This document shows positions 1-64,000 of a DNA stretch of 64,000 bases, piece after piece. This stretch comes from Bolinopsis microptera. Taxonomy: Eukaryota > Ctenophora > Tentaculata > Lobata > Bolinopsidae. Location: positions 2,666,001 to 2,730,000 of the forward strand of contig NC_087074.1 in NCBI RefSeq assembly GCF_026151205.1, written 5' to 3'. A program made the translations under genes and the position numbers. Position 1 is the stretch's first letter. The number at the start of each line of letters is the position of its first letter. The notes under the pieces are model-generated. The model made no database searches, was not told the DNA's origin, and saw only the letters and a list, made by a program, of their open reading frames with translations.

Positions 1-440
1 ATACCCTTTTGTGGGCGGGGGTATCCGGGAGCCTTTCAGGAATTTAGCAAGGAGGCTCTTGAACGTTTCCAGACTTGGATTGGTTAACTATCTTGGGGAG
101 CAGGTTCCATAGTTTGGCTGCTTTTATCCTAAGGAGTTTTCGTAAATGGGTCGAGATTGACATAGTGCTTTTTGTTTAATGCAGGCACAGTGGTGTTTAC
201 ACGTCCCGAGCTTTCCTTGAACTGCTGTTGATGTCGTTCGGAGCTAGTCCATTCAATCTCTTCATGTATGTAAAATGATGTATCGTTCTCTGCGTTCTCT
301 GGTAATGAGAGAAGATTCAGGTTCTGCAGGCGTTCCAGTATAAGGTTCTGGCAGCACTGATTCGCCCGAGTGTAGTGACGTTGGATGCTTTCAATAGCTT
401 CTATATCGTGATATTGTAAAGGGTTTCCACACCGGGCACT
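1..440 (-). pseudogene. LINE reverse-transcriptase C-terminal remnant
   Basis: Read on the minus strand from about 440 to 1, pieces of the tail that follows the RT domain in non-LTR retrotransposons appear: a 'CGNPLQYHDIEAIESIQRHYT'-like stretch, then 'RLNGLAPNDI', then 'KAAKLWNLLPKIV' and 'SLETFKSLLAKFL'. The order and the 'W..LP...F+..L..FL' signature match the C-termini of many animal LINEs. At least two frame changes are needed to read it through (near 90 and near 235), so it is a decayed fragment. It is cut by the window edge, so its true length is unknown. The family is not assigned. Confidence 0.6.
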
Positions 441-2160
441 CTAAGAATAATCATGACCGCATATTGCGCATAATCATAACAGCCCAAATTGTCACTTGTC
501 AGGTTCAGAACGAGGATGTAACGAGTGCAAGTATAGAGAAGGATTGCGGAGTAAAGTCAACCAGCACTCGGAGTTCTACAGCTGGCTCAGACACTCGTGG
601 TTCGTGTAACGAGTGGATCAGACTGCCAATAAGAGATGTGGACAGCAGTGTCAGGCAGCGAACCAGGTACCTGTTAGTGTGTAGTTGTGTTTCTTCTGAA
701 CATCTCGTGTTTTCTTGATCTCTTGATTAATACTCTTGTTAACTCAGCCAATAGTTACGGATTGAAATCTTTTTATTGCCATCTAATAAGTAAATATTAT
801 TAGATGGCTGAATTGTAAGGCTTAATTCTCATATATAATAATTAATTGGGTGTTCAAGTAAAAATTAAACTGTTGTTATTTTCTTATTATTCTCGGTTAC
901 GAAAGGTTTAACACCATTTTACGAACAGTGAAAAAGTCAAATGAATAAATAAAAAGCATTGAACTCCAGTATTATTGATAAAGAAAAAAATTAATAATGT
1001 TAACTTAACATGCAGCTTATTTTATACGGTTTTTTCTGTAAATTCTTAGCTTTTCTCTATCTTTTTCCTTCTTTTGTGATGTATTTATAAAAAGTTAGAA
1101 GTAGTTAAGGGGGCAAGGGGGGGGGGGGGGGGGGTCTTTTAACTGTTAATCATCTCGAACCAAAGTCACTAATCCTCGGGTTATTATAGGTTAGAAAAAT
1201 GAATAAATCATTTTGATTTGTCAGTAGAAACCAAGCTTGAAGTAACTTGTGATATTTCCCTGAGTCGAGTTGTTATCTTCATATTAACTTTACATCTGCA
1301 TTATAACTTTATGTCGTTATTGCCTCCGTTAACGTAAAAAGTATCTAACTTTTGGTGGGTTTGATCTTCAACCAGATGTCTCGATTGTCTTCAAGGCATT
1401 CAAGGAATGGGATAGCTCTCATCATCTGAAAGAACCTCTGCTCACCAGGATCCGTCAAATGTCCTGGTCGTAATGGGAGATTTAGGCTTGTAGTAAAATG
1501 TTTTTCCGATAGGGTCTTCAAAGAAGAGACGTGCTACGTAGTGAGATCAATAGAAAGAAAAAAAAGGGAGAAAAATTATATTAATAAATTACTCATATGA
1601 TGTTCTTTTCAGAAAGTGCTGATTTTGGCCTGCCGGTGCCAGTATTTTTAACCAAGGAGCAATCAATCTCTAATTTCCTTACCAAGCCGTGCAATCGTTC
1701 TATCATTGAGCTTGCAGAATTTGGACTTGTACCTTCTTTGCAGGAGACTTCGAGCACTTGTAACACTGCCAATTGGTCTTCACAATCTCAAGTTTTATTT
1801 CCTTTGAGAACCCCATAAAGACGAAATAGCAATTTTTCGGAAAGTTGCCAAAAATCAACCAAATTATGAGGCAGGATCAAATGAGAAGCAAGAATGAAGT
1901 TTGTACTGTTTATGAACAGAGACAAACAACCAGTGCTCATTATGTCACTTTTGTATAGCCGGCAGTAATTTGCCTTAAGATACACTTGTATGCATTCTTG
2001 GGTGGTTTTGTGGAAGGTAGTTCTTCTTTTAGGGAGCTTCATTGATATTTACATTTGGGTGCAGGTGCACTTTCATCATTTAGCGAAACGATCCTATTGG
2101 TAGCGGGCATTGAGTCCGGAGGGAGATCTTCTTATCTCGTTTGCGATATCTTTCCAACTC
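441..2160. other. AT-rich region with no recognised gene
   Basis: Only short ORFs with no recognisable motif occur. An interrupted poly-G run lies at about 1109-1134. No exon with convincing splice sites and a familiar protein was found. Confidence 0.5.
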
Positions 2161-2163
2161 TTC

Positions 2164-3000
2164 TCCTAATATATAATAGGAGGACGTATCTAATTCGAAT
2201 AACTCACTCTGAATTTTCTTTCTTTTCTCTCCGTAGGACCTTGCTGATCTTGCTCAGAATATAACAAAAGAGAAGATTTGAAGAAAGTAGAACGAAAAAA
2301 TAAAAGAACAAACAATAGATAAAAAGAACTTTAAAAAATAATGCTATCGAAAGAAAAATGGTTGAACGTATTAGTAGTTACCTAATTCATTTGAAAGGAA
2401 CTATTAAGGTATTTAAAAAGAGAAAAGCGAATTTTCGGAATCTGAATTTCGTCTTCCTTAAATCTTGTATTTGAGATCGTTAATATACTTTCCACCAATT
2501 TATAGTCTTAATCTGATTTTATTGGAGATTTACCAAGTACAAGCCACGCGTGTTATCTTGATGATATTAATAACAGTATCTTGCGTTTTTTAATAACAAT
2601 ATTCGATAATATACTTCAAGATAATAATATCCAATAGGAGGACGTATCCAATTCGAATAACTCAATCTGAATATTTATTTCTTTTCACTCCAGTACGACC
2701 TTGATGATCTTGCTCAGAATCTGATTTTATGTTCAGGTTTTTAGAAGCCGTCAGATTCTGCAAAATCACAGCAGCGAATAAATTATAGTAGTGAAAATTT
2801 AACCAGCATGCTTTTCTCTTCTAGACAAATAGTTCGTAATTTTTATGAAGTTTTTTTAGTGAATAACAAAAGAGAAGATTTGAAAAAAGTAGAACGAAAA
2901 AATGAAAGAACAGAATATAGAAAAAAAGAACTTGTAAAAAGAACTGAAAAAAAGAATGCTATCGAAATAAAAATGGATGAACGTATTAGTAGTTACCGGA
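2164..3000. repeat. Local direct duplication, two diverged copies
   Basis: The segment at about 2164-2382 recurs at about 2632-3000. Shared landmarks are 'aataggaggacgtat', 'cttgctcagaat', 'ataacaaaagagaagattt', 'gctatcgaaa' and 'gaacgtattagtagttacc'. The second copy carries about 145 extra bases (about 2722-2866) between the 'cttgctcagaat' and 'ataacaaaag' landmarks. The Lys/Glu/Arg-rich ORFs inside are probably by-products of purine-rich DNA. Confidence 0.7.
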
Positions 3001-3780
3001 TTATCGATCTTGCGTTCTTTAATAACAATATTCGATAATATACCCTTCAAGATTATAATATTTAGTAATGATATTTTTACTATTTAACAATAATACTTAT
3101 GTTTAATATCTACAACAGAACTACTACTTTTGCAGTAGAAAATACAGTAAAAGAATTGAAGTTCTACATGCCGCTTTCACGTCAACTCCCGAATTTGTCT
3201 CCCCTGATCTGGTTTCAATGAGATTCCCGGAAATCGATAGTAGGAAAATAAACTAATAGTATAATAAATCTATTACGTTCCAAAGGCAAAATAAGTCAAT
3301 AACGTTATATCTATAAACAAAATAGACCTGAAAAATGGCAACAATAATTTAATTCTGGGCTAAGTTTTATTAACTTTTCTCCTCCTTAAAAGAACCTTCT
3401 ATTCTGACCTCTAATAATCCTCTTTTATTTCATTAATAACACTTCTGAAGTCGATAATATTACTTTAACTGTAAACCTTCATTTGTTAAAGTTAAATCTA
3501 ATATGGACCTTACACTCCTTCACATCTACTCCTTAAACTTCTATAATTTAAGATTATTTACTTCTGGTAACACGGAGGATATTGCCAGCCTCCCTTTACT
3601 TTTCCAAAACATCACACTAACAGGTACAATATTTTCAGACAGCGCATGATGAACAAGAGCATGTGTAGTCGACCCGCTCAGAACGAACTCAATCTACCTA
3701 AGAGGAAACATGCTGTACCCAGCTATAACCTCCACCGTCCTATTTCCCAGATGTTCTTCTGAGGAGTCATAGAGAATGAT
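3001..3780. other. AT-rich region with no recognised gene
   Basis: No coding exon, RNA gene or repeat was recognised in this stretch. Confidence 0.4.
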
Positions 3781-3786
3781 GGTGTT

Positions 3787-3960
3787 CATAGGGTTTCGGA
3801 ACTTAGAGAATGTTAGTGTTAGGGTTTACGAATTTGGAGAATGTTAGTGTTAGGGTTTACGAATTTGGAGAATGTTAGTGTTAGGGTTTACAAATTTGGA
3901 GAATGTTGGTGTTAGGGTTTACGAATTTGGAGAATGTTGGTGTTAGGGTTTTAGAACTTA
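3787..3960 (+). repeat. 33-bp minisatellite containing TTAGGG
   Basis: About five tandem copies of a 33-bp unit of the form 'gagaatgttagtgttaggg' + 'tttacgaatttg'. Copies differ by single bases (gttagt/gttggt, acgaa/acaaa). Each unit carries one GTTAGGGTTT, a metazoan telomere-like hexamer. Confidence 0.85.
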
Positions 3961-4731
3961 GATAAAAGAGATACTAATGGTTAATGGTTATATTAAAATC
4001 CTTTTTGTCTGATATTTTATGTGTTCTTATTAAATTTTTATTGTATGTTTTCTTTTTGAATAGATGTGAAATATTGCGGTTAAATTCACGGAAAGGGTTG
4101 CCATATTATAAAAGTAAATGCTACTGAAAAATTATTATATGCGCAGTTTGATTAAAGATTTAATTGAATTCTTAGTAATATATTCTATCAAATGATTGTA
4201 TTGTTTCTGGCAAACTTGTTTTGGTAAAGATGTAATTTTATTAATCTTTTTAGATTGGATTTTATTGATTGTACATATAGATGTTACTAAATTTATGATG
4301 TTTAGAGGTTATCTGTTTTAATCTTGACTGGTTTTATTGCAGATGCAAACTAAACTTCAATCTCCAGTTTACAAGCATTACACAATAATCGTTGTCTAAT
4401 ACTGCTTGTTTAAAAACGAAGTAAATTACTCGATCAAATTATGCCTTTTATAATATTTAGTCAATTTACCAATCAACGATGAAATGAAATGAAATAATGT
4501 ACTTGTATCTGCCATTTGATTATCTACTGCACAAGTTGTCAGGTATACATGTCAGAGCGGTTCTAAAGGATGAGGTGAAAATATTCAGCAACAAACAACT
4601 AAATCATCTCAATAACAAGTCTACCCTTTAATCATATCATACAGTAATCATAGGAAGTTTTATTGATATACACCACACTACAATTAACAATACACTACAA
4701 AAAATAACTTCAATAGTATCAATTAGGAAAA
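3961..4731. other. AT-rich intergenic DNA upstream of IFT20
   Basis: No further exon was recognised. The 5' UTR and promoter of IFT20 should lie here, but no motif is clear enough to place a start site. Confidence 0.4.
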
Positions 4732-5529
4732 ATGTCAATGGATGATGATGCTATGTTTGATGTTGATGATCTCAACAAGATTCGAGTCCTGGACAATGAA
4801 ACAGCAACTAAAACCGGTCAACTGAAAGAAGAATGCAAGGACTTCATCGACAGGAAGTTTATATCATAAACCTTAAATCAGCGATGTTTCATACAATTTG
4901 TTTTTAAAACATACCGATCGATTAACCTATATTATAGTTGTGATATGACGTTTCAAATTTTCTTTCTATAAACTCTGCGACTCATTCACTCTACTCAATA
5001 TCAATTATGCCAAGTAACCAATTCGTATTGACAGAAATCGACGATTTCCAGACGATAGTTGGAGGGTTCGTTGACCTGATGGACAACTTGTCAGCTGAGG
5101 TAGAACGAGAGAAACTCAAGGTCAGTTTTCATTCGAATTCTTTAGTTGCTCGGGGATCTCATATTTAAACTTAAAGTTGATAAACCAACATTTACATATT
5201 TTACTCTTTATTTCATTATTTGATGTTAATTTTGGTGATTGACCAGACTATTATAGATTTACTAGCCTCCCTTTAGTAAAGAACCAGCGGTTTCGTCCTA
5301 CAAATCCCACCTGAACTAACTAATATTGATATAACCTCCGCAGGCAATCGGAGCTCGTAACATGTTGAAGAGCATGGCGAAACAGAGGGAGAGTCAGCAG
5401 CAACAGCTTGTTGGTCTGATACACGAGAAGAAAACTCAACTAGAAAGGTACAGGATTCAGTTACAGAGTTTGGAAAAGACGGAAGCGGAGCAGAGAGACT
5501 TCATTGACCAGTTCATTCTACAGAAATAA
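4732..5529 (+). CDS. IFT20: Intraflagellar transport protein 20, IFT20 (3 exons)
   Basis: IFT20 is a small coiled-coil subunit of the IFT-B complex. In known systems it also sits at the Golgi and helps deliver membrane proteins to the cilium. Exons: 4732-4856, 5035-5120 and 5344-5529 (stop TAA). Family hallmarks are visible in order: 'IRVLD' and '[10 protein letters not shown]' in exon 1; '[15 protein letters not shown]' in exon 2; '[16 protein letters not shown]', 'QQQQL', '[10 protein letters not shown]' and '[10 protein letters not shown]' in exon 3. Length is about 130 residues, as usual for the family (about 132), and is almost wholly helical/coiled-coil. The start ATG is the first in frame and is followed by an acidic Met/Asp-rich N-terminus. 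One problem: the only GT at the end of exon 1 (4857) gives phase 2, while exon 2 from its AG (5033-5034) needs phase 1. There is therefore either a one-base assembly error or an unusual splice site. An AATAAA overlaps the stop codon. Identity is very likely. Confidence 0.95.
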
Positions 5530-5983
5530 ACATATGAGATTGTTATGTAGAAATTGAGGACTGATTGTAGTGCAGATAGTACTACTACTATATAGAGTAC
5601 AAAAGATAGCGCTATAATCGCTTGTATTTGTACTTTTTCTGGTGGCTTGGATAAAGTTAGTTCTTTACAGTCGCAGAGCTGCTTTTTATCGTGCTGGTGT
5701 TATATAATGCGTGAGTGCGAGACGCTGACCAGTCGCAGATATACAATATGTTATTTCGCATACTTTTATAAAACTTGTCGCAAAAAATATGAGAAAGCAT
5801 TTGCTTGAGCCTCAGTCCGCCACGTTCGATTTTGAAACAGCTATTTTCTCAGAAAACATTTTACTAACTCTAAAGGCACAATTAACTCTCTAAAAAAGGA
5901 CTCTGAATTGTGTGGGCGCTGAATACATCGATCGAAGTTACTTTGGAAATCACGTGATGTTATTCTCAGTCGGTTGGCTGCTT
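5530..5983. other. Intergenic DNA downstream of IFT20
   Basis: No exon or repeat family recognised. Confidence 0.4.
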
Positions 5984-6341
5984 ACACACTCTACACTTAT
6001 TGTCACGTGACTTTTTCAAGCGTTCTCTAGCTGGACCCTGGGCGACTTTTCGCACCCTAACACTCTAATCTGATCCTAACCCTAACCCAATCTTAACAAA
6101 AGCATATGCTGCAACCCTAACGGACGAGCAATTATACAACTTCCTATACGGTCGTATCACGTGGATCGAGCGGTTTTTCGCCATATCTCGTCAGGGGAGC
6201 ATTTTCCTATGTATGGGGATTGGGGGGTGCTTCGGAATGGAATGAGCGTCCGAAAAACACATCGAATCTAGTTGTTTCAACTATCGTGGGCCCTTTTAGA
6301 AAAATTTAGAAGATCGATTGAAGAGTGATTTAGCACGCTCG
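5984..6341 (+). repeat. Dispersed repeat family E, copy 1
   Basis: A stretch of about 360 bp is shared with 52788-53135 in the same orientation and, reversed, with 18676-19045 and 19818-20030. Landmarks are 'ttctctagctgg', a block of degenerate CCTAAC/TTAGGG-like units, 'aacaaaagcatatgctg', 'ctcgtcaggggagcatttt', 'cggaat..agcgtccgaaaa' and 'gtgatttagcacgctcg'. No coding capacity is visible. Nature unknown: it could be a non-autonomous element or the UTR of a larger one. Confidence 0.75.
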
Positions 6342-8525
6342 TCTAATGTCAACAGTTTTAAAGTGGACCGCATCACATGCTTGATACTCAATTAGTCGAA
6401 AGTATCACCAGTATCTGACTAGAATAGATACTCCATTACGTAGTAGTCATCACGTACACTAAACAACTTCCTAGCCATAAAATTATACAAAAGTCATTGA
6501 TACGATTATACTGTATATGTGTTTTGAATCGTCTCGTAGCTCCTTCGCAGTCCGCTGATATCAGATATGCCGATTTATTTGTGTCACGATTCATTCATTA
6601 CTAATCGTCGTACGTCGTGATACTGATAGTGGTTATCCGTCTTATCGACAAAATGACAAATTTTACTTTTTTTAGAAGTTTAGAAGCGATAAGATAATTA
6701 ATAAATAAACTGGCTGGTACGGATTATTGATTTTTAGAGCTTGTTTTAAATTCATTTGTTTATAGTTTGCCAGTGTACAGTATATGTTTAATATTATTTA
6801 AGAGTATCAAGTGTAAAAACTGTTACTTTATATGTTCTATTTGTTTTTCTCGATCATCAATGAGTTTGTTTACTTTAAATCCATAAGAAAGTAAGTTGAT
6901 ATTTTAATTTAATATCGGCACCCAATTTTCCGTAGAAAGATAAAATCGTTCAAATATTACGTAACGTCTAGGTTGGAGGGGGTTTGGAAAAGCTTATTGA
7001 AATTACTACACAATAGCTATGTTTACGGAGGGGGGTGGTATAAAATGGCTTAATATTGACGTATGTACATATGGACGATCCCCCACTCGAAGCGGCATGT
7101 GTTTTAAAAGCACTCCGCAAAATTCTATTTACATTTTTTGTCTACTGCAAATTGCAATCGTCTAAATGAATGATCACATTGTAAAGATATCGTTATTAAC
7201 AAGAATTCTATTGTCTGCTGCATAGTATAAAACTCCTATAGGCACAGTGCCCCATTATTAACAAGAGTCTAGCTATTGTTTGCAAAAAACTGTATCCGGA
7301 TGTGGACAAACATACAGGTTTGCTGTAAACACACATGTAATGGTATATTACATATTGATGTTGGTCTGATTGTGTGCATCTTGATCTAAAGTATTAAAAT
7401 ATCGAGTAGATAACATCCTTGATATTACGATAATTTGAATGGAAAAGTTGCCCAATGGCCAATAATGCATTGAGGTTGAGGTGTCAAAATGGATCAGCCG
7501 TTTAGTGGCAGGATTCTAGAGTTACATAAATGGAAATCAGTACTCTAGCCTCTAGGCGCATCCATTAATAAACACGAAGGAATGTGATAATCACGTTAGT
7601 ATCCAACATGGCTATCATGGTCGTCAGGGGTTACAACCCTAAATACCCTCTCTAGAACATCTTGGCTCTGACTAAATATATATATATATATAATACCATT
7701 TACTCAATATTATGTTTTGTTTTTCTATCTAAGATAGAGTCCTTTAGAAGCAACTGTGCAAATTGAACACTATCAGTATCAGCTTTCTCTCTGTGGCGGG
7801 TCACCACGTGCTTTCTAGTAACTTAATAAAACAAAACTTGTTTTATTAAGTTATTTATCCTTTTAATTATATTACGCTCCAAACTCAACCACTGCACCAT
7901 ATCTACATAGTGTTGCTAAAGTTTAAAAAGCTTCTGCAATAATCACATTAGTATCGTGTAAGCACACTGTTACCGTTGTACGTGCTGCTCTCTTAAAATA
8001 TGCGTGTATAACAATGAATACACACAGACGCTCTAATACGTAATTCAGATCGTTGGTAGATCATTCATCTGGTGCGCAGTGTGAGCTTTACATTTGCACG
8101 GCCGTCGTAAATCATTTGAATAAGCCTTTAAAACTTTAGTTTATCAGTTTTTGCCGTTTATTAATTCTATTTTATCAGAGTTCATATCTTGTAAACTTTC
8201 AACTTTATATGAGTTTATAAGAGTGTATAACCAGTGTAGTATTTCCTCTTAGTAATATAATCTTGATCCAGTACTCAAGCTAAATCCATAACATTGGATG
8301 CGTATCTGGTTACTGACCTTCATTACTTTCATTGCAGGTATAACGTTCGTTTTTCATTGCATCTTTTATCAATGTTTATGCACTGTTACTTTCTATGATA
8401 GAGTTTGAAATTGGAGATGGATGCTAACAGATGTAGTGTGTACTGACTACTGTGTAAGCCCACTACCATGTTAATAAAACTGGTAATTTGCGGCACCTAT
8501 ATAGTAGTGCACAGTGCACAGTGCA
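6342..8525. other. AT-rich intergenic DNA, no recognised gene
   Basis: A short (TA)n run lies at about 7676-7691. The signal-peptide exon expected for the downstream secreted gene should lie at or before the end of this stretch, but I could not place it with confidence. Confidence 0.4.
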
Positions 8526-8526
8526 C

Positions 8527-8772
8527 ACTGTGCTTCAGTGGTTTGAAATGTGCTTCAGGGTTTGAAGTGTGCTCCAGTGGTTTGAAGTGTGCTCCAGTGG
8601 TTTGAAGTGAGCTCCAGTGGTTTGAAGTGAGCTCCAGTGGTTTGAAGTGTGCTCCAGTGGTTTGAAGTGTGCTCCAGTGGTTTGAAGTGAGCTCCAGTGG
8701 TTTGAAGTGTGCTCCAGTGGTTTGAAGTGTGCTCCAGTGTTTGAAGTGTGCTCCAGTGGTTTGAAGTGTGCA
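8527..8772 (+). repeat. 20-bp minisatellite (gctccagtggtttgaagtgt)
   Basis: About twelve tandem copies of a 20-bp unit with small changes (gtgt/gtga) and one or two shortened copies. ORFs across it on both strands are repeat artefacts. It lies just upstream of the first exon assigned to the VWC/TIL gene. Confidence 0.9.
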
Positions 8773-8878
8773 CTGATATCAATGCTTCTTAATAATGAGT
8801 CGTTACATGAACTCCAAGAATTATCTGATCTTATAAAACTTTTCACACAAAATATTTGTTCAGGTTTTGTCTCTCTAG

Positions 8879-11800
8879 TCGTCACTGAGTCTGAACCTGA
8901 ACCAGATCCTGAACTCTACAAGCGTGAGTCGATATCCTTCTTACTCACGAATGGTATATACTGTAGATTTAACACAATCTATCATGTAACTGTAAGGGTA
9001 CTAGTTAGTTTAGATAACAGAGAAAGCTCAATTTACTTACCAGTTATAGCCGAGGTACGAAGTTTCACTGTATCAACAAATCACGTGATACACCTAAACT
9101 TGTTCCTGCAGGATGTGAGAACAGTGAAACTGGGCAAATATACCGTGAAGCTGAGACGTGGACAGAGGAAGGGAACTGTGCTGAATGTATCTGTCAAAAG
9201 GATGGACCCGAGTGTTCTGAATTAGTGTGCCCTCAGATTATGTGTGCGGAGGGCTCTAAATCTGGGACTCTCCCGGCAAATGCTGCCCTACCTGTATGTG
9301 TTATTTCTACATTGTTAATTTTCAGGTCGACTTGTGAATTTTGCATGCCTATTTAAACATCAAATGACATGATTCAGTGATATATTCGCTCAAATCTAAT
9401 AACGGTTGGGTGAAATAATATTCGTTTTTCATGATCATATTTTGATTTTTCACACCCAATTCCTAATAACAAAAACCTGAAATATGTGCCTATGTCAGGT
9501 ATTAGTGCCTGTGTTGATAACAAGGGTAAAGAGTACGGTCACCTAGAGTCCTGGTCACCTGATCCCTGTACAGAGTGTGAGTGCCTTGTGGACGAGAACA
9601 CTGGAGATAAGGAGGAAGTGTGTTCTATGATGGACTGTCCAGACTCTGGAGAATGTGATAGGAGGATCATCACACCTCCTGACCAGTGCTGCCCTATTTG
9701 TTAGTTTAACAAAAAACACAAAATATTACATTCTAGGGTAGATTGAAGGTTTCTCTTCGAGAATTCAATAGATATATATGTTTTTTTTTGTACTAATTTG
9801 TGACTATTTTCTAATAATTAATTCTAAAATGTCCCAGGTCCCGAACATTGTGTAGACAATGATGGTAAGGAGTATGGCCAAGGAGAGACGTGGTCTCCAG
9901 ATCCCTGTACCCACTGTACCTGTGAAGTGAACGAGGATACAGGAGAGAAACAGGAAATGTGTGCTGTGATGGATTGTGAAGATCCTGCAGGATGCAATAA
10001 GGAGATGATCAGAATTCCTGATCAGTGCTGCCCTATTTGTTAGTTTGACAAAATCCTAAATATTACATTTCTAGGGTAGATTGAAGATTCTCTTCGAGAA
10101 TTCAATAGATATATATGTTTTTTTAAGTTGTACTAATTTGTGACTATTTTCTAATAATTAATTCTAAATTGTCCCAGGTCCCGAACATTGTGTAGACACT
10201 GATGGTAAGGAGTATGGTCAAGGAGAGACGTGGTCTCCAGATCCCTGTACCCACTGTACCTGTGAAGTGAACGAGGATACGGGAGAGAAACAGGAAATGT
10301 GTGCTGTTAGCGGCTGTGCTTGGCCAGGAGAATGTCCTTGGGACACGATCACTCCTGATGACCATTGTTGTCCTATTTGTAAGTATCACTCCTGATGACC
10401 AATGTTGTCCTATTTGTAAGTAGCACTTTATTTTCATCCTTTGTGCACTGCTTTACAGAAACTTTGACTGATTTATAAATATTGTTAACATTTGTTTGAA
10501 GAGAGTTTATCGTCTATCTTCAGGCCCTTGTACCAACCCTGAAACTGGTGAGACGCACAAAGTTGGAGAAGGTTTTCAAGCGGACCCATGTACACATTGT
10601 ACTTGTATGGAGAAAGGAATACTGCAGTGTGACATGATTATGTGTGATATACCCAACTGTCTGGAATTGAACGGTGGTGGGTGGAGGATGTGGAACAAAC
10701 CTGGTAGTTGTTGTCCTGGATGTAAGTTTTATAACACTATTACTAAGTGTAAAATCTGTCATTTAGGGAATTTTAGATCTATTTACTTTTCTTACTTGAC
10801 AGGAAGAAAGTTAATGATAGACAAGTTAGCCAATACTGTGATTTTATTTGGAATCTTTACCATGAATAGATATCGGAACCTTCATACTTAGATAATGATG
10901 ACCTTTATTATCGTAACCGGTGGATGTTTAAAGTGGTTATTATATAAATTTGTCAGGTATTGGACCCTGTTCAGATGATACAGGAAAGGAGTTTGAAGTA
11001 GGAGAGTCCTGGAAAAGAACCTCTTGTAAAGAATGCAAGTGTATTGATAAAGATGGTAAGAAATGTTCATTATGATCATGATTAAGATGTTCATGAATCA
11101 TATTGATACAATGTTAACTTACACCAATCAAGTACTTTTTCTTTTTTAATTATAAGATGACAGACACATGTAATGCCACATGCTGTTATCCCATCCCTGA
11201 ATTCTTCATGAATCACATTACAGGAGGCAAAATGGAGATTTGCGATGATATTTGTGAGACGAAATGTCAGAGATTTGTGATCCATGGACAAGATTTCATT
11301 TGTGAGTTTTATTTTTATATTGTCATGTGCTCGTAGCTCTCGAAATCAGTCAAATATTGTTATGGAAATTAATGGAAATTAATGGAAATTAATAGAAATT
11401 AATGGAAATTTACAATTTTAACATTATGTTAACATTATGTTAACATTATGTTAACATGTATTCAGAGCCAATCAATGCTGCATAAAAGAGGCAGCTGTAG
11501 TCTAGTTTCTATATTACATAATATTTATAAAATTTGACGACATGTCACATATTACGATACATGTAACTTAACAGGTTTGGACGATTACAACTGTGACGCA
11601 GTAAAATGTGCCGCTCCAGACCTCTACTCCAGAACCTACGCCGACAAATGCTGCACCCATAGTATACCTGACGAGTGTGGATTAGAGGATTGTGCATCTC
11701 TCGACTGTAACTATAAAGATGCAGTTTACATCAGCACCTCTCCCTGCTGTCCTATCTGTGAGTTATAACACTTGTTTTGGGGAATTTAATTATTTAAACT

Positions 11801-14800
11801 CACACTCTTTAGACGAATTTCCAAGATTAATCTTGTACCACCCATTTTGGTGGAACAATCTAGTAAATTGTAACAGCAGTATTTATTGCAGGTGTTATAC
11901 TGACACCCCCTACAGAAGTACCGCCCCCAACAGAATCCCCTGACGAGTGTGCGCTAGTTGACTGCCCGGCTCCACCCAAATGTGTCACTGGTTATCCTGT
12001 AACCTTTGAGGGCGATTGTTGTGCATCGTGTAAACCTGATTACTGCAATGCAGTGGACTGTATGCCCGTACACCCTAACTGTGAATCTGTTTACACCTCC
12101 AAGTCACCTTGCTGCCCTGTTTGTAAGATTAACTTTGTTTCTTACCATTTTTTCATATTATGTGTCCAAATTATAACATTTCTTTAGTTTATTCTACAGT
12201 CAGCCTGCTGCATGCATTATAACGTCACTAGCTAACGACTTTTTCAATTTCAGACGTATAATATAGTTATGAATTTGAAGTCCGGTTAACTTACCTTTTT
12301 TCCATAGGTAAAGATCCCCCGGTATGCCCTGAGGGAGAAGATATGGCGCTGTGTTTCTCCGACCCCTGCACAGCTACTAAATGCAGAAACTATCCTTACG
12401 CTGAATGCAAAGCTAGTTTCTGCGGGGAGTGCACGGCTATCTTCTATGATGAGAACGGTGATGTGATTACAAACTGCGAGGGTGAGTTGGTTTCTAGCTT
12501 CCAGTCATAAAACAGATGGAACTGACTTTACTGGAATCTTACTAGTTGTAATTCCAGTCTGGTTAACTCAAAGAAGGTATCATTATATTATCTGTAAAGT
12601 TTAGATTAGCTATTAAATAACTATATGATAAACATTATTACTCTTTGAAATTCCACCCGCCACAGGTGACTGTCTGGATGGGCAATTAATTAAAGAATGC
12701 GGTTCAGCATGCACCCCTACATGTGAAAACCCTCTTCCTGCCTGCACGAAGAACTGCGTGAGGAGATGTGAGTGTCTGTTTGCCCGTTCTATCCTGTACA
12801 AACAATCCTGCATACCAGAGAACGAATGTCCTGATTACCTGCCGTTTTGCGATGAGATTTACAGTGATGAGGATTCTGACGGTGACATTGACTTTGCTCA
12901 AACTTCTTCAAGTGGCAGTTCCAGTGGCAGTTCCAGCAGCAGTAGAAACACTAGATCAGTCCAAACAACTGAAGTAACAGATCCTGACTGTGGAGAAGCC
13001 GAGGTGGAGTGTGACGAGGACCCATGTGAAACAGCAAAGTGTCCCAACTTTCCCTATGCTAAGTGTCGGGTTGACACATGTGGCAAGTGTCAGGCTGTTT
13101 TCTACCACGACACTGGATCCCGTATTGACAACTGCAAAGGTGAATCATATTTCTAATTTTCTCGGACACCTTTTCAAAAAGCACGTACGGGGCCACACAT
13201 TCTAATTCTATTGAGTATCGAATCTCTTTCACATACCAACCTTCTCGAAATGATGTAATCTGTATCACAAAAACAGATTGATTCAAAAGATTTTATCCCA
13301 AATAAGGTATATGGGAGCTTTATCAAAATGGTATTTTCAGGAGACTGTCTAGGAAACATGATTTTCAACAACTGTGGTAGTGCCTGTACCGCTACCTGCT
13401 CCAACCCCAACCCTGTCTGTATAGAGATGTGCGTGGCAAGATGCGAGTGTCCCAGTGATGTACCTCTACTTACTGGCAGCCACTGTAATCCTAGAGACGA
13501 GTAAGTTTGATGAATTATTAACCGTGTTATCTGAGAAGACAGCCCACTGTCACAGTATAGACTGAATGTCAGTATTTTGGTTTCGCTGGGAAAGATTTGT
13601 TTCGTGAGTTCTCTTGCAGAGTGTTAACAGCGTTTGCTCGATTTCGAAGTACAATTAATTCTGAGCAGTGTACTTTTATATAAAACAATATTCTTTTAAA
13701 GCAACTTTTGTAAGTTAAGTGACCATCGAATTGTAGGTGCCCGGAAGAAGAGGAAGGCAACTCTAACAGTGGTGGAGGCAGTGGTGAGATGTGTCGTCCT
13801 AGATACCCTGACCCTGACCCTGACTCTGACTCTGAACCTGACTCTGAACCTGTTCCTCCCGAGCCTGAGTGTGGAGACATTGTCAACTGTTTCGAAAACC
13901 CCTGTAAAGTCCAATCCTGTCCAAACTACCCGAGAGCCAGGTGTAGAGCCAACTACTGTGGCGGGTGTAATGCTGACTTTTATGATAGTAGCGGTGCTCG
14001 AATCTCTGATTGTGAGGGTGAGAGTTCTTTGTTCTTTGTTGAATTGCACAATGCACTTTCTATTTTAAGAATTCAGCATACTATGTTCTTTACCGTTATA
14101 TAAAAGCTGGCGCTGTATCGTAACGCTTATCTCGTGCCCCCAGGAGAATGTAAAGCCCCCAAGAAGTACACAGAGTGTGGGAGTGCCTGTCCGCAGACCT
14201 GCTTCTCCGACCCCTCTCTACCCTGTATAGCAGTGTGTGTCCCCGGGTGTTCCTGTCCCAGTTCTGCTCCAGTTCTCTACAGAGGGAAGTGCATTGCCAG
14301 GGATATGTGCCCAGCCATGGATGAGGTTGAAGCAATGGATGAATCCAAGAGACTGTTTGATGATCCTAGTGAGACAGGTAATAGTTGGGATAAGTGGGAT
14401 GGGTATGATAATTGTTGTACAATGTACAAGTGAAGCATTAGTAAAGTATTGGAGAAGCATTAATAAGTTGATCAAAATTTGTGCTCATTCCTTCATTGGA
14501 TCATGTAGTTACGACATGCTCTCTAAGTTTTTGAATCTCGATAAATTGTATTGTTTGCTGTCGTGAAACTAGCATAACATTATTTTAATTGTTTAACTAC
14601 TGTTAACGGCCCTCTAAACATAATGTCGCATAATGTCGTACCAATACCAATATTGCCAAGCCGAATGATCATTCAATCCCTCAAATCTCAATGCAAGTGG
14701 GCTGGGGAATAGATCACTAAGTCTCCTCAACAGTCAACATGTAAAGTTTATTTTGCTCTCACCTCTCGCTAATATAATGATGTGTCTGAGATTCAACAAA

Positions 14801-15230
14801 TCTTGCGATCTTGACAAATGACCTCGATTCACATCACAAAATCGAACACTAATGTCACTAGACTCATCACTCGGGTAATAGTGTTAACTTTCGTGGTAAC
14901 GCCAGGAGTCTAGAATAGGAGTCTGTTCATCTGGTTACACCGGTTACACTGGTTACACTGGTTACACTGGTTACACTAGTTACACTGGTTACACTGGTTA
15001 CACCGGTTACACTGGTTACACTAGTTACACTGGTTACACTAGTTACACTGGTTACACTGCGTTTTCTGTTCCTGAGTTGCACTTTAGTCTCCCTGTGTGA
15101 GTTGCATGTGCTCACAGTCACACTGATATCATATTATTTTTCAGATACTATAAGAGACTCCAGCACCTCTGTATTATCTATTACTCTGACTCTGGGTATT
15201 CTCACTATAGTGCGATTAGTCTTCTTCTGA
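8879..15230 (+). CDS. Mosaic VWC/TIL cysteine-rich extracellular protein with C-terminal membrane anchor
   Basis: Proposed exons: 8879-8923 (tentative), 9112-9293, 9499-9699, 9838-10038, 10178-10378, 10524-10721, 10957-11055, 11224-11301, 11575-11757, 11892-12122, 12308-12481, 12666-13139, 13341-13500, 13737-14017, 14144-14377 and 15145-15230 (stop TGA); about 1000 residues. Order: five VWC modules (G.xY..W.pDpC..C.C then CCPxC); a sixth split over two exons; 'CCPIC/CCPVC' Cys repeats; then three rounds of an 'NPC..CPNYP..C...YCGGC.A.FYD' module followed by a TIL-type Cys module; Ser- and Asp/Glu/Pro-rich linkers. The last exon encodes 'TSVLSITLTLGIL' plus a short hydrophobic tail, typical of a GPI signal. 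Almost all introns are phase 1, the pattern of exon shuffling. VWC modules often bind BMP ligands and TIL modules often inhibit proteases; function here is inferred only. Exon 9112-9293 contains a frame slip. The signal peptide exon was not found. Confidence 0.85.
9499..9699 (+). other. VWC module exon 2 of the mosaic gene
   Basis: Phase-1 exon coding for a complete VWC module: 'CVDNKGKEYG', 'SWSPDPCTECEC', 'CSMMDC', ending 'PPDQCCPIC'. It is flanked by 'gtcag' before and 'gttagt' after. The intron that follows is nearly identical to the one after exon 9838-10038, so exon and intron were duplicated as one unit. Confidence 0.9.
9838..10378 (+). repeat. Recent tandem exon-plus-intron duplication (340-bp unit)
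   Basis: Exons 9838-10038 and 10178-10378 are each 201 bp, start at the same base of the unit (offset 340 bp) and are almost identical over their first two thirds ('EHCVDN/TDGKEYGQGETWSPDPC'). They diverge after 'CAV'. The introns in front of each share 'ctagggtagattgaag', 'cttcgagaattcaatagata' and 'ctaataattaattctaaa' nearly base for base. The duplication is therefore recent and included the intron. Confidence 0.9.
10343..10420 (+). repeat. Tandem duplication of a 5' splice site
   Basis: A 37-bp segment ending in 'tcctatttgtaagta' occurs twice in a row, so two GTAAGT donors lie 37 bp apart (10379 and 10416). Only the first keeps the frame. Use of the second would bring in an in-frame TGA shortly after the first site. 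Confidence 0.85.
11363..11457 (+). repeat. Short tandem repeats in an intron
   Basis: Four to five copies of 'aatggaaatt' are followed by four copies of 'aacattatgtt', in the intron between 11301 and 11575. Confidence 0.85.
14934..15057 (+). repeat. 9-bp tandem repeat (ggttacact) in last intron
   Basis: About thirteen copies of a 9-bp unit, with 'agttacact' and 'ggttacacc' variants, lie in the last intron of the VWC/TIL gene. The Thr/Val/Ser ORF on the minus strand is a by-product. Confidence 0.9.
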
Positions 15231-16004
15231 TGTTTCTTTGAGTTTGACTGAGACGTCAATGCCTACGTAGCTCGTAGCTTTAGCGTTTCTTTTACTATTA
15301 CATTGCGCAATGTTTGCGCTTCAAACACTTTAGAAACTTCTGCGTTAGATATACGATAAAAACAATACAGGGAGTTTTAAAAACTGTCATGATATTTTTA
15401 AACGATAGACGAGTTAGTAAATATGCTAATAACGAAATATGAGTTACGATTTGTTCATAAACATAAGTCCTTATTGCAGCTTATTTTGTCCTTATTTCTT
15501 AAACATAATCTGATGAGTTTTTGTGTGTGGTATGCACCGAAGGGCTTCAAAATCAAAGGATTTAACATGACCGCGATGAAGTTATATTCTGAGACGTATG
15601 TAATGAACTTAAACCATTGGCCACGGAAAAAGATTGTTTGCTAAATCATCGAAGTCAAACATTGACAGTTTCATTTTCCGATCAAGATTTGTAATTGGAA
15701 TTCGAAGATCGAAGATGTTGCATGACTATGTGATAGTAATACGGCTTGATTGACGATGATCATCGATGTGAAGCAAGAATTGAGAATGATAGTTCGCGCG
15801 GCGTGGCGAAGCGGCGAAGTCCTCCAATATTATACGGCTCGAAGAACTGAAAGTGTTTGGCCAAAATGGTTACGTATAATGGTAATATAATGCACTATCA
15901 ATTATGTGAAATAAGTTTTGAAGGGCTTTTCTTTTAGTTTGATTTTATGTAGATAACTTTAAACCACACAATACACATTATTTACCTTACTCGGGAATAT
16001 TATA
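15231..16004. other. 3' flank of the VWC/TIL gene, no other gene
   Basis: This should contain the 3' UTR. No clear poly(A) signal or exon was recognised. Confidence 0.4.
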
Positions 16005-16095
16005 ACTGGGATAAAGTGGTGGGTTTTGGAAAATTCCGCCATTTTTTTCCCGGTCAAAAATTTTACCAGTCATAATAAAAACCCGCCGAGTCAGA
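16005..16095 (+). repeat. Small repeat G, uninterrupted copy
   Basis: About 90 bp running from 'aactgggataaagtgg' through 'ttccgccatttttttcccgg' to 'aaaacccgcc'. The same sequence occurs at 17645-17865, where a 116-bp element has split it. This copy is thus a reference for the empty site. Confidence 0.75.
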
Positions 16096-16480
16096 TTATG
16101 GGGTTCCAAGGGGGTGGTGATCATCGTATTTTACCTGAAGTCTCATATGTGCTAGAGAAGACTTTTGAAGCAGTGGATGGAGGGCTGTAACTTTATTGGC
16201 TGTTGCTACCATAATTTCGTTATAAAAATCACAGTTTGGTTATAGAAATTTGACCAAAACCCATAATAATCAATCATGGGTAGAGTGGACCGCTGCTCGC
16301 TAGTGCTTTCTAACTTTCCCAAACAAACGGAAATGATATTAATTTGAATGACCGTCCGCAAATGCAAAATGATACCGATAATGAAATCGGTCGTTCGCTT
16401 TTCCCATTTATTCACGGCTTACGAATAATTCGGGCCGTAGTTCTTCTTAATATATTACAATTGTAAATGATTGTCATGTT

Positions 16481-16953
16481 TATAGATGTGGATACTGGCG
16501 GGGAGGTGATCATTGTTTGTTTACATTAATAGTGAGCACATGTTCGGCAGGCTGAGGAGGTGATCATTGTTTGTTTACATTTTAGTGGCGCCTCTATTAA
16601 GCAGGTCAAAGAGGTGATCATTGTTTGTTTACGTTTTAGGTGGCGCCTCTATTAAGCAGGTTGAAGGTCAGAAACAGTCATCAAAATGAGTTAATACGAA
16701 GGTCGATTTCTCGGTTATTTTTGAGCTTTCGTTCAGAAAATAATTCGGGACCTTCAAAGGGGGTAACAAGAAGGCGTTACAAGTGTAACAAGCCTTCGAT
16801 AATACAAAATTTGCATCACATCTTCAACCTGCTTAATAGAGGCGCCACCTAAAACGTAAACAAACAATGATCACCTCTTTGACCTGCTTAATAGAGGCGC
16901 CACTAAAACGTAAACAAACAATGATCACCTCCCCGCCAGTATCCACATCTATA
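16481..16953. mobile_element. Foldback element with internally repeated arms
   Basis: The left arm (16481-16666) and right arm (16822-16953) are reverse complements, starting with 'tatagatgtggatactggc' at the outer ends. Each arm is built of direct sub-repeats of about 60-68 bp containing 'gaggtgatcattgtttgttt' and 'ggcgcctctattaagcaggt'; the left arm has one more unit than the right. The unique centre is about 155 bp with no convincing ORF. No target duplication was recognised. It resembles a foldback-type transposon or long-TIR non-autonomous element. Confidence 0.8.
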
Positions 16954-16984
16954 GAGCGTGTAACAGTGGAGTGAGAGACATCAG

Positions 16985-17390
16985 CTGAGTCGCTAAAGAT
17001 TGCTCTCGTGTGCAGTGTGTAGACTAAAGAAAGAGGGACTTTTTCCCGTTAAAGTAAATTGTGGCCACATCACGCTAGAAGTGAGTAAACTGTGCCACTA
17101 TTTCATTGTCCACGGTGGATTGATTACTGGAGCAGTTGAAGATGCAAATGGCAAAGCCAAGACGTTCCCCAATACCTTATACCAAGCGGTGGACAGGAAA
17201 TCAAGCTCCGGCTGACCTTCAGAGCAGTAGCAGCACTAGCAGACAAAATGAAAGTCTTGTTAAGACAACGATACGACTTCGAATTTGACGGTCAGCAGTT
17301 GGAGGACTTTTACGCGCCGCGCAAACTAGCATTCTTGCTTCGCAGAGCAACGATCTCGATGGGTTGACATCGTCAATCAAGGTCAGCAGC
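16985..17390 (+). repeat. Repeat of unknown type, shared with 52180-52470
   Basis: The part from 'ggaggacttttacgcgccgcg' through 'attcttgcttcgcagagcaa' to 'gatctcgatgggttgacatc' recurs near 52185-52470, where it is interrupted by a small element. A 71-codon ORF at 17000-17215 starts with a CxxC-like 'CAVCRLKKEG' and reads on past its stop in another frame; it may be a decayed coding fragment. No family recognised. Confidence 0.5.
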
Positions 17391-17644
17391 AGGGGGATAT
17401 CAATAATGATAATAGAGGGGACATTAGCGATAATGAGAATGAGAATACGCTTTAATGAAGATTTGACTTATTATTGTTTAGATTTATTTTCCTTTAAATA
17501 GACGTGTTTTTTTTCTATTTCTGAGTAATATCAATAACTGTAAATTGAAATAACTTCTTTAACAAGTAACAAAAACAGAAATTTCGGTTGAAAATTTGTT
17601 GACCTCTGAAAAAAAAACTTGAAAGGTCGGCCACCGGTAAATTC

Positions 17645-17865
17645 ATGACCGGGATAATTTGGCGGGTTTTGGGAAAGTCCGCCATATTTTTCCTTGTATC
17701 ACGTTGCAACCCCCACGGTCGTTTCACTATGTGGAACCCCCTTTATCGTCCTGACGATACGAGGGGAGCCGCGCACTTCGTGCGCGGTGGGTCATACAAC
17801 GTATGACAAATTTTTCCCGGTCATTAATTTTCCCAGTCATAAATTAACCCGCTATAATATTCCCG
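17645..17865 (+). repeat. Repeat G, split by a family A element
   Basis: Same sequence as 16005-16095, with a family A element (17694-17809) inserted at 'atttttcc', which is duplicated on both sides. Confidence 0.75.
17694..17809 (+). mobile_element. Family A miniature element, copy 1 (8-bp TSD)
   Basis: 116 bp from TTGTATCACGT to ACGTATGACAA, imperfect 11-bp terminal inverted repeats. The core contains the hairpin 'gccgcgcacttcgtgcgcgg'. It is flanked directly by 'atttttcc' on both sides and sits inside repeat G, whose empty version is at 16005-16095. 8-bp duplications are typical of hAT-type transposons; no transposase is encoded, so this is non-autonomous. The hAT assignment is inference. 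Confidence 0.85.
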
Positions 17866-17936
17866 AGAAAGGTATGTGAAATGGTTTGGCCCGGCGCACG
17901 CTACTTCGTAGCACTTGCCATTTTGAGAAGAAAGCG

Positions 17937-18125
17937 TTAACGGGTGATACTCGTAAAATATCTGTTCCAACTCGGCGCGCGTCCTGGTAGGTTGTAAACT
18001 TGATTCACGATGTCAATCCTTCGTATCTCGCCAATCTGCATACGTATACGGTGTGGTTGCGAGAAGCATTATTGGATGTGCGCGCGACCCAGTAGTGCAT
18101 CGCGCTACAAGTTGTAAAGCTACAA
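17937..18125 (+). mobile_element. Family C miniature element, itself split by family F
   Basis: Starts 'ttaacgggtgatactcgtaa', passes 'aactcggcgcgcgtcctggt' and ends 'gctacaa'. A family F element (about 17999-18110) is inserted with 'gttgtaaa' on both sides. The uninterrupted form is at 52217-52323. Confidence 0.7.
17999..18110 (-). mobile_element. Family F miniature element (8-bp TSD)
   Basis: About 112 bp, from 'ttgattcacgatgtcaatcc' to 'gtgcatcgcgctacaa'. It is flanked by 'gttgtaaa' at 17991-17998 and 18111-18118. Related copies, reversed, lie at about 19067-19204 and 19526-19662. Confidence 0.7.
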
Positions 18126-18186
18126 AAAAAAGCGGCGCGCTACTTCGAAGCTAAAAAACTTAGATAAGTAACATCCGTCAACAGTC

Positions 18187-18543
18187 AAATAATACATTTG
18201 TCGTGCGCGCTAAGCAAGTTTAACAAAAAATAATTATGAATTAATTTGCTCACAATATTTTAAAGAAAGGATTAAGGAATAAAAATATGATAAGGAATGA
18301 GTTGATTAAGAATCAGTGTGAAAAAATAAATTGTTTTGATTCACTTCCATATAATAACATATACGCTAATAGTTATAATATAAAATCAAATGTACTAGTG
18401 TGCCGCTTAATTAGATTTAACGGGTGAATCACCCGTCGGGTGATACTCTTAAAATATTTTTTCCAAATATTAGGACCGTTGACGCGCTCCTACCTACTAA
18501 ATCGCTCGCCCAAATTTTAAGAAAATTCTTGTCACTGCACTTG
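18187..18543. other. AT-rich DNA with a decayed family C-like stretch
   Basis: No gene. Around 18418-18520, 'taacgggtgaatcacccgtc' and 'gacgcgctcctacctact' resemble a degenerate family C copy. Confidence 0.4.
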
Positions 18544-18552
18544 TGAAAAGGC

Positions 18553-18666
18553 TTCACATAGCCATGTGCCTACGCGTACTGCGTGACGCGCTTGTTTCAC
18601 AAGTAGGATTTTGCCGCCTACGGCGGTCGCGCGCTACTGCAAGCGAGAGGGCTCTGGTTAGAGCAA
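18553..18666 (-). mobile_element. Family D miniature element, copy 1 (8-9-bp TSD)
   Basis: 114 bp from 'ttcacatagccatgtgcc' to 'ctggttagagcaa'. It is flanked by 'tgaaaaggc' on both sides (18544-18552 and 18667-18675). The core contains 'gccgcctacggcggtcgcgcg'-type palindromes. Nearly identical, in the opposite orientation, to 18862-18975. Confidence 0.85.
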
Positions 18667-18675
18667 TGAAAAGGC

Positions 18676-19045
18676 CCTCTAGGCATGAAAGTGATCTAGA
18701 TCGGTGTATTTTTGGACGCTGATTCCGAATCACCCCCCATATGACGTAGGGTTAAAATGCTTCCCTGGAGAGTTATGGGCAAAAAACCGTTTTGGTCATG
18801 TGACAGGCTAGTAAAACGTGAATTCGATTATTTAGGGCTCGGGTTAGGGTTAGGGTTGTGGTTGCTCTAACCAGAGCCCTCTCGCTTGCAGTAGCGCGCG
18901 ACCGCCGTAGGCGGCAAAAGACTACTTGTGAAACAAGCGCGTCACGCAGTACGCGTAGGCACATGGCTATGTGAAGGTTGTGGTTAAGATTATGGATAGC
19001 TTCTGGCTTCGGGGTTATGGTTAGGGTTGGGATTAGGGTTTATTA
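18676..19045 (-). repeat. Dispersed repeat family E, copy 2 (reverse), split by a D element
   Basis: 'gacgctgattccgaatcacc' is the reverse complement of the landmark at about 53035 and is followed by degenerate TTAGGG units ('gggttagggttagggtt' near 18841). A family D element at 18862-18975 splits the TTAGGG-rich end. Confidence 0.75.
18862..18975 (+). mobile_element. Family D miniature element, copy 2 (8-bp TSD)
   Basis: 114 bp from 'ttgctctaaccagagccc' to 'catggctatgtgaa'. It is flanked by 'ggttgtgg' at 18854-18861 and 18976-18983. It is inserted in the TTAGGG-rich part of repeat E, in inverted orientation relative to 18553-18666; the pair makes a 114-bp-armed palindrome. Confidence 0.85.
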
Positions 19046-19066
19046 ATATATATATATGTAAAACCT

Positions 19067-19340
19067 TGTAGCGCGATGCACTACTGGGTCGCACGCGCAT
19101 CAAATAATGCTTCTCGCAAATAATGCTTCTTTTCGGTAGATCGGCGAAATGCACCACTGTGCCTCACCGAGCTGCGAAGGATTGACATCGTTGATCGTGA
19201 ATCATTGTATCACGTGGTGACCCCCACGGTCGCTTCACTATAGTGTAGTGTAGAGTTTCGACGATACAGGGGGAGCCGCGCACTCGTGCGCGGCGGGTCA
19301 TACAACGTAAGACAAGTGAATCATTGTAAAACCATTTTGT
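19067..19340 (+). mobile_element. Family F element with adjacent family A insertion
   Basis: 19067-19204 starts 'ttgtagcgcgatgcactact' and ends 'gattgacatcgttgatcgtgaatca'-like, as in other F copies. A family A element occupies 19205-19315 (TTGTATCACGT ... GACAA) with 'gtgaatca' duplicated at 19197-19204 and 19316-19323. Confidence 0.75.
19205..19315 (+). mobile_element. Family A miniature element, copy 2 (8-bp TSD)
   Basis: 111 bp, same ends and 'ggggagccgcgcac' core as 17694-17809. The perfect 8-bp duplication 'gtgaatca' on both sides supports transposition rather than simple repeat divergence. Confidence 0.85.
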
Positions 19341-19399
19341 ACGGCTGCAAAACCAAAAAACCAAAGTCACGTAAAATTTTTGGGCGAGCGATTTAGTAA

Positions 19400-19662
19400 A
19401 AGCCCCGTCGACGAGTCCAACTCGGCGCGCGTCCTGGTAGGTTATAAACCTACAAAATTAGATTGACGTGTCAATCCTTCCATGAGTGTCCAAATTAAAT
19501 CGTTGATCTGCGAAGTAACTAGCAAATAAGGTTGTAGCGCGATGCGTTACTGTGCCGCGCCGCGCACTCAATGAGGCTTCTTACATGTTACAGCGACATC
19601 GGCGAGCTGCGCTACTGTGCCACGCCTAGCTGCGATGAATTGACATCGTCAATTATGAATTA
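19400..19662 (+). repeat. Decayed family C and family F copies
   Basis: 19405-19460 carries 'gacgagtccaactcggcgcg' and 'gtcctggtaggtt' of family C. 19526-19662 runs from 'ttgtagcgcgatgcgttact' to 'gaattgacatcgtcaatt' of family F. Confidence 0.6.
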
Positions 19663-19817
19663 ACAAATAAAGATTATAGTTCGCGCGGCGCGTCGAAATC
19701 TTCCAAGTTGCAAGTGTGCCGCGCATACTTAAACATTTTAGTCAAATCAAATCGAGCGCTATCATAAAAGTGTTCGAAAACCTACTTTATCTTCGAAAAT
19801 TTATCTAGATACATACG

Positions 19818-20030
19818 CATTTATTTTTTGTTCGATGTATTTTGAACGTTTATTCCGAATTACTTCCACGAAATAAAAAACACAAACCCCAGAGGAAAAA
19901 AATCGAAACTGTGTTTAGTTGGTCATGTGACATGTCAGTTAAGCGCAACTTTGACTGGTTTTGGGTTAGTGTTACAGGATTGGGCTATGGTTAATTGTTA
20001 GGGTAAGGGTTAGGATTGTAATTAAGGTAC
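19818..20030 (-). repeat. Dispersed repeat family E, copy 3 (reverse, partial)
   Basis: 'gatgtattttgaacgtttattccgaatta' resembles the E landmark, followed by 'ggtcatgtgacatg' and TTAGGG-like units ('gttagggtaagggttagg'). Confidence 0.6.
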
Positions 20031-20280
20031 AACCGTTTAAACTTCAATTCCAACCGTTTAAACCGAAATCGACGTGTAGGAACCTAATAAAATTGTTTTA
20101 TTATAATTTCCGCCATTCTGAAAAAGCAAAATTGATAAGAACCATTTTCAATAGCTAAATTGTTATTTTGGAATGGTTCGCGTAAAGGACTAGGAAGAAT
20201 TGAGAGAACCAATTATTTTTTGATAAATGGGTATGATGACTTGAACTTATAAGTAGTTAATTGTTTCGCACAGGTTTCAT

Positions 20281-20673
20281 TTGACTCATAAGCAACTCCC
20301 ATCTAATGACTTCATATCAAGATCCACAAAAATCTGGAGCACAATTGCACCTAAACTTAAGCTTTTTGACTACTCCTACAAGATTAGCCTTGCTAAAAGT
20401 CGCCTGAAAAAGGCACTTCTAAAGCTGCAACATGCTTATAATGATTCAGCATGGACTTCAAGCGATTATGACATAATTATATATGACATAATTATGAGGC
20501 ATCCAGCTTCAGTAATAGTCTCTGAAGGGGGAGAAAAAGTTCCATTATCTGACCTTAAAACTATTATCACAGAAAATACCATTTTTGTAGATAATACCTT
20601 CGAAAACAAGAAAGGTGAGACAGTTATCACCACATCTAGTCAAGTGAAACAAATTTTAGTGAAACAAATTTAA
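20281..20673 (+). CDS. Unassigned ORF upstream of the LINE ORF1
   Basis: 130 codons, ending with a direct repeat ('agtgaaacaaatttt' twice). Residues 8-45 contain 'FISRSTKIWSTIAPK' and a Lys-rich amphipathic stretch. This loosely resembles a segment near 27600-27710 and the tail regions of LINE proteins. It may be the N-terminal part of a decayed LINE ORF1, or a leftover 3' end of another LINE. No function assigned. Confidence 0.35.
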   Translation: MTHKQLPSNDFISRSTKIWSTIAPKLKLFDYSYKISLAKSRLKKALLKLQHAYNDSAWTSSDYDIIIYDIIMRHPASVIVSEGGEKVPLSDLKTIITENTIFVDNTFENKKGETVITTSSQVKQILVKQI

Positions 20674-21344
20674 AATTTTATCCTTTATTTTACAATCATA
20701 ATATAATAATATTTATAAGCCTCCGTTTTGAAAGTTTTAAATTTTAATATATTCACATTTCTATTTAAAATTCAATTTAATGTATAAGTCAATAACTGGC
20801 CGCCAAAGCCGCGCATTCTTAAAAACATGATTAAATTGTTTATGATTATACGACAAGCTGATCGAACAAAGCTAGTTCGAACAAAGCTAGTTCAATCTAT
20901 CTCCAAAAAATTTCCCAAATCTGATCTCAAGCAACCCATAACCAAATTGCCTACGATATCCATTTCCGGGATTAGAGATGAAATCACAACCGATGATCTC
21001 TTTGAAACCATTATGAAACTTTACCCTGACATCAAGTCCCTCATTGATTCTGGTGAAACATTCTCTGTACTCTCAGTCCGCAAACAACGAAATTATCAAA
21101 CAGAAAAACCACTGTTTCAAGCTTCTGTTAGAGTGAGCAATGCCATAAGGAAGCTAATCGAAAATCGTGACAATTTCCTATCGATAGGTTTGTACCGCTG
21201 CAAGGTGTATGATCACTTTTACATCAAACGATGTAATAAATGCCAAAAGTTTGGTCATTACTCAGCCCAGTGCCAAGCATCTAACCATGTCTGTGCTCAT
21301 TGCACTGAAGATCATGAAACTAACTCATGTACAAATAAAGACAC

Positions 21345-21379
<35 letters not shown>

Positions 21380-21382
<3 letters not shown>

Positions 21383-21494
21383 GGGACCCCCAACCCATGT
21401 AGCTGAGACACCTCACAGCAAGTTGACCAAAGTGGCTCTTGCTTGTGATCGGTGCATCAACTACCCGCCGAAGCGGTGGGTTGGGAGTCCCCCC
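21380..21494 (-). repeat. Hairpin-ended 3' segment of the inserted LINE
   Basis: The ends 'ggggggacccccaaccca' (21380-21397) and 'tgggttgggagtcccccc' (21477-21494) are inverted repeats with one mismatch over 18 bp. Inside is a second small stem ('ccgccgaagcggtgg'). It lies between the 3' UTR and the homopolymer tail. It may be the RNA structure recognised by the LINE's own RT, or a small separate element picked up at the end. Confidence 0.7.
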
Positions 21495-21572
21495 TGGGAT
21501 CATTTCGTCCGTAAAATTGTATACAATATCAAATAGTACAATACAATATCTACAAAATTTACATAAACAAAT

Positions 21573-23057
21573 CTAGGAGACCTCAAAGCTCGTCTTCTGG
21601 GGAATGAGGTTGAAGGATACGTCTTGCAGTTCAAGATGCTGGGCTGTTGACCTTCCTCTGATTCCCCTCAGTGCAATGAGTGTACTTCTTAACAGATCAA
21701 ATCTGAATCGTGTTCTGATATGATTTTTGACTTGGCTCTTGGCTTCTTTTTTGTGGTCAGCTATCATCTCAGAGACACGATCTACAAACACTGTGCAGAG
21801 CGGTCCCATACCTCCGGAGGTTGTGAAGACTAGAGGGACAAAGGATCCCTTCTCCGACTGAAGTACTCTCTCTTCATAAAAATCTTTCTTTTCTTTCTCA
21901 TGATCTCTATAGATCTTATCTAGTGGCTTAAATGTATTTGTGTCACAGTTGGGATGTGTGACCCTGATGTCATAGAATGTTCTTTCGAAAGGTGCATACA
22001 ATCCGACAGCTGCTACATCAAGACGGGCTTCATCCTGGGTGTTGGTCTTCCTTGAGAATGAGCTTGGTTGGACTGTCAGGAGTGCTGGTTCTATCCTTAC
22101 GTCTTTACACTTTGCTTCTCGGAGGAAGAAAGCAGCAGTGTCTCTTATGGCATTGTGGCGCATGGCAACGTATCCACCTAGTTTACAGTCAAGGGCGTGG
22201 TAGATACTGTTTACATTTCCACAGGCACATTTAGAGGGCACTCCTTGGATCTTCCAACCATAACGTAGGCGTATGCTGTCTTGAAACTCCTGCCTGTTCA
22301 GAACATAGTTGAGGTCCTTCAGTGGTAGTGTTGAGAGCCATGTTGAGGCTCCCTTCTCTCTTGCTTGGTCTAGGTGGTTCTTAAGTTGATGATCTGACTC
22401 ATTATAGAGCACCTTGAACCTTTGGGAGAGAAACTCCTCTTTCTGTTTCCTCAGTTCTTCTTTCTTTTCTTTTATCTTGCCCAGATCCAGCTTGGTGATA
22501 TCCTGGTCTTGTTGGTTGATCAAACTCACAAGGTCTTTAGTTACTGCTACTGAGTAAACATATTCACGGGTTGTTATCCGGACAGGATTGATGATGCCTA
22601 GCCCTCCACATCGAACAGGAAGTTCAAGGATATCTCTCTCGTGCTGGCTGACTGGGCGACCAAGGAAGGCTGGAATGAGTACATGCATGATCTTGCTCTC
22701 CAGTGGGGCAAAGTACTCAGCAATATCAGGTATTGTCCTCATGAAGAACCTCCATCGGTGGCATACTCCTTTGGTGAAAGCTGAATAAGCCAGCTGTGGT
22801 TCTTCAGATGCAATATCAGCAAGTTGCTCAATATCTGTTATCCATTTCTCAACTTTTTCTTTGATGTAATCTTCCCTGTATTTCTTTGAGCCTACCACAG
22901 CACCAAGGTGACGTTCTCCAGATGTCGTGATCTTAACACCAAGATGCCCAAATAGAGTCTCTGCTTCAGTTTGGTCTTCGGGATTCTTGACAATTAGAAT
23001 GGTCTTTTTAGCGTTGGGGTAGTACCCATATCCCGGGCCGATGTCACAGAGTCTATT
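21573..23057 (-). pseudogene. RT thumb, CCHC and endonuclease part of an R2/NeSL/Hero-like LINE protein
   Basis: About 495 codons open on the minus strand. The first Met (23069) lies in the target duplication, so the protein start is artificial. Visible: post-RT 'GPGYGYYPNAKKT', a thumb region 'CGGLGIINP' (about residue 155), a CCHC motif 'CACGNVNSIYHALDC' (about 281-295), and the nuclease-like 'ARLDVAAV' plus 'FYDIRVTHP' (about 348-373), then 'SGGMGP'. This order (RT, CCHC, PD-(D/E)xK-like nuclease) is that of LINEs with a restriction-like endonuclease rather than an APE endonuclease. The catalytic RT motifs are lost by truncation, so it is inactive. Confidence 0.85.
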
Positions 23058-23255
23058 CCATAAAGACACACATTCCTTTCAACCCTCCTGTGCTAACTGT
23101 AAAAATTCTAATAGAACTGATGAACAGTACACACACTCAGCCACAGATAGATCATGCCCAGCCTATATCTCTGAACAGCACAAGCTTAAGCATTCCATCT
23201 CATATTACACCCAAAAAAACTGGTGAAGAACAAGACTGGAGTTAAGAGCCTTAGT

Positions 23256-26075
23256 ATGAAATGTGCAAGCTGGAATGTTCGCTCTCTAAACAACAAAGTT
23301 GACCATGTTATGAACTTTTTAGAAGATAACAACATATCTATTTTCTTTGTTACAGAAACATGGCTAACTGATGAGAACAACAACACCACTGCAATAATAA
23401 AAAACTATGGCTATAAACTTTACCAAGTGTATCGCAAAGACAAATCAGGTGGAGGTGTTGCCATAATCTACAAATCATGTGTTCGTCTAATCAAAGTTTT
23501 TGCCAACAATGACGGATCATTTGAGGCAATTAACGCAAAACTGAAACTCGTTGATGGGTCTGTCGTCTTCTGCTCCTGTGTCTACCGTCCACCTGGGTCC
23601 TTGGGAAATTTCCTCTCTGATTTTGAAGATTTCCTGGCGGATGCATTCTCAAAATACAAGCATTTCTTGCTATGCGGAGATGTTAATATGCACCTAGACA
23701 GAATCTCTGCCCATGTGAGCGAGTGGAGCACCATACTATCATCTTTTGGGCTTCATCAACTTGTCTACTCACCAACACATAAAAAAGGTCACATCCTTGA
23801 TCCTGTTATTTCTTCGCACAAAGTAGTAGATCAAACTTCTGTTGAGGTAATGCAAAACATGGCCAAAAGCTTCCCATCCTGTGACCACTATCCGATTATA
23901 TTTCAGCTTCATAAGCCTCCTGACATTGACAAATGTGAGAAAGTCATACGCTTTAGAAAGATCAGAGACATAGATCAGGAACAATTTAAAGGTGATTTAT
24001 CTGTTGCTCTATCTGAGTTGGTTTTTGAAGAAAAGAGCTTCTCTGATGTTGTGACTCAATTTAACAATGGGTGTCAACATATACTAAATGTACATGCTCC
24101 AGAATATTCCAAAACCATCAAAGACATTCCCACTGCTCCCTGGTTTGATGGCGAATACAAAGTTGCAAGAGCCGACAGAAGAAAGGCTGAGAAAGCCTGG
24201 AAAAAGTCAAGTCTTGACATTGATCATGATATCTTTGTTCATTTGCGAGAACACTGTTCAGAGCTGACTCTCAAAAAGAAAAAACTGTTTTTCTCTAATA
24301 CTTTCCAAAAATACAAACACTCACAAAAGAGCCTTTACAAGTTTGTAGACACTTTCCTGGATAAAGAAAAGAACCTCACTTTACCATCTTCAGAAAATCT
24401 TCAGGAAACTGTAAATGCCTTTAACCAGTATTTTACTGAAAAAATTGAGAAAATCCGAACATCATTTCCCAACACTACTGTGACTAATAGTTCTCCAAAC
24501 TTCAATGGCCAGGCATTATCTGAATTTAGAAAAGCTACTATTTTTGAAGTAAGAGAATTGATCAAAGAATCTGGCATCAAAACCTCATCGATTGATCCAC
24601 TACCTAAAGAACTCTTGTCAGAGCACCTTGAGCTAATCCTCCCTACCCTTTGTGATATTATCAACGTTTCTCTTTCAACTGGAAGTATGGAGGGAATCAA
24701 ACTAGCACATCTCACTCCCCTAATCAAAGGAGATTCCCTAGACACTGAGAACTTAAAGAATTATAGACCCATCTCTAATCTTACATTCATCGGTAAACTC
24801 ATTGAGCGCTTTGTATTAAAATGCCTCAATGAACATCTAGCCAAGAATAATCTCAACATCGACCACCAGTCTGGTTACAAAAAGCATCACAGCACAGAAA
24901 CACTCCTCATTACCATAGTCAATGACCTCCTCATAGCCACTAATGAAAACACAGCAACAGTTGTAATGCTTTTAGACCTGAGTGCTGCATTCGACACAGT
25001 TGACCATATCAAACTGATCAATATATTGAAGTGTGAGATTGGGATTGCGGGAACAGCCTTGAAATGGTTCACCAGCTTCATCCGTGGTCGTTGTCAAAAA
25101 GTCAAGATAGGTGACCTAGAATCTGAAGAAATTGTAATAAAGTTTGGTGTCCCACAGGGCTCTGTCCTTGGCCCTGTGTTGTTCAATATCTACATCCGCT
25201 CAATTTACTCTTCTGTAAAATCAAAGCAATTTCTGATCCATGGCTATGCTGATGATCACCAGATCTACAAGTCATTTTCATCCGCTACAGAATATCAAGT
25301 CCTCAGCGAAGACCTGCCCTCCTGTTTTAGAGAAATCGAGACCTGGATGACGAATCACTTCCTTCTTCTAAATCCAACTAAAACTGAAATTATAGTTTTT
25401 GGTTCAAAACGTTTATTGTCAGAATTAGAAATTGGTGGTGTCTTCCTAAAATCTTCTGTCTGTATAAGACTTGTTAACGTTACCAAAAACCTTGGCTTTA
25501 CATTGGATTCCTCTCTGACTCTAAATCCTCAGATAAAGAAGCTTAAAGCTGCAAACTGCCACAAGATGCGGAATATTGCAAAGATGAAACCATTCCTCTC
25601 TGAAGATCAAATGCAAATCATCGTACAATCTCTTGTTATTAGTTCGCTTGACTACTGCAATGCACTTTACTATGGTACTAATCATTCTGTTTTGAAACAG
25701 CTACAATCTCTGCAAAACAGAGCATGTCGCTTAGTTAAAGGTCTAAAGAGGAGAGAAGAAGTTGAGCCCTACATAAAAGAACTTCATTGGCTCAAGGTAC
25801 AAGAACGTATTGAATTTAAAATACTCCTGCTAACTTTCAAACTGCTCCATGGACTAGCACCTTCATACCTGTCAAACCTTGTCAAGTACAATCCCAGTGG
25901 TGGCAGAGATGTGTCTCTTCATTGCCCTATAAACAGTCCACCAAGAGCCTTCTCTTCATCTGCTCCAAGATTATGGAACAACCTTCCTCAAGAAATCAGG
26001 AAATGTGTAAACATCAATGACTTTAAGGGAAAACTAAAAGCTCATCTGTTTAGAAAGTCCTTTGATATGTACTGA
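23256..26075 (+). CDS. ORF2 of a CR1/L2-like LINE: APE endonuclease plus reverse transcriptase
   Basis: 939 codons from the first ATG (23256); the frame is open from 23223. Endonuclease motifs: 'CASWNVRSLNNK', 'VTETWL', 'YRPPGS', 'LCGDVNMHLD' and 'SCDHYPI' near residue 210. RT motifs: 'NYRPISNL', 'LLDLSAAFDTVDH' (codon about 582 of the open frame), 'GVPQGSVLGPVLFNIYI', 'YADDHQIY' (about 673), then the conserved tail '..FSSSAPRLWNNLPQEI'. The ORF is intact with all catalytic blocks. ORF1 is disrupted upstream, so the copy as a whole is unlikely to move by itself unless supplied with ORF1. CR1/L2 placement rests on the motif style and the TTA-rich 3' tail. Confidence 0.92.
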   Translation: MKCASWNVRSLNNKVDHVMNFLEDNNISIFFVTETWLTDENNNTTAIIKNYGYKLYQVYRKDKSGGGVAIIYKSCVRLIKVFANNDGSFEAINAKLKLVDGSVVFCSCVYRPPGSLGNFLSDFEDFLADAFSKYKHFLLCGDVNMHLDRISAHVSEWSTILSSFGLHQLVYSPTHKKGHILDPVISSHKVVDQTSVEVMQNMAKSFPSCDHYPIIFQLHKPPDIDKCEKVIRFRKIRDIDQEQFKGDLSVALSELVFEEKSFSDVVTQFNNGCQHILNVHAPEYSKTIKDIPTAPWFDGEYKVARADRRKAEKAWKKSSLDIDHDIFVHLREHCSELTLKKKKLFFSNTFQKYKHSQKSLYKFVDTFLDKEKNLTLPSSENLQETVNAFNQYFTEKIEKIRTSFPNTTVTNSSPNFNGQALSEFRKATIFEVRELIKESGIKTSSIDPLPKELLSEHLELILPTLCDIINVSLSTGSMEGIKLAHLTPLIKGDSLDTENLKNYRPISNLTFIGKLIERFVLKCLNEHLAKNNLNIDHQSGYKKHHSTETLLITIVNDLLIATNENTATVVMLLDLSAAFDTVDHIKLINILKCEIGIAGTALKWFTSFIRGRCQKVKIGDLESEEIVIKFGVPQGSVLGPVLFNIYIRSIYSSVKSKQFLIHGYADDHQIYKSFSSATEYQVLSEDLPSCFREIETWMTNHFLLLNPTKTEIIVFGSKRLLSELEIGGVFLKSSVCIRLVNVTKNLGFTLDSSLTLNPQIKKLKAANCHKMRNIAKMKPFLSEDQMQIIVQSLVISSLDYCNALYYGTNHSVLKQLQSLQNRACRLVKGLKRREEVEPYIKELHWLKVQERIEFKILLLTFKLLHGLAPSYLSNLVKYNPSGGRDVSLHCPINSPPRAFSSSAPRLWNNLPQEIRKCVNINDFKGKLKAHLFRKSFDMY

Positions 26076-26816
26076 GTAAATAATACATTATCAGAAGATT
26101 TTTAAAATCTTCATCCTATAGCAGGTCAATTTTACGCTTTAAATTAAATTATTTTAGGCTACTAATTTTTCAGGATTTTCGGGCAACATTCGAGATATTA
26201 TTCTTTTCCGTGTTTCACTGTGTCTGCCAACAAAATTTTAGTGTAGGTCAGAAAAGGAGGCTCTATCCCGGGACACCAACATTTTTTGGGTTGGCACCCA
26301 GGAGAAAGCTGCCTTATTCTTTGTATTTTGTCTCAAGTATTTTAGCATCTTCTTCCACTCTGTTTATTTCACCGTCTCTAGACTTGTATGTTGCCCAGAT
26401 AATTTGACATGACTGTATTGGATTTTCTGTAACATCAGTTACTGTTCTGCAGTAAGCTTTTTAATAATTTTGTATTGTATATTGAAGTATTCAGATTGTT
26501 TGTATATTTGGAGTTATATATATTTGGAGTCTCATACATAGATTTCTTGTGGTCATCATCTATTTTTCATATGTTTTGTTAGAAAACCTGCTAACCTTTC
26601 TTGGATATCTTCTTGTTAAAGGTGTTTCTGCCTTATTTAGTCAGGATTTAACTTGTAGCTATAAACTTCCGTTTTTAATTCCAGTCCAAGGCGAGATGCA
26701 CGATCTCTACTGTCATTTAGGTATCTTTTACAGCTGAGCATAAGGGTTAAATTTAAATTATTTAACCTTTTGGTGCTGTATCAAAATAACATTAATTTAT
26801 TATTATTATTATTATG
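26076..26816 (+). mobile_element. 3' UTR and (TTA)n tail of the CR1/L2-like LINE
   Basis: AT-rich with no coding sequence. It ends in 'ttattattattattattatg' (about 26795-26815), the short simple-repeat tail usual for CR1/L2-type LINEs. The exact end and any target duplication were not resolved. Confidence 0.65.
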
Positions 26817-28386
26817 CAGCTGTCATTTGAAAACAATCCCCTTTAACAAATGTAATCCAGTGGTCTCACTTCTCGGCCCACAGGTTCCTCCTATTAACAA
26901 ATTTTTGATTTTGGTAAATGTGTGCTGACTCCACCACCTATGTATTTAACCTAATATTTAGTGTATTACAGGTAGACATTGACTTAGGTAGGTATTTTTC
27001 TCTTAAGGTAGATATTAAGAATTTGGTAAATTTCTTAATTGTATGACTATTTCCATTATTGAGACGTTTTAAATATTTGATTTGAGAGGTTTTTTTTATA
27101 GGACTGGTTCACAGTGTGAACAGATTCCAGATTTATATATTTTTTAAGTGATATTTAATAAAATGATTAAAAGAACCAATTTTAAAGTTGCCATAGTAAA
27201 GCCTTTAGGTCCAAAAATATACCCATTATGCTCACGTAAAAACAACTCTAAATCAGTAGGCTGTCACTCTATTAATGCACCACACCGCTTCCTCCACTGC
27301 ACTAAAAGTTATACAATAAATTCTACAATCCTAATTTTGTATCGTGATGGAGACCGGTGTCCATACAAAAATTTTACTAGGTTGCCGTTTGGTGTGAGCA
27401 ATAGCGAACAGCACGAACACTCCTTTGCCCCGTCAACCTATATCTAATCTATTTAAAGAGTGACAACCATACTACACATTGAATTAGGATTCCTTTAAAT
27501 ATCAAATTGATTTATTGTAAACTTGTTTACTCTGTAATAAATGGCATAAAATTGAATTTTTGTTTAACTGAATTTTTGTTTAACTGATAAGCAGGTTGTA
27601 AATGAGTGAAGCATCATTTCGACATAATTTATTTACTAGATCAATACAGTATAGTAAAGTATGGTCTACAGTTTACCCTAAGGAGATTCTAGATTTGTGG
27701 CAGGCTGCTCCTCGTTTAACCCTCACTAACGGATTTTCCGTTAAATCAGATTAGTCGACTGGAGGCCGAGGGTTGCTTGTACTCAGTGGCAACACGACCA
27801 CCCTCGCTATGCAGGGGGCGGTTTTTTTTTCACAAGTACGTTTTGACACTGATTGTAAAAAAGCAGGCCTCAAACCCTTAATTTGCTCAAGAAGTCCTTC
27901 CATTATGAGTGGACTTGCTGAGTAGGCTGAGTGTAACGAAACTTAGCAGGGTAATGTTGTAGAGCAAGGAACTGGTTTCGTTTGCAGGCACTACTTCAGT
28001 TTATAGTTCAAAATAATAGTTCCATGTGGGTGTTTATTCTTTCAATGAGAAACCACTATTCCTTAATTATTTGATAATAAAGTTTTCTCAAATGTAATAG
28101 TAAAGTAAAGCTTAGAAATAGAGCTCTGGAATAATGCGTCCCTTGCAATTATATCTTCAAGTTACTATGAACCAAATCTTTCTTCTGAATGTTCATTTAA
28201 ACTCACTTTGATGGTTACACATTTATTGAACTATGGTTCTTTTAAATGAAACTGTACATTGTTTTCAATGACTGCATGTGGCAGTGATTAAAATGTTTAC
28301 ATATTTCAGGATGTAGGAAAAAGAAATGATCTAGTACAAGGAACCAAAGCCCTGTTGAAGAGACACTATGGCATGGCAGAGTGACC
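26817..28386. other. Region between the LINE and CYLD, no clear gene
   Basis: About 27600-27710 encodes 'FRHNLFTRSIQYSKVWSTV', loosely like the ORF at 20281, perhaps a LINE remnant. An AG at 28309-28310 ('atatttcag') could be the acceptor of the first coding CYLD exon, which would place its 5' UTR exon further upstream. Confidence 0.4.
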
Positions 28387-31300
28387 ATGACAGTTAGCCT
28401 CCCTGCGCAGCAAGTATGCCTCCTGCGCAAGGCGATTCCCATCCCCACTGGTCATGGGACTGGTCAGCTTATTAAGGGAGAAATAGTCACTGTAATCAGT
28501 AGTCATGGCGAAGAATGTACCATATCTCTGCTCATGGATTCTTCTCAAGTCTATACTTGTCACGAAAAAAACTTAAAGACGGTGGGTTGATTGTTTTACT
28601 GTTTTTCACACCTTTTTAATTGTAGTTCAAATTTGTTTTTTGTTAATTGCTACAGCAACTCATTAATTCCTTATAGTTTCATTCGGCTTTTTTTAATCTA
28701 TAGGTTCCCTACGACATAGTTAAATTCTTGCTTCCGGTAATCCCTTGTTCACGCCGCTATGAGGCGTTCTCAAAACTGGACAAGATGCTACTTACACTGC
28801 CAATGGGATCTCTTGTGAACATCAGCAGAGGTAGACAGAATACGACTGTAGTGGGAGAGGTCTGTCTTCACTGTTTACATCTAGATTTTAATTTATTAAA
28901 CTTCTCGTCTTCACTCAATGCCTAAATGAAAGGTTAGGTAAAAGAACATGACATTTAACAACTAGAACTACTTGTTAAGGGTGATTGTTTAACATCGACT
29001 AGATTTGCCTTTCGATCATGTAAAATAATTTAACATTGAAACTGCCCATTATACTTACAACTAAATTATAAATATATCTTCCTCTAATTGGAAAAATTGA
29101 CTAACCCTAATTTCTCTGCAGCTGAAGTACAGAGGTGAGATCAAGGATCGACTAGGAGTGTGGTTTGGCCTGAAACTTGTTGGTCTAGCTGCAGGTAGCT
29201 AACTTCATTGTAATATTTCTGTTCCTGATGATTTTCTTCTAATTCTCGTCTTTCACACGCTAGTTGGGTAAAATAACAGCCTTCAATAGAGTGTGTCACG
29301 TTTTTATTGATAATATTTCATTTTAGGTTGTGGTGATAGTGATGGTTCTATCAAAGGAGTCTTCTACATGGAGCGCTGTCCTGTTAGCTCTGTTGTGTTT
29401 GCTACTATTGATGAGATATCTATCAAAGGTAAGTTCTGCTACATAGTTTTATTTTATATGAGACTGTTAATGAATGAATTAATTAATAACGTTGCACTAA
29501 GTTTAAGGGTTTGATTTCCAATGTCTTCACACATAATCAGTTATGTTTAATATTATAACTTACCAACCGTTAATCACTATTTCACCTCACCTTTACTGCA
29601 AAAATTGCAATAAACATTTGATACAGGGTCGGATTCCCTTCAAGACTCAACCCTATCTATGTTGAGCAACATGGGGGATATTAAAGACAAAACCCTGACC
29701 AAAGTATCTAAAACTCTCCCTGCCAGTGCTCGAGCCAGAAGATCTGAACCGAAATCAAGTAAGATTTTAAGAATACTATCAGAGTTTACAAAACCGTCAA
29801 GGTCACATGCATAACGTCAGTCGAGTAGCAACGTGAAGTATAGACTCTATAGTCTATACTATAGAGTTTGTGTTATTTAAAGTTGACTGTTTTTTGTTTA
29901 CTCCTGCTGCTGCCTGCATTATATGATCGTCTGCTTGAAGGTTCAAGTGATGCACTCAATGTTAAGAATGTACTGTACGAGCTAAGTTTTAAACCGAATT
30001 AACGTGCTCGGCTCAGCTTGCACGCCTCAATGTACACCATCTTTATAGACTAGACATCGTACAAGTTTTCAGTCGCATTTTTGTTCGTTTTCGTTTCTGC
30101 ACTTCTTGGAAATCATCTCACTTTCTTGTGCTGGGAATGTTTTTTGGTGACTTTGATAATGGTTATCGGGATGCTGTGTTGAATTGCTCACTGTACTCTG
30201 GTGAGATACCTTTAAATCTCGTCCGAGCCTTTTTTTCTAAAACTTAAGTAAACTAATTAGTAAAATATGTGTCAGCCGTCACGTTGCTGAGTTCGCTTTT
30301 TGATCGTTACTAATGGCTGCATTATGACATCTCGACTTATTCTTCTTAAGAAAAGCTTTTACCGCAGAAGCTAAACTTTCTTAACCATCGATCATGAAAC
30401 GAACTTGTTCGAACGTCCGTCATAAAGCTTTTATCATCATATAACCATCTCTCATGTTATGATATGTTCATTGTACATCATATAACCATCTCTCATGTTA
30501 TGATATGTTCAAAGCTTTTATCATCATATAACCATCTCTCATGTTATGATATGTTCATTGTACATCATATAACCATCTGTCATGTTATGATATGTTCAAA
30601 AGACATTATTTCCCATTTTCCTTCAGGAAGAGGAGCCAAAAGAATTATAATTTCTCACACGGTTCTTATCTTAACATTAACAAACATCTACTGCCACTAA
30701 ACGAACCAAAACGGCCAACTTTGTTAACAAGGACATAAATTATATCACGACTTGCCTACAAGACAAATTCTTAAATTCATTCGAGTCTATAACAGTCAAC
30801 AAGAATCTGCTTACTGCACATTGCACAAGCACTTGAGCCGAATGACAAGGACTGAAACGATTCAAATTTCGTACTTTTAGAAATTTAAATAATTTGGTAC
30901 AGTTGCTGTTATAAATTTATGTCAAGAGATAAGTGTTATTTAAAAATTCGCTTATAGCATTATCATATTTGATACATGTGTGCGTATATTTATATTTGAT
31001 TGTAATTAAATATTTTAAGGCTTTAGTGCCGAGTAATGCCTCCGGGTAGTGCTCCTCGATCAATCAATCAATCAACAAGCATTTACTGCCACTAAAGTGA
31101 AAAGTCAGATGGTCAAATAAAAATGTTTTATCAGCTATCTACACGTCTTGTCACTTGTATTTGTCAGCTATACTACTACTATACTGTAGTGGGTGGGTGG
31201 GTGGGTGGGTGGGTGGGTGGGTGGGTGGGTGGTTGGGTGGGCGGGTGGGTGGGTGGGCGGGTGGTTGCGTGGATGCGTTCGTCCGAGTCAATATATCAGC

Positions 31301-34300
31301 ATTGAAGTGTCCTCCATGACACATTTATTAAACACACTGTACTGCTGTGAACATTAGAATTGTATTTACTTTGTGTGTCACATACGTATAAAGACCTGCC
31401 TGTCCTGAAGTTTGCATAATAGATATATTTAGAATTTAGAAGCCACGTCTTTGAACAGCACAACATTGGATAGCGGGGAGGTTATTTGGCAAGAGATCAT
31501 TACATGTCACACTATTATAACATACTTTTATAACATACTTTTATAACATATTTTTATATGCTTATTATTGATCTGTAATTTGTCACTACAATTTCCTCTC
31601 AGATCAGGTGACGTGTAACTTCTGTGAGGGAGATCAGGTGATAGTACTAAAGAAGAAGTTACCTGCAGAACCCGGCGTCGTCAGAGCTGTCTTTCAGGTT
31701 TCAACAATAATTCAACTATAACTCTCTGGCCATTTCTACCATTATAACTCGATCCCTCCAAAGTTTACTCTCAGAAAAGAGAATGACGCGTCAAATCCAT
31801 ACACCTCCCCAGATGTAACATAATTTTTCTATTTTCAGGACGCAAAAAAACAGTGGATATTAGGAATAGAACTAGACAACCCTGTGGGAGACAGCAACGG
31901 AATGTACAAGGGTCGGCAGATGTTCACATGTGAAGCTCGGTTTGGTATATTCTGTGACACAACCGAGGCAATGCCCAAACACTACTACGAATCACCCCGA
32001 GTCCAGAGTCCCACCCCGGCTTCTCAACCTAATCACAACAGATCAGCATCTTACGGAGCTCCTCCACAAGTCACAGCAGGAACTGTTTCCAACGACTTCT
32101 CCAGCCCACCTCCCAATTACAACGATACCTTTAACTCTCACCCTGTCGTCAGTAACACCCAGTCACGTGAGCAACCCATACCCCGCTCCCCAAAACCTGC
32201 CCGCGTCAAGTCACCCAAACATGACTTTGAGTCTGCCTTCAGAATGCGCTCTCCCACTCCCTCGAACAATAAACTACCTGCTGATTTAGTTCACAGTATA
32301 AACACACTGTCGTTAGCTGGTGGCAGTAATGTTGTTGAGGACTCAATGTTAGATAACTCTCACAGAGTAGAGTTAGCCTCCACTAAAGCCAGGTCGTACA
32401 GCCCCAAGCTGGCTCCCGAGACCCCGGACCCACCTCCAGAGATAGACTACACGTTAGAAGTTGGCAGCATGATACAAGTCAGTAAAAGCAATGTAGTTCA
32501 CTACGGCGTGTTACGTTGGATTGGGCACCTGCCCGGTAAGAAGTATCTGTGTGCTGGATTGGAGCTGGAGGAGGAGATATCACCACCTGGCAACAATGGA
32601 ATGTATGAGGGAGTGAGGTATTTCACATGCCCGCCCTTCCGTGCTCTCTTCTGTTATCTTCACGACTGTTCGAAAGACAGGCGATTTGAAGAAATGCCAG
32701 TACAGCCGGAAATTAAAACAAATTACTTCGGACCAAAAGAAAGTCCTGTTATTGAGGGAAAGGTAGACCCCCCTAAGTACATATCCCCAATGTACATTGG
32801 CCGGAGTAGAGGTATACAGGGAAATAAAAACTCGTGCTATTTAGACGCAACTTTATATGGAATGTTCGCTTTTACCAACACGATGGACTACATCTTGTCA
32901 ACCCCCGTTGACGGTCACATTAATCAGACGATACAGAAAATACTGAGAGAATCAGTTGTTAATCCCTTGCGTGAGTGTGGGTTTGTGGGGGCGGATCATA
33001 TGAGGATATTACGGGACTTGATGAGCAAGAGCTCTACTTTAGTTGGGTTGGAGGATGAAGAGAAGGAGCCCGAGGAGTTGCTGAACGTCTTATTCACCGA
33101 GATATTCAATATCAAACCTCTTCTGTCATTCAGGTACGAACTCTTACTTTACAAGTTGAACTTTGGTGAGGTTTGTTGTGGTAAATGTTTCATTGTTAGT
33201 GTTCTGTGTTGTAGAGAGTCACTACTGCATCTGCTGTATTATATACAAACCAGGAAATTTGTGTAGGTATCTCTCTCGTTAAACAACATGTCCTAACACT
33301 GCTTTTGTCATTATGTGCATTAATTATACATAAAATACTATACATTATGTACGTAACAGGCTATAAATTGCACAGTGTTCTCCTACACTAGAGATATTTT
33401 TTTCTTGACATCTGGTAATGTAGGTGATTGAACTTTATATCGACAATATATATAATATATATATATATATTATATCAATATATCAATATAACTAACAGTA
33501 TACACCCTTATATCTGCCACCCCAGAATTGTACAAGTTAGCCCAGCATTATTGTGAAAATAACATTAATTATTCTTCGTACCAACAGCTCGTACAACAGA
33601 ACATATCGTCAGGCCGTTTCAAAGAAGCCCGACCATTCCACATAAACACGAAAAGCCACAAATATCGAGGAATTTCGGTGGAATTCCCGCAGAATTCCGC
33701 GAGAAATGGTCGGGCTTCTTATACACTACCCATGTCACCATGTTAATTACCATTAGTTAATTACGGGCCACCCTGTACAACTCTCCCTCAAAACTACAGA
33801 GCTTGCCACTCCCTGCACACTACAAAACATGTTAAACATTGACGTTGTTGATCTGACCCTCAAACGTTACATTTTAATCATACCAGACATTTCTAAAATT
33901 ACAGGGACGGCGCTAATGAGATCTCGCATGTGAATTTGTGTCAGATACTGTTGGAGAGAGACCCACACAGTTCCACCATGCCGCACACTCAGGATCTACT
34001 TACAAGATACTTTGTCAGTCAAAACCTATTCTTTCACACTCAACCTGATCTTTTACTCTTGCAGGTATGTTGTTTAATTGGTCAAGCTCTATTTTATTAA
34101 TTGATAAATACGCTAACAAATTAAGAAGATTTGAGTTTCAAAAGGATAGCAATTTTTTATTGCAACCATGCAATAGAAATTGCATGGTATAATGTGCCAG
34201 CATTTTACATTGTCTGCTCATTGAAAGGTCTGAAAGTTTATTGTATAAATAATGAAAAGAGGGTAATTATGTAGTCTAGGAAGTAGGATCATAATAAATA

Positions 34301-37300
34301 ATCCATTAAATGACAATGAACATCATACGGTATTCAATGCTAATAATTAGTGATTAGGTATAAATGGCTCAAGTTATTGTAATGAACAATACTCGTACCC
34401 AAGATAAAATAAACCTGGCCTCTTTAGCCAAGGATTGGGGTCAGGGAATTATAATTGAAGCCAGACGAAGTCTGACCATGTATTAAGACTCGGGGTTTTA
34501 TTCCAGGTCATCGACGAAATTCATTACTTTTGCGGTCTATATTTCATTTTATAGAGCTTGTTAGCTCTTGACAGTTCATCTCCTTAAGAGTTAAACAGCA
34601 AAGTTTTAGTCATTAGTGGCTTCAGGGCTTCACAGACAGATTCAGTACTCTAATTCCACTGGTCAGGGTCCAACTTAGTTCTCGTTAACGTGAACCACCA
34701 GTTAAAGTTTAGTGAGTATACTAAAAATATAATACTTAAAGTTTAGTGAGCATACTATAAATATAATACTAAAAGTTTAGTGAGCATACTATTAATATAA
34801 TACTAAAAGTTTAGTGAACAGTATTAAATTACCTTTTACCTGCAATGATCTAGCCGCGAGGTTACTGAAAATAGCACAATCTATCATTGAGTAAGTAAAG
34901 ATGACGCCCATATTATAGTATGACCTATTACACCTGTATTATAGTCATGAATCTGGTGACATCCCCGTCTATAACTCTTCCGACGGTACATAGTGCCGGA
35001 ACAGTGCCGGGATAGTGCCGGAACAGTGCCGGAACAGTGCCGGAATAGTGCCGGAACAATGTCGTACACACGCCCTGTTTCAGATCACTCGCTCAAATAT
35101 ACAGTAAATAGTAATAAATATTAGTAACTCCTGCCACTGTATCATTCTTCGAACCAAGAAGATTTCCTCAATTCTGAGAAATATTCAGCACCAACATTCC
35201 GGAACATTCTCGAACTATCTAGACCGTTAAACCAAAACATTTTTGTTGCGTTCTAATTTTCATGTTTTAAATGTACATTTTATACTCAAGGGTATCACTT
35301 TCAAATAAACAGTTTCAACAAAATACCGGTACCAAAGTGGTTCACAGAAACTTACTGTATAACATCTGGGTTCTGGAAAATTTAAATGTTCTAGAAGTAA
35401 CAACTAGAAACTTCGAAAACTTTATCTTAACGGCCAATATCAACGAACATAATCTTTTATCCAAATTGTTGAGTTTTTTTATCTCGATTAAATGAACTTA
35501 GTCACGTCTACTGCAACTGGTCAGGTGACAAATATTTTAAAACATGTGATATCAATTCACCGACAACTTCTGACAGCTACCTATAAAATCTGCGAATCAC
35601 ATACACGCGTAAAAACTCACCTCTATGCTAGGCTGTACCACCCAACACGTCTAAATTTATCGACCGATTAATTATTCACAAATACTTAAATGTAAAAAAT
35701 GAAGGGCCTGGTAGACGATTTGTTTTTATACATTACCTTGTAAATCTACACAATTAAGACTCAATAAATTGTAGCAAACCTATCACTAAGATGGGCACTG
35801 ATGAACATCATCTTGTGAAACTTATACTTTGCCATTTAACAGTTGTTCTCAAGTTTTTTTTTGTATCTTAAAGCTCACTTTAATACCTTAAATGCTAAAG
35901 TTAGGGCACTGTGCATTCTGCATAACAGCCAGCCCCCGTAAACTTTTTAATCTCCAATCTTCGCGACAGTTCACCTTAACAAGTACGTGATAACGAGGCC
36001 TGTAATCAGACACTACACACTGTATGGTTTAATCAACCGTACAATTATAACTCTTCTCATTTGTTTATTACTCAGGAGGAGATTTACAATTTCCCATTAG
36101 ATCACTGTTTTTTACATGGTACAAAGTTGACAGTGGACCTGCTGATGAAATACAATATATAAATTCAGATTTGCTGCGGAAGAAGCCGTACATGATGTGG
36201 TGTATTTAACGAACAGTTAGGGCTGCGAGATGTGGTGAAGATATGTGACAATTTGTCTGGCAAGTTGTTATTTACACTGTCCGTCAACTGCAGATCAACG
36301 AGATCAGTTCTTTTGGTTTAATTCATTAGCATCTGTTCATTGATAGTGGGGTGGGAAGAATTTTAAGGTTTCGATATAAATAATCATAACATTTCAAAAA
36401 TCTGGAAATCGTAAACATTTATGGATGAACCGATGAAAGTTTTAAAAAATATGTCTCTTGTATTGGACCCCACCCAACCTCTAACCTTGTGACAAGCGTT
36501 TCATTTAGTGACAATATATGTGTCATAAAGTGACAGGTGTGTCGTAGTGTGACAAGGTGGCGGGCATATTAAAACAACCCATTCATCCATGTACAAATCG
36601 AGTCAGGACCCACCAGGGGACCAATGTAATTCTATCTGGAGAGTCTAGACACTAAGTGTGGGATATCTCCAAGAGGTCCTCTGTAGAAATGTTTGGCGTG
36701 TACGGCCGTGCAAGTGAACGTGTCACGTGTAATTGTCATGGGAACATTGTGGAAAGTTTGGCATGTTGGAATACATCGTGTATTGACATGTGTTTAATTG
36801 CTGGAATGTCTGAAAACACCACCTTGTTTACAGAATAGTGTTTTTAGTTGTATGATTACATTTGCAGAACATTGAGTCGCCTCCCCAGTCCTAATTTAGT
36901 CAGAACATTTCTCTACATAACTTTCTATGTAAGTTTTACACGGTACATTTCTCTACATAACTTGCTATGTAAGTATTACACGGTACAATTCTCTACATAA
37001 CTTGCTATGTAAGTATTACACGGTACAGTTCTCTACATAACTTGCTATATAAGTTTTACACGGTACAAATCTCTACATAACTTGCTATGTAAGTATTACA
37101 TGGTACAATTCTCTACATAACTTGCTATGTAAGTATTACACGGTACAATTCTCTACATAACTTGCTATATAAGTATTACACGGTAAAATTCTCTACATAA
37201 CTTGCTATGTAAGTATTACACGGTACAATTCTCTACATAACTTGCTATGTAAGTATTACACGGTACAATTCTCTACATAACTTGCTATGTAAGTATTACA

Positions 37301-40300
37301 CGGTACGTTCTCGAGTGTGTGAATCTCTGACGAAGTGGTTTTAAAGTTCTTGTTGTTATGTGACTGTTGCGAGACTAATTATAGTAATTATATTAATAAC
37401 TAATTGAAGTAAAATCAAAGCAGTTGGAATCAGAAGGCAAAAGAAGGCTTGAAGCTATTATATCAGAAGTGGTATTATTTGTTGTGAGAACAAGATTTTA
37501 GAGTGAATTAAATTATTTGCGACATTGTCATATTCGCTCCCCATTGCATCTGGTCCGAGTCTGTTAGCACAGATCACCTGGGAGTGGTAACACCATAAAA
37601 CCGTTAATTGCCTGTCAGTGCTATATCACTGGGGGGTCGGTTGCTGTGGTGGCGAGAGGATGCATTTGCTGGGTGGTGCTTGGTGATGCTGTCTTGTGGC
37701 AGGGTCATCTGTGTGTCACCTACGGTTCACCATATTGTCCAAGTCTTGGTTGCCCTGTGTAATTGAGCATTTGCTTGGTGATCGTGTCTCAAACATGATC
37801 ACTTACGGTTCAATTTTGATTCCCTAAGGGCTTCAGAAGCTCTGCATGCTTTTATTTTACGTATCGAACCTAACCACCAGCATGCTGGTGTCCGGACGGA
37901 GGGCTTACATTTTGATGTCGGTGCTGCCTCTGGATCGGGTGCGAAGGTCCGGCAAACCATCCACCTTAAATCAAACCGCTACAGAAACGTCTACAGTGTC
38001 ATTCAATAGTATTATACGTGGAGGCGCAGGTGGAGTGATGACGGCGACTAGGCAAAGCCGAAAGGACCCTAGTAGCTTGATGTCTGTTTGCAACTCCCGT
38101 AAGAGCCGACGTAAACACTGTAAATACAGAATTCCTTCATCAGATTTATCATTTGTAAACAGACAGTCAAGTATGTCTAATCCTGTAAATATTGTAAAGA
38201 ATCCTCTCTGTGTCAGTACATGGAATGTTACTTCTCTTGTCAGCAATTCCAGCAAGATGTATCAATTGGGAAAAGGGTTTGATGATTATGGACTAGAGCT
38301 CCTTGGGGTAACTGAAACACATATGGCTGGATCGGGAACTCAGACTTTGGGAAATGGGGCTGTTTTGGTGTATTCTGGCAGGAATGATGGGGTACGGAGA
38401 GAAGGAGTCGGTGTTGTACTGTCCAAAAAGATGAAGAATACTCTCATATCATACACCCCTGTATCAGGACGGGTTATGACTGCCCGTTTACATAGCAAAC
38501 ACATCAACATTAGTGTTACAGTGGTATATGCTCCAACTGAGGATGCAGAGATCAGTTTAAAAGACTCATTCTACAAGGAATTGAATGATGTTCAATCGGG
38601 ACTACCTGCTCATGATATAAAAATAGTTTTAGGAGATTTTAATGCTCGTGTTGGAAGGGACACTGATGCTCACCCTGGTGTTATAGGAAAACACTCATAT
38701 CACACAGAATCCAATGATAACGGAAAACGGATGCTAGATTTCTGTACTATGCACCAGCTGACGATCGGAGGCACACTTTTTGAACACAAGGATATCCACA
38801 AGACAACATGGAGATCCCCAAATGGTAACACCGTCACTCAAATTGACCATATTTGTATTTCAACGAGATGGAGCCATTCATTGCTTGATGTCAGGAGCAT
38901 GAGAGGAGCAGATATAAATACTACTCACTACCTGGTAAGAGGATATGTATCTATTAAGCTTAAGTGTCCACAGAAAAGAAAGAAGCGTGTAAGACAGCCT
39001 GCTTTAGAGAACTTGCGTGATAGATCTAAGAGCCAGGAATATAGTAACAAAATAGCTGAAAAATACTATACCAACGATCAGGAGCTTGGAAACTCTCCTT
39101 TAGAAGAACAATGGAAGAAATTGAGAGACATTATAACTGATATCTCGTTTGAAGTTCTGGGTGAAAGGGGCCGGAAAAAGAGAACAGAACATCTCTCAAA
39201 GGATACTAAGAATCTCCTAAAAGAACGAGGTGAGATTAAAAAGAAACCTAGTACTGCTGAGAATCGTGCTAAGTACTCGCAGATTAACGGTCTTGTTAGG
39301 CAGAACTGTAAAAGAGATGATAATGCCTGGGCTGTTAGAGTAGCTGAGGAATTGGAAGAGGCTGCCAAGCAGGGTCAACAAAGAGATGTTTGGCAGAAAA
39401 TAAAATCCCTTACAAACAAGAGAGTAAACAGATCTGCGGCAGTGCGGGATAAGAATGGGACACTTATATCAGATCCCGAAGCTCAGTCACATCGCTGGGC
39501 CGAATATTTTGAAGAACTCTTGACGCCAGCAGCAGATGCGGTGGATTTCTCTCTATTGGATGAGGACGAAAAGGTACTTTCTTTTGAATATCTTAGTAAT
39601 GATGATGAGCCACCGTCCTTGTTTGAAATTGAGGAAGCTATCAAGAAGTTGAAGAACTACAAAAGTGCTGGAATTGATGAAATTTCAAATGAGCAGTTAA
39701 AGTACGGTTCTCCTGGACTTCTGCCTTGGTTAAAAGATTTGTTTGAAACTGTATGGAAAAGTGAGGATATTCCTAGTGATTGGAGGAAAGGAATCATCAC
39801 CATCATCCCAAAGAAAGGGGACCTCACATATTGCAACAACAACAGAGGGATAACTCTACGCTCCACCGTATCGAAGTTATTTCAAATCGTGTTGTTAAAA
39901 AGACTAAGTAATGGGCTTGAAAAGTTACTTAGAGAAAATCAGTGTGGTTTCAGGAGAAACCGTTCTTGTATAGATCAGCTATACTCCCTTCATTGTATAA
40001 TACACAATTGTATAGAATTCAACGTCCCTTTGTATATAAACTTTATTGATTTTAAAGCTGCTTTTGATTCAATCAATCGTGACTTTATTTGGAAAGCTTT
40101 TGAACATTATGGTCTTCCAACAAAATACATCAATGTTTTCAAAGCGTTCTTTAGAGCAACTGAAAGTGCAGTTCGTGTCAATGGGGAATTGACAAGATGG
40201 TTTGATGTCGATTCGGGGACTGGACAAGGTGATGTGCAAGGGCCTCCCATTTTCAACCTTGTACTTAACTGGGGATTAGAACTTGCCGAGAAGTTTAAAA

Positions 40301-43300
40301 ATATATCGCGTGGTTTTACTCTTCAGTACAGACAAAGTTCCAGACAACCGGAAAAATGTGTCATTGATTTGGACTATGCTGATGACATAGCAGGCATGGA
40401 TGACACTGTCGAGGGACTGCAAGAAACAACGGACAATATTGCGAAATACTGTGGGCTTGGGGGTTTAAAGATGAACGCAAAGAAAACAGAGATCATGGTA
40501 ATTGGGAAAGATACGTCGCAGCACCCACTCCCAGAGAATAGGACCATAGATATTACTGTCGATGGAAACTCTGCAAAGCAGGTCACTCAATTCACTTATT
40601 TGGGTGCCAAAATTACATCGGATGGCAAGATCGATAAAGAAATAAGTGTCAGGATTGGAAAAGCAACCGGAGCTTTTAACCAACTCAATAACATTTGGAA
40701 GAATAAGAACATAAGCATTAACAACAAAGTGCGAATCTACATCGCAGCTGTTCTTACCATTCTGACCTATGGAAGTGAGATATGGAACACGACTCAAGTG
40801 CAGACAAGAAGATTAGAGTCTTTCCATCAGTACTGCTTACGCAGAATCCTGAGAGTGAGGTGGTTCCATCGAGTAAGAAATGAAGATGTTTTAAGAAGGG
40901 CTTCAATAACTGCTCTTACTGACATAATAGCAACAAAACGGCTACGTTGGTTTGGACATGTCAGTAGAATGCCTGAAGATCGGTTACCTAACTATCTACT
41001 TGAATGGAAACCCAAGCATGGGAAACGATCAAGAGGCAGGCCTAGGAAGAGCTTAAATGATGTATTTATTGAAGATGCTGAGCAGAGATTGGATCGTAAT
41101 GGACTCACGATTGATTGTATGAGAAGATTGGCTGCAGATCGAAAAGGATGGAGAAATATTACCCGCCGAAGTTGTATAATACAAAGTAATGACGCAGATG
41201 ACGCAGACTAATCCTTTTGGATGGAGATCTCGCCATGTAACATGTAACATATTCATTTTCATGCTAGTTTTTTTCGCTCACCCTTTAGAGCCGCTCTGAC
41301 ATGGTTAGTAGCTAGATATTGTGCCTGCTGCTATTCATATGGGCGGGAAATAAGCACATTATTTCATGATTAGTAACTAATACCGTACATTAAATATCCA
41401 CGAATTAAAACATCACATTTAATCCTTTTATGCACTATGCAGTATGAGAATGTTAGTTTGTTTTTTAAATGTCACGTTTCATGTAGCTAGGTGATGTCAA
41501 GCTCCAACCCTTGGATTTAATAAGTACTGACTACTACTGGTCTGACACTTGTCGCTCCTCGCAATCTATGTTTTGTCCATATTTGGAGATTATTATCCTT
41601 CTAACTACTGCACTGCTCTTGATCAAATGAAAATCTGAATATATTATGTTGAAATTGTCCTTATTCAATATCAGCAAATCAGCTTTTAGCTCATCAGCGT
41701 AGGGGTATGTGTCACAAAGGAAAGAGTGATTACAAAACTTCGAGGTCACATTAATTCATTTCGTCCCTTAGTGATCCATCACTTCTATTCACCATGATGG
41801 GTAATAGAACCTAACTGTGCAGTGTGCATGCGATCTTGTGTTAATCGTACATTTGTTCAATACACCCTCTGTCCGACACAAACCGTTATCGGTGATGTCC
41901 ATTGTCCACAAGAGTAAACAGCATTTACAATCCTTGATTTACATGTTCTTGTTGCTAGGTATTGTGCAGGATGTACACTTATGGCTCAGGTTCACAAGGT
42001 AAAAATAGAAACTTGCACTTGAACTCTTAGTATAGACCATGTCATTATTCTATATCATTTGCAAAAGACTAGCAGTAAGAGTTATGAGGCTGGGTAAGCG
42101 AACTGAATTCCTAACAATCACTACTTATACTGGTAAGGGTTCTCTCTGTGAAAAGGGGAGCCTTTTTACACATTTAACTACACATTAATAAGATCAACGG
42201 ATTATCTTGAGGACCTGAGCCTGGGGTCTGGAAACTTCTTTAATTTCTGATTTAAGAAAATAATAAGATATATTTAAGATATATTCTCCCGAAAATATTA
42301 TTCATAATCAGTGAAAAAAGCATCATGCTCATCACATGAATTTTGGAGTAGAAACCCCAAGAGAAACTATAATTTGTATACTAAAAATGCGAAAAGTTGA
42401 TGTTAAACTAGAAAATAGAACGAGGCGCTGGTTCGTTTAATAAAACGGTATATAATAACATAGATACTGATTCCATGCATCTCTTCTTTGTGCAAATGTA
42501 AGAGGCCAAAATACTAGGAGTTCATCCGTTAACTGACAACTTCTTTATATATTAGCAAGAATGTTTCTATTTTTAGTGACTTTGTTTGCTGATTATTTCC
42601 TATCATATATAAATTATAGCTATCTTAACCAATAACCATTCTAACAATGATCACGTGAATAATAAACCTTCTTAAATCTATTACAGTACTGCAGTACATA
42701 ATATGGGGCGGATGCCGTGAAATACAATTTATTGAACTGAAGAAGTACAGAGCTATTATATCCTATAGTTGACGGCTGGGCACTATAGCTGTATAGGTAG
42801 TGTTCTGTCACATCTCCCAGTCGCAAGCCTGGGACCACTACTAGCATAGTCACAACATCTATAAAGCTGCCATATAGCCTGACTGACAATTTTCTCGACT
42901 GACTGACAATGTTTCTTCTTTTCCCCATTTAGAATACAAAGATTAGTACATTTTAGCTTATGATTAATATTATATTTTTACCTATAGTTTACCTAGATTA
43001 CACAATTTCAAAACTCTAAACTCCAACCTTATATTATATATATATCAGGTGCCAAGATCAGGAAAAGACTTCAAATTATACGACACAGTGTTGCCCAGTG
43101 CAGAGCTTCAGTTGGGAGGTCTTTGTGGTGGTGTCTGGGGCTCCTGTTATATCTGCAACAAGAAACCCTTCATGAAGTGCCCTCAATGCTACATCAACCA
43201 GGTTCGCTATCTTATTAATTAGTAATTAATTTATTAGTAAATTGGCACTCAATCTAGAATCCCAGTTATGAATTGACAGTTGAAGCAGCAAACCTTATTC

Positions 43301-43431
43301 TATATAGTCTTTATAACAGGAGTTTAAACACAAGTACAGCGCAGTGCCGTATTGTGAGCCGTGTTGCACTTTAGTGCATTCTCATCCGGACAGGCAGAGT
43401 CACGTACCGGAGAGTGCAACTAACCCCACAC
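28387..43431 (+). CDS. CYLD: CYLD-type Lys63/Met1 deubiquitinase (C-terminus missing)
   Basis: Exons: 28387-28581, 28704-28859, 29122-29194, 29327-29428, 29627-29758, 31603-31697, 31839-33133, 33905-34064, 43049-43201 and 43320-43431; phases agree throughout, about 825 residues. Domains: CAP-Gly 1 ('GSLVNIS..' to 'FATIDEI'); CAP-Gly 2 ('GDQVIVL', '[21 protein letters not shown]'); a Pro/Ser-rich linker; CAP-Gly 3 ('[11 protein letters not shown]', 'GLELEEE', '[10 protein letters not shown]'); the USP Cys box '[17 protein letters not shown]' with its catalytic Cys; '[11 protein letters not shown]'; and the zinc-binding insert '[15 protein letters not shown]' with 'YCEPCC..HSHP'. CYLD family enzymes trim Lys63- and linear ubiquitin chains, dampen NF-kB signalling, and bind microtubules through CAP-Gly. 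The His/Asp end (about 110 residues) is not found downstream. The last exon stops next to a poly-G tract, so it is lost to a gap or lies outside. The intron at 34065-43048 hosts a LINE. Confidence 0.95.
30431..30602 (+). repeat. Tandem repeat in CYLD intron (39-47-bp unit)
   Basis: Four copies of 'catcatataaccatctctcatgttatgatatgttca', alternately spaced by 'ttgta' and 'aagctttt'. Confidence 0.9.
30702..31074 (+). mobile_element. Short retroelement insertion with (ATCA)n tail and long TSD
   Basis: A 373-bp insert ends 'cctccgggtagtgctcctcg' + (atca)n. The flanks 30680-30701 and 31075-31096 are an imperfect 22-bp duplication ('acaa[a/g]cat[c/t]tactgccactaaa'). The short-repeat tail and the duplication mean target-primed insertion. 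It is a SINE or a 5'-truncated CR1/L2 3' end. No ORF. Confidence 0.75.
31188..31264 (+). repeat. (GGGT)n microsatellite in CYLD intron
   Basis: About nineteen 'gggt/ggtg' units with a few substitutions. The Gly/Trp/Val ORF is a by-product. Confidence 0.95.
33622..33720. mobile_element. Miniature inverted-repeat element in CYLD intron
   Basis: 99 bp with perfect 16-bp terminal inverted repeats 'aagaagcccgaccatt' / 'aatggtcgggcttctt'. The interior holds 'gaattcccgcagaattccgc'. No clear target duplication. Confidence 0.75.
34706..34830 (+). repeat. 36-bp tandem repeat in CYLD intron
   Basis: Three to four copies of 'aaagtttagtgagcatacta' + 'taaatataatact'. Confidence 0.9.
34994..35062 (+). repeat. 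11-bp tandem repeat in CYLD intron
   Basis: About six copies of 'agtgccggaac/t'. Confidence 0.85.
35063..36908. other. CYLD intron, no recognised feature
   Basis: AT-rich. Short ORFs at 35271-35495 and 36656-36838 show no known motif. Confidence 0.4.
36909..37306 (+). repeat. 40-bp minisatellite, about ten copies
   Basis: The unit contains 'ctctacataacttgctatgt' followed by 'aagtattacacggtacaatt'. Each unit has a small palindrome ACATA...TATGT. Copies are nearly identical, so it is a young array. It lies in the large CYLD intron, just upstream of the LINE. Confidence 0.95.
37846..41211 (+). CDS. Full-length LINE ORF in CYLD intron: APE endonuclease plus reverse transcriptase
   Basis: 1121 open codons, same strand as CYLD, within the 34065-43048 intron. 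The first about 115 residues are basic and unassigned. Endonuclease: 'STWNVTSL' (about 123), 'GVTETHMAG' (about 154), '[10 protein letters not shown]', 'LGDFNARVG' (about 262) and 'TQIDHICIS'. RT: '[15 protein letters not shown]', '[15 protein letters not shown]', '[12 protein letters not shown]' (about 732), '[15 protein letters not shown]' (about 789) and '[12 protein letters not shown]' (about 840). C-tail: '[15 protein letters not shown]' and '[17 protein letters not shown]'. The family differs from the CR1/L2-like element: there is no separate ORF1 and the active-site box style is different. RTE- or I-group placement is open. All catalytic blocks are intact, so it may be recent or active. 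Confidence 0.92.
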   Translation: MLLFYVSNLTTSMLVSGRRAYILMSVLPLDRVRRSGKPSTLNQTATETSTVSFNSIIRGGAGGVMTATRQSRKDPSSLMSVCNSRKSRRKHCKYRIPSSDLSFVNRQSSMSNPVNIVKNPLCVSTWNVTSLVSNSSKMYQLGKGFDDYGLELLGVTETHMAGSGTQTLGNGAVLVYSGRNDGVRREGVGVVLSKKMKNTLISYTPVSGRVMTARLHSKHINISVTVVYAPTEDAEISLKDSFYKELNDVQSGLPAHDIKIVLGDFNARVGRDTDAHPGVIGKHSYHTESNDNGKRMLDFCTMHQLTIGGTLFEHKDIHKTTWRSPNGNTVTQIDHICISTRWSHSLLDVRSMRGADINTTHYLVRGYVSIKLKCPQKRKKRVRQPALENLRDRSKSQEYSNKIAEKYYTNDQELGNSPLEEQWKKLRDIITDISFEVLGERGRKKRTEHLSKDTKNLLKERGEIKKKPSTAENRAKYSQINGLVRQNCKRDDNAWAVRVAEELEEAAKQGQQRDVWQKIKSLTNKRVNRSAAVRDKNGTLISDPEAQSHRWAEYFEELLTPAADAVDFSLLDEDEKVLSFEYLSNDDEPPSLFEIEEAIKKLKNYKSAGIDEISNEQLKYGSPGLLPWLKDLFETVWKSEDIPSDWRKGIITIIPKKGDLTYCNNNRGITLRSTVSKLFQIVLLKRLSNGLEKLLRENQCGFRRNRSCIDQLYSLHCIIHNCIEFNVPLYINFIDFKAAFDSINRDFIWKAFEHYGLPTKYINVFKAFFRATESAVRVNGELTRWFDVDSGTGQGDVQGPPIFNLVLNWGLELAEKFKNISRGFTLQYRQSSRQPEKCVIDLDYADDIAGMDDTVEGLQETTDNIAKYCGLGGLKMNAKKTEIMVIGKDTSQHPLPENRTIDITVDGNSAKQVTQFTYLGAKITSDGKIDKEISVRIGKATGAFNQLNNIWKNKNISINNKVRIYIAAVLTILTYGSEIWNTTQVQTRRLESFHQYCLRRILRVRWFHRVRNEDVLRRASITALTDIIATKRLRWFGHVSRMPEDRLPNYLLEWKPKHGKRSRGRPRKSLNDVFIEDAEQRLDRNGLTIDCMRRLAADRKGWRNITRRSCIIQSNDADDAD
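41212..43048. other. Rest of the CYLD intron
   Basis: Contains the LINE 3' UTR at its start; the LINE's end was not resolved. No other feature recognised up to the acceptor at 43047-43048. Confidence 0.4.
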
Positions 43432-43472
43432 GTATGTTTAATAACGATCAATATTTTGTTTGTTATTGATTA

Positions 43473-43760
43473 ATGGGGGGGGGGGGGGGGGGGGGGGGGT
43501 TGACATGTCTCCAATGTCTCCCGCACCTTATCTTTTCGAAAAAGACAAAGACATTGGAGACATTGGAGACATTGGAGACACAGCTTTTGGAGACATTGGA
43601 GACATTGGGGACATTGGGGACACTGGGGACACTGGGGACATTAGAGACACAGCTTTTGGAGACATTGGAGACATTTGGGACATTGGGGACATTGGAGACA
43701 TTAGGGACATAAAATGGATATTAGGGGCATTGGAGACATTGGAGACACAGCTTTTGGAGC
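43473..43760 (+). repeat. Poly-G tract and (G)GAGACATT minisatellite
   Basis: A poly-G run of about 27 (43473-43499) is followed by a 9-bp-based array 'ggagacattgg/ggggacatt' with intervening 'gacacagcttttgga'. Reverse-complement sequence recurs at about 45600-45765. The poly-G is a likely assembly or basecall weak point. Confidence 0.85.
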
Positions 43761-45590
43761 CTCCTCCTCCTCCTCCTCCTCCTCCTCCTCCTCCTCCTCC
43801 TCCTCCTCCTCCTCCTCCTCCTCCTCCTCCTCCTCCTCCTCCTTCTCCTCCTCCTCCTCAGTCCTCCTCAGTCGTTCTCCTCCTCGTCCTGAGTCCTCCT
43901 CCTGGGTCCTCCTCCTGGGTCCTCCTCCTCCTGGGTCCTCCTCCTCCTCTTCATCCTCCTCCTCTTCCTCCTCAATCATCAGTCCTCCTGATCCTCCTCA
44001 GTCCTCCTCCTAATCCTTCTCGTCAGTCCTCCTCCTCCTCCTCAGTCCTCCCCAAGTCCCCCTCCTCCTCAGTCCTCCCCCAGTCCCCCTCCTCCTCCTA
44101 TTCAGTCCTCCTCCTCCTCAGTTCTCCTCAGCTCAGTCCTCCTCCTTCTCAGTCATCCTCCTGAGTCCTCTTCCTGAGTCCTCCTCCTGAGTCCTCCCCT
44201 CTTCCTGAGTCCTCCTCCTCCTAGGTCCTTCTCCTCCTCCTCCTCCTCCTCCTCCTCAGTCCTTTTCCTCCTCCTCCTCATCCTCCTTCTTAGTCATCCT
44301 CCTCAGTCATCCTCTCTCTTTCCCTTCACATCCTCCTAGCATCCTCCCGCCATCCCTCCCAGCCCCCTCCTCACCATCCTCTCACCCATCCCCCCAAACC
44401 ACCTCCTCAGTACTCCCAGTCCCCCTCCTCAGTCCTCACCCTTCCCTTGCCCCCCTCCTCCTCCTTTTCCTCCCCCTCCTCCTCAGAGTCCTCCTCCGAG
44501 CCCTCCCCTGAGCCCTTTCCTCCGAGTCCTCCCGCCTGAGTCCCCCCCCCCGGGTCCCCCCCCTCCAGTCCCCCTCCCCCTCCTCACCCTCAGTCCTTCC
44601 CTCCCCCCCTAAAACCATCCTCCTCACCCCCTCCCCCCTCATCCTTCATCATCCCCTCTCTTCCCCCTCCTAGGGCCCCCTTCCCCCTCTTCCCCTCAGC
44701 CTAGCCCCTCCTCTCTTCTCGCAGCCCCCTCCCTAGCCTCCCCAGCCCCCCCCTCCCCATTCGCCCTCCTCCCCCCTCCCCCCCAGTTCTCCCGTCCTCC
44801 TCCTTCTTTTCCCCCCAATTCCCTCCGGTTTCCCCCCCGGGGTCTCCTCCCCCTATTCCTCCTTTTCCCTTTCCCCCCTCAGCCTTCTCCCCTCCCCCCC
44901 CCCCCCTGTACTTCCCTCGAAACTCCCAGCCCCTCCTCAGCCCCCCATCCCCCGGTTTCCCCTCCTCCCCCCTCCGAGTCCCCCGGGTCCCCCTCCTGGT
45001 TTTTTTTCCCCCTTTGCCCTTTCCCCTCGTCCTCTTCCCCCCCCCTCCCCCTCCCCCAGTCATCTCCTAGCCACCCCCTCGTCTCCCAGCCCCCCCCCTA
45101 TCCCCCGGGTTTCCCCTTTCACCTTAGCCCCAGCCCCTCCCGGTTCCTCCCACCTTCGCAGCCGATCCCAGCCCCCCCGTCCCCCCCCCCCCTACTTCCC
45201 CCCCTCGGGGTTTCCCAGCCTTTTATTTCAGCCCCGAGCCCCCCTTTTTCCCCGAGCCCCCCGGGGTCCTCGCCCTTGGGCCCCCCTTCCCTTCCCTCAC
45301 CTTTTCCCTCCCCCCCCAGCCTTCGACCCCCTAGCCCCTCCTAAAACTCCCCCAGCCCTTTTTTCCTCGTCCCCCAGCCTTTTCCCTGATCCCCCCCCCG
45401 ATTCCCCCCCCCGATCCCCCCCCCCTTGTCCCCCCCGGGGGGCCCCTCCGGGCAACCCCCGGGTCCCCAGACTCCAGCCCCTCCCCCTCAGCCCCCCTTC
45501 TCAGTCCCCCTCAGCCCCCTTTCGAGTCTCCCTGAGCCTCACCCCTCCTTCCCCTCCTGAGCCCATCCGGGTTCCCCCCAGCCCTCCTCC
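43757..45590 (+). repeat. Long CCT microsatellite grading into C-rich noise
   Basis: Pure (CCT)n to about 43850, then CCT/AGT variants, then ever longer C runs with little structure to about 45590. The Ser/Pro ORFs on + and Glu/Gly/Arg ORFs on - are by-products. The loss of period and growth of homopolymers suggest poor base quality. Confidence 0.85.
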
Positions 45591-45599
45591 TTCCCAATA

Positions 45600-45770
45600 A
45601 CATTACGTCTCCAGGGGTCTCCAATGTCCCAAGTCCCCAAAAGCTTTGTCTCCAATGTCTCCAATGTCCCCAAAACGCGTGTCCCCAAATTCTCCAAGTT
45701 TTCCAGGACATGTCTCTGCACCTATTTTTTCAAAAAAGACAAAAAAAGACATTCCCCCCCCCCCCCCTTT
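45600..45770 (-). repeat. Inverted copy of the GAGACATT minisatellite
   Basis: 'ctccaatgtccc', 'aagctttgtctccaatgtctcc', 'ggacatgtctctgcacct' and 'tttttcaaaaaagac', then a poly-C run, mirror 43490-43660 in reverse complement. Confidence 0.8.
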
Positions 45771-47600
45771 ATTGATTGATCGAGTTCTTGTGTTTTTTTT
45801 CCAATAGGGAATTTAAACATAACTCTCCAAGTTTGGGAAATTAGACAGTAAAAATGCTTTTTTTTAATATTTGTAACATCAAATTCCTATTTCACCACCC
45901 AAAATATTACATTTTTTAAATTTAACATAGCTCTGTGCAGGGGTATAGAATGGGTTTCTGCTGTGTTGTGTAACACACCGGGCCCATTCGTAACCTTTTT
46001 AATTTCCGCACCTCCTCCTCTGGTAAAAACCCCCTTTCATTTAAAATAAAATTTTAAATATACATTTTATATTAATTTACTTACTTGCATTTTTGAAATT
46101 TTTTTGGAATATGGAACAAAAACTAAAATGGGAGTCCCCTAGTTTTCTCGATTCTAAACTTGTGTATTTGGCGGGAAAAACATACATCAGCGGAGCTTGA
46201 ATTACAACACTATATATGGAACTATTTAATGCCAAAATTGACTAAATAAAAGAAATTTTCATTCCGAAGAGATGCGGGGATAAGTCCCAACCCCCATCTC
46301 CCCACAGCCCTACTGCTGGGTTTCTTCGCAGATGGCGACCGAGGGGGCGGATGGGGGGTACAACTTCCCCCCAAACGGAATGCCCCCAGCTCGGGGGATG
46401 GCTACAAAACCCTCCCAAACTACTCACAAAAAAGGATAGGCCCCTGCTTTTTTAAAGAGATTAATATCTGATGCCCCTTTGTTTTTCTTTTGGGAGAAAG
46501 AAAATGAAAACTTAGGTTTTGTAGAAATTAGACATGCAATGAAATCAGATTTTTACTTTCAGAGATCGGATTTGGCCCTGGGGTTGGATAGCGGCAAATA
46601 GTTAAGTGCATTTTGTTGTTCATTGGTTACTTTAAGTTTTTTTAGTTAATGTTCGTTTTTTTCAGTGTTTTGGAGTACATATCAGTTTGTGCTAGAAGGG
46701 TCACTCTAAACACGACAATGTGCGGCATTTTATACTTCCCTTTTAGCGAGTGGGCACGGTTTCCTATCAGTTTTGGGTTTGTTTTCGCCCTTTTGCATAA
46801 AATTACTTTGAAGCAGTTAAAAACCCCTTCTTTTTCTGTTTTGCTGTAAATCTTTTTAAAAATCGGGTATGTTCACAATTTCCCATTATCCCTCATGTAT
46901 TTTTACGCCAAATTATTCGAAAAAATTTTCCCAACTTTATACAGCAAAAAAAGTCTCAATTTAAATTTTTTTCCCCGCCCGGGGGGTCTAAATTATTCTT
47001 CTAGGCCCACAAAAAACTGTTAAAAATGTTTATTAACATTAACTAGGGTTTTTGACATGATCCCCTATACCCCCCCTGTTTGCGTCATTTAATGAACGGG
47101 ATCGTGGGGGGGGGGGGGGGGGGGGGGGGGGCCAATGACAATTTGGGAATTGGGAATTCGTCAACGTTTTTCCCCCCGAGTCCCCTGATTTTTAGTCCCC
47201 ATTAGTCCCCAAAAGTCTCATTAGTCCCCCAAATGTTTTTTAGCCCCCCATTGTCCCCCAAAAGTCTCCATTAGTCCCCATTGATTTACCCTATTTATCT
47301 TGGACAAAAACCCCCTCGATCGTATGTTTTTAAACTAACTTGAAAACCTAAATATGTCCAAAAAAATTTCGGGACTTTTGGGGCAATAGGAATTACGTCA
47401 AACGATTGACCTTACCCCATGTTTTTTTATCCCCATTAGTCCCCAAAATCCCTTTGGTATTTTGGCCCCCCCCCCCCCCCCCCCCTCTGCTACCAAGATC
47501 TGAAACAGGGTTTGTGCCCCATTTTTGGCCCCCAAATTTCCCGTTTTTTGGTATTCTTCCGTCACTTGGGAACACCTGTAAGACTTTTAGTATCGTGAGT
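45771..47600. other. Degraded, homopolymer-rich sequence with 'cattagtccccaaaagtc' repeats
   Basis: Poly-G at 47107-47131, poly-C at 47467-47485 and several 'cattagtccccaaaa' units at 47190-47450. No gene could be read; the CYLD C-terminal exon was looked for and not found. Confidence 0.5.
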
Positions 47601-49680
47601 TCATGAATCCGAATTTTGGAACCAAATTTTGGAAAACCATGAACAGTTTTGAGAAAAAAAGTGAAAATTTTTGTAGTCGTATTTATGCTTGTACTGACTT
47701 GGAATCATCTGATATGGAAAGGGGGACCTTACAACATTTCCCCCATTTAGAATACAAAATACCATCTGGTACCAGCAGCACCAAACTTCCCAGGGACACT
47801 TCAGGATCCATACCGATCGATTCCAATCGGTTTTAGCTCAATTCGGGGATTCAGAAAATGTTATTTTGTTTATTTTCATTCATTCCATGAATCAAGAAAA
47901 TTTCACAAATGAAAAGTTAGTATAATGATTCTATATATCGGGGAAAAATCCCACTCATTCAGGGACATATACACCAACAAAATTACAAAAGTTTTCTAAA
48001 ACTAAATTTTATTTTCTGGTATCGCATTCTGAAACCGAGATTTGGAAACATTTGGAAACAGTGACGAATTGGACGAATGTGACCCATTTTGGAAAAAATG
48101 CCCCCTTTATCCGTAATTTTCCTGGGCTGACTGGAATCGATCTGGCAGAAAGGGGGCATTGTACTATCATTTCCCAACCACTCAAAGGCGAAATATTGCC
48201 CTTTTCATGGAATGAAAGAAATGAACAAAAAATGAAAAAATATCCCAAAATCGCTTGAAATTAGCTGAAACCAATTGGGATTGATTTGGGTTTTGATACC
48301 CGAAGTGTCCCCCGAGAATTTGGTGGCAGCATTTAAGAAAGGGCTCGGGGCAATGTTTCCATTTTTGGGTTTTAGAGTAGTTTAGATCGGGGAAACTTTG
48401 TGACCGATTTGGGGAAAATGCCCCTTTTAGTGTAAATTTGCCTGGGCTGACTTGAAATCGAATGGCATGAGAGGGAAGTGTACATTTTTTCTAACCACCA
48501 GAAATGCGAAATATTCCCTGGCATGGTTTGAACGAAAGAACAAAAAATGAACATATCCCAAAAACGCTTGAAATTTTGGGAAAACCCAAATTGGGGTTGA
48601 TTGGTTATGATACCCAAAAGTGTCCCCAAAGTTTGGGGGGTCTAGCATGTTTTAAAAAGGGCTCGGGGTAAAATTTCCTTTTGGTTTTAGATAGTTGGAG
48701 GGGAAACATTGTGACCGATTTGGAAAAATGCCCTTGAGCCGTAAATATGGGGCCCGGCGACTTTGGGAAACGTCTGGGGTGGTAAGGGACATGTGTACAA
48801 ATTTTCTAACCCCCAGAAGTGGAAATATTGCCTGGTTATGGAATGAATGAAAAAGAACAAAAAATGAACATTTTCCAGAATTGCCTGAATAGCTGAAACC
48901 GATTGGGGCGATTGGTAAGAACCCAAAAATGTCCCTGAGAAGTTTTGGGGGGTCTGTGTTAAGAAAGGGTTGGGGTAATGTTTCCATTTTTGGTTTCAGA
49001 GTAGTTGGATCGTGAAACATTTGTGACCGATTTGAAACAGCCCTGTAGCCGTAATTCGCCCGGACTGACTGGAATCGACTGGCAGGTGGGGGCAGTGTAC
49101 ATTATTTCTAACCACTCAGAAGGCGAAAATGCCCGGTTCATGGAATGAATGAAATGAAAAAAAATGAACATTATCCCAAATCGCCTGAAAAAGAGCTGAA
49201 ACCGTTGGGAAGATTGGTAATGAAAACCAAAGTGTCCCGAGAAGTTTGGTGGGGGCTAGCATGTTTAAAAGGGCCTGGGGGGAATGGTTCCCCTTTTTTG
49301 GGCTCAAGTAGTTGAGATCTGGAAACATTTTGCCCATTTGGGAAACACCCCTTTAGCGTAATTCTGCCTGGCCTGACTTTGGAAAAACGATTTTGGCATG
49401 GGGAGAGGGACATGTTACTAACATTTTCTAACCACCCAGAAGTGCAAATATTTTCCCCCGGTTTTATGGAAGAACGAAATGAACAAAAAATGAACATTAT
49501 CCTAGAATCGCCTGAAATGAGCTGAAACCGATTGGGATCGATTGGTAATGATACCAGAAGTGTCCCTGAGAAGTTTGGTGGGTCTAGACTGTTAAGAAAG
49601 GGCTCTGGGGCATTGTTTTTATTTTGGTGTCAGAGTAGTTGAACTCGTGGAAACATTTGTGTCGATTTGGAAACATTAGG
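47600..49680 (-). repeat. Satellite of about 330 bp, minus-orientation array (noisy)
   Basis: About six diverged units, the reverse complement of the units at 50250-51780. Landmarks: 'gtgaccgatttggaaa', 'ctgactggaatcgat', 'ggaatgaatgaaa..gaacaaaaaatgaac' and 'gaaccgattggga'. Many homopolymer expansions and small indels compared with the other arm. Confidence 0.85.
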
Positions 49681-50235
49681 GGATATGGGTGGAAGATTTT
49701 GTTCCCTTCATTGTGCTGTTTCGGGAAGCATTCTGTTTACACTCTCATCATTCTGTAGAATGAAATATCGTTCATTTAAAATTGGGTAATTATAGGCCTG
49801 TCAATGATTGCAGCCCAATTTAAGAGCTGATCAATTGCAGCTCCTAGTGCCATATAAGAGACTAACTGAGGTCACGTGACAGTCGGTCCTATCACGTGAC
49901 CTTGATTCGTTAATCCTCGAACACGTTATCACATTCGTAACGATGTCGTATGCTGACTAGGATATTTTGTGACGTCACCAGATGCAGAGCTCAAGTTACT
50001 TGATCAGGCCTTATACAGTGTTTCGTGTGTAATTGGACTCAATTAGCTGAACGCTCCATTATACAGCAGCATCTGGTACCACCTCTGAAAACCAGCAGAC
50101 AGCTGGCTCAGAGAATCGAAAATAGAAGGCTTTTTTATGGATGAAAATCAAGGGAAAACCTTGTAACCCTACATTTTCGATGACGCTGAACAAGATTAAA
50201 CTGATAATAATTATCATACTCTCGTGGTGAATTAC
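49681..50235. other. Unique spacer between inverted satellite arrays
   Basis: About 555 bp of clean, non-repetitive sequence with two 'cacgtgac' motifs near 49875 and 49895. No ORF of note. It forms the centre of the inverted satellite array. Confidence 0.6.
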
Positions 50236-51780
50236 TTAAAAGTACTTGAATGTTGGCATGTTTCCAAATCGGTCACAAATGTTTCCACGATCTCAACTAC
50301 TCTGAAACCCAAAATGGAAACATTGCCCCAGAGCCCTTTCTTAACATGCTGACCCACCAAACTTCTCAGGGACACTTCTGGTATCATTACCAATCGATCC
50401 CATCGGTTTCAGCTCATTTAGGCGATTCTAGGATAATGTTCATTTTTTGTTCATTTCGTTCATTCCATGAACCAGGGCAATATTTCGCACTTCTGAGTGG
50501 TTAGAAATGATAGTACACATGTCCCTCTACCATGCCAGATCGATTCCAAGTCAGTCCAGGCAGATTACGGCTACAAGGGCTGTCTCTCCCCAAATTCGGT
50601 CACAAATGTTTCCACGATCTCAACTACTCTGAAACCAAAATGGAAACCATGCCCAGAGCCCTTTCTTAACATGCTATTACCCACCAAACTCTCAGGGACA
50701 CTTCTGGTATCATTACAATCGATCCCAATCGGTTTCAGCTCATTTCAGGCGATTCTAGGATAATGTTCATTTTTTGTTCATTTCGTTCATTCCATGAACC
50801 AGGGCAATATTTCACACTTCTGATTGTTTAGAAATGATAGTACACATGTCCCCTCTACCATGCCAGATCGATTCCAAGTCAGTCCAGGCAGAATCTACGG
50901 CTACAAGGGCATGTTTCCAAATCGGTCACAAATGTTTCCCCGATCTCAACTACTCTGAAACCAATATGGAAACATTGCCCCGAGCCCTTTGTAACATGCT
51001 AGACCCACCAAACTTCTCAGGGACATTCTGGTATCATTACCAATCGATCCCCAATCGGTTTCAGCTCATTTCAGGCGATTCTAGGATAATGTTTCATTTT
51101 TTGTTCATTTCGTTCATTCCATGAACCAGGGCAATATTTCGCACTTCTGAGTGGTTAGAAATGATAGTCACATGGTCCCTCTACCATGCCAGATCGATTC
51201 CAAGTCAGTCCAGGCAGAATTACGGCTACAAGGGCATGTTTCCAAATCGGTCACAAATGTTTCCACGATCTCAAACTCTGAAACAAAATGGAAACATTGC
51301 CCCAGAGCCCTTTCGTAACATGCTAGACCCACCAAAACTTCTCAGGGACACTTCTGGTATCATTACAATCGATCCCAATCGTTTTCAGCTTCATTTCAGT
51401 CGATTCTAGGATAATGTTCATTTTTGTTCATTGTCTTCATTCCATGAACCAGGGCAATATTTCGCACTTCAGAGTGGTTAGAAATGATAGTACCATGTCC
51501 CTCTACATGCCAGATCGATTCCAAGTCAGCCCCAGGCAGAATTACGGTTACAAGGGCATGTTTCCAAATCGGTCACAAATGTTTCACGATCTCAATTCTC
51601 AACTACTCTGAAACCAAATGGAAACATTGCCCCAGAAGCCCTTTCGTAACATGCTAGACCCCACCAAACTTCTCAGGGACACTTCTGGTATCATTACCAA
51701 TCGATCCCAATCGGTTTCAGCTCATTTCAGGCGATTCTGAGACAATGTTCATTTTTTGTTCATTTCATTCATTCCATGAA
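50236..51780 (+). repeat. Satellite of about 325 bp, plus-orientation array
   Basis: About five tandem units, e.g. starts of 'catgtttccaaatcggtcac' at 50257, 50918, 51236 and 51558. Within each: 'ctcagggacacttctggtat', 'cgatcccaatcggtttcagc', 'cattccatgaaccagggcaa' and 'gccagatcgattccaagtc'. The ORFs across it are repeat artefacts. It fades into related but diverged sequence by about 51950. Confidence 0.95.
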
Positions 51781-51959
51781 TTAGGGAACTATTTCACAGG
51801 AGGCTTAAATGTTAGTTCTCATGACACTGTATCATACCAGGGCAAATCTAACTCAGTTTACGGACATATTCAGTTAAAATATGTTTTTAATCCAGTCACA
51901 AATGTTTCCACGAACTCGGATTCATCTTCTGGTATCGCTAGTTTTTCCTTTGACCCTTA

Positions 51960-52180
51960 GCGATGAAAGTTTATCGGTTTTTGCGCGATGGCCCGGAAAA
52001 CGTAAGTTTATTGGGCGCGCTGTGTGCTGTTAAGAATCAATTTATGGTGTTATTGGTTTACTAGTTGAACCATGTTCAATGTTTCAGATATGGGTACAAT
52101 AAGCTCGTTGGACGGTTGTCGGCTTCTCTGACAAGATCAAAGTTAGGGAAATGGAAAAGCAGCGACCGCATCATTAGCAG
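51960..52180. other. Short unique stretch
   Basis: No gene recognised. Confidence 0.3.
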
Positions 52181-52475
52181 TGCTTGGAGGACTTCGACGC
52201 GCCGCGGGAAACTATCTTAACGGGTGATACCTCGCAACTCGTAAAATATCTGTTCCGTATTATATTGGACCGTCGACGAGTCCCAACTCGGCGCGCGTCC
52301 TGGTAGGGTTGTAAACCCTACAAGAACTATCATTCTTGCTTCGCATCGTACTGATCCAAAGATCGTTGCTTAGCTTCGCATCGTACTGATCCAAGATCGT
52401 TGCTTAGCTTCGCATCGTACTGATCCCAAGATCGTTGCTTAGCTTCGCAGAGCAACGATCTCGATGGGTTAACAT
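52181..52475 (+). repeat. Second copy of the 17.2-kb repeat with insertion and local triplication
   Basis: Matches 17300-17390. A family C element (52217-52323) interrupts it after 'actatc'. The 38-bp unit 'cttcgcatcgtactgatcc' + 'aagatcgttgcttag' then occurs three times (52337-52450). Confidence 0.75.
52217..52323 (+). mobile_element. Family C miniature element, uninterrupted
   Basis: About 107 bp from 'ttaacgggtgatac' to 'gtaaaccctacaa'. Flanks 'aactatc' on both sides (7 bp, possibly 8). The empty site is visible at 17310-17325. Confidence 0.75.
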
Positions 52476-52479
52476 CGTG

Positions 52480-52785
52480 AATCAATAAAAAGGAAAGATA
52501 TCATTGTAACAGGATTTAAGTATATGGCTACTTCGTGAACCAAAAGAAATCTTGCTTTATCTTGAAATATCCTAATCATTTCCATTCAGCTCACTAGGAA
52601 ATATTTGCTGATTGCAATATAGATATCAGGATAGGTGGTCAAATGCATTTTATGAGCTGTGCTGGGGGAGCGGGGACTCCTGAATTCAAGGATGTATACA
52701 TTAGCAACCTTGTAGTTGAGTGCATGGAGTGATATGCTAAAAAAGTTAGTACAGTTTGCCCATATCACAGCCTCTGGCGGATGAT
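52480..52785. other. No recognised feature
   Basis: AT-rich stretch, no coding or repeat signal. Confidence 0.3.
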
Positions 52786-52787
52786 GA

Positions 52788-53135
52788 TTAATCACTCTAC
52801 ACTCGACTGTCACGTTACTTTTTCAACCTGTTCTCTAGCTGGTCCTGAACGACTATTCCAAACCTAACCCCTTACCCCAATCCGTAACAAAAGCATATGC
52901 TGAAACTCTAACCCTAACGAGAAATTAGACTAACTTCCTTATGCGGTAATATTACGTGATCGAGACAGTTTTCCGCCAATCACCAATATCTCGTCAGGGG
53001 AGCATTTTAACCCTATGTCATGGACGGTGATTCGGAATCAGCGTCCGAAAATACATCGATTGCAGTTGATTTAAACTGTCGGGGGCCCTTTTACAACAAT
53101 CTCGAAGATCGACTGTAGAGTGATTTAGCACGCTC
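52788..53135 (+). repeat. Dispersed repeat family E, copy 4
   Basis: Same order of landmarks as 5984-6341: CACTCTACAC, 'ttctctagctgg', CCTAAC units, 'aacaaaagcatatgctg', 'ctcgtcaggggagcatttt', 'cggaatcagcgtccgaaaa' and 'gtgatttagcacgctcgg'. Confidence 0.8.
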
Positions 53136-53194
53136 GGCCTCAGGCAGCCTACGCTTGTTTTACACACGGTGTCCGCCACAAATTTTCATATTTT

Positions 53195-54389
53195 ATGAGG
53201 ACACTAGATATCAGCTTTTATGTCTTATATGGGCCCTCTTGATAAAATAATCACTCATGAGCTAATTATTCCAACTATATTTGGTTGTCCAGTATCTCCT
53301 ATACACCGAAAGCTTATGTCATTACCATTAAAGAACGGAGGTATGGTAATGCCACAGTTGGAGTATCTAGCGAAAAGAGAACATGCTGCATCGCTTTTGG
53401 TAACCCGGGGATTGGTAAATTCCATGAAAGGAAAATCTCTTGCTACTATGTACTACCGACATGGAATCGACTGATGAGCTTCTTACCTGAGGACCCCAGG
53501 CTATTATGTTCATTAACAAATAGAGATTAGGCGGAATGACAGGCTGATCGAGCGCGGCCCAGTAAATGAGCTTCAAGATATGTTAAAACAGCGTGTTTTG
53601 GAATATAAACAACAACAAGAGGAGATACTTAAAAAGGTTGGTAAGAAGACTGCAAGGGTTTTGGAGCAGATAAGCGAACCAGTGAGCTCAAATTGGCTTT
53701 CATGTCTACTTGACGGATGTTACTCGTCTAAATTTCTTCGAAGTAGCGCGCGCCGCTTTCTTCTCGAAATGTTGGCAAGTGCTACGAAGTAGCGCGCGCC
53801 GGGCCAGATCATTAACAATGGTCAAATGTCTACCACTAATAAAACATGGTTTCGTTCTAAATAAATCTGAATTTAGGGATTCTATCAGATTGCGGTACAA
53901 CTTAAATCTGGATCGTTTACCATCACAATATCTATGCGGAAAAACGTTTGATGTGAAGTACCATTCTCTAAATTGCCATCTTGGTGGCTACATCATTATC
54001 AGACACAACGAAATTAGGAATTTTTTAGCAGGCTTGCTGAAGAGTGAAGACTGTTTGCTCGGACGCGGAAGTTGAACCTCAGCTTTAAGAACTAGAAGGA
54101 GAGCAGTTCAAGAGCAAAGAGGTCCTCAACACTTACGGGTGACCAGGCAAAACCGGATATTAGAGCTCGAGTGGTTTCTATAAGCCGGGCCAATTGGCTT
54201 TTTTCGATGTTAAGGTAATTAATCCTAATTCTAATTCCTACCAGCTACCTTCAACAGTCGACAAAGAAGAACATGGAGAACGCCAAGAGCAGAGAGACAG
54301 AAAACACGATGCTACAACGAGAGAATACTTAATGTAGAGCACGGATCATTCGCTCCATTAATTTATTCAGTAACAGGTGGCATGGGACC
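53195..54389 (+). pseudogene. Decayed restriction-like-endonuclease LINE, broken by miniature elements
   Basis: Pieces match the LINE at 21573-23057 in order: 'YMGPLDKIITHELIIP' and 'LPLKNGGMVMPQ' (53220-53360); 'LEQISEPVSSNWLSCL' (53670-53709); after a family B insertion, 'GFVLNKSEFRDSIRLRY' (53848-53900); the CCHC-like 'YLCGKTFDVKYHSLNC' (about 53928-53975); then the nuclease-like 'FFDVKVINP' (about 54200) and 'SVTGGMGP' (54370). Stops and frame changes are many. It is a different subfamily from the 21-kb copy. Two family B elements sit in it (53710-53825, 54390-54555). Confidence 0.8.
53710..53825 (+). mobile_element. Family B miniature element, intact copy (8-bp TSD)
   Basis: 116 bp with imperfect 13-bp terminal inverted repeats 'ttgacggatgtta' / 'taacaatggtcaa' and core 'cttcgaagtagcgcgcgccg' repeated in inverted form. 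The flanks 'atgtctac' (53702-53709, 53826-53833) are a perfect 8-bp duplication. Taking out the element and one flank makes the LINE reading frame continuous across the site, as expected for a simple insertion. Confidence 0.9.
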
Positions 54390-54555
54390 TTGACCATTGT
54401 TAATGGTCTGGCCCGGCGCGTGTTGTATCACGTGGTGAAGTGCGCGGCGGGTCATACAACATATGACAAGGCGCGCGCTACGAAGTAGCACGTGCCATCG
54501 AGAAGAAAGCGGCGCGCGCTACTTCGAAGAAATTTAGACGAGTAACATCAGTCAA
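54390..54555 (-). mobile_element. Family B element carrying a nested family A element
   Basis: Family B in reverse ('ttgaccattgttaatgg' ... 'acatcagtcaa') with flanks 'catgggacc' on both sides. Inside, 54423-54469 is a shortened family A element (TTGTATCACGT ... GACAA, central part deleted) with 'ggcgcg[t/c]g' on each side. Confidence 0.85.
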
Positions 54556-54564
54556 CATGGGACC

Positions 54565-55590
54565 TCAAGCCAGGACATTTTAAAAACTGTTTTGCAACAA
54601 ACTTGCTTATAAGAAGAAGCATAATTACAACGATATTATAAATTATTATCGGACTTATAGGACTCCACCTCCATATAGAGCATGGACTGACTCAGAAGGA
54701 AAATTTTAACAATAGTGTTTCAGTGTGTATCCTAGAAAATTCAAGTCCTAGTAGTTTAGATGTTAAGGAGCACCGATATATACATGCCTTAAATTCCCTC
54801 CGCCCCTCAGGAATGAATAGTACAAACCCTTTTAAGATTCCTTTATTGCATAATTGATTTTTATTTTGCCTGAGGGGCTTTCCATAAATTATTTTTTTAA
54901 ATAATTGGTCCTTTTATTGATGTTTCATATTTCACGGCAGTTTCCTTTTCAGAGTTTGAGTTTATATTTAGAAACTAACCATACTATCTTTTAGATTTAT
55001 GTCACTTATGATGGCTCCGGCTGAAAGTACTATGACTCATTTTATCTAGAAGATTGTAGTTTCATTGCTTCTGAAGTAGCTATCAGTTCGCCGGTCAATG
55101 TTGGGTATAATACTCAAATTATTATCGGTGTAAATTATCATTTTTAATTAGGAAATTAATTTTATTGTGCATTAGCAATTAGAGGATCAAGAAATACCTC
55201 AAACAAAACTTACGAATTATTTAACATGGATGATCTAGAATTTAACTCTTTCGAATCGAAAGTCAACTAATTTTTTCAGTCCCATGATGGACTGGGTTTT
55301 ATTTTTTCCGTTCACCCTTCTGTAAAAAGGCAATAGTGAAAGGTTACGAATGGACGTTTTTGCAGAAAAACGTGGATTTTGGAGATAGCGGTAGGTGGGT
55401 TTAAATATGGTGTCATTCCTTACTTCCTTCGTCCGTTACCATGACAACTAGCGCGGAGTGCAGTGCGCGAGTATTGCTTGCGGAGATGTGATGTATATAG
55501 CTAGCCTGTCAATGAATGCGCGGCGCAAGAGAATTTTAATGTGTTCTACGTAATGTATAGCATTAGGTAATAAGCCCAATTTGTATGTGG
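54565..55590. other. AT-rich part of left arm, no recognised gene
   Basis: Mirror of about 61940-62965. No ORF or motif recognised. Confidence 0.4.
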
Positions 55591-55598
55591 CATGCGTA

Positions 55599-55945
55599 GT
55601 AAACAGGGATTGGCTAGTTAGAGGCGGTCCGTGTAGGCCTTACACTGTGCTTTCAGCAATACTCATAAGTATTTCCGTGGCTATGGTTGCAATGCGCCTA
55701 GTCTACTGGAACGATTCTTCGGAATTTCGCTGGATTGCACAACTTTCGTCTTGGTAGATTCCAAACACAAGAAAATTTTCCTTTTGGTTGGTAATATACT
55801 CAATGATGGGAGTACAGTGTATTGGCTATGCCCCGCTTACTAGTTTAGCTCTTTCTAGTCCCCTGCTACACGGCATGTAAACAGGGATTGGCTAGTTAGA
55901 GGCGGTCCGTGTAGGCCTTACACTGTGCTTTCAGCAATACTCATA
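55599..55945. repeat. Pair of 70-bp direct repeats 270 bp apart
   Basis: 'taaacagggattggctagtt' through 'gtgctttcagcaatactcat' occurs at 55599-55670 and 55876-55945. The same pair appears, reversed, in the right arm (about 61505-61565 and 61800-61865). The interior is about 205 bp without an ORF. It could be a very small terminal-repeat element. Confidence 0.7.
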
Positions 55946-56010
55946 GTGTACTGATGTGTATCCATATTATTATGAAGTGAGCTGATTGGAGCTTGTCATA
56001 CGATTGGAGC

Positions 56011-56114
56011 TTGTCATACTCATACGTTGTATGACCCGCCGCGCACGAAGTGCGCGGCTCCCCCTGTATCGTCGACTATAGTGAAGCGACCGTGGGGGTC
56101 ACCACGTGATACAA
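56011..56114 (-). mobile_element. Family A miniature element, copy 3 (8-bp TSD)
   Basis: Reverse orientation, TTGTCATAC ... CACGTGATACAA with core 'ccgccgcgcacgaagtgcgc'. Flanks 'attggagc' at 56003-56010 and 56115-56122. Its mirror is at 61325-61447. Confidence 0.85.
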
Positions 56115-56891
56115 ATTGGAGCTTATATCTATAGTTATAGTGAATGAAAATCTAGCGTCCGCCAAAACGAAACAACGGGCGCAATTCTTGTTGCAATGAT
56201 GATGTTCATAATATACTAAAGTAGTGGATGTCCTTGCTGTACGGCAAGTTAAACAAGGAACTGAAACTACTAGGTTCCGTACAGACTCAACTCTGCACCC
56301 GTGTCAATATGTTCATTATTATATGCAAGCCTCTTGATTTATATAACCTGTAATAGACTAATACTATTCTGTATATATCTAATTTCGTTTTCCAAAAAAA
56401 ATTTATGGCTTAAAATGCCTATATCTCAAAAAGAATCAGTTTTTTTTGAAATTTTTTTACAGAATCGTAATCAACTATTTATTCATGTAATAAGAAAATC
56501 ACTTTTTCTTCAGATTGTGTTTTGTTGGATAATTACTCCTCATACTACTTAACAGGTACACGGAGTAATTGTTTATTTATTTTCGAAACGAAATAATAAA
56601 GTAATTTAAGGAAAGATGATGTATTAAACAATTCACATTATACAAAACATCATTTTAACATATCTATTTAAATCTTGTTTTTGTCAACTTAGAAATATCA
56701 CTTTGCTCAGCTTTACCAGAATTCTTGCTAATTACAAAGAATTAAGCAAGGACAAGGTTTACAAAGCTGGAAGTGAGAGCCGTTATACCAAGGTTACTGA
56801 GCGGTACAATTAGAGTTTGTATTAGAATAAAATTAGAGTACGTGTGTGTCTAGAAGAGTACTGTGTCTAGAAGAGAGCGTATATAGCTGCG

Positions 56892-57056
56892 ATGAGGGGC
56901 AGGAGTAGAGCTGTCATGCTCACTGCACTGTTCACTTCAGTGCTCGTTTCCGCGCACTTTTTATCGGTCTTTTCTTGTGCAACTGAACAGGGTCCACATC
57001 CTGCGTTTGCTGCGGTGAAATCTGCCTCTAACGCTGCCGCTGTACCGGGCCTAGAA
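56892..57056 (+). CDS. Possible first exon of a small secreted protein (doubtful)
   Basis: The ORF starts with a hydrophobic, signal-peptide-like stretch ('AVMLTALFTSVLVSAHFL', about residues 7-24) followed by Ala-rich sequence, and could be spliced at GAA|GTAAAT (57057). The mirror copy at 60345-60510 has frame-breaking indels against it, so one arm or both is wrong. No family recognised. Confidence 0.25.
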
Positions 57057-57129
57057 GTAAATTTATTTTTAAATTACAAGCTATTACGTACAAGCATTTC
57101 AAATTTTACACACAAAAAGAAGTTTACCA

Positions 57130-58565
57130 AGCATACTACACCCTACCCTAACCAATACCAAACACCCAACCAATAATCCCTATAACATACCATCACTCCC
57201 AACCTCATACGCTGTATTACATTACATCACCCCCCCCTGCCCCCTCCCCCCCCAACTCACCACAAATATACCCCCACATCCCCCTACGCTCACCCATATG
57301 ATCTTCCACTTACAATTCCCCACTCCGACTTCACACGCACTACCTAAACCCCTTAATACTCTTTGCCTATTGCCCCCTTTCACCATTCTTCACCGCACCT
57401 CCATATCACCCCCCCCCTACCACCTCTCCTACACCAACCCCCATCATCCTACATACCATAACCTTCATCACCATCCCCCCAATCATCTCTCTCTCGCACG
57501 CGCACTCTCACCGATCTCCACAAAAATACCTAACACGCTATAGATAGAAACATAATATCAGATAGATAGTAGAGATATAGACTCTCGCTCTCTCCTGCGC
57601 TCACTCAATCATCTCAATAGAGATAAATCCCTCTCCTCCACCTCCCCTCTCCAACTTTCCTAACCACCCACCCCAGTCTCTCTCAGCCTCACTCCACTGC
57701 AATAAAAAACAAAAAAATAACCCAAACCCCCCCTACTCAACATGACCCCTTCAACCAAAACACCATATATAAATCCCTCATTGCTTCACTCAACCCCAAC
57801 TCGTTCTCCTCTTGAGACTCTCTAAAAAAATAAACACAATTATACCTACCATACCCCATAACAACCTATATATCTTCCCATATATAACACTAAAAAAATT
57901 CCATCAAATAATTACTGACACCATTACTTACAATCCGTACAAGAAGCCATTGAAAGGATTATGTAATTAACCAATAAATGACGAAGTTACAGACCAAACA
58001 AGGTCGAAAAAAACCAATTTTAGAATTAAACCCCCAACATAATTTTTAATATACACCCAATCACCTTTACATCAGACTCTCTACAAACATTATGCTCGCT
58101 GCTCGCTCCCCACCGCCCATCACTCTCCAAACCCCCATTAATTCTAATTCATAACCTCAAGATCAGAGAATTGATGTTTATGTGTGTGGTGTGTGTTCCC
58201 CCCACACACTATATTATCTCTCGCTCACATGTTAATAATTCAGTTAAATATAATCATGGCAACTTGTTCGTTTAGCTCCTGACAGTCTAAGCAACGTTCA
58301 TGCAACGTCATTGCAAACAACACAAAAGAACCCGTTCCTCTCCCCTCCCTAATCCACCTTCCATCCACAATTACACCCCCCCCCCACATATGCCACACCA
58401 CCCAGCACCCCTGTACCCTTATTCAGCAAGTCCATTCCCCTTTCTATTCCACGACTAAGCCAAACGTCCCCTGCACCCCAGCCCACATGAACAACCCGGC
58501 TTACTAGCCCCGCCGCAGTCAGCCCATTTTGCTTACCACAACAGTCTCCTTCAACTTCCACATTA
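57130..58565. other. C-rich, low-confidence sequence
   Basis: Repeated C runs, 'cacc/ctcc' drift and few G. Partial mirror matches to 59400-60290 suggest a badly called copy of the right arm rather than independent DNA. Pro/His/Leu ORFs here are artefacts. Confidence 0.6.
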
Positions 58566-58569
58566 CAAA

Positions 58570-59110
58570 CCGGCTACTACTCTCACGGTGTTGAATCTCT
58601 CGCGGCGCGCTCTTCTCGCCGGCTACTAAACCGGCGACTAGCCCTGTAGTGACCACAAAGCGCGCGCTCTCAATGTGTACCTAAGTGTGTGTGTGTGATA
58701 CGCGCACCCTCCCCCCCATCCTACACCCCCAGCGACCCCCGACCCCCCCACCCCCCCCTGCTCGCTCTCGCACGGTTAGATCGTGTGTGTGTGTGGTGTA
58801 TAGCCGGTAGTAGGCACGGTTTTGTAGCGGTAGTGCTCACGCACTTTCTAAAGTGCCGGCTAGTAGCCGGTTTGGAACGGCTACTAGTAGGTCTGCTTTA
58901 GTGCTCGGCTAATTAGCCGGCTAGTGACCGCTTGTAGCCGGTTAGTAGCCACTTTGTGGTTCACTAGCCGTGCTAGTAGCGGTTAGTAGCCGGCTAGTGC
59001 CACTTTTCAAGTTGCGGTAGTTAGCCGGGTTGGTATGTGAGTTGAGGAGCGGTTATTACAAAAGTGGCTAACTAGGGCCGGCTTGTAGCCGGTGTTCATA
59101 TGGTACTGTG
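58570..59110. repeat. Degenerate 'tagccgg' repeats at the palindrome centre
   Basis: Irregular array of 'ggctagtagccggttagtag'-type units. The unit is itself palindromic (TAGCCGGCTA). It lies on the symmetry axis near 58765. Confidence 0.7.
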
Positions 59111-59119
59111 CAGGGAGGG

Positions 59120-59290
59120 ACGTTGCATAGACCCTCGTTGCATAGACGGTGCATTGGACGTTGCATAGACTGTACCGTGCAGGGAGGGTGCACAGAGAGT
59201 TCATGTGCAGGGACGGGCTAGACGTTGCATAGACGGTTCTTTTGTTGTAGCATGGACGGTTGCATAGACGTTTGCATAGACTGTCGGAGC
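59120..59290. repeat. 'gttgcatagacg' repeats
   Basis: About nine irregular copies of 'gttgcatagac[g/t]gt' with 'gtgcagggaggg' interspersed. A copy of the 'gattacgattctgtaaaaat' motif follows at about 59310. Confidence 0.75.
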
Positions 59291-60002
59291 TAATCGACCA
59301 AGTTGCCTGATTACGATTCTGTAAAAATATTTTCAAAAAAAAAGTCGTTTGTGGCCATCATTGCATTGCTTTAAAACTCAAATCGGAGAGAAAGTTCCTA
59401 CTCCATACACGTTGATATGATCATCAGCTAACTCACAAGAATTTTTGGAGCGAATATTCGCTGCCCGGGTGATTGGTGATTGTACTAAATTTAGAAATGG
59501 GAAAAATCCCAATTTTTATTTTTTTCGACCTTGTTTGGTCTGTAACTTGCATTTATTGTTTAATTTTATACTCTTTCAATGGCTTCTTGTACGGATGGTA
59601 TGTAATGTCAGTAAAAAAAATAGCAAAAAACTTTTAAAATGGCCGAACTATCGGTATTACAGTGACCAGACTTCTCTATATTTAAAATTTCACGAAAAAA
59701 AGATAAAACATTTTTTTTTTCTCGATGACGGGAATCATTTTTAGAAAAATTTTGAAGGTGTGAATTTTTATTCTGTTTGTCTATTTAACCATAATAGAAA
59801 ATAAAATCGTGTACGGAGCAAAACATTGTTGGTGTATCTGCCCTTAATGAAATACTTGAAATCTAATTCATTGATTTGAGAGCGCTTTATCAATAAAGTG
59901 AATTATCGAATTCTTTATAAATCTTAGTAATTAATTATGTTACAATGAAGCCGATATTATCAATGTTTAATTTCAGGCCGGAATTTAATACGCAGACAGG
60001 AA

Positions 60003-60197
60003 TTACTTCGTACGATTACGGTTGTGGTGAATGTGCTGGTGCTGATGCACAGACTGTGAAGAATGTGCCACTGCAAGCTGTAACGTGGAAAAGGGTAGCG
60101 GGCTGACGTCTTCGAGTGTGCCAATTACGAGTGGGAAAACTGACGAGTTTGTGGCAAATTGCTGCGATGACCACCTGCAAGAGTAAGGCGGAGCATG
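60003..60197 (-). CDS. Possible second exon in right arm (doubtful)
   Basis: On the minus strand, an AG acceptor ('ctcttgcag') precedes an open stretch of about 55 codons in two frames. In one it reads '..TLQLAVAHSSQSVHQHQHIHHN'. It lies where a second exon would follow the exon mirrored at 60345-60510. No family recognised; the left arm here is unreadable. Confidence 0.2.
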   Translation of the reverse strand, partial: HAPPYSCRWSSQQFATNSSVFPLVIGTLEDVSPLPFSTLQLAVAHSSQSVHQHQHIHHNRNRTK

Positions 60198-61324
60198 ACA
60201 GCACACGTGTGCAACCACGTAAAGTTTATAAAGGAGCAGTAACTTTATTGGTATTAAGTCAGGGCATGGTCACCTTTTTGTGTGTAAAATTTGAAATCCT
60301 TGTACGGTAATAGTTGTTAATTTAAAAAATAAATTTACTTCTAGGCCGGGACAGCGGCAGCGTTAGAGGCAGATTTCACGCAGCAAACGGATGGATGTGG
60401 ACCCTGTTCAGTTGCACAAGTAAGGACCGATAAAAAAGTGCCGCGGGAAACGTGCACTGAAGGTGAACAGTGCAGTGAGCATGACAGCTCTACTCCATGC
60501 CCCTCATTTCGCAGCTATATACGCTCTCTTCTAGACACTGTACTCTTCTGGACACACACTTCCTCTAATTTTATTCTATTACAAACTCTAATTGTACCCG
60601 CTCAGGTAACCTTGGGTTTAACGGGCTCCTCAACTTCACAGCTTTGTATTACCTTGTCCGTGCTTAATTCTTGTTTATTTAGCATAGAATTCTGGTATTG
60701 CGGAGCAATGTGATATTTCTATGTTGACATAAAACCAAGATTTTAATATAGATATGGTAAAAATGATGTTTTGTTAAGTATGAATAGTTTAATAAATCTT
60801 CTTGTCCTTATAATGACGTTATTATTGTTCGTTTCGATAAATAAATATAAACCAATTTCTCCGTGTACCGTTAGTAGTTTATAGGAGTAATTATACAACA
60901 AAACACAATCTCTGAAGAAAAAGTGATTATCTTATTACATGAATAAATAGTGTGTTTACGATTCTGTAAAAAAAATTTCAAAAATAAAACTGATTCTTTT
61001 TGTATATAGGCATTTTAAGCCATAAATTTTTTTTGGAATAAATCGTAATTAGTTATATACAGATATAGTTTTAGTCTTATACTGGTTGATATATATCAAG
61101 AGGCGGCATTAATAATGAAAACATATTGACACGGGTTGCAGAGTGGATTTCTGATCGGTATCCGTAGTAGTTGTCATGTTCCATTGTCTTTACTTGCCGT
61201 ACAAAGAAGGACATCCACTATTTAGTATATTATGAACATCATCTTGCACAGTATTGCGCCCGTGTTTCGTTTTGGGGACGCTAGGATTTTTCATTCACTA
61301 AAACTTAGTGATATAAGCTCCAAT

Positions 61325-61447
61325 TTGTATCACGTGGTGACCCCCGCGGTTCGCTTCACTATAAGTCGACGATTCAGGGGGAGCCGCGCACTTCGTGCGC
61401 GGCGGGTCATACAAACGTATGAGTATGACATGCTCATCGTATGACAA
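61325..61447 (+). mobile_element. Family A miniature element, copy 4 (8-bp TSD)
   Basis: Mirror of 56011-56114 with a few extra bases. Flanks 'gctccaat' at 61317-61324 and 61448-61455 are the same duplication in reverse complement. Confidence 0.85.
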
Positions 61448-62934
61448 GCTCCAATCAGCTACTCATAATCACTGATATATATGGATACACATCAGTACTC
61501 TAAGGAGTATTGCGGAATGCACAGTTAAGGCCTACACGGACGCCTCTAACTCAGCCAATCCTGTTTACATGCGTTGTAGCATGGGACTAGGAAAGAGCTA
61601 AAACTAGTGTAAGCGGGGCATAGCCAATACACTGTACTCCCATCATTGAGTATATTACCATCCAAAAGGAAAATTTCTTGTTGTTTGGAATCTACCACGA
61701 CGAATGTTGTGAACAATCCAGGCGGAAATTCCGAAGAAAAAAAATTTCGTTCCAGTAGATAGGCGACATTGCAAAACCATAGCCACGAAATACTTTTGAG
61801 TATTGCGGGCTGAAAGCACAGATGTAGGCTACACGGGACCGCCTCTAAACTTAGCCATTCCTGTTTACTACGCATGCCACATACAAATTGGGCTTTACCT
61901 AATGATTATACATTACGTTAGACAGTAGAACACATTAAATTCTCTTGCGCCCGCGGCATTCATTGACAGGCTAGCTATATATTAACATCTCCCAGCTCTA
62001 TCTATACAGCAATACTCGCGCACTGCAACTCCGCGCTTGTTGCATGGTATCGGACGAAAGGAAGTAAGGCATGCACATATTTAAACCCCAACTACCGCTA
62101 TCTCCAAAATCCACGTTTTTCTGCAAAAAGTCCATTTCGTAACTTTCACTATTCCTTTTACGAAGTCGTGAACGGAAAAAAATAAACCCAGTCCATCATG
62201 GGATGAAAAAAAATTTAGTTGACTCTTCGATTCGAAAGTGTTAAATTCTAGTTCATCCTGTTAAAAATAATTCGTCAAGTTTTGTTTTTTGAGGTACTTT
62301 CTTGATCCTCTATTGCTATGCACAATAAAATTAATTTCCTAATTAAAATGATAATTTACACCGATAATTTAAAAAATTTGAGTATTATACCCAACATTGA
62401 CCGGCGAATGAATAGCTACTTTCAGAAGCATGAAACTACAATCTTCTAGATGAAAATGCGTATAGTCTACTTTCACCGGAAGCCATCATAAGGGACATAA
62501 ATCTAAAAAGATAGTAGGTTTGTTTCTAAATATTAAACTCAAACTCTGAAAAGGAAACTGCGTGTGAAAATAATGAAACATCAAATAAAAGGACAATATT
62601 TAAAAAACTAATTTATGGAAAGCCCCTCAGGCAAAATAAAAATCAACTTTGCAATAAAGGGAATCTTAAAAGGTTTGTATATTCATTCCTGAGGGGCGGG
62701 GGAATTTAAGGCATGTATATATCGGTGCTCCTTAACATCTAAACTACTAGGACTTGAATTTTCTTGGATACACACTGTAACACTATTGTTAAAATTTTCC
62801 TTTCTGAGTCAGTCATTCTCTATATGGCGGGTGGGGTCCTATAAGTCCGATAATTAATTTTAATATCGTTGTAATTTTGCTTCTTCGTATAAGCAAGTTT
62901 GTGCATAACAGGTTTTTTAATATGTCTGGGTTGA

Positions 62935-63120
62935 GGGTCCATGTTGCTGATTGTTACTACGTCTAAATTTCTTCGAAGTAGCGGCGCCGCTTTATTCTCG
63001 TTGGCACGTGATACTTGCGTAGCGCGCGCAATTGTCATATGTTGTATGGACCCGCCGCGCACTTCACCACGTGATACAAACCACGCGCCGGGCCAGACCA
63101 TTAACATTGGTCAAGGGTCC
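62935..63120 (+). mobile_element. Family B with nested family A, right-arm mirror
   Basis: Mirror of 54390-54555: 'gttactacgtctaaatttcttc' near 62950 to 'ggccagaccattaacattggtcaa'; shortened A element at 63032-63079. Confidence 0.75.
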
Positions 63121-63129
63121 CATGCCACC

Positions 63130-64000
63130 TGTTACTGAAATAAATTATTGGAGCGATGATCCGTGCTCTACATTAAGTATTCTCTCGTTGTGCAATCGTG
63201 TTTTCTGTCTCTTCTGCCTTGGCGTTCTCCATTGTTCTTCTTTGTCGACTGTTGAGGTAGCTGGGTAGGAATTAGGGAATTAGGCTTATATTACCTAACA
63301 TCGATAATAAAGCAATTGGCCCGGCTTATAGAAACCACTCGTGCTCTAATATCCGGTTGGTTTTGCCTGGTCACCGTAAGTGTTGAGGGACCTCTTTGCT
63401 CTTGAATGCTCTCCTTCTAGTTCTTTAAGCTGAGGTTCAACTTTCGCGTCCGAGGCAAACAGTCTTCACTCTTCAGCAAGCCTGGCTAAAAAATTCCTAA
63501 ATTTCGGTTTGTGTCTGATAATGAATGTAGCCTCCAAGATGGCTCAAATTTAGAGAATGGTACTTCACATCAAAACGTTTTTCTGAAGAGATATTGTGTG
63601 GGTAAACGAATCCAGATTTAAGTTGTACCGCAATTCTGATAGAATCCCTAAATTCAGATTTATTTAGACGTAAACATGTTTTAATTAGTGGTAGACATTT
63701 GACCTTTGTAATGATCTGGCCGGCTGCGCGCTACTTCGTAGCACGGTGCCAACATTTCGAGAAGATAAGCGGGCGCGCGTACTTCGAAGAAATTAGACGA
63801 GTATCATCCGTCAAGTAGACCTGAAAGCCAATTTGAGTCCCTGGTTCGCTTATTCTGCTCCAAAACCCTTGCAGTCTTCTTACCAACCTTTTTAACAAGT
63901 ATCTCTCTTGTTTGTTGTTTATATTCCCCAAACCACGCGTTTTTTAACATATCTTGAAGCTCATTTACTGGGCCGCGCCTCGATCAGACTGTCATTCCGC
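63130..64000 (-). pseudogene. Decayed restriction-like-endonuclease LINE, right-arm copy
   Basis: Reverse complement of 53527-54370. A family B element lies at about 63710-63820 in the mirrored place. The end at 64000 is set by the window. Confidence 0.8.

Follow-up and report, generated by a model that had tools for sequence, protein, structure and literature searches.

The window, by which we mean the whole stretch of 64,000 nucleotides of Bolinopsis microptera DNA analysed here, contains short insertion elements of several families, some of them placed inside one another. Families are designated by letter, and the elements are as follows.

17694..17809, plus strand: family A copy, TTGTATCACGT..ACGTATGACAA, 116 bp; duplication atttttcc at 17686-17693 and 17810-17817.
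17877..17936, minus strand: 3' part of a family B copy, its outer end decayed, broken by C (blastn to B at 53710-53825).
17937..17999, plus strand: 5' part of a family C copy (TTAACGGG..), followed by F; the duplication of C in B agrees at about 7/8 (agaaagcg / aaaaagcg).
18000..18110, minus strand: family F copy within C; duplication gttgtaaac (17991-17999) / gttgtaaag (18111-18119), 8/9.
18120..18125, plus strand: remainder of the family C copy (..CTACAA).
18127..18181, minus strand: 5' part of the family B copy, minus-strand end TTGACGGATG (blastn to B at 53710-53825).
18553..18666, minus strand: family D copy, flanked on each side by the 9-bp duplication tgaaaaggc.
18667..18861, plus strand: piece of a longer repeat, R, host of both D copies, with 97-98% copies elsewhere in the genome.
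18862..18975, plus strand: family D copy; duplication ggttgtgg at 18854-18861 and 18976-18983.
19066..19204, plus strand: family F copy with A inside; 9-bp duplication tgtaaaacc at 19057-19065 and 19325-19333, the final F base being 19324.
19205..19315, plus strand: family A copy within F; duplication gtgaatca at 19197-19204 and 19316-19323.
19532..19663, plus strand: family H copy (F-like); duplication caaataagg / caaataaag, 8/9.
52217..52323, plus strand: family C reference copy.
53483..53565, plus strand: family E copy (TTACCTGAGG..); 9-bp duplication atgagcttc.
53710..53825, plus strand: family B, intact reference copy, splitting an ORF; duplication atgtctac.

The two D copies (18553-18666 and 18862-18975) stand in opposite orientation inside a longer multi-copy repeat. 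This repeat R is about 380-490 bp long and occurs in the window at 18667-18861, 52779-53136 and 5979-6341, and also at loci L154 and L033, at both of which 9-bp duplications were seen by eye; it has TTAGGG-rich stretches, and its ends, CGAGCGTGCTAAATCAC and GGATGATGATTAATCAC, are weakly palindromic near nucleotides 11-12. Elsewhere in the window there are long ORFs at 23190-26075 and 37828-41211 with endonuclease and reverse transcriptase domains, LINE-like in character, an ORF at 31824-33266 with CAP-Gly domains, possibly a CYLD-like host gene, tandem repeats at 50255-51795 (327 bp) and 48169-49673 (315 bp), and a C-rich polypyrimidine tract at 43445-45600, with a GC skew of -0.435 over 44-48 kb. 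When the elements were considered as RNA, no Rfam match was found in 17600-19700 and no tRNA within the window.

Target duplications of the five families

Each family was searched for across the whole 264.65-Mb genome and 40 candidates were scored per family, the first-look candidates numbering 1875 for A, 1909 for B, 889 for C, 1743 for D and 1564 for F (7,980 together). Copies were counted at the best-match loci (30 each for A and B, 20 each for C, D and F), in the window and as extra copies in the flanks, and this sample, coming from best matches, therefore leans to better-preserved copies; those more than about 5 bases short of either reference end, and those with identical flanks, were dropped before counting. 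End-to-end copies of the five families measured 86-133 bp, and the termini were TT and AA in all families, including E, G, H and I. The proposal, made from the sequence alone, that A, B, C, D and F are insertion elements proved correct, their ends being sharp and their duplications far above shuffled controls, and every duplication quoted in support of it was found in the sequence. The elements thus show the short unit, the target duplications and the many copies by which MITEs are recognised.

Duplications were counted only when exact, with boundaries fixed per family, and the remaining copies had no exact duplication of 5-12 bp. Family A gave 8 bp in 30 of 42 copies and 9 bp in none of the 42, and family C gave 8 bp in 19/30 and 9 bp in 2/30. 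The 9-bp length predominated in family D (18/29, with 8 bp in 4/29 and 7 bp in 1/29) and in family F (18/26, with 8 bp in 1/26), while family B had both (9 bp in 18/47, 8 bp in 9/47, 7 bp in 1/47). Flank identity at the best length was 0.70-0.88, against means of 0.28-0.31 (maximum 0.42) for re-paired flanks, and lengths other than 8 or 9 lay near the re-paired level. The length of the duplication is thus a property of the family, and the sequence-only reading, which had the duplications as mostly 8 bp, holds for A and C but not for D and F, at 9 bp, or for B, with both. Base preference at the target was weak, C occupying the final position in 0.51 of the 63 sites of eight bases and G the initial one in 0.43 of the 56 sites of nine, and no general hairpin was found at the insertion sites, where the best z was 2.1-3.1 among 61 centres per set.

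Nested insertions

The nesting of F in C and of C in B, proposed from the sequence alone, was borne out by the duplications of F (8/9) and C (about 7/8). Nesting of A in B had been proposed likewise and is present at 54390-54560, but the A copy there is truncated. More widely, 15 of the 119 exact-duplication sites lie in another element of the set, and such nested sites give back uninterrupted target elements; nesting is therefore real, its frequency of 12.6% only moderately exceeding the 7.2% of local sequence that the elements cover. The 7.2% is what the nine family references cover in 156.6 kb of sequence flanking A and B copies; they cover 3.2% of the window and, in 24 kb sampled from 13 contigs at round coordinates, 0.7% (three fragments, in 1 of 20 stretches), this last sample being too small for copy number. 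The elements are thus clustered. Among longer hairpin-ended units in the fetched DNA, eight rows of 178-252 bp correspond in length to two elements nested or side by side, and the five of them that were checked singly match nested events.

The B copy at 53710-53825, which had been placed in a LINE, splits an ORF. The frame downstream of it corresponds to residues 251-324 of the minus-strand ORF 21576-23078 (47% identity, E 1e-22), and upstream there is a weak match to residues 197-251 of the same ORF (25%, E 0.024). A LINE is a likely host, short of proof, since ORF 21576-23078 gave no Pfam hit of its own. Another B copy, at locus L153, contains an element of about 257 bp, CACAGGGGG..CCCCCCTGTG, between GGTC repeats, which has the look of a Chapaev- or EnSpm-like MITE.

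Five insertions (three of E, one of C and one of H) were seen at one and the same position of D, 16|17, after ACCAGAGC, at loci L162 (twice, as two successive insertions in one D copy), L168, L169 and L170, all four loci having been chosen for a break at that position. A general preference for inserting where the hairpin stem closes on its inner side is not supported, as an unselected nested set, in which L051 and L052 represent one duplicated event, had 6 of 23 insertions at a distance of 12-24 nt from an element end, the expected number being 6.9, and thus gave no favoured position within the target element; an apparent enrichment, read informally, in an earlier list of 15 sites was set aside because the interval had been picked post hoc.

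Palindromic ends

Read inwards, most ends start with two unpaired bases, TT, extended to TTA in C5 and E (the numeral denotes the 5' or 3' end), and a short imperfect palindrome of 14-17 nt follows. In the consensus ends A3, B5, B3, C5, C3, F5 and F3 the hairpin starts at nt 3 or 4 and has a 6-7-bp stem and a 3-nt loop, while in D5 and D3 a stem of 5 bp closes on four loop nucleotides (AACC and AGCC); A5 is the exception among the consensus ends. A palindrome centred on nt 11 reached a summed score of 95/126 over 18 ends, those of D included and those of E, G, H and I being single copies and not consensus sequences, whereas eight other centres scored 31-45.5 and the maximum of 20,000 shuffles was 63. 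The weak palindromes were A5 (4/7) and G5 (3/7), and G5 was also non-palindromic in a de novo test.

The de novo test drew on 262 duplication-flanked TT..AA units in the fetched loci, pattern-chosen loci included and the tandem arrays L138 and L142 omitted. Their ends formed 16 clusters of at least 3 distinct 19-mers, of which three one-base-shifted clusters were kept and two D clusters, with their other geometry, were omitted. The 14 representative ends paired with their own arm at 73 of 98 positions; re-dealing the arms 20,000 times gave 44.1 on average and 63 at most. Both shuffle controls ignore kinship, B5, C5 and I3 being kin, as are the 3' ends of F, G and H.

We then compared the stems at the two ends of each element. 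Over nine families and 61 stem pairs, with A5 entered as its GTGGTGA variant and the ends of E, G, H and I as single copies, 26 pairs differed on both sides between the 5' and 3' ends and yet paired, 18 were the same, 6 had a one-sided change and were still paired, 10 were broken at one end and 1 at both. Family D is the clearest case, with the hairpins GCTCT-AACC-AGAGC and CACAT-AGCC-ATGTG at its two ends. As terminal inverted repeats the two ends of an element agree only in part (A 10/13; F in TTG and CGATG), and palindromes are found instead. The inverted repeats look poor because in A, B, D and F the two ends agree in the tag and near the loop but have different stems, each still largely complementary, the loop-proximal bases common to both ends being ACGTTG in A, TGTTA in B and CGATG in F. 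Within families the copies were too alike for compensatory change to be followed, two-sided changes numbering 0 in each of A, C and F, and 3 in B and 2 in D against shuffled means of 0.4 and 0.1.

Folding of the whole element as DNA gave z values, for reference copies, of -4.0 in A, -3.7 in C, -5.4 in G, -2.6 in H, -2.9 in I and -2.0 in D, and was not exceptional in B (-0.7), E (-1.1) or F (-0.9). Three additional copies gave -7.8 (A), -0.5 (B) and -2.3 (D).

Further families and shared ends

A scan of 281 kb for units bounded by exact repeats of 8 or 9 bases returned 208 with TT...AA termini, against 11-55 for each of nine other terminal dinucleotide pairs, boundary-shifted duplicates being counted throughout. 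Among 53 units that matched none of the first five families we found the further families E, G, H and I. Family E (TTACCTG..CCAGTAA, 77-106 bp) is recurrent, while G, whose ends read ..GTCAACCAA, the F-like H and the C-like I each occur in few units of the scan. The 5' end sequence is common to B and C, and a 3' end motif is common to F, G and H. As the cores of these families differ, their ends have therefore been exchanged or inherited between families.

The suggestion that several small families follow one common design is thus upheld in a stronger form than was first put forward, since the families have in common a TT and a hairpin at a set distance and, in part, the ends themselves. End-sharing and the one geometry favour one machinery or close relatives, while the fixed 8 or 9 bp per family and the different hairpin of D favour more than one transposase, or a flexible one.

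Some very small derivatives were also observed. Between exact 8/9-base repeats, locus L166 has a 46-bp B unit, barely more than its two ends, and locus L175 a 14-15-nt stub of the A 5' end; either these are the result of later deletions or they are very small movable units. The A 5' end (TTGTATCACGTGGTG) recurs as a 15-bp tandem array at G000:C11:1342737-1344215 (55 of 85 pattern matches), apparently a minisatellite born from a transposon end.

Search for an autonomous partner

A limited search, made up of five end-anchored patterns, with 29 of 153 matches fetched, and one MULE domain search, brought no autonomous partner to light, an absence that counts for little as evidence. The patterns excluded known interiors, the fetched spans were 0.15-3.9 kb, and the other matches were judged from 24-33 bases. 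Matches (fetched in brackets) numbered 13 (5) for the B 5' end, 14 (8) for D 5', 14 (7) for B 3', 85 (3) for A 5' and 27 (6) for the F/G/H 3' end; 55 of the 85 for A 5' belong to the one 15-bp tandem array, and a backward control gave 16. Many of the fetched matches were broken copies, or copies split by another repeat, and L173 and L174 lie at a duplicated stretch with gene-like ORFs.

At L158, L160 and L161 a D end continues into sequence without a match to the same element, and at L176-L179 a G-like end does likewise. A longer element may be present at these seven loci; within the DNA fetched there, extended by 1.76 kb at the L160 site, neither a second TT-hairpin end with a matching duplication nor a transposase was found. 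Contig C10 has two near-identical stretches (L160, L161, L182) in which the first 15-16 nt of D are followed by sequence assigned to none of the families (about 2.4 kb read at one).

The Mutator (MULE) domain search of the genome returned 88 matches. In four 5-kb regions from two groups of these matches, GCGAC was present in most of the sequence-matched terminal candidates, no TT-hairpin end being among them, and the same regions held no TT..AA hairpin pair with an exact duplication at most 4 kb apart.

Mode of transposition

The units are mostly about 75-130 bp long, with exact ends and an 8- or 9-bp target duplication according to family. We consider that they are probably MITE-like cut-and-paste elements moved in trans with an 8-9-bp stagger, whose ends would be read mainly by the TT, the loop and a foldable stem, and we put the probability of this reading at roughly 0.6. 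For it speak the family-specific duplications, the palindrome at nt 11, the stems that differ and yet pair, and the nested sites that give back their targets; against it speak the lack of a partner transposase in the search described, the weak palindromes A5 and G5, the scarcity of compensatory change within families, the lack of a general hairpin at insertion sites, the unexceptional folding of B, E and F, and the kinship of some ends, which the shuffles ignore. One or several related transposases would be supplied in trans, would cut just outside the TT and would join the element to staggered cuts 8-9 bp apart. Each end would be recognised chiefly through its TT tag, its loop and the capacity of its stem to fold, and less through one fixed stem sequence, the recognised form being perhaps an extruded hairpin or a two-fold symmetric site, and on this proposal ends with different stems would thus stay mobile.

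The usual view of DNA transposases is that sequence guides them to their elements. The ends described here agree less in sequence than in hairpin folding, which hints that the enzyme may read shape. The stronger claim, of a eukaryotic system making staggered double-strand cuts and reading its ends by shape (TT tag and small-loop hairpin at a set distance) and not by sequence, is in our judgement rather unlikely; if it were true, many unrelated sequences of about 100 bp could become mobile and swap ends, and the system would be a eukaryotic counterpart of the REPIN. Geometry and pairing are kept while the stems differ, so that recognition of ends by structure can be put to a direct test in a eukaryote, and such recognition, if real, would explain how many tiny unrelated families share one helper. 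The combination of TT, a palindrome at nt 11 and an 8/9-bp duplication also provides a search rule for other genomes, and even if the mechanism were ordinary the elements would be a clean case of a family-specific stagger of 8 as against 9 bp.

Other explanations have to be weighed against this one. The first, suggested from the sequence alone, is that these are ordinary hAT MITEs moved by one hAT transposase with 8-bp duplications. The exact 8-bp duplications of A and C (30/42 and 19/30) and the many small families agree with this, but a constant 8 bp is departed from everywhere except in A and, mostly, in C, since D and F have family-specific 9-bp duplications (18/29 and 18/26) and B has both. 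The hAT target pattern is nTnnnnAn, and it did not appear in the 30 exact duplications of family A, the family to which this comparison applies (T at position 2 in 10/30, A at position 7 in 9/30). Non-uniform duplication length and TT...AA termini thus make a poor fit to hAT, and on these grounds we regard this explanation as very improbable. That the elements are MULE-type MITEs is a more serious alternative, for which the chances are low but substantial: a Mutator-like transposase would recognise end sequences in the ordinary way, and the palindromes would be incidental or would serve as dimer-binding sites. Duplications of 8-11 bp, given for MULEs in the available part of PMC6446971, include the 8 and 9 bp found here, the genome has its 88 domain matches, and the mixture of 8 and 9 bp in B would suit a flexible enzyme; against it, the four MULE regions mentioned above, from two groups of those matches, were without TT-hairpin ends, their terminal candidates being mostly of the GCGAC kind.

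The palindromes could also be a mutational product of fold-back synthesis at the birth of an element, in which case a conventional transposase would read only the TT and the shared loop-proximal bases. It is these bases that are common to both ends in A, B and F, as expected of such an origin; however, neither a centre fixed at nt 11 across families of different sequence nor pairing kept despite two-sided differences would be expected if pairing were neutral, and we hold this explanation to be fairly improbable. The least probable of all, and one to which we give hardly any credence, is single-strand, HUH/REPIN-like transposition of tagged hairpins. Precise target duplications of 8-9 bp speak for staggered cutting of both strands, which HUH enzymes are not known to carry out, even though a tag and a short-loop hairpin, inverted at both ends of a small unit, are the plan of the REPIN as set out in the available parts of PMC3116915 and PMC3733652.

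Comparison with known systems

The elements are filed here as an unusual MITE variant, without assignment to a superfamily. In common with MITEs in general they are small, are present in high copy and make target duplications, and their inverted ends match in part; in contrast, they are very short, their ends match poorly and yet mostly fold, and the palindrome lies within each end and not across the element. In the literature searched, with preprints and most subscription papers outside the search, no title or abstract opening was found on TT and palindrome ends with 8/9-bp duplications.

By the length of the duplication, as far as the available parts of PMC6446971 and PMC8101967 describe it, the nearest eukaryotic groups are MULE and Merlin. 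The MULE MITEs share the 8-11-bp duplications and some spread in them but differ in that no TT-hairpin ends were found in the four MULE regions examined, and MULE terminal inverted repeats are commonly hundreds of bases long in the excerpt of PMC6446971. Merlin elements, in the excerpt of PMC8101967, have 8- or 9-bp duplications, as here, and terminal GG, whereas the ends described here are TT. The coral CMITEs, in the portion of PMC2872659 available, are likewise a group of related small MITE families for which tandem arrays are reported, but their proliferation is tied by the authors to piggyBac-like transposons, whereas the duplications here are of 8-9 bp.

In architecture, the nearest match among the systems known to us would be the bacterial REPIN, an analogy that rests on the plan of the ends. 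As described in the available parts of PMC3116915 and PMC3733652, a REPIN is a small non-autonomous unit in which two tagged short-loop hairpins stand in inverted orientation, and it is associated with tyrosine (HUH) transposases. That arrangement, in which the tag is unpaired and a helper acts in trans, is given there for REPINs and the GTAG- and CGTC-tagged bacterial REPs, and the inverted pair of tag and hairpin is found here with TT as the tag (weakly so at A5 and G5). The elements of B. microptera differ from the REPIN in having a eukaryotic host and a TT tag, and they make target duplications of 8-9 bp.
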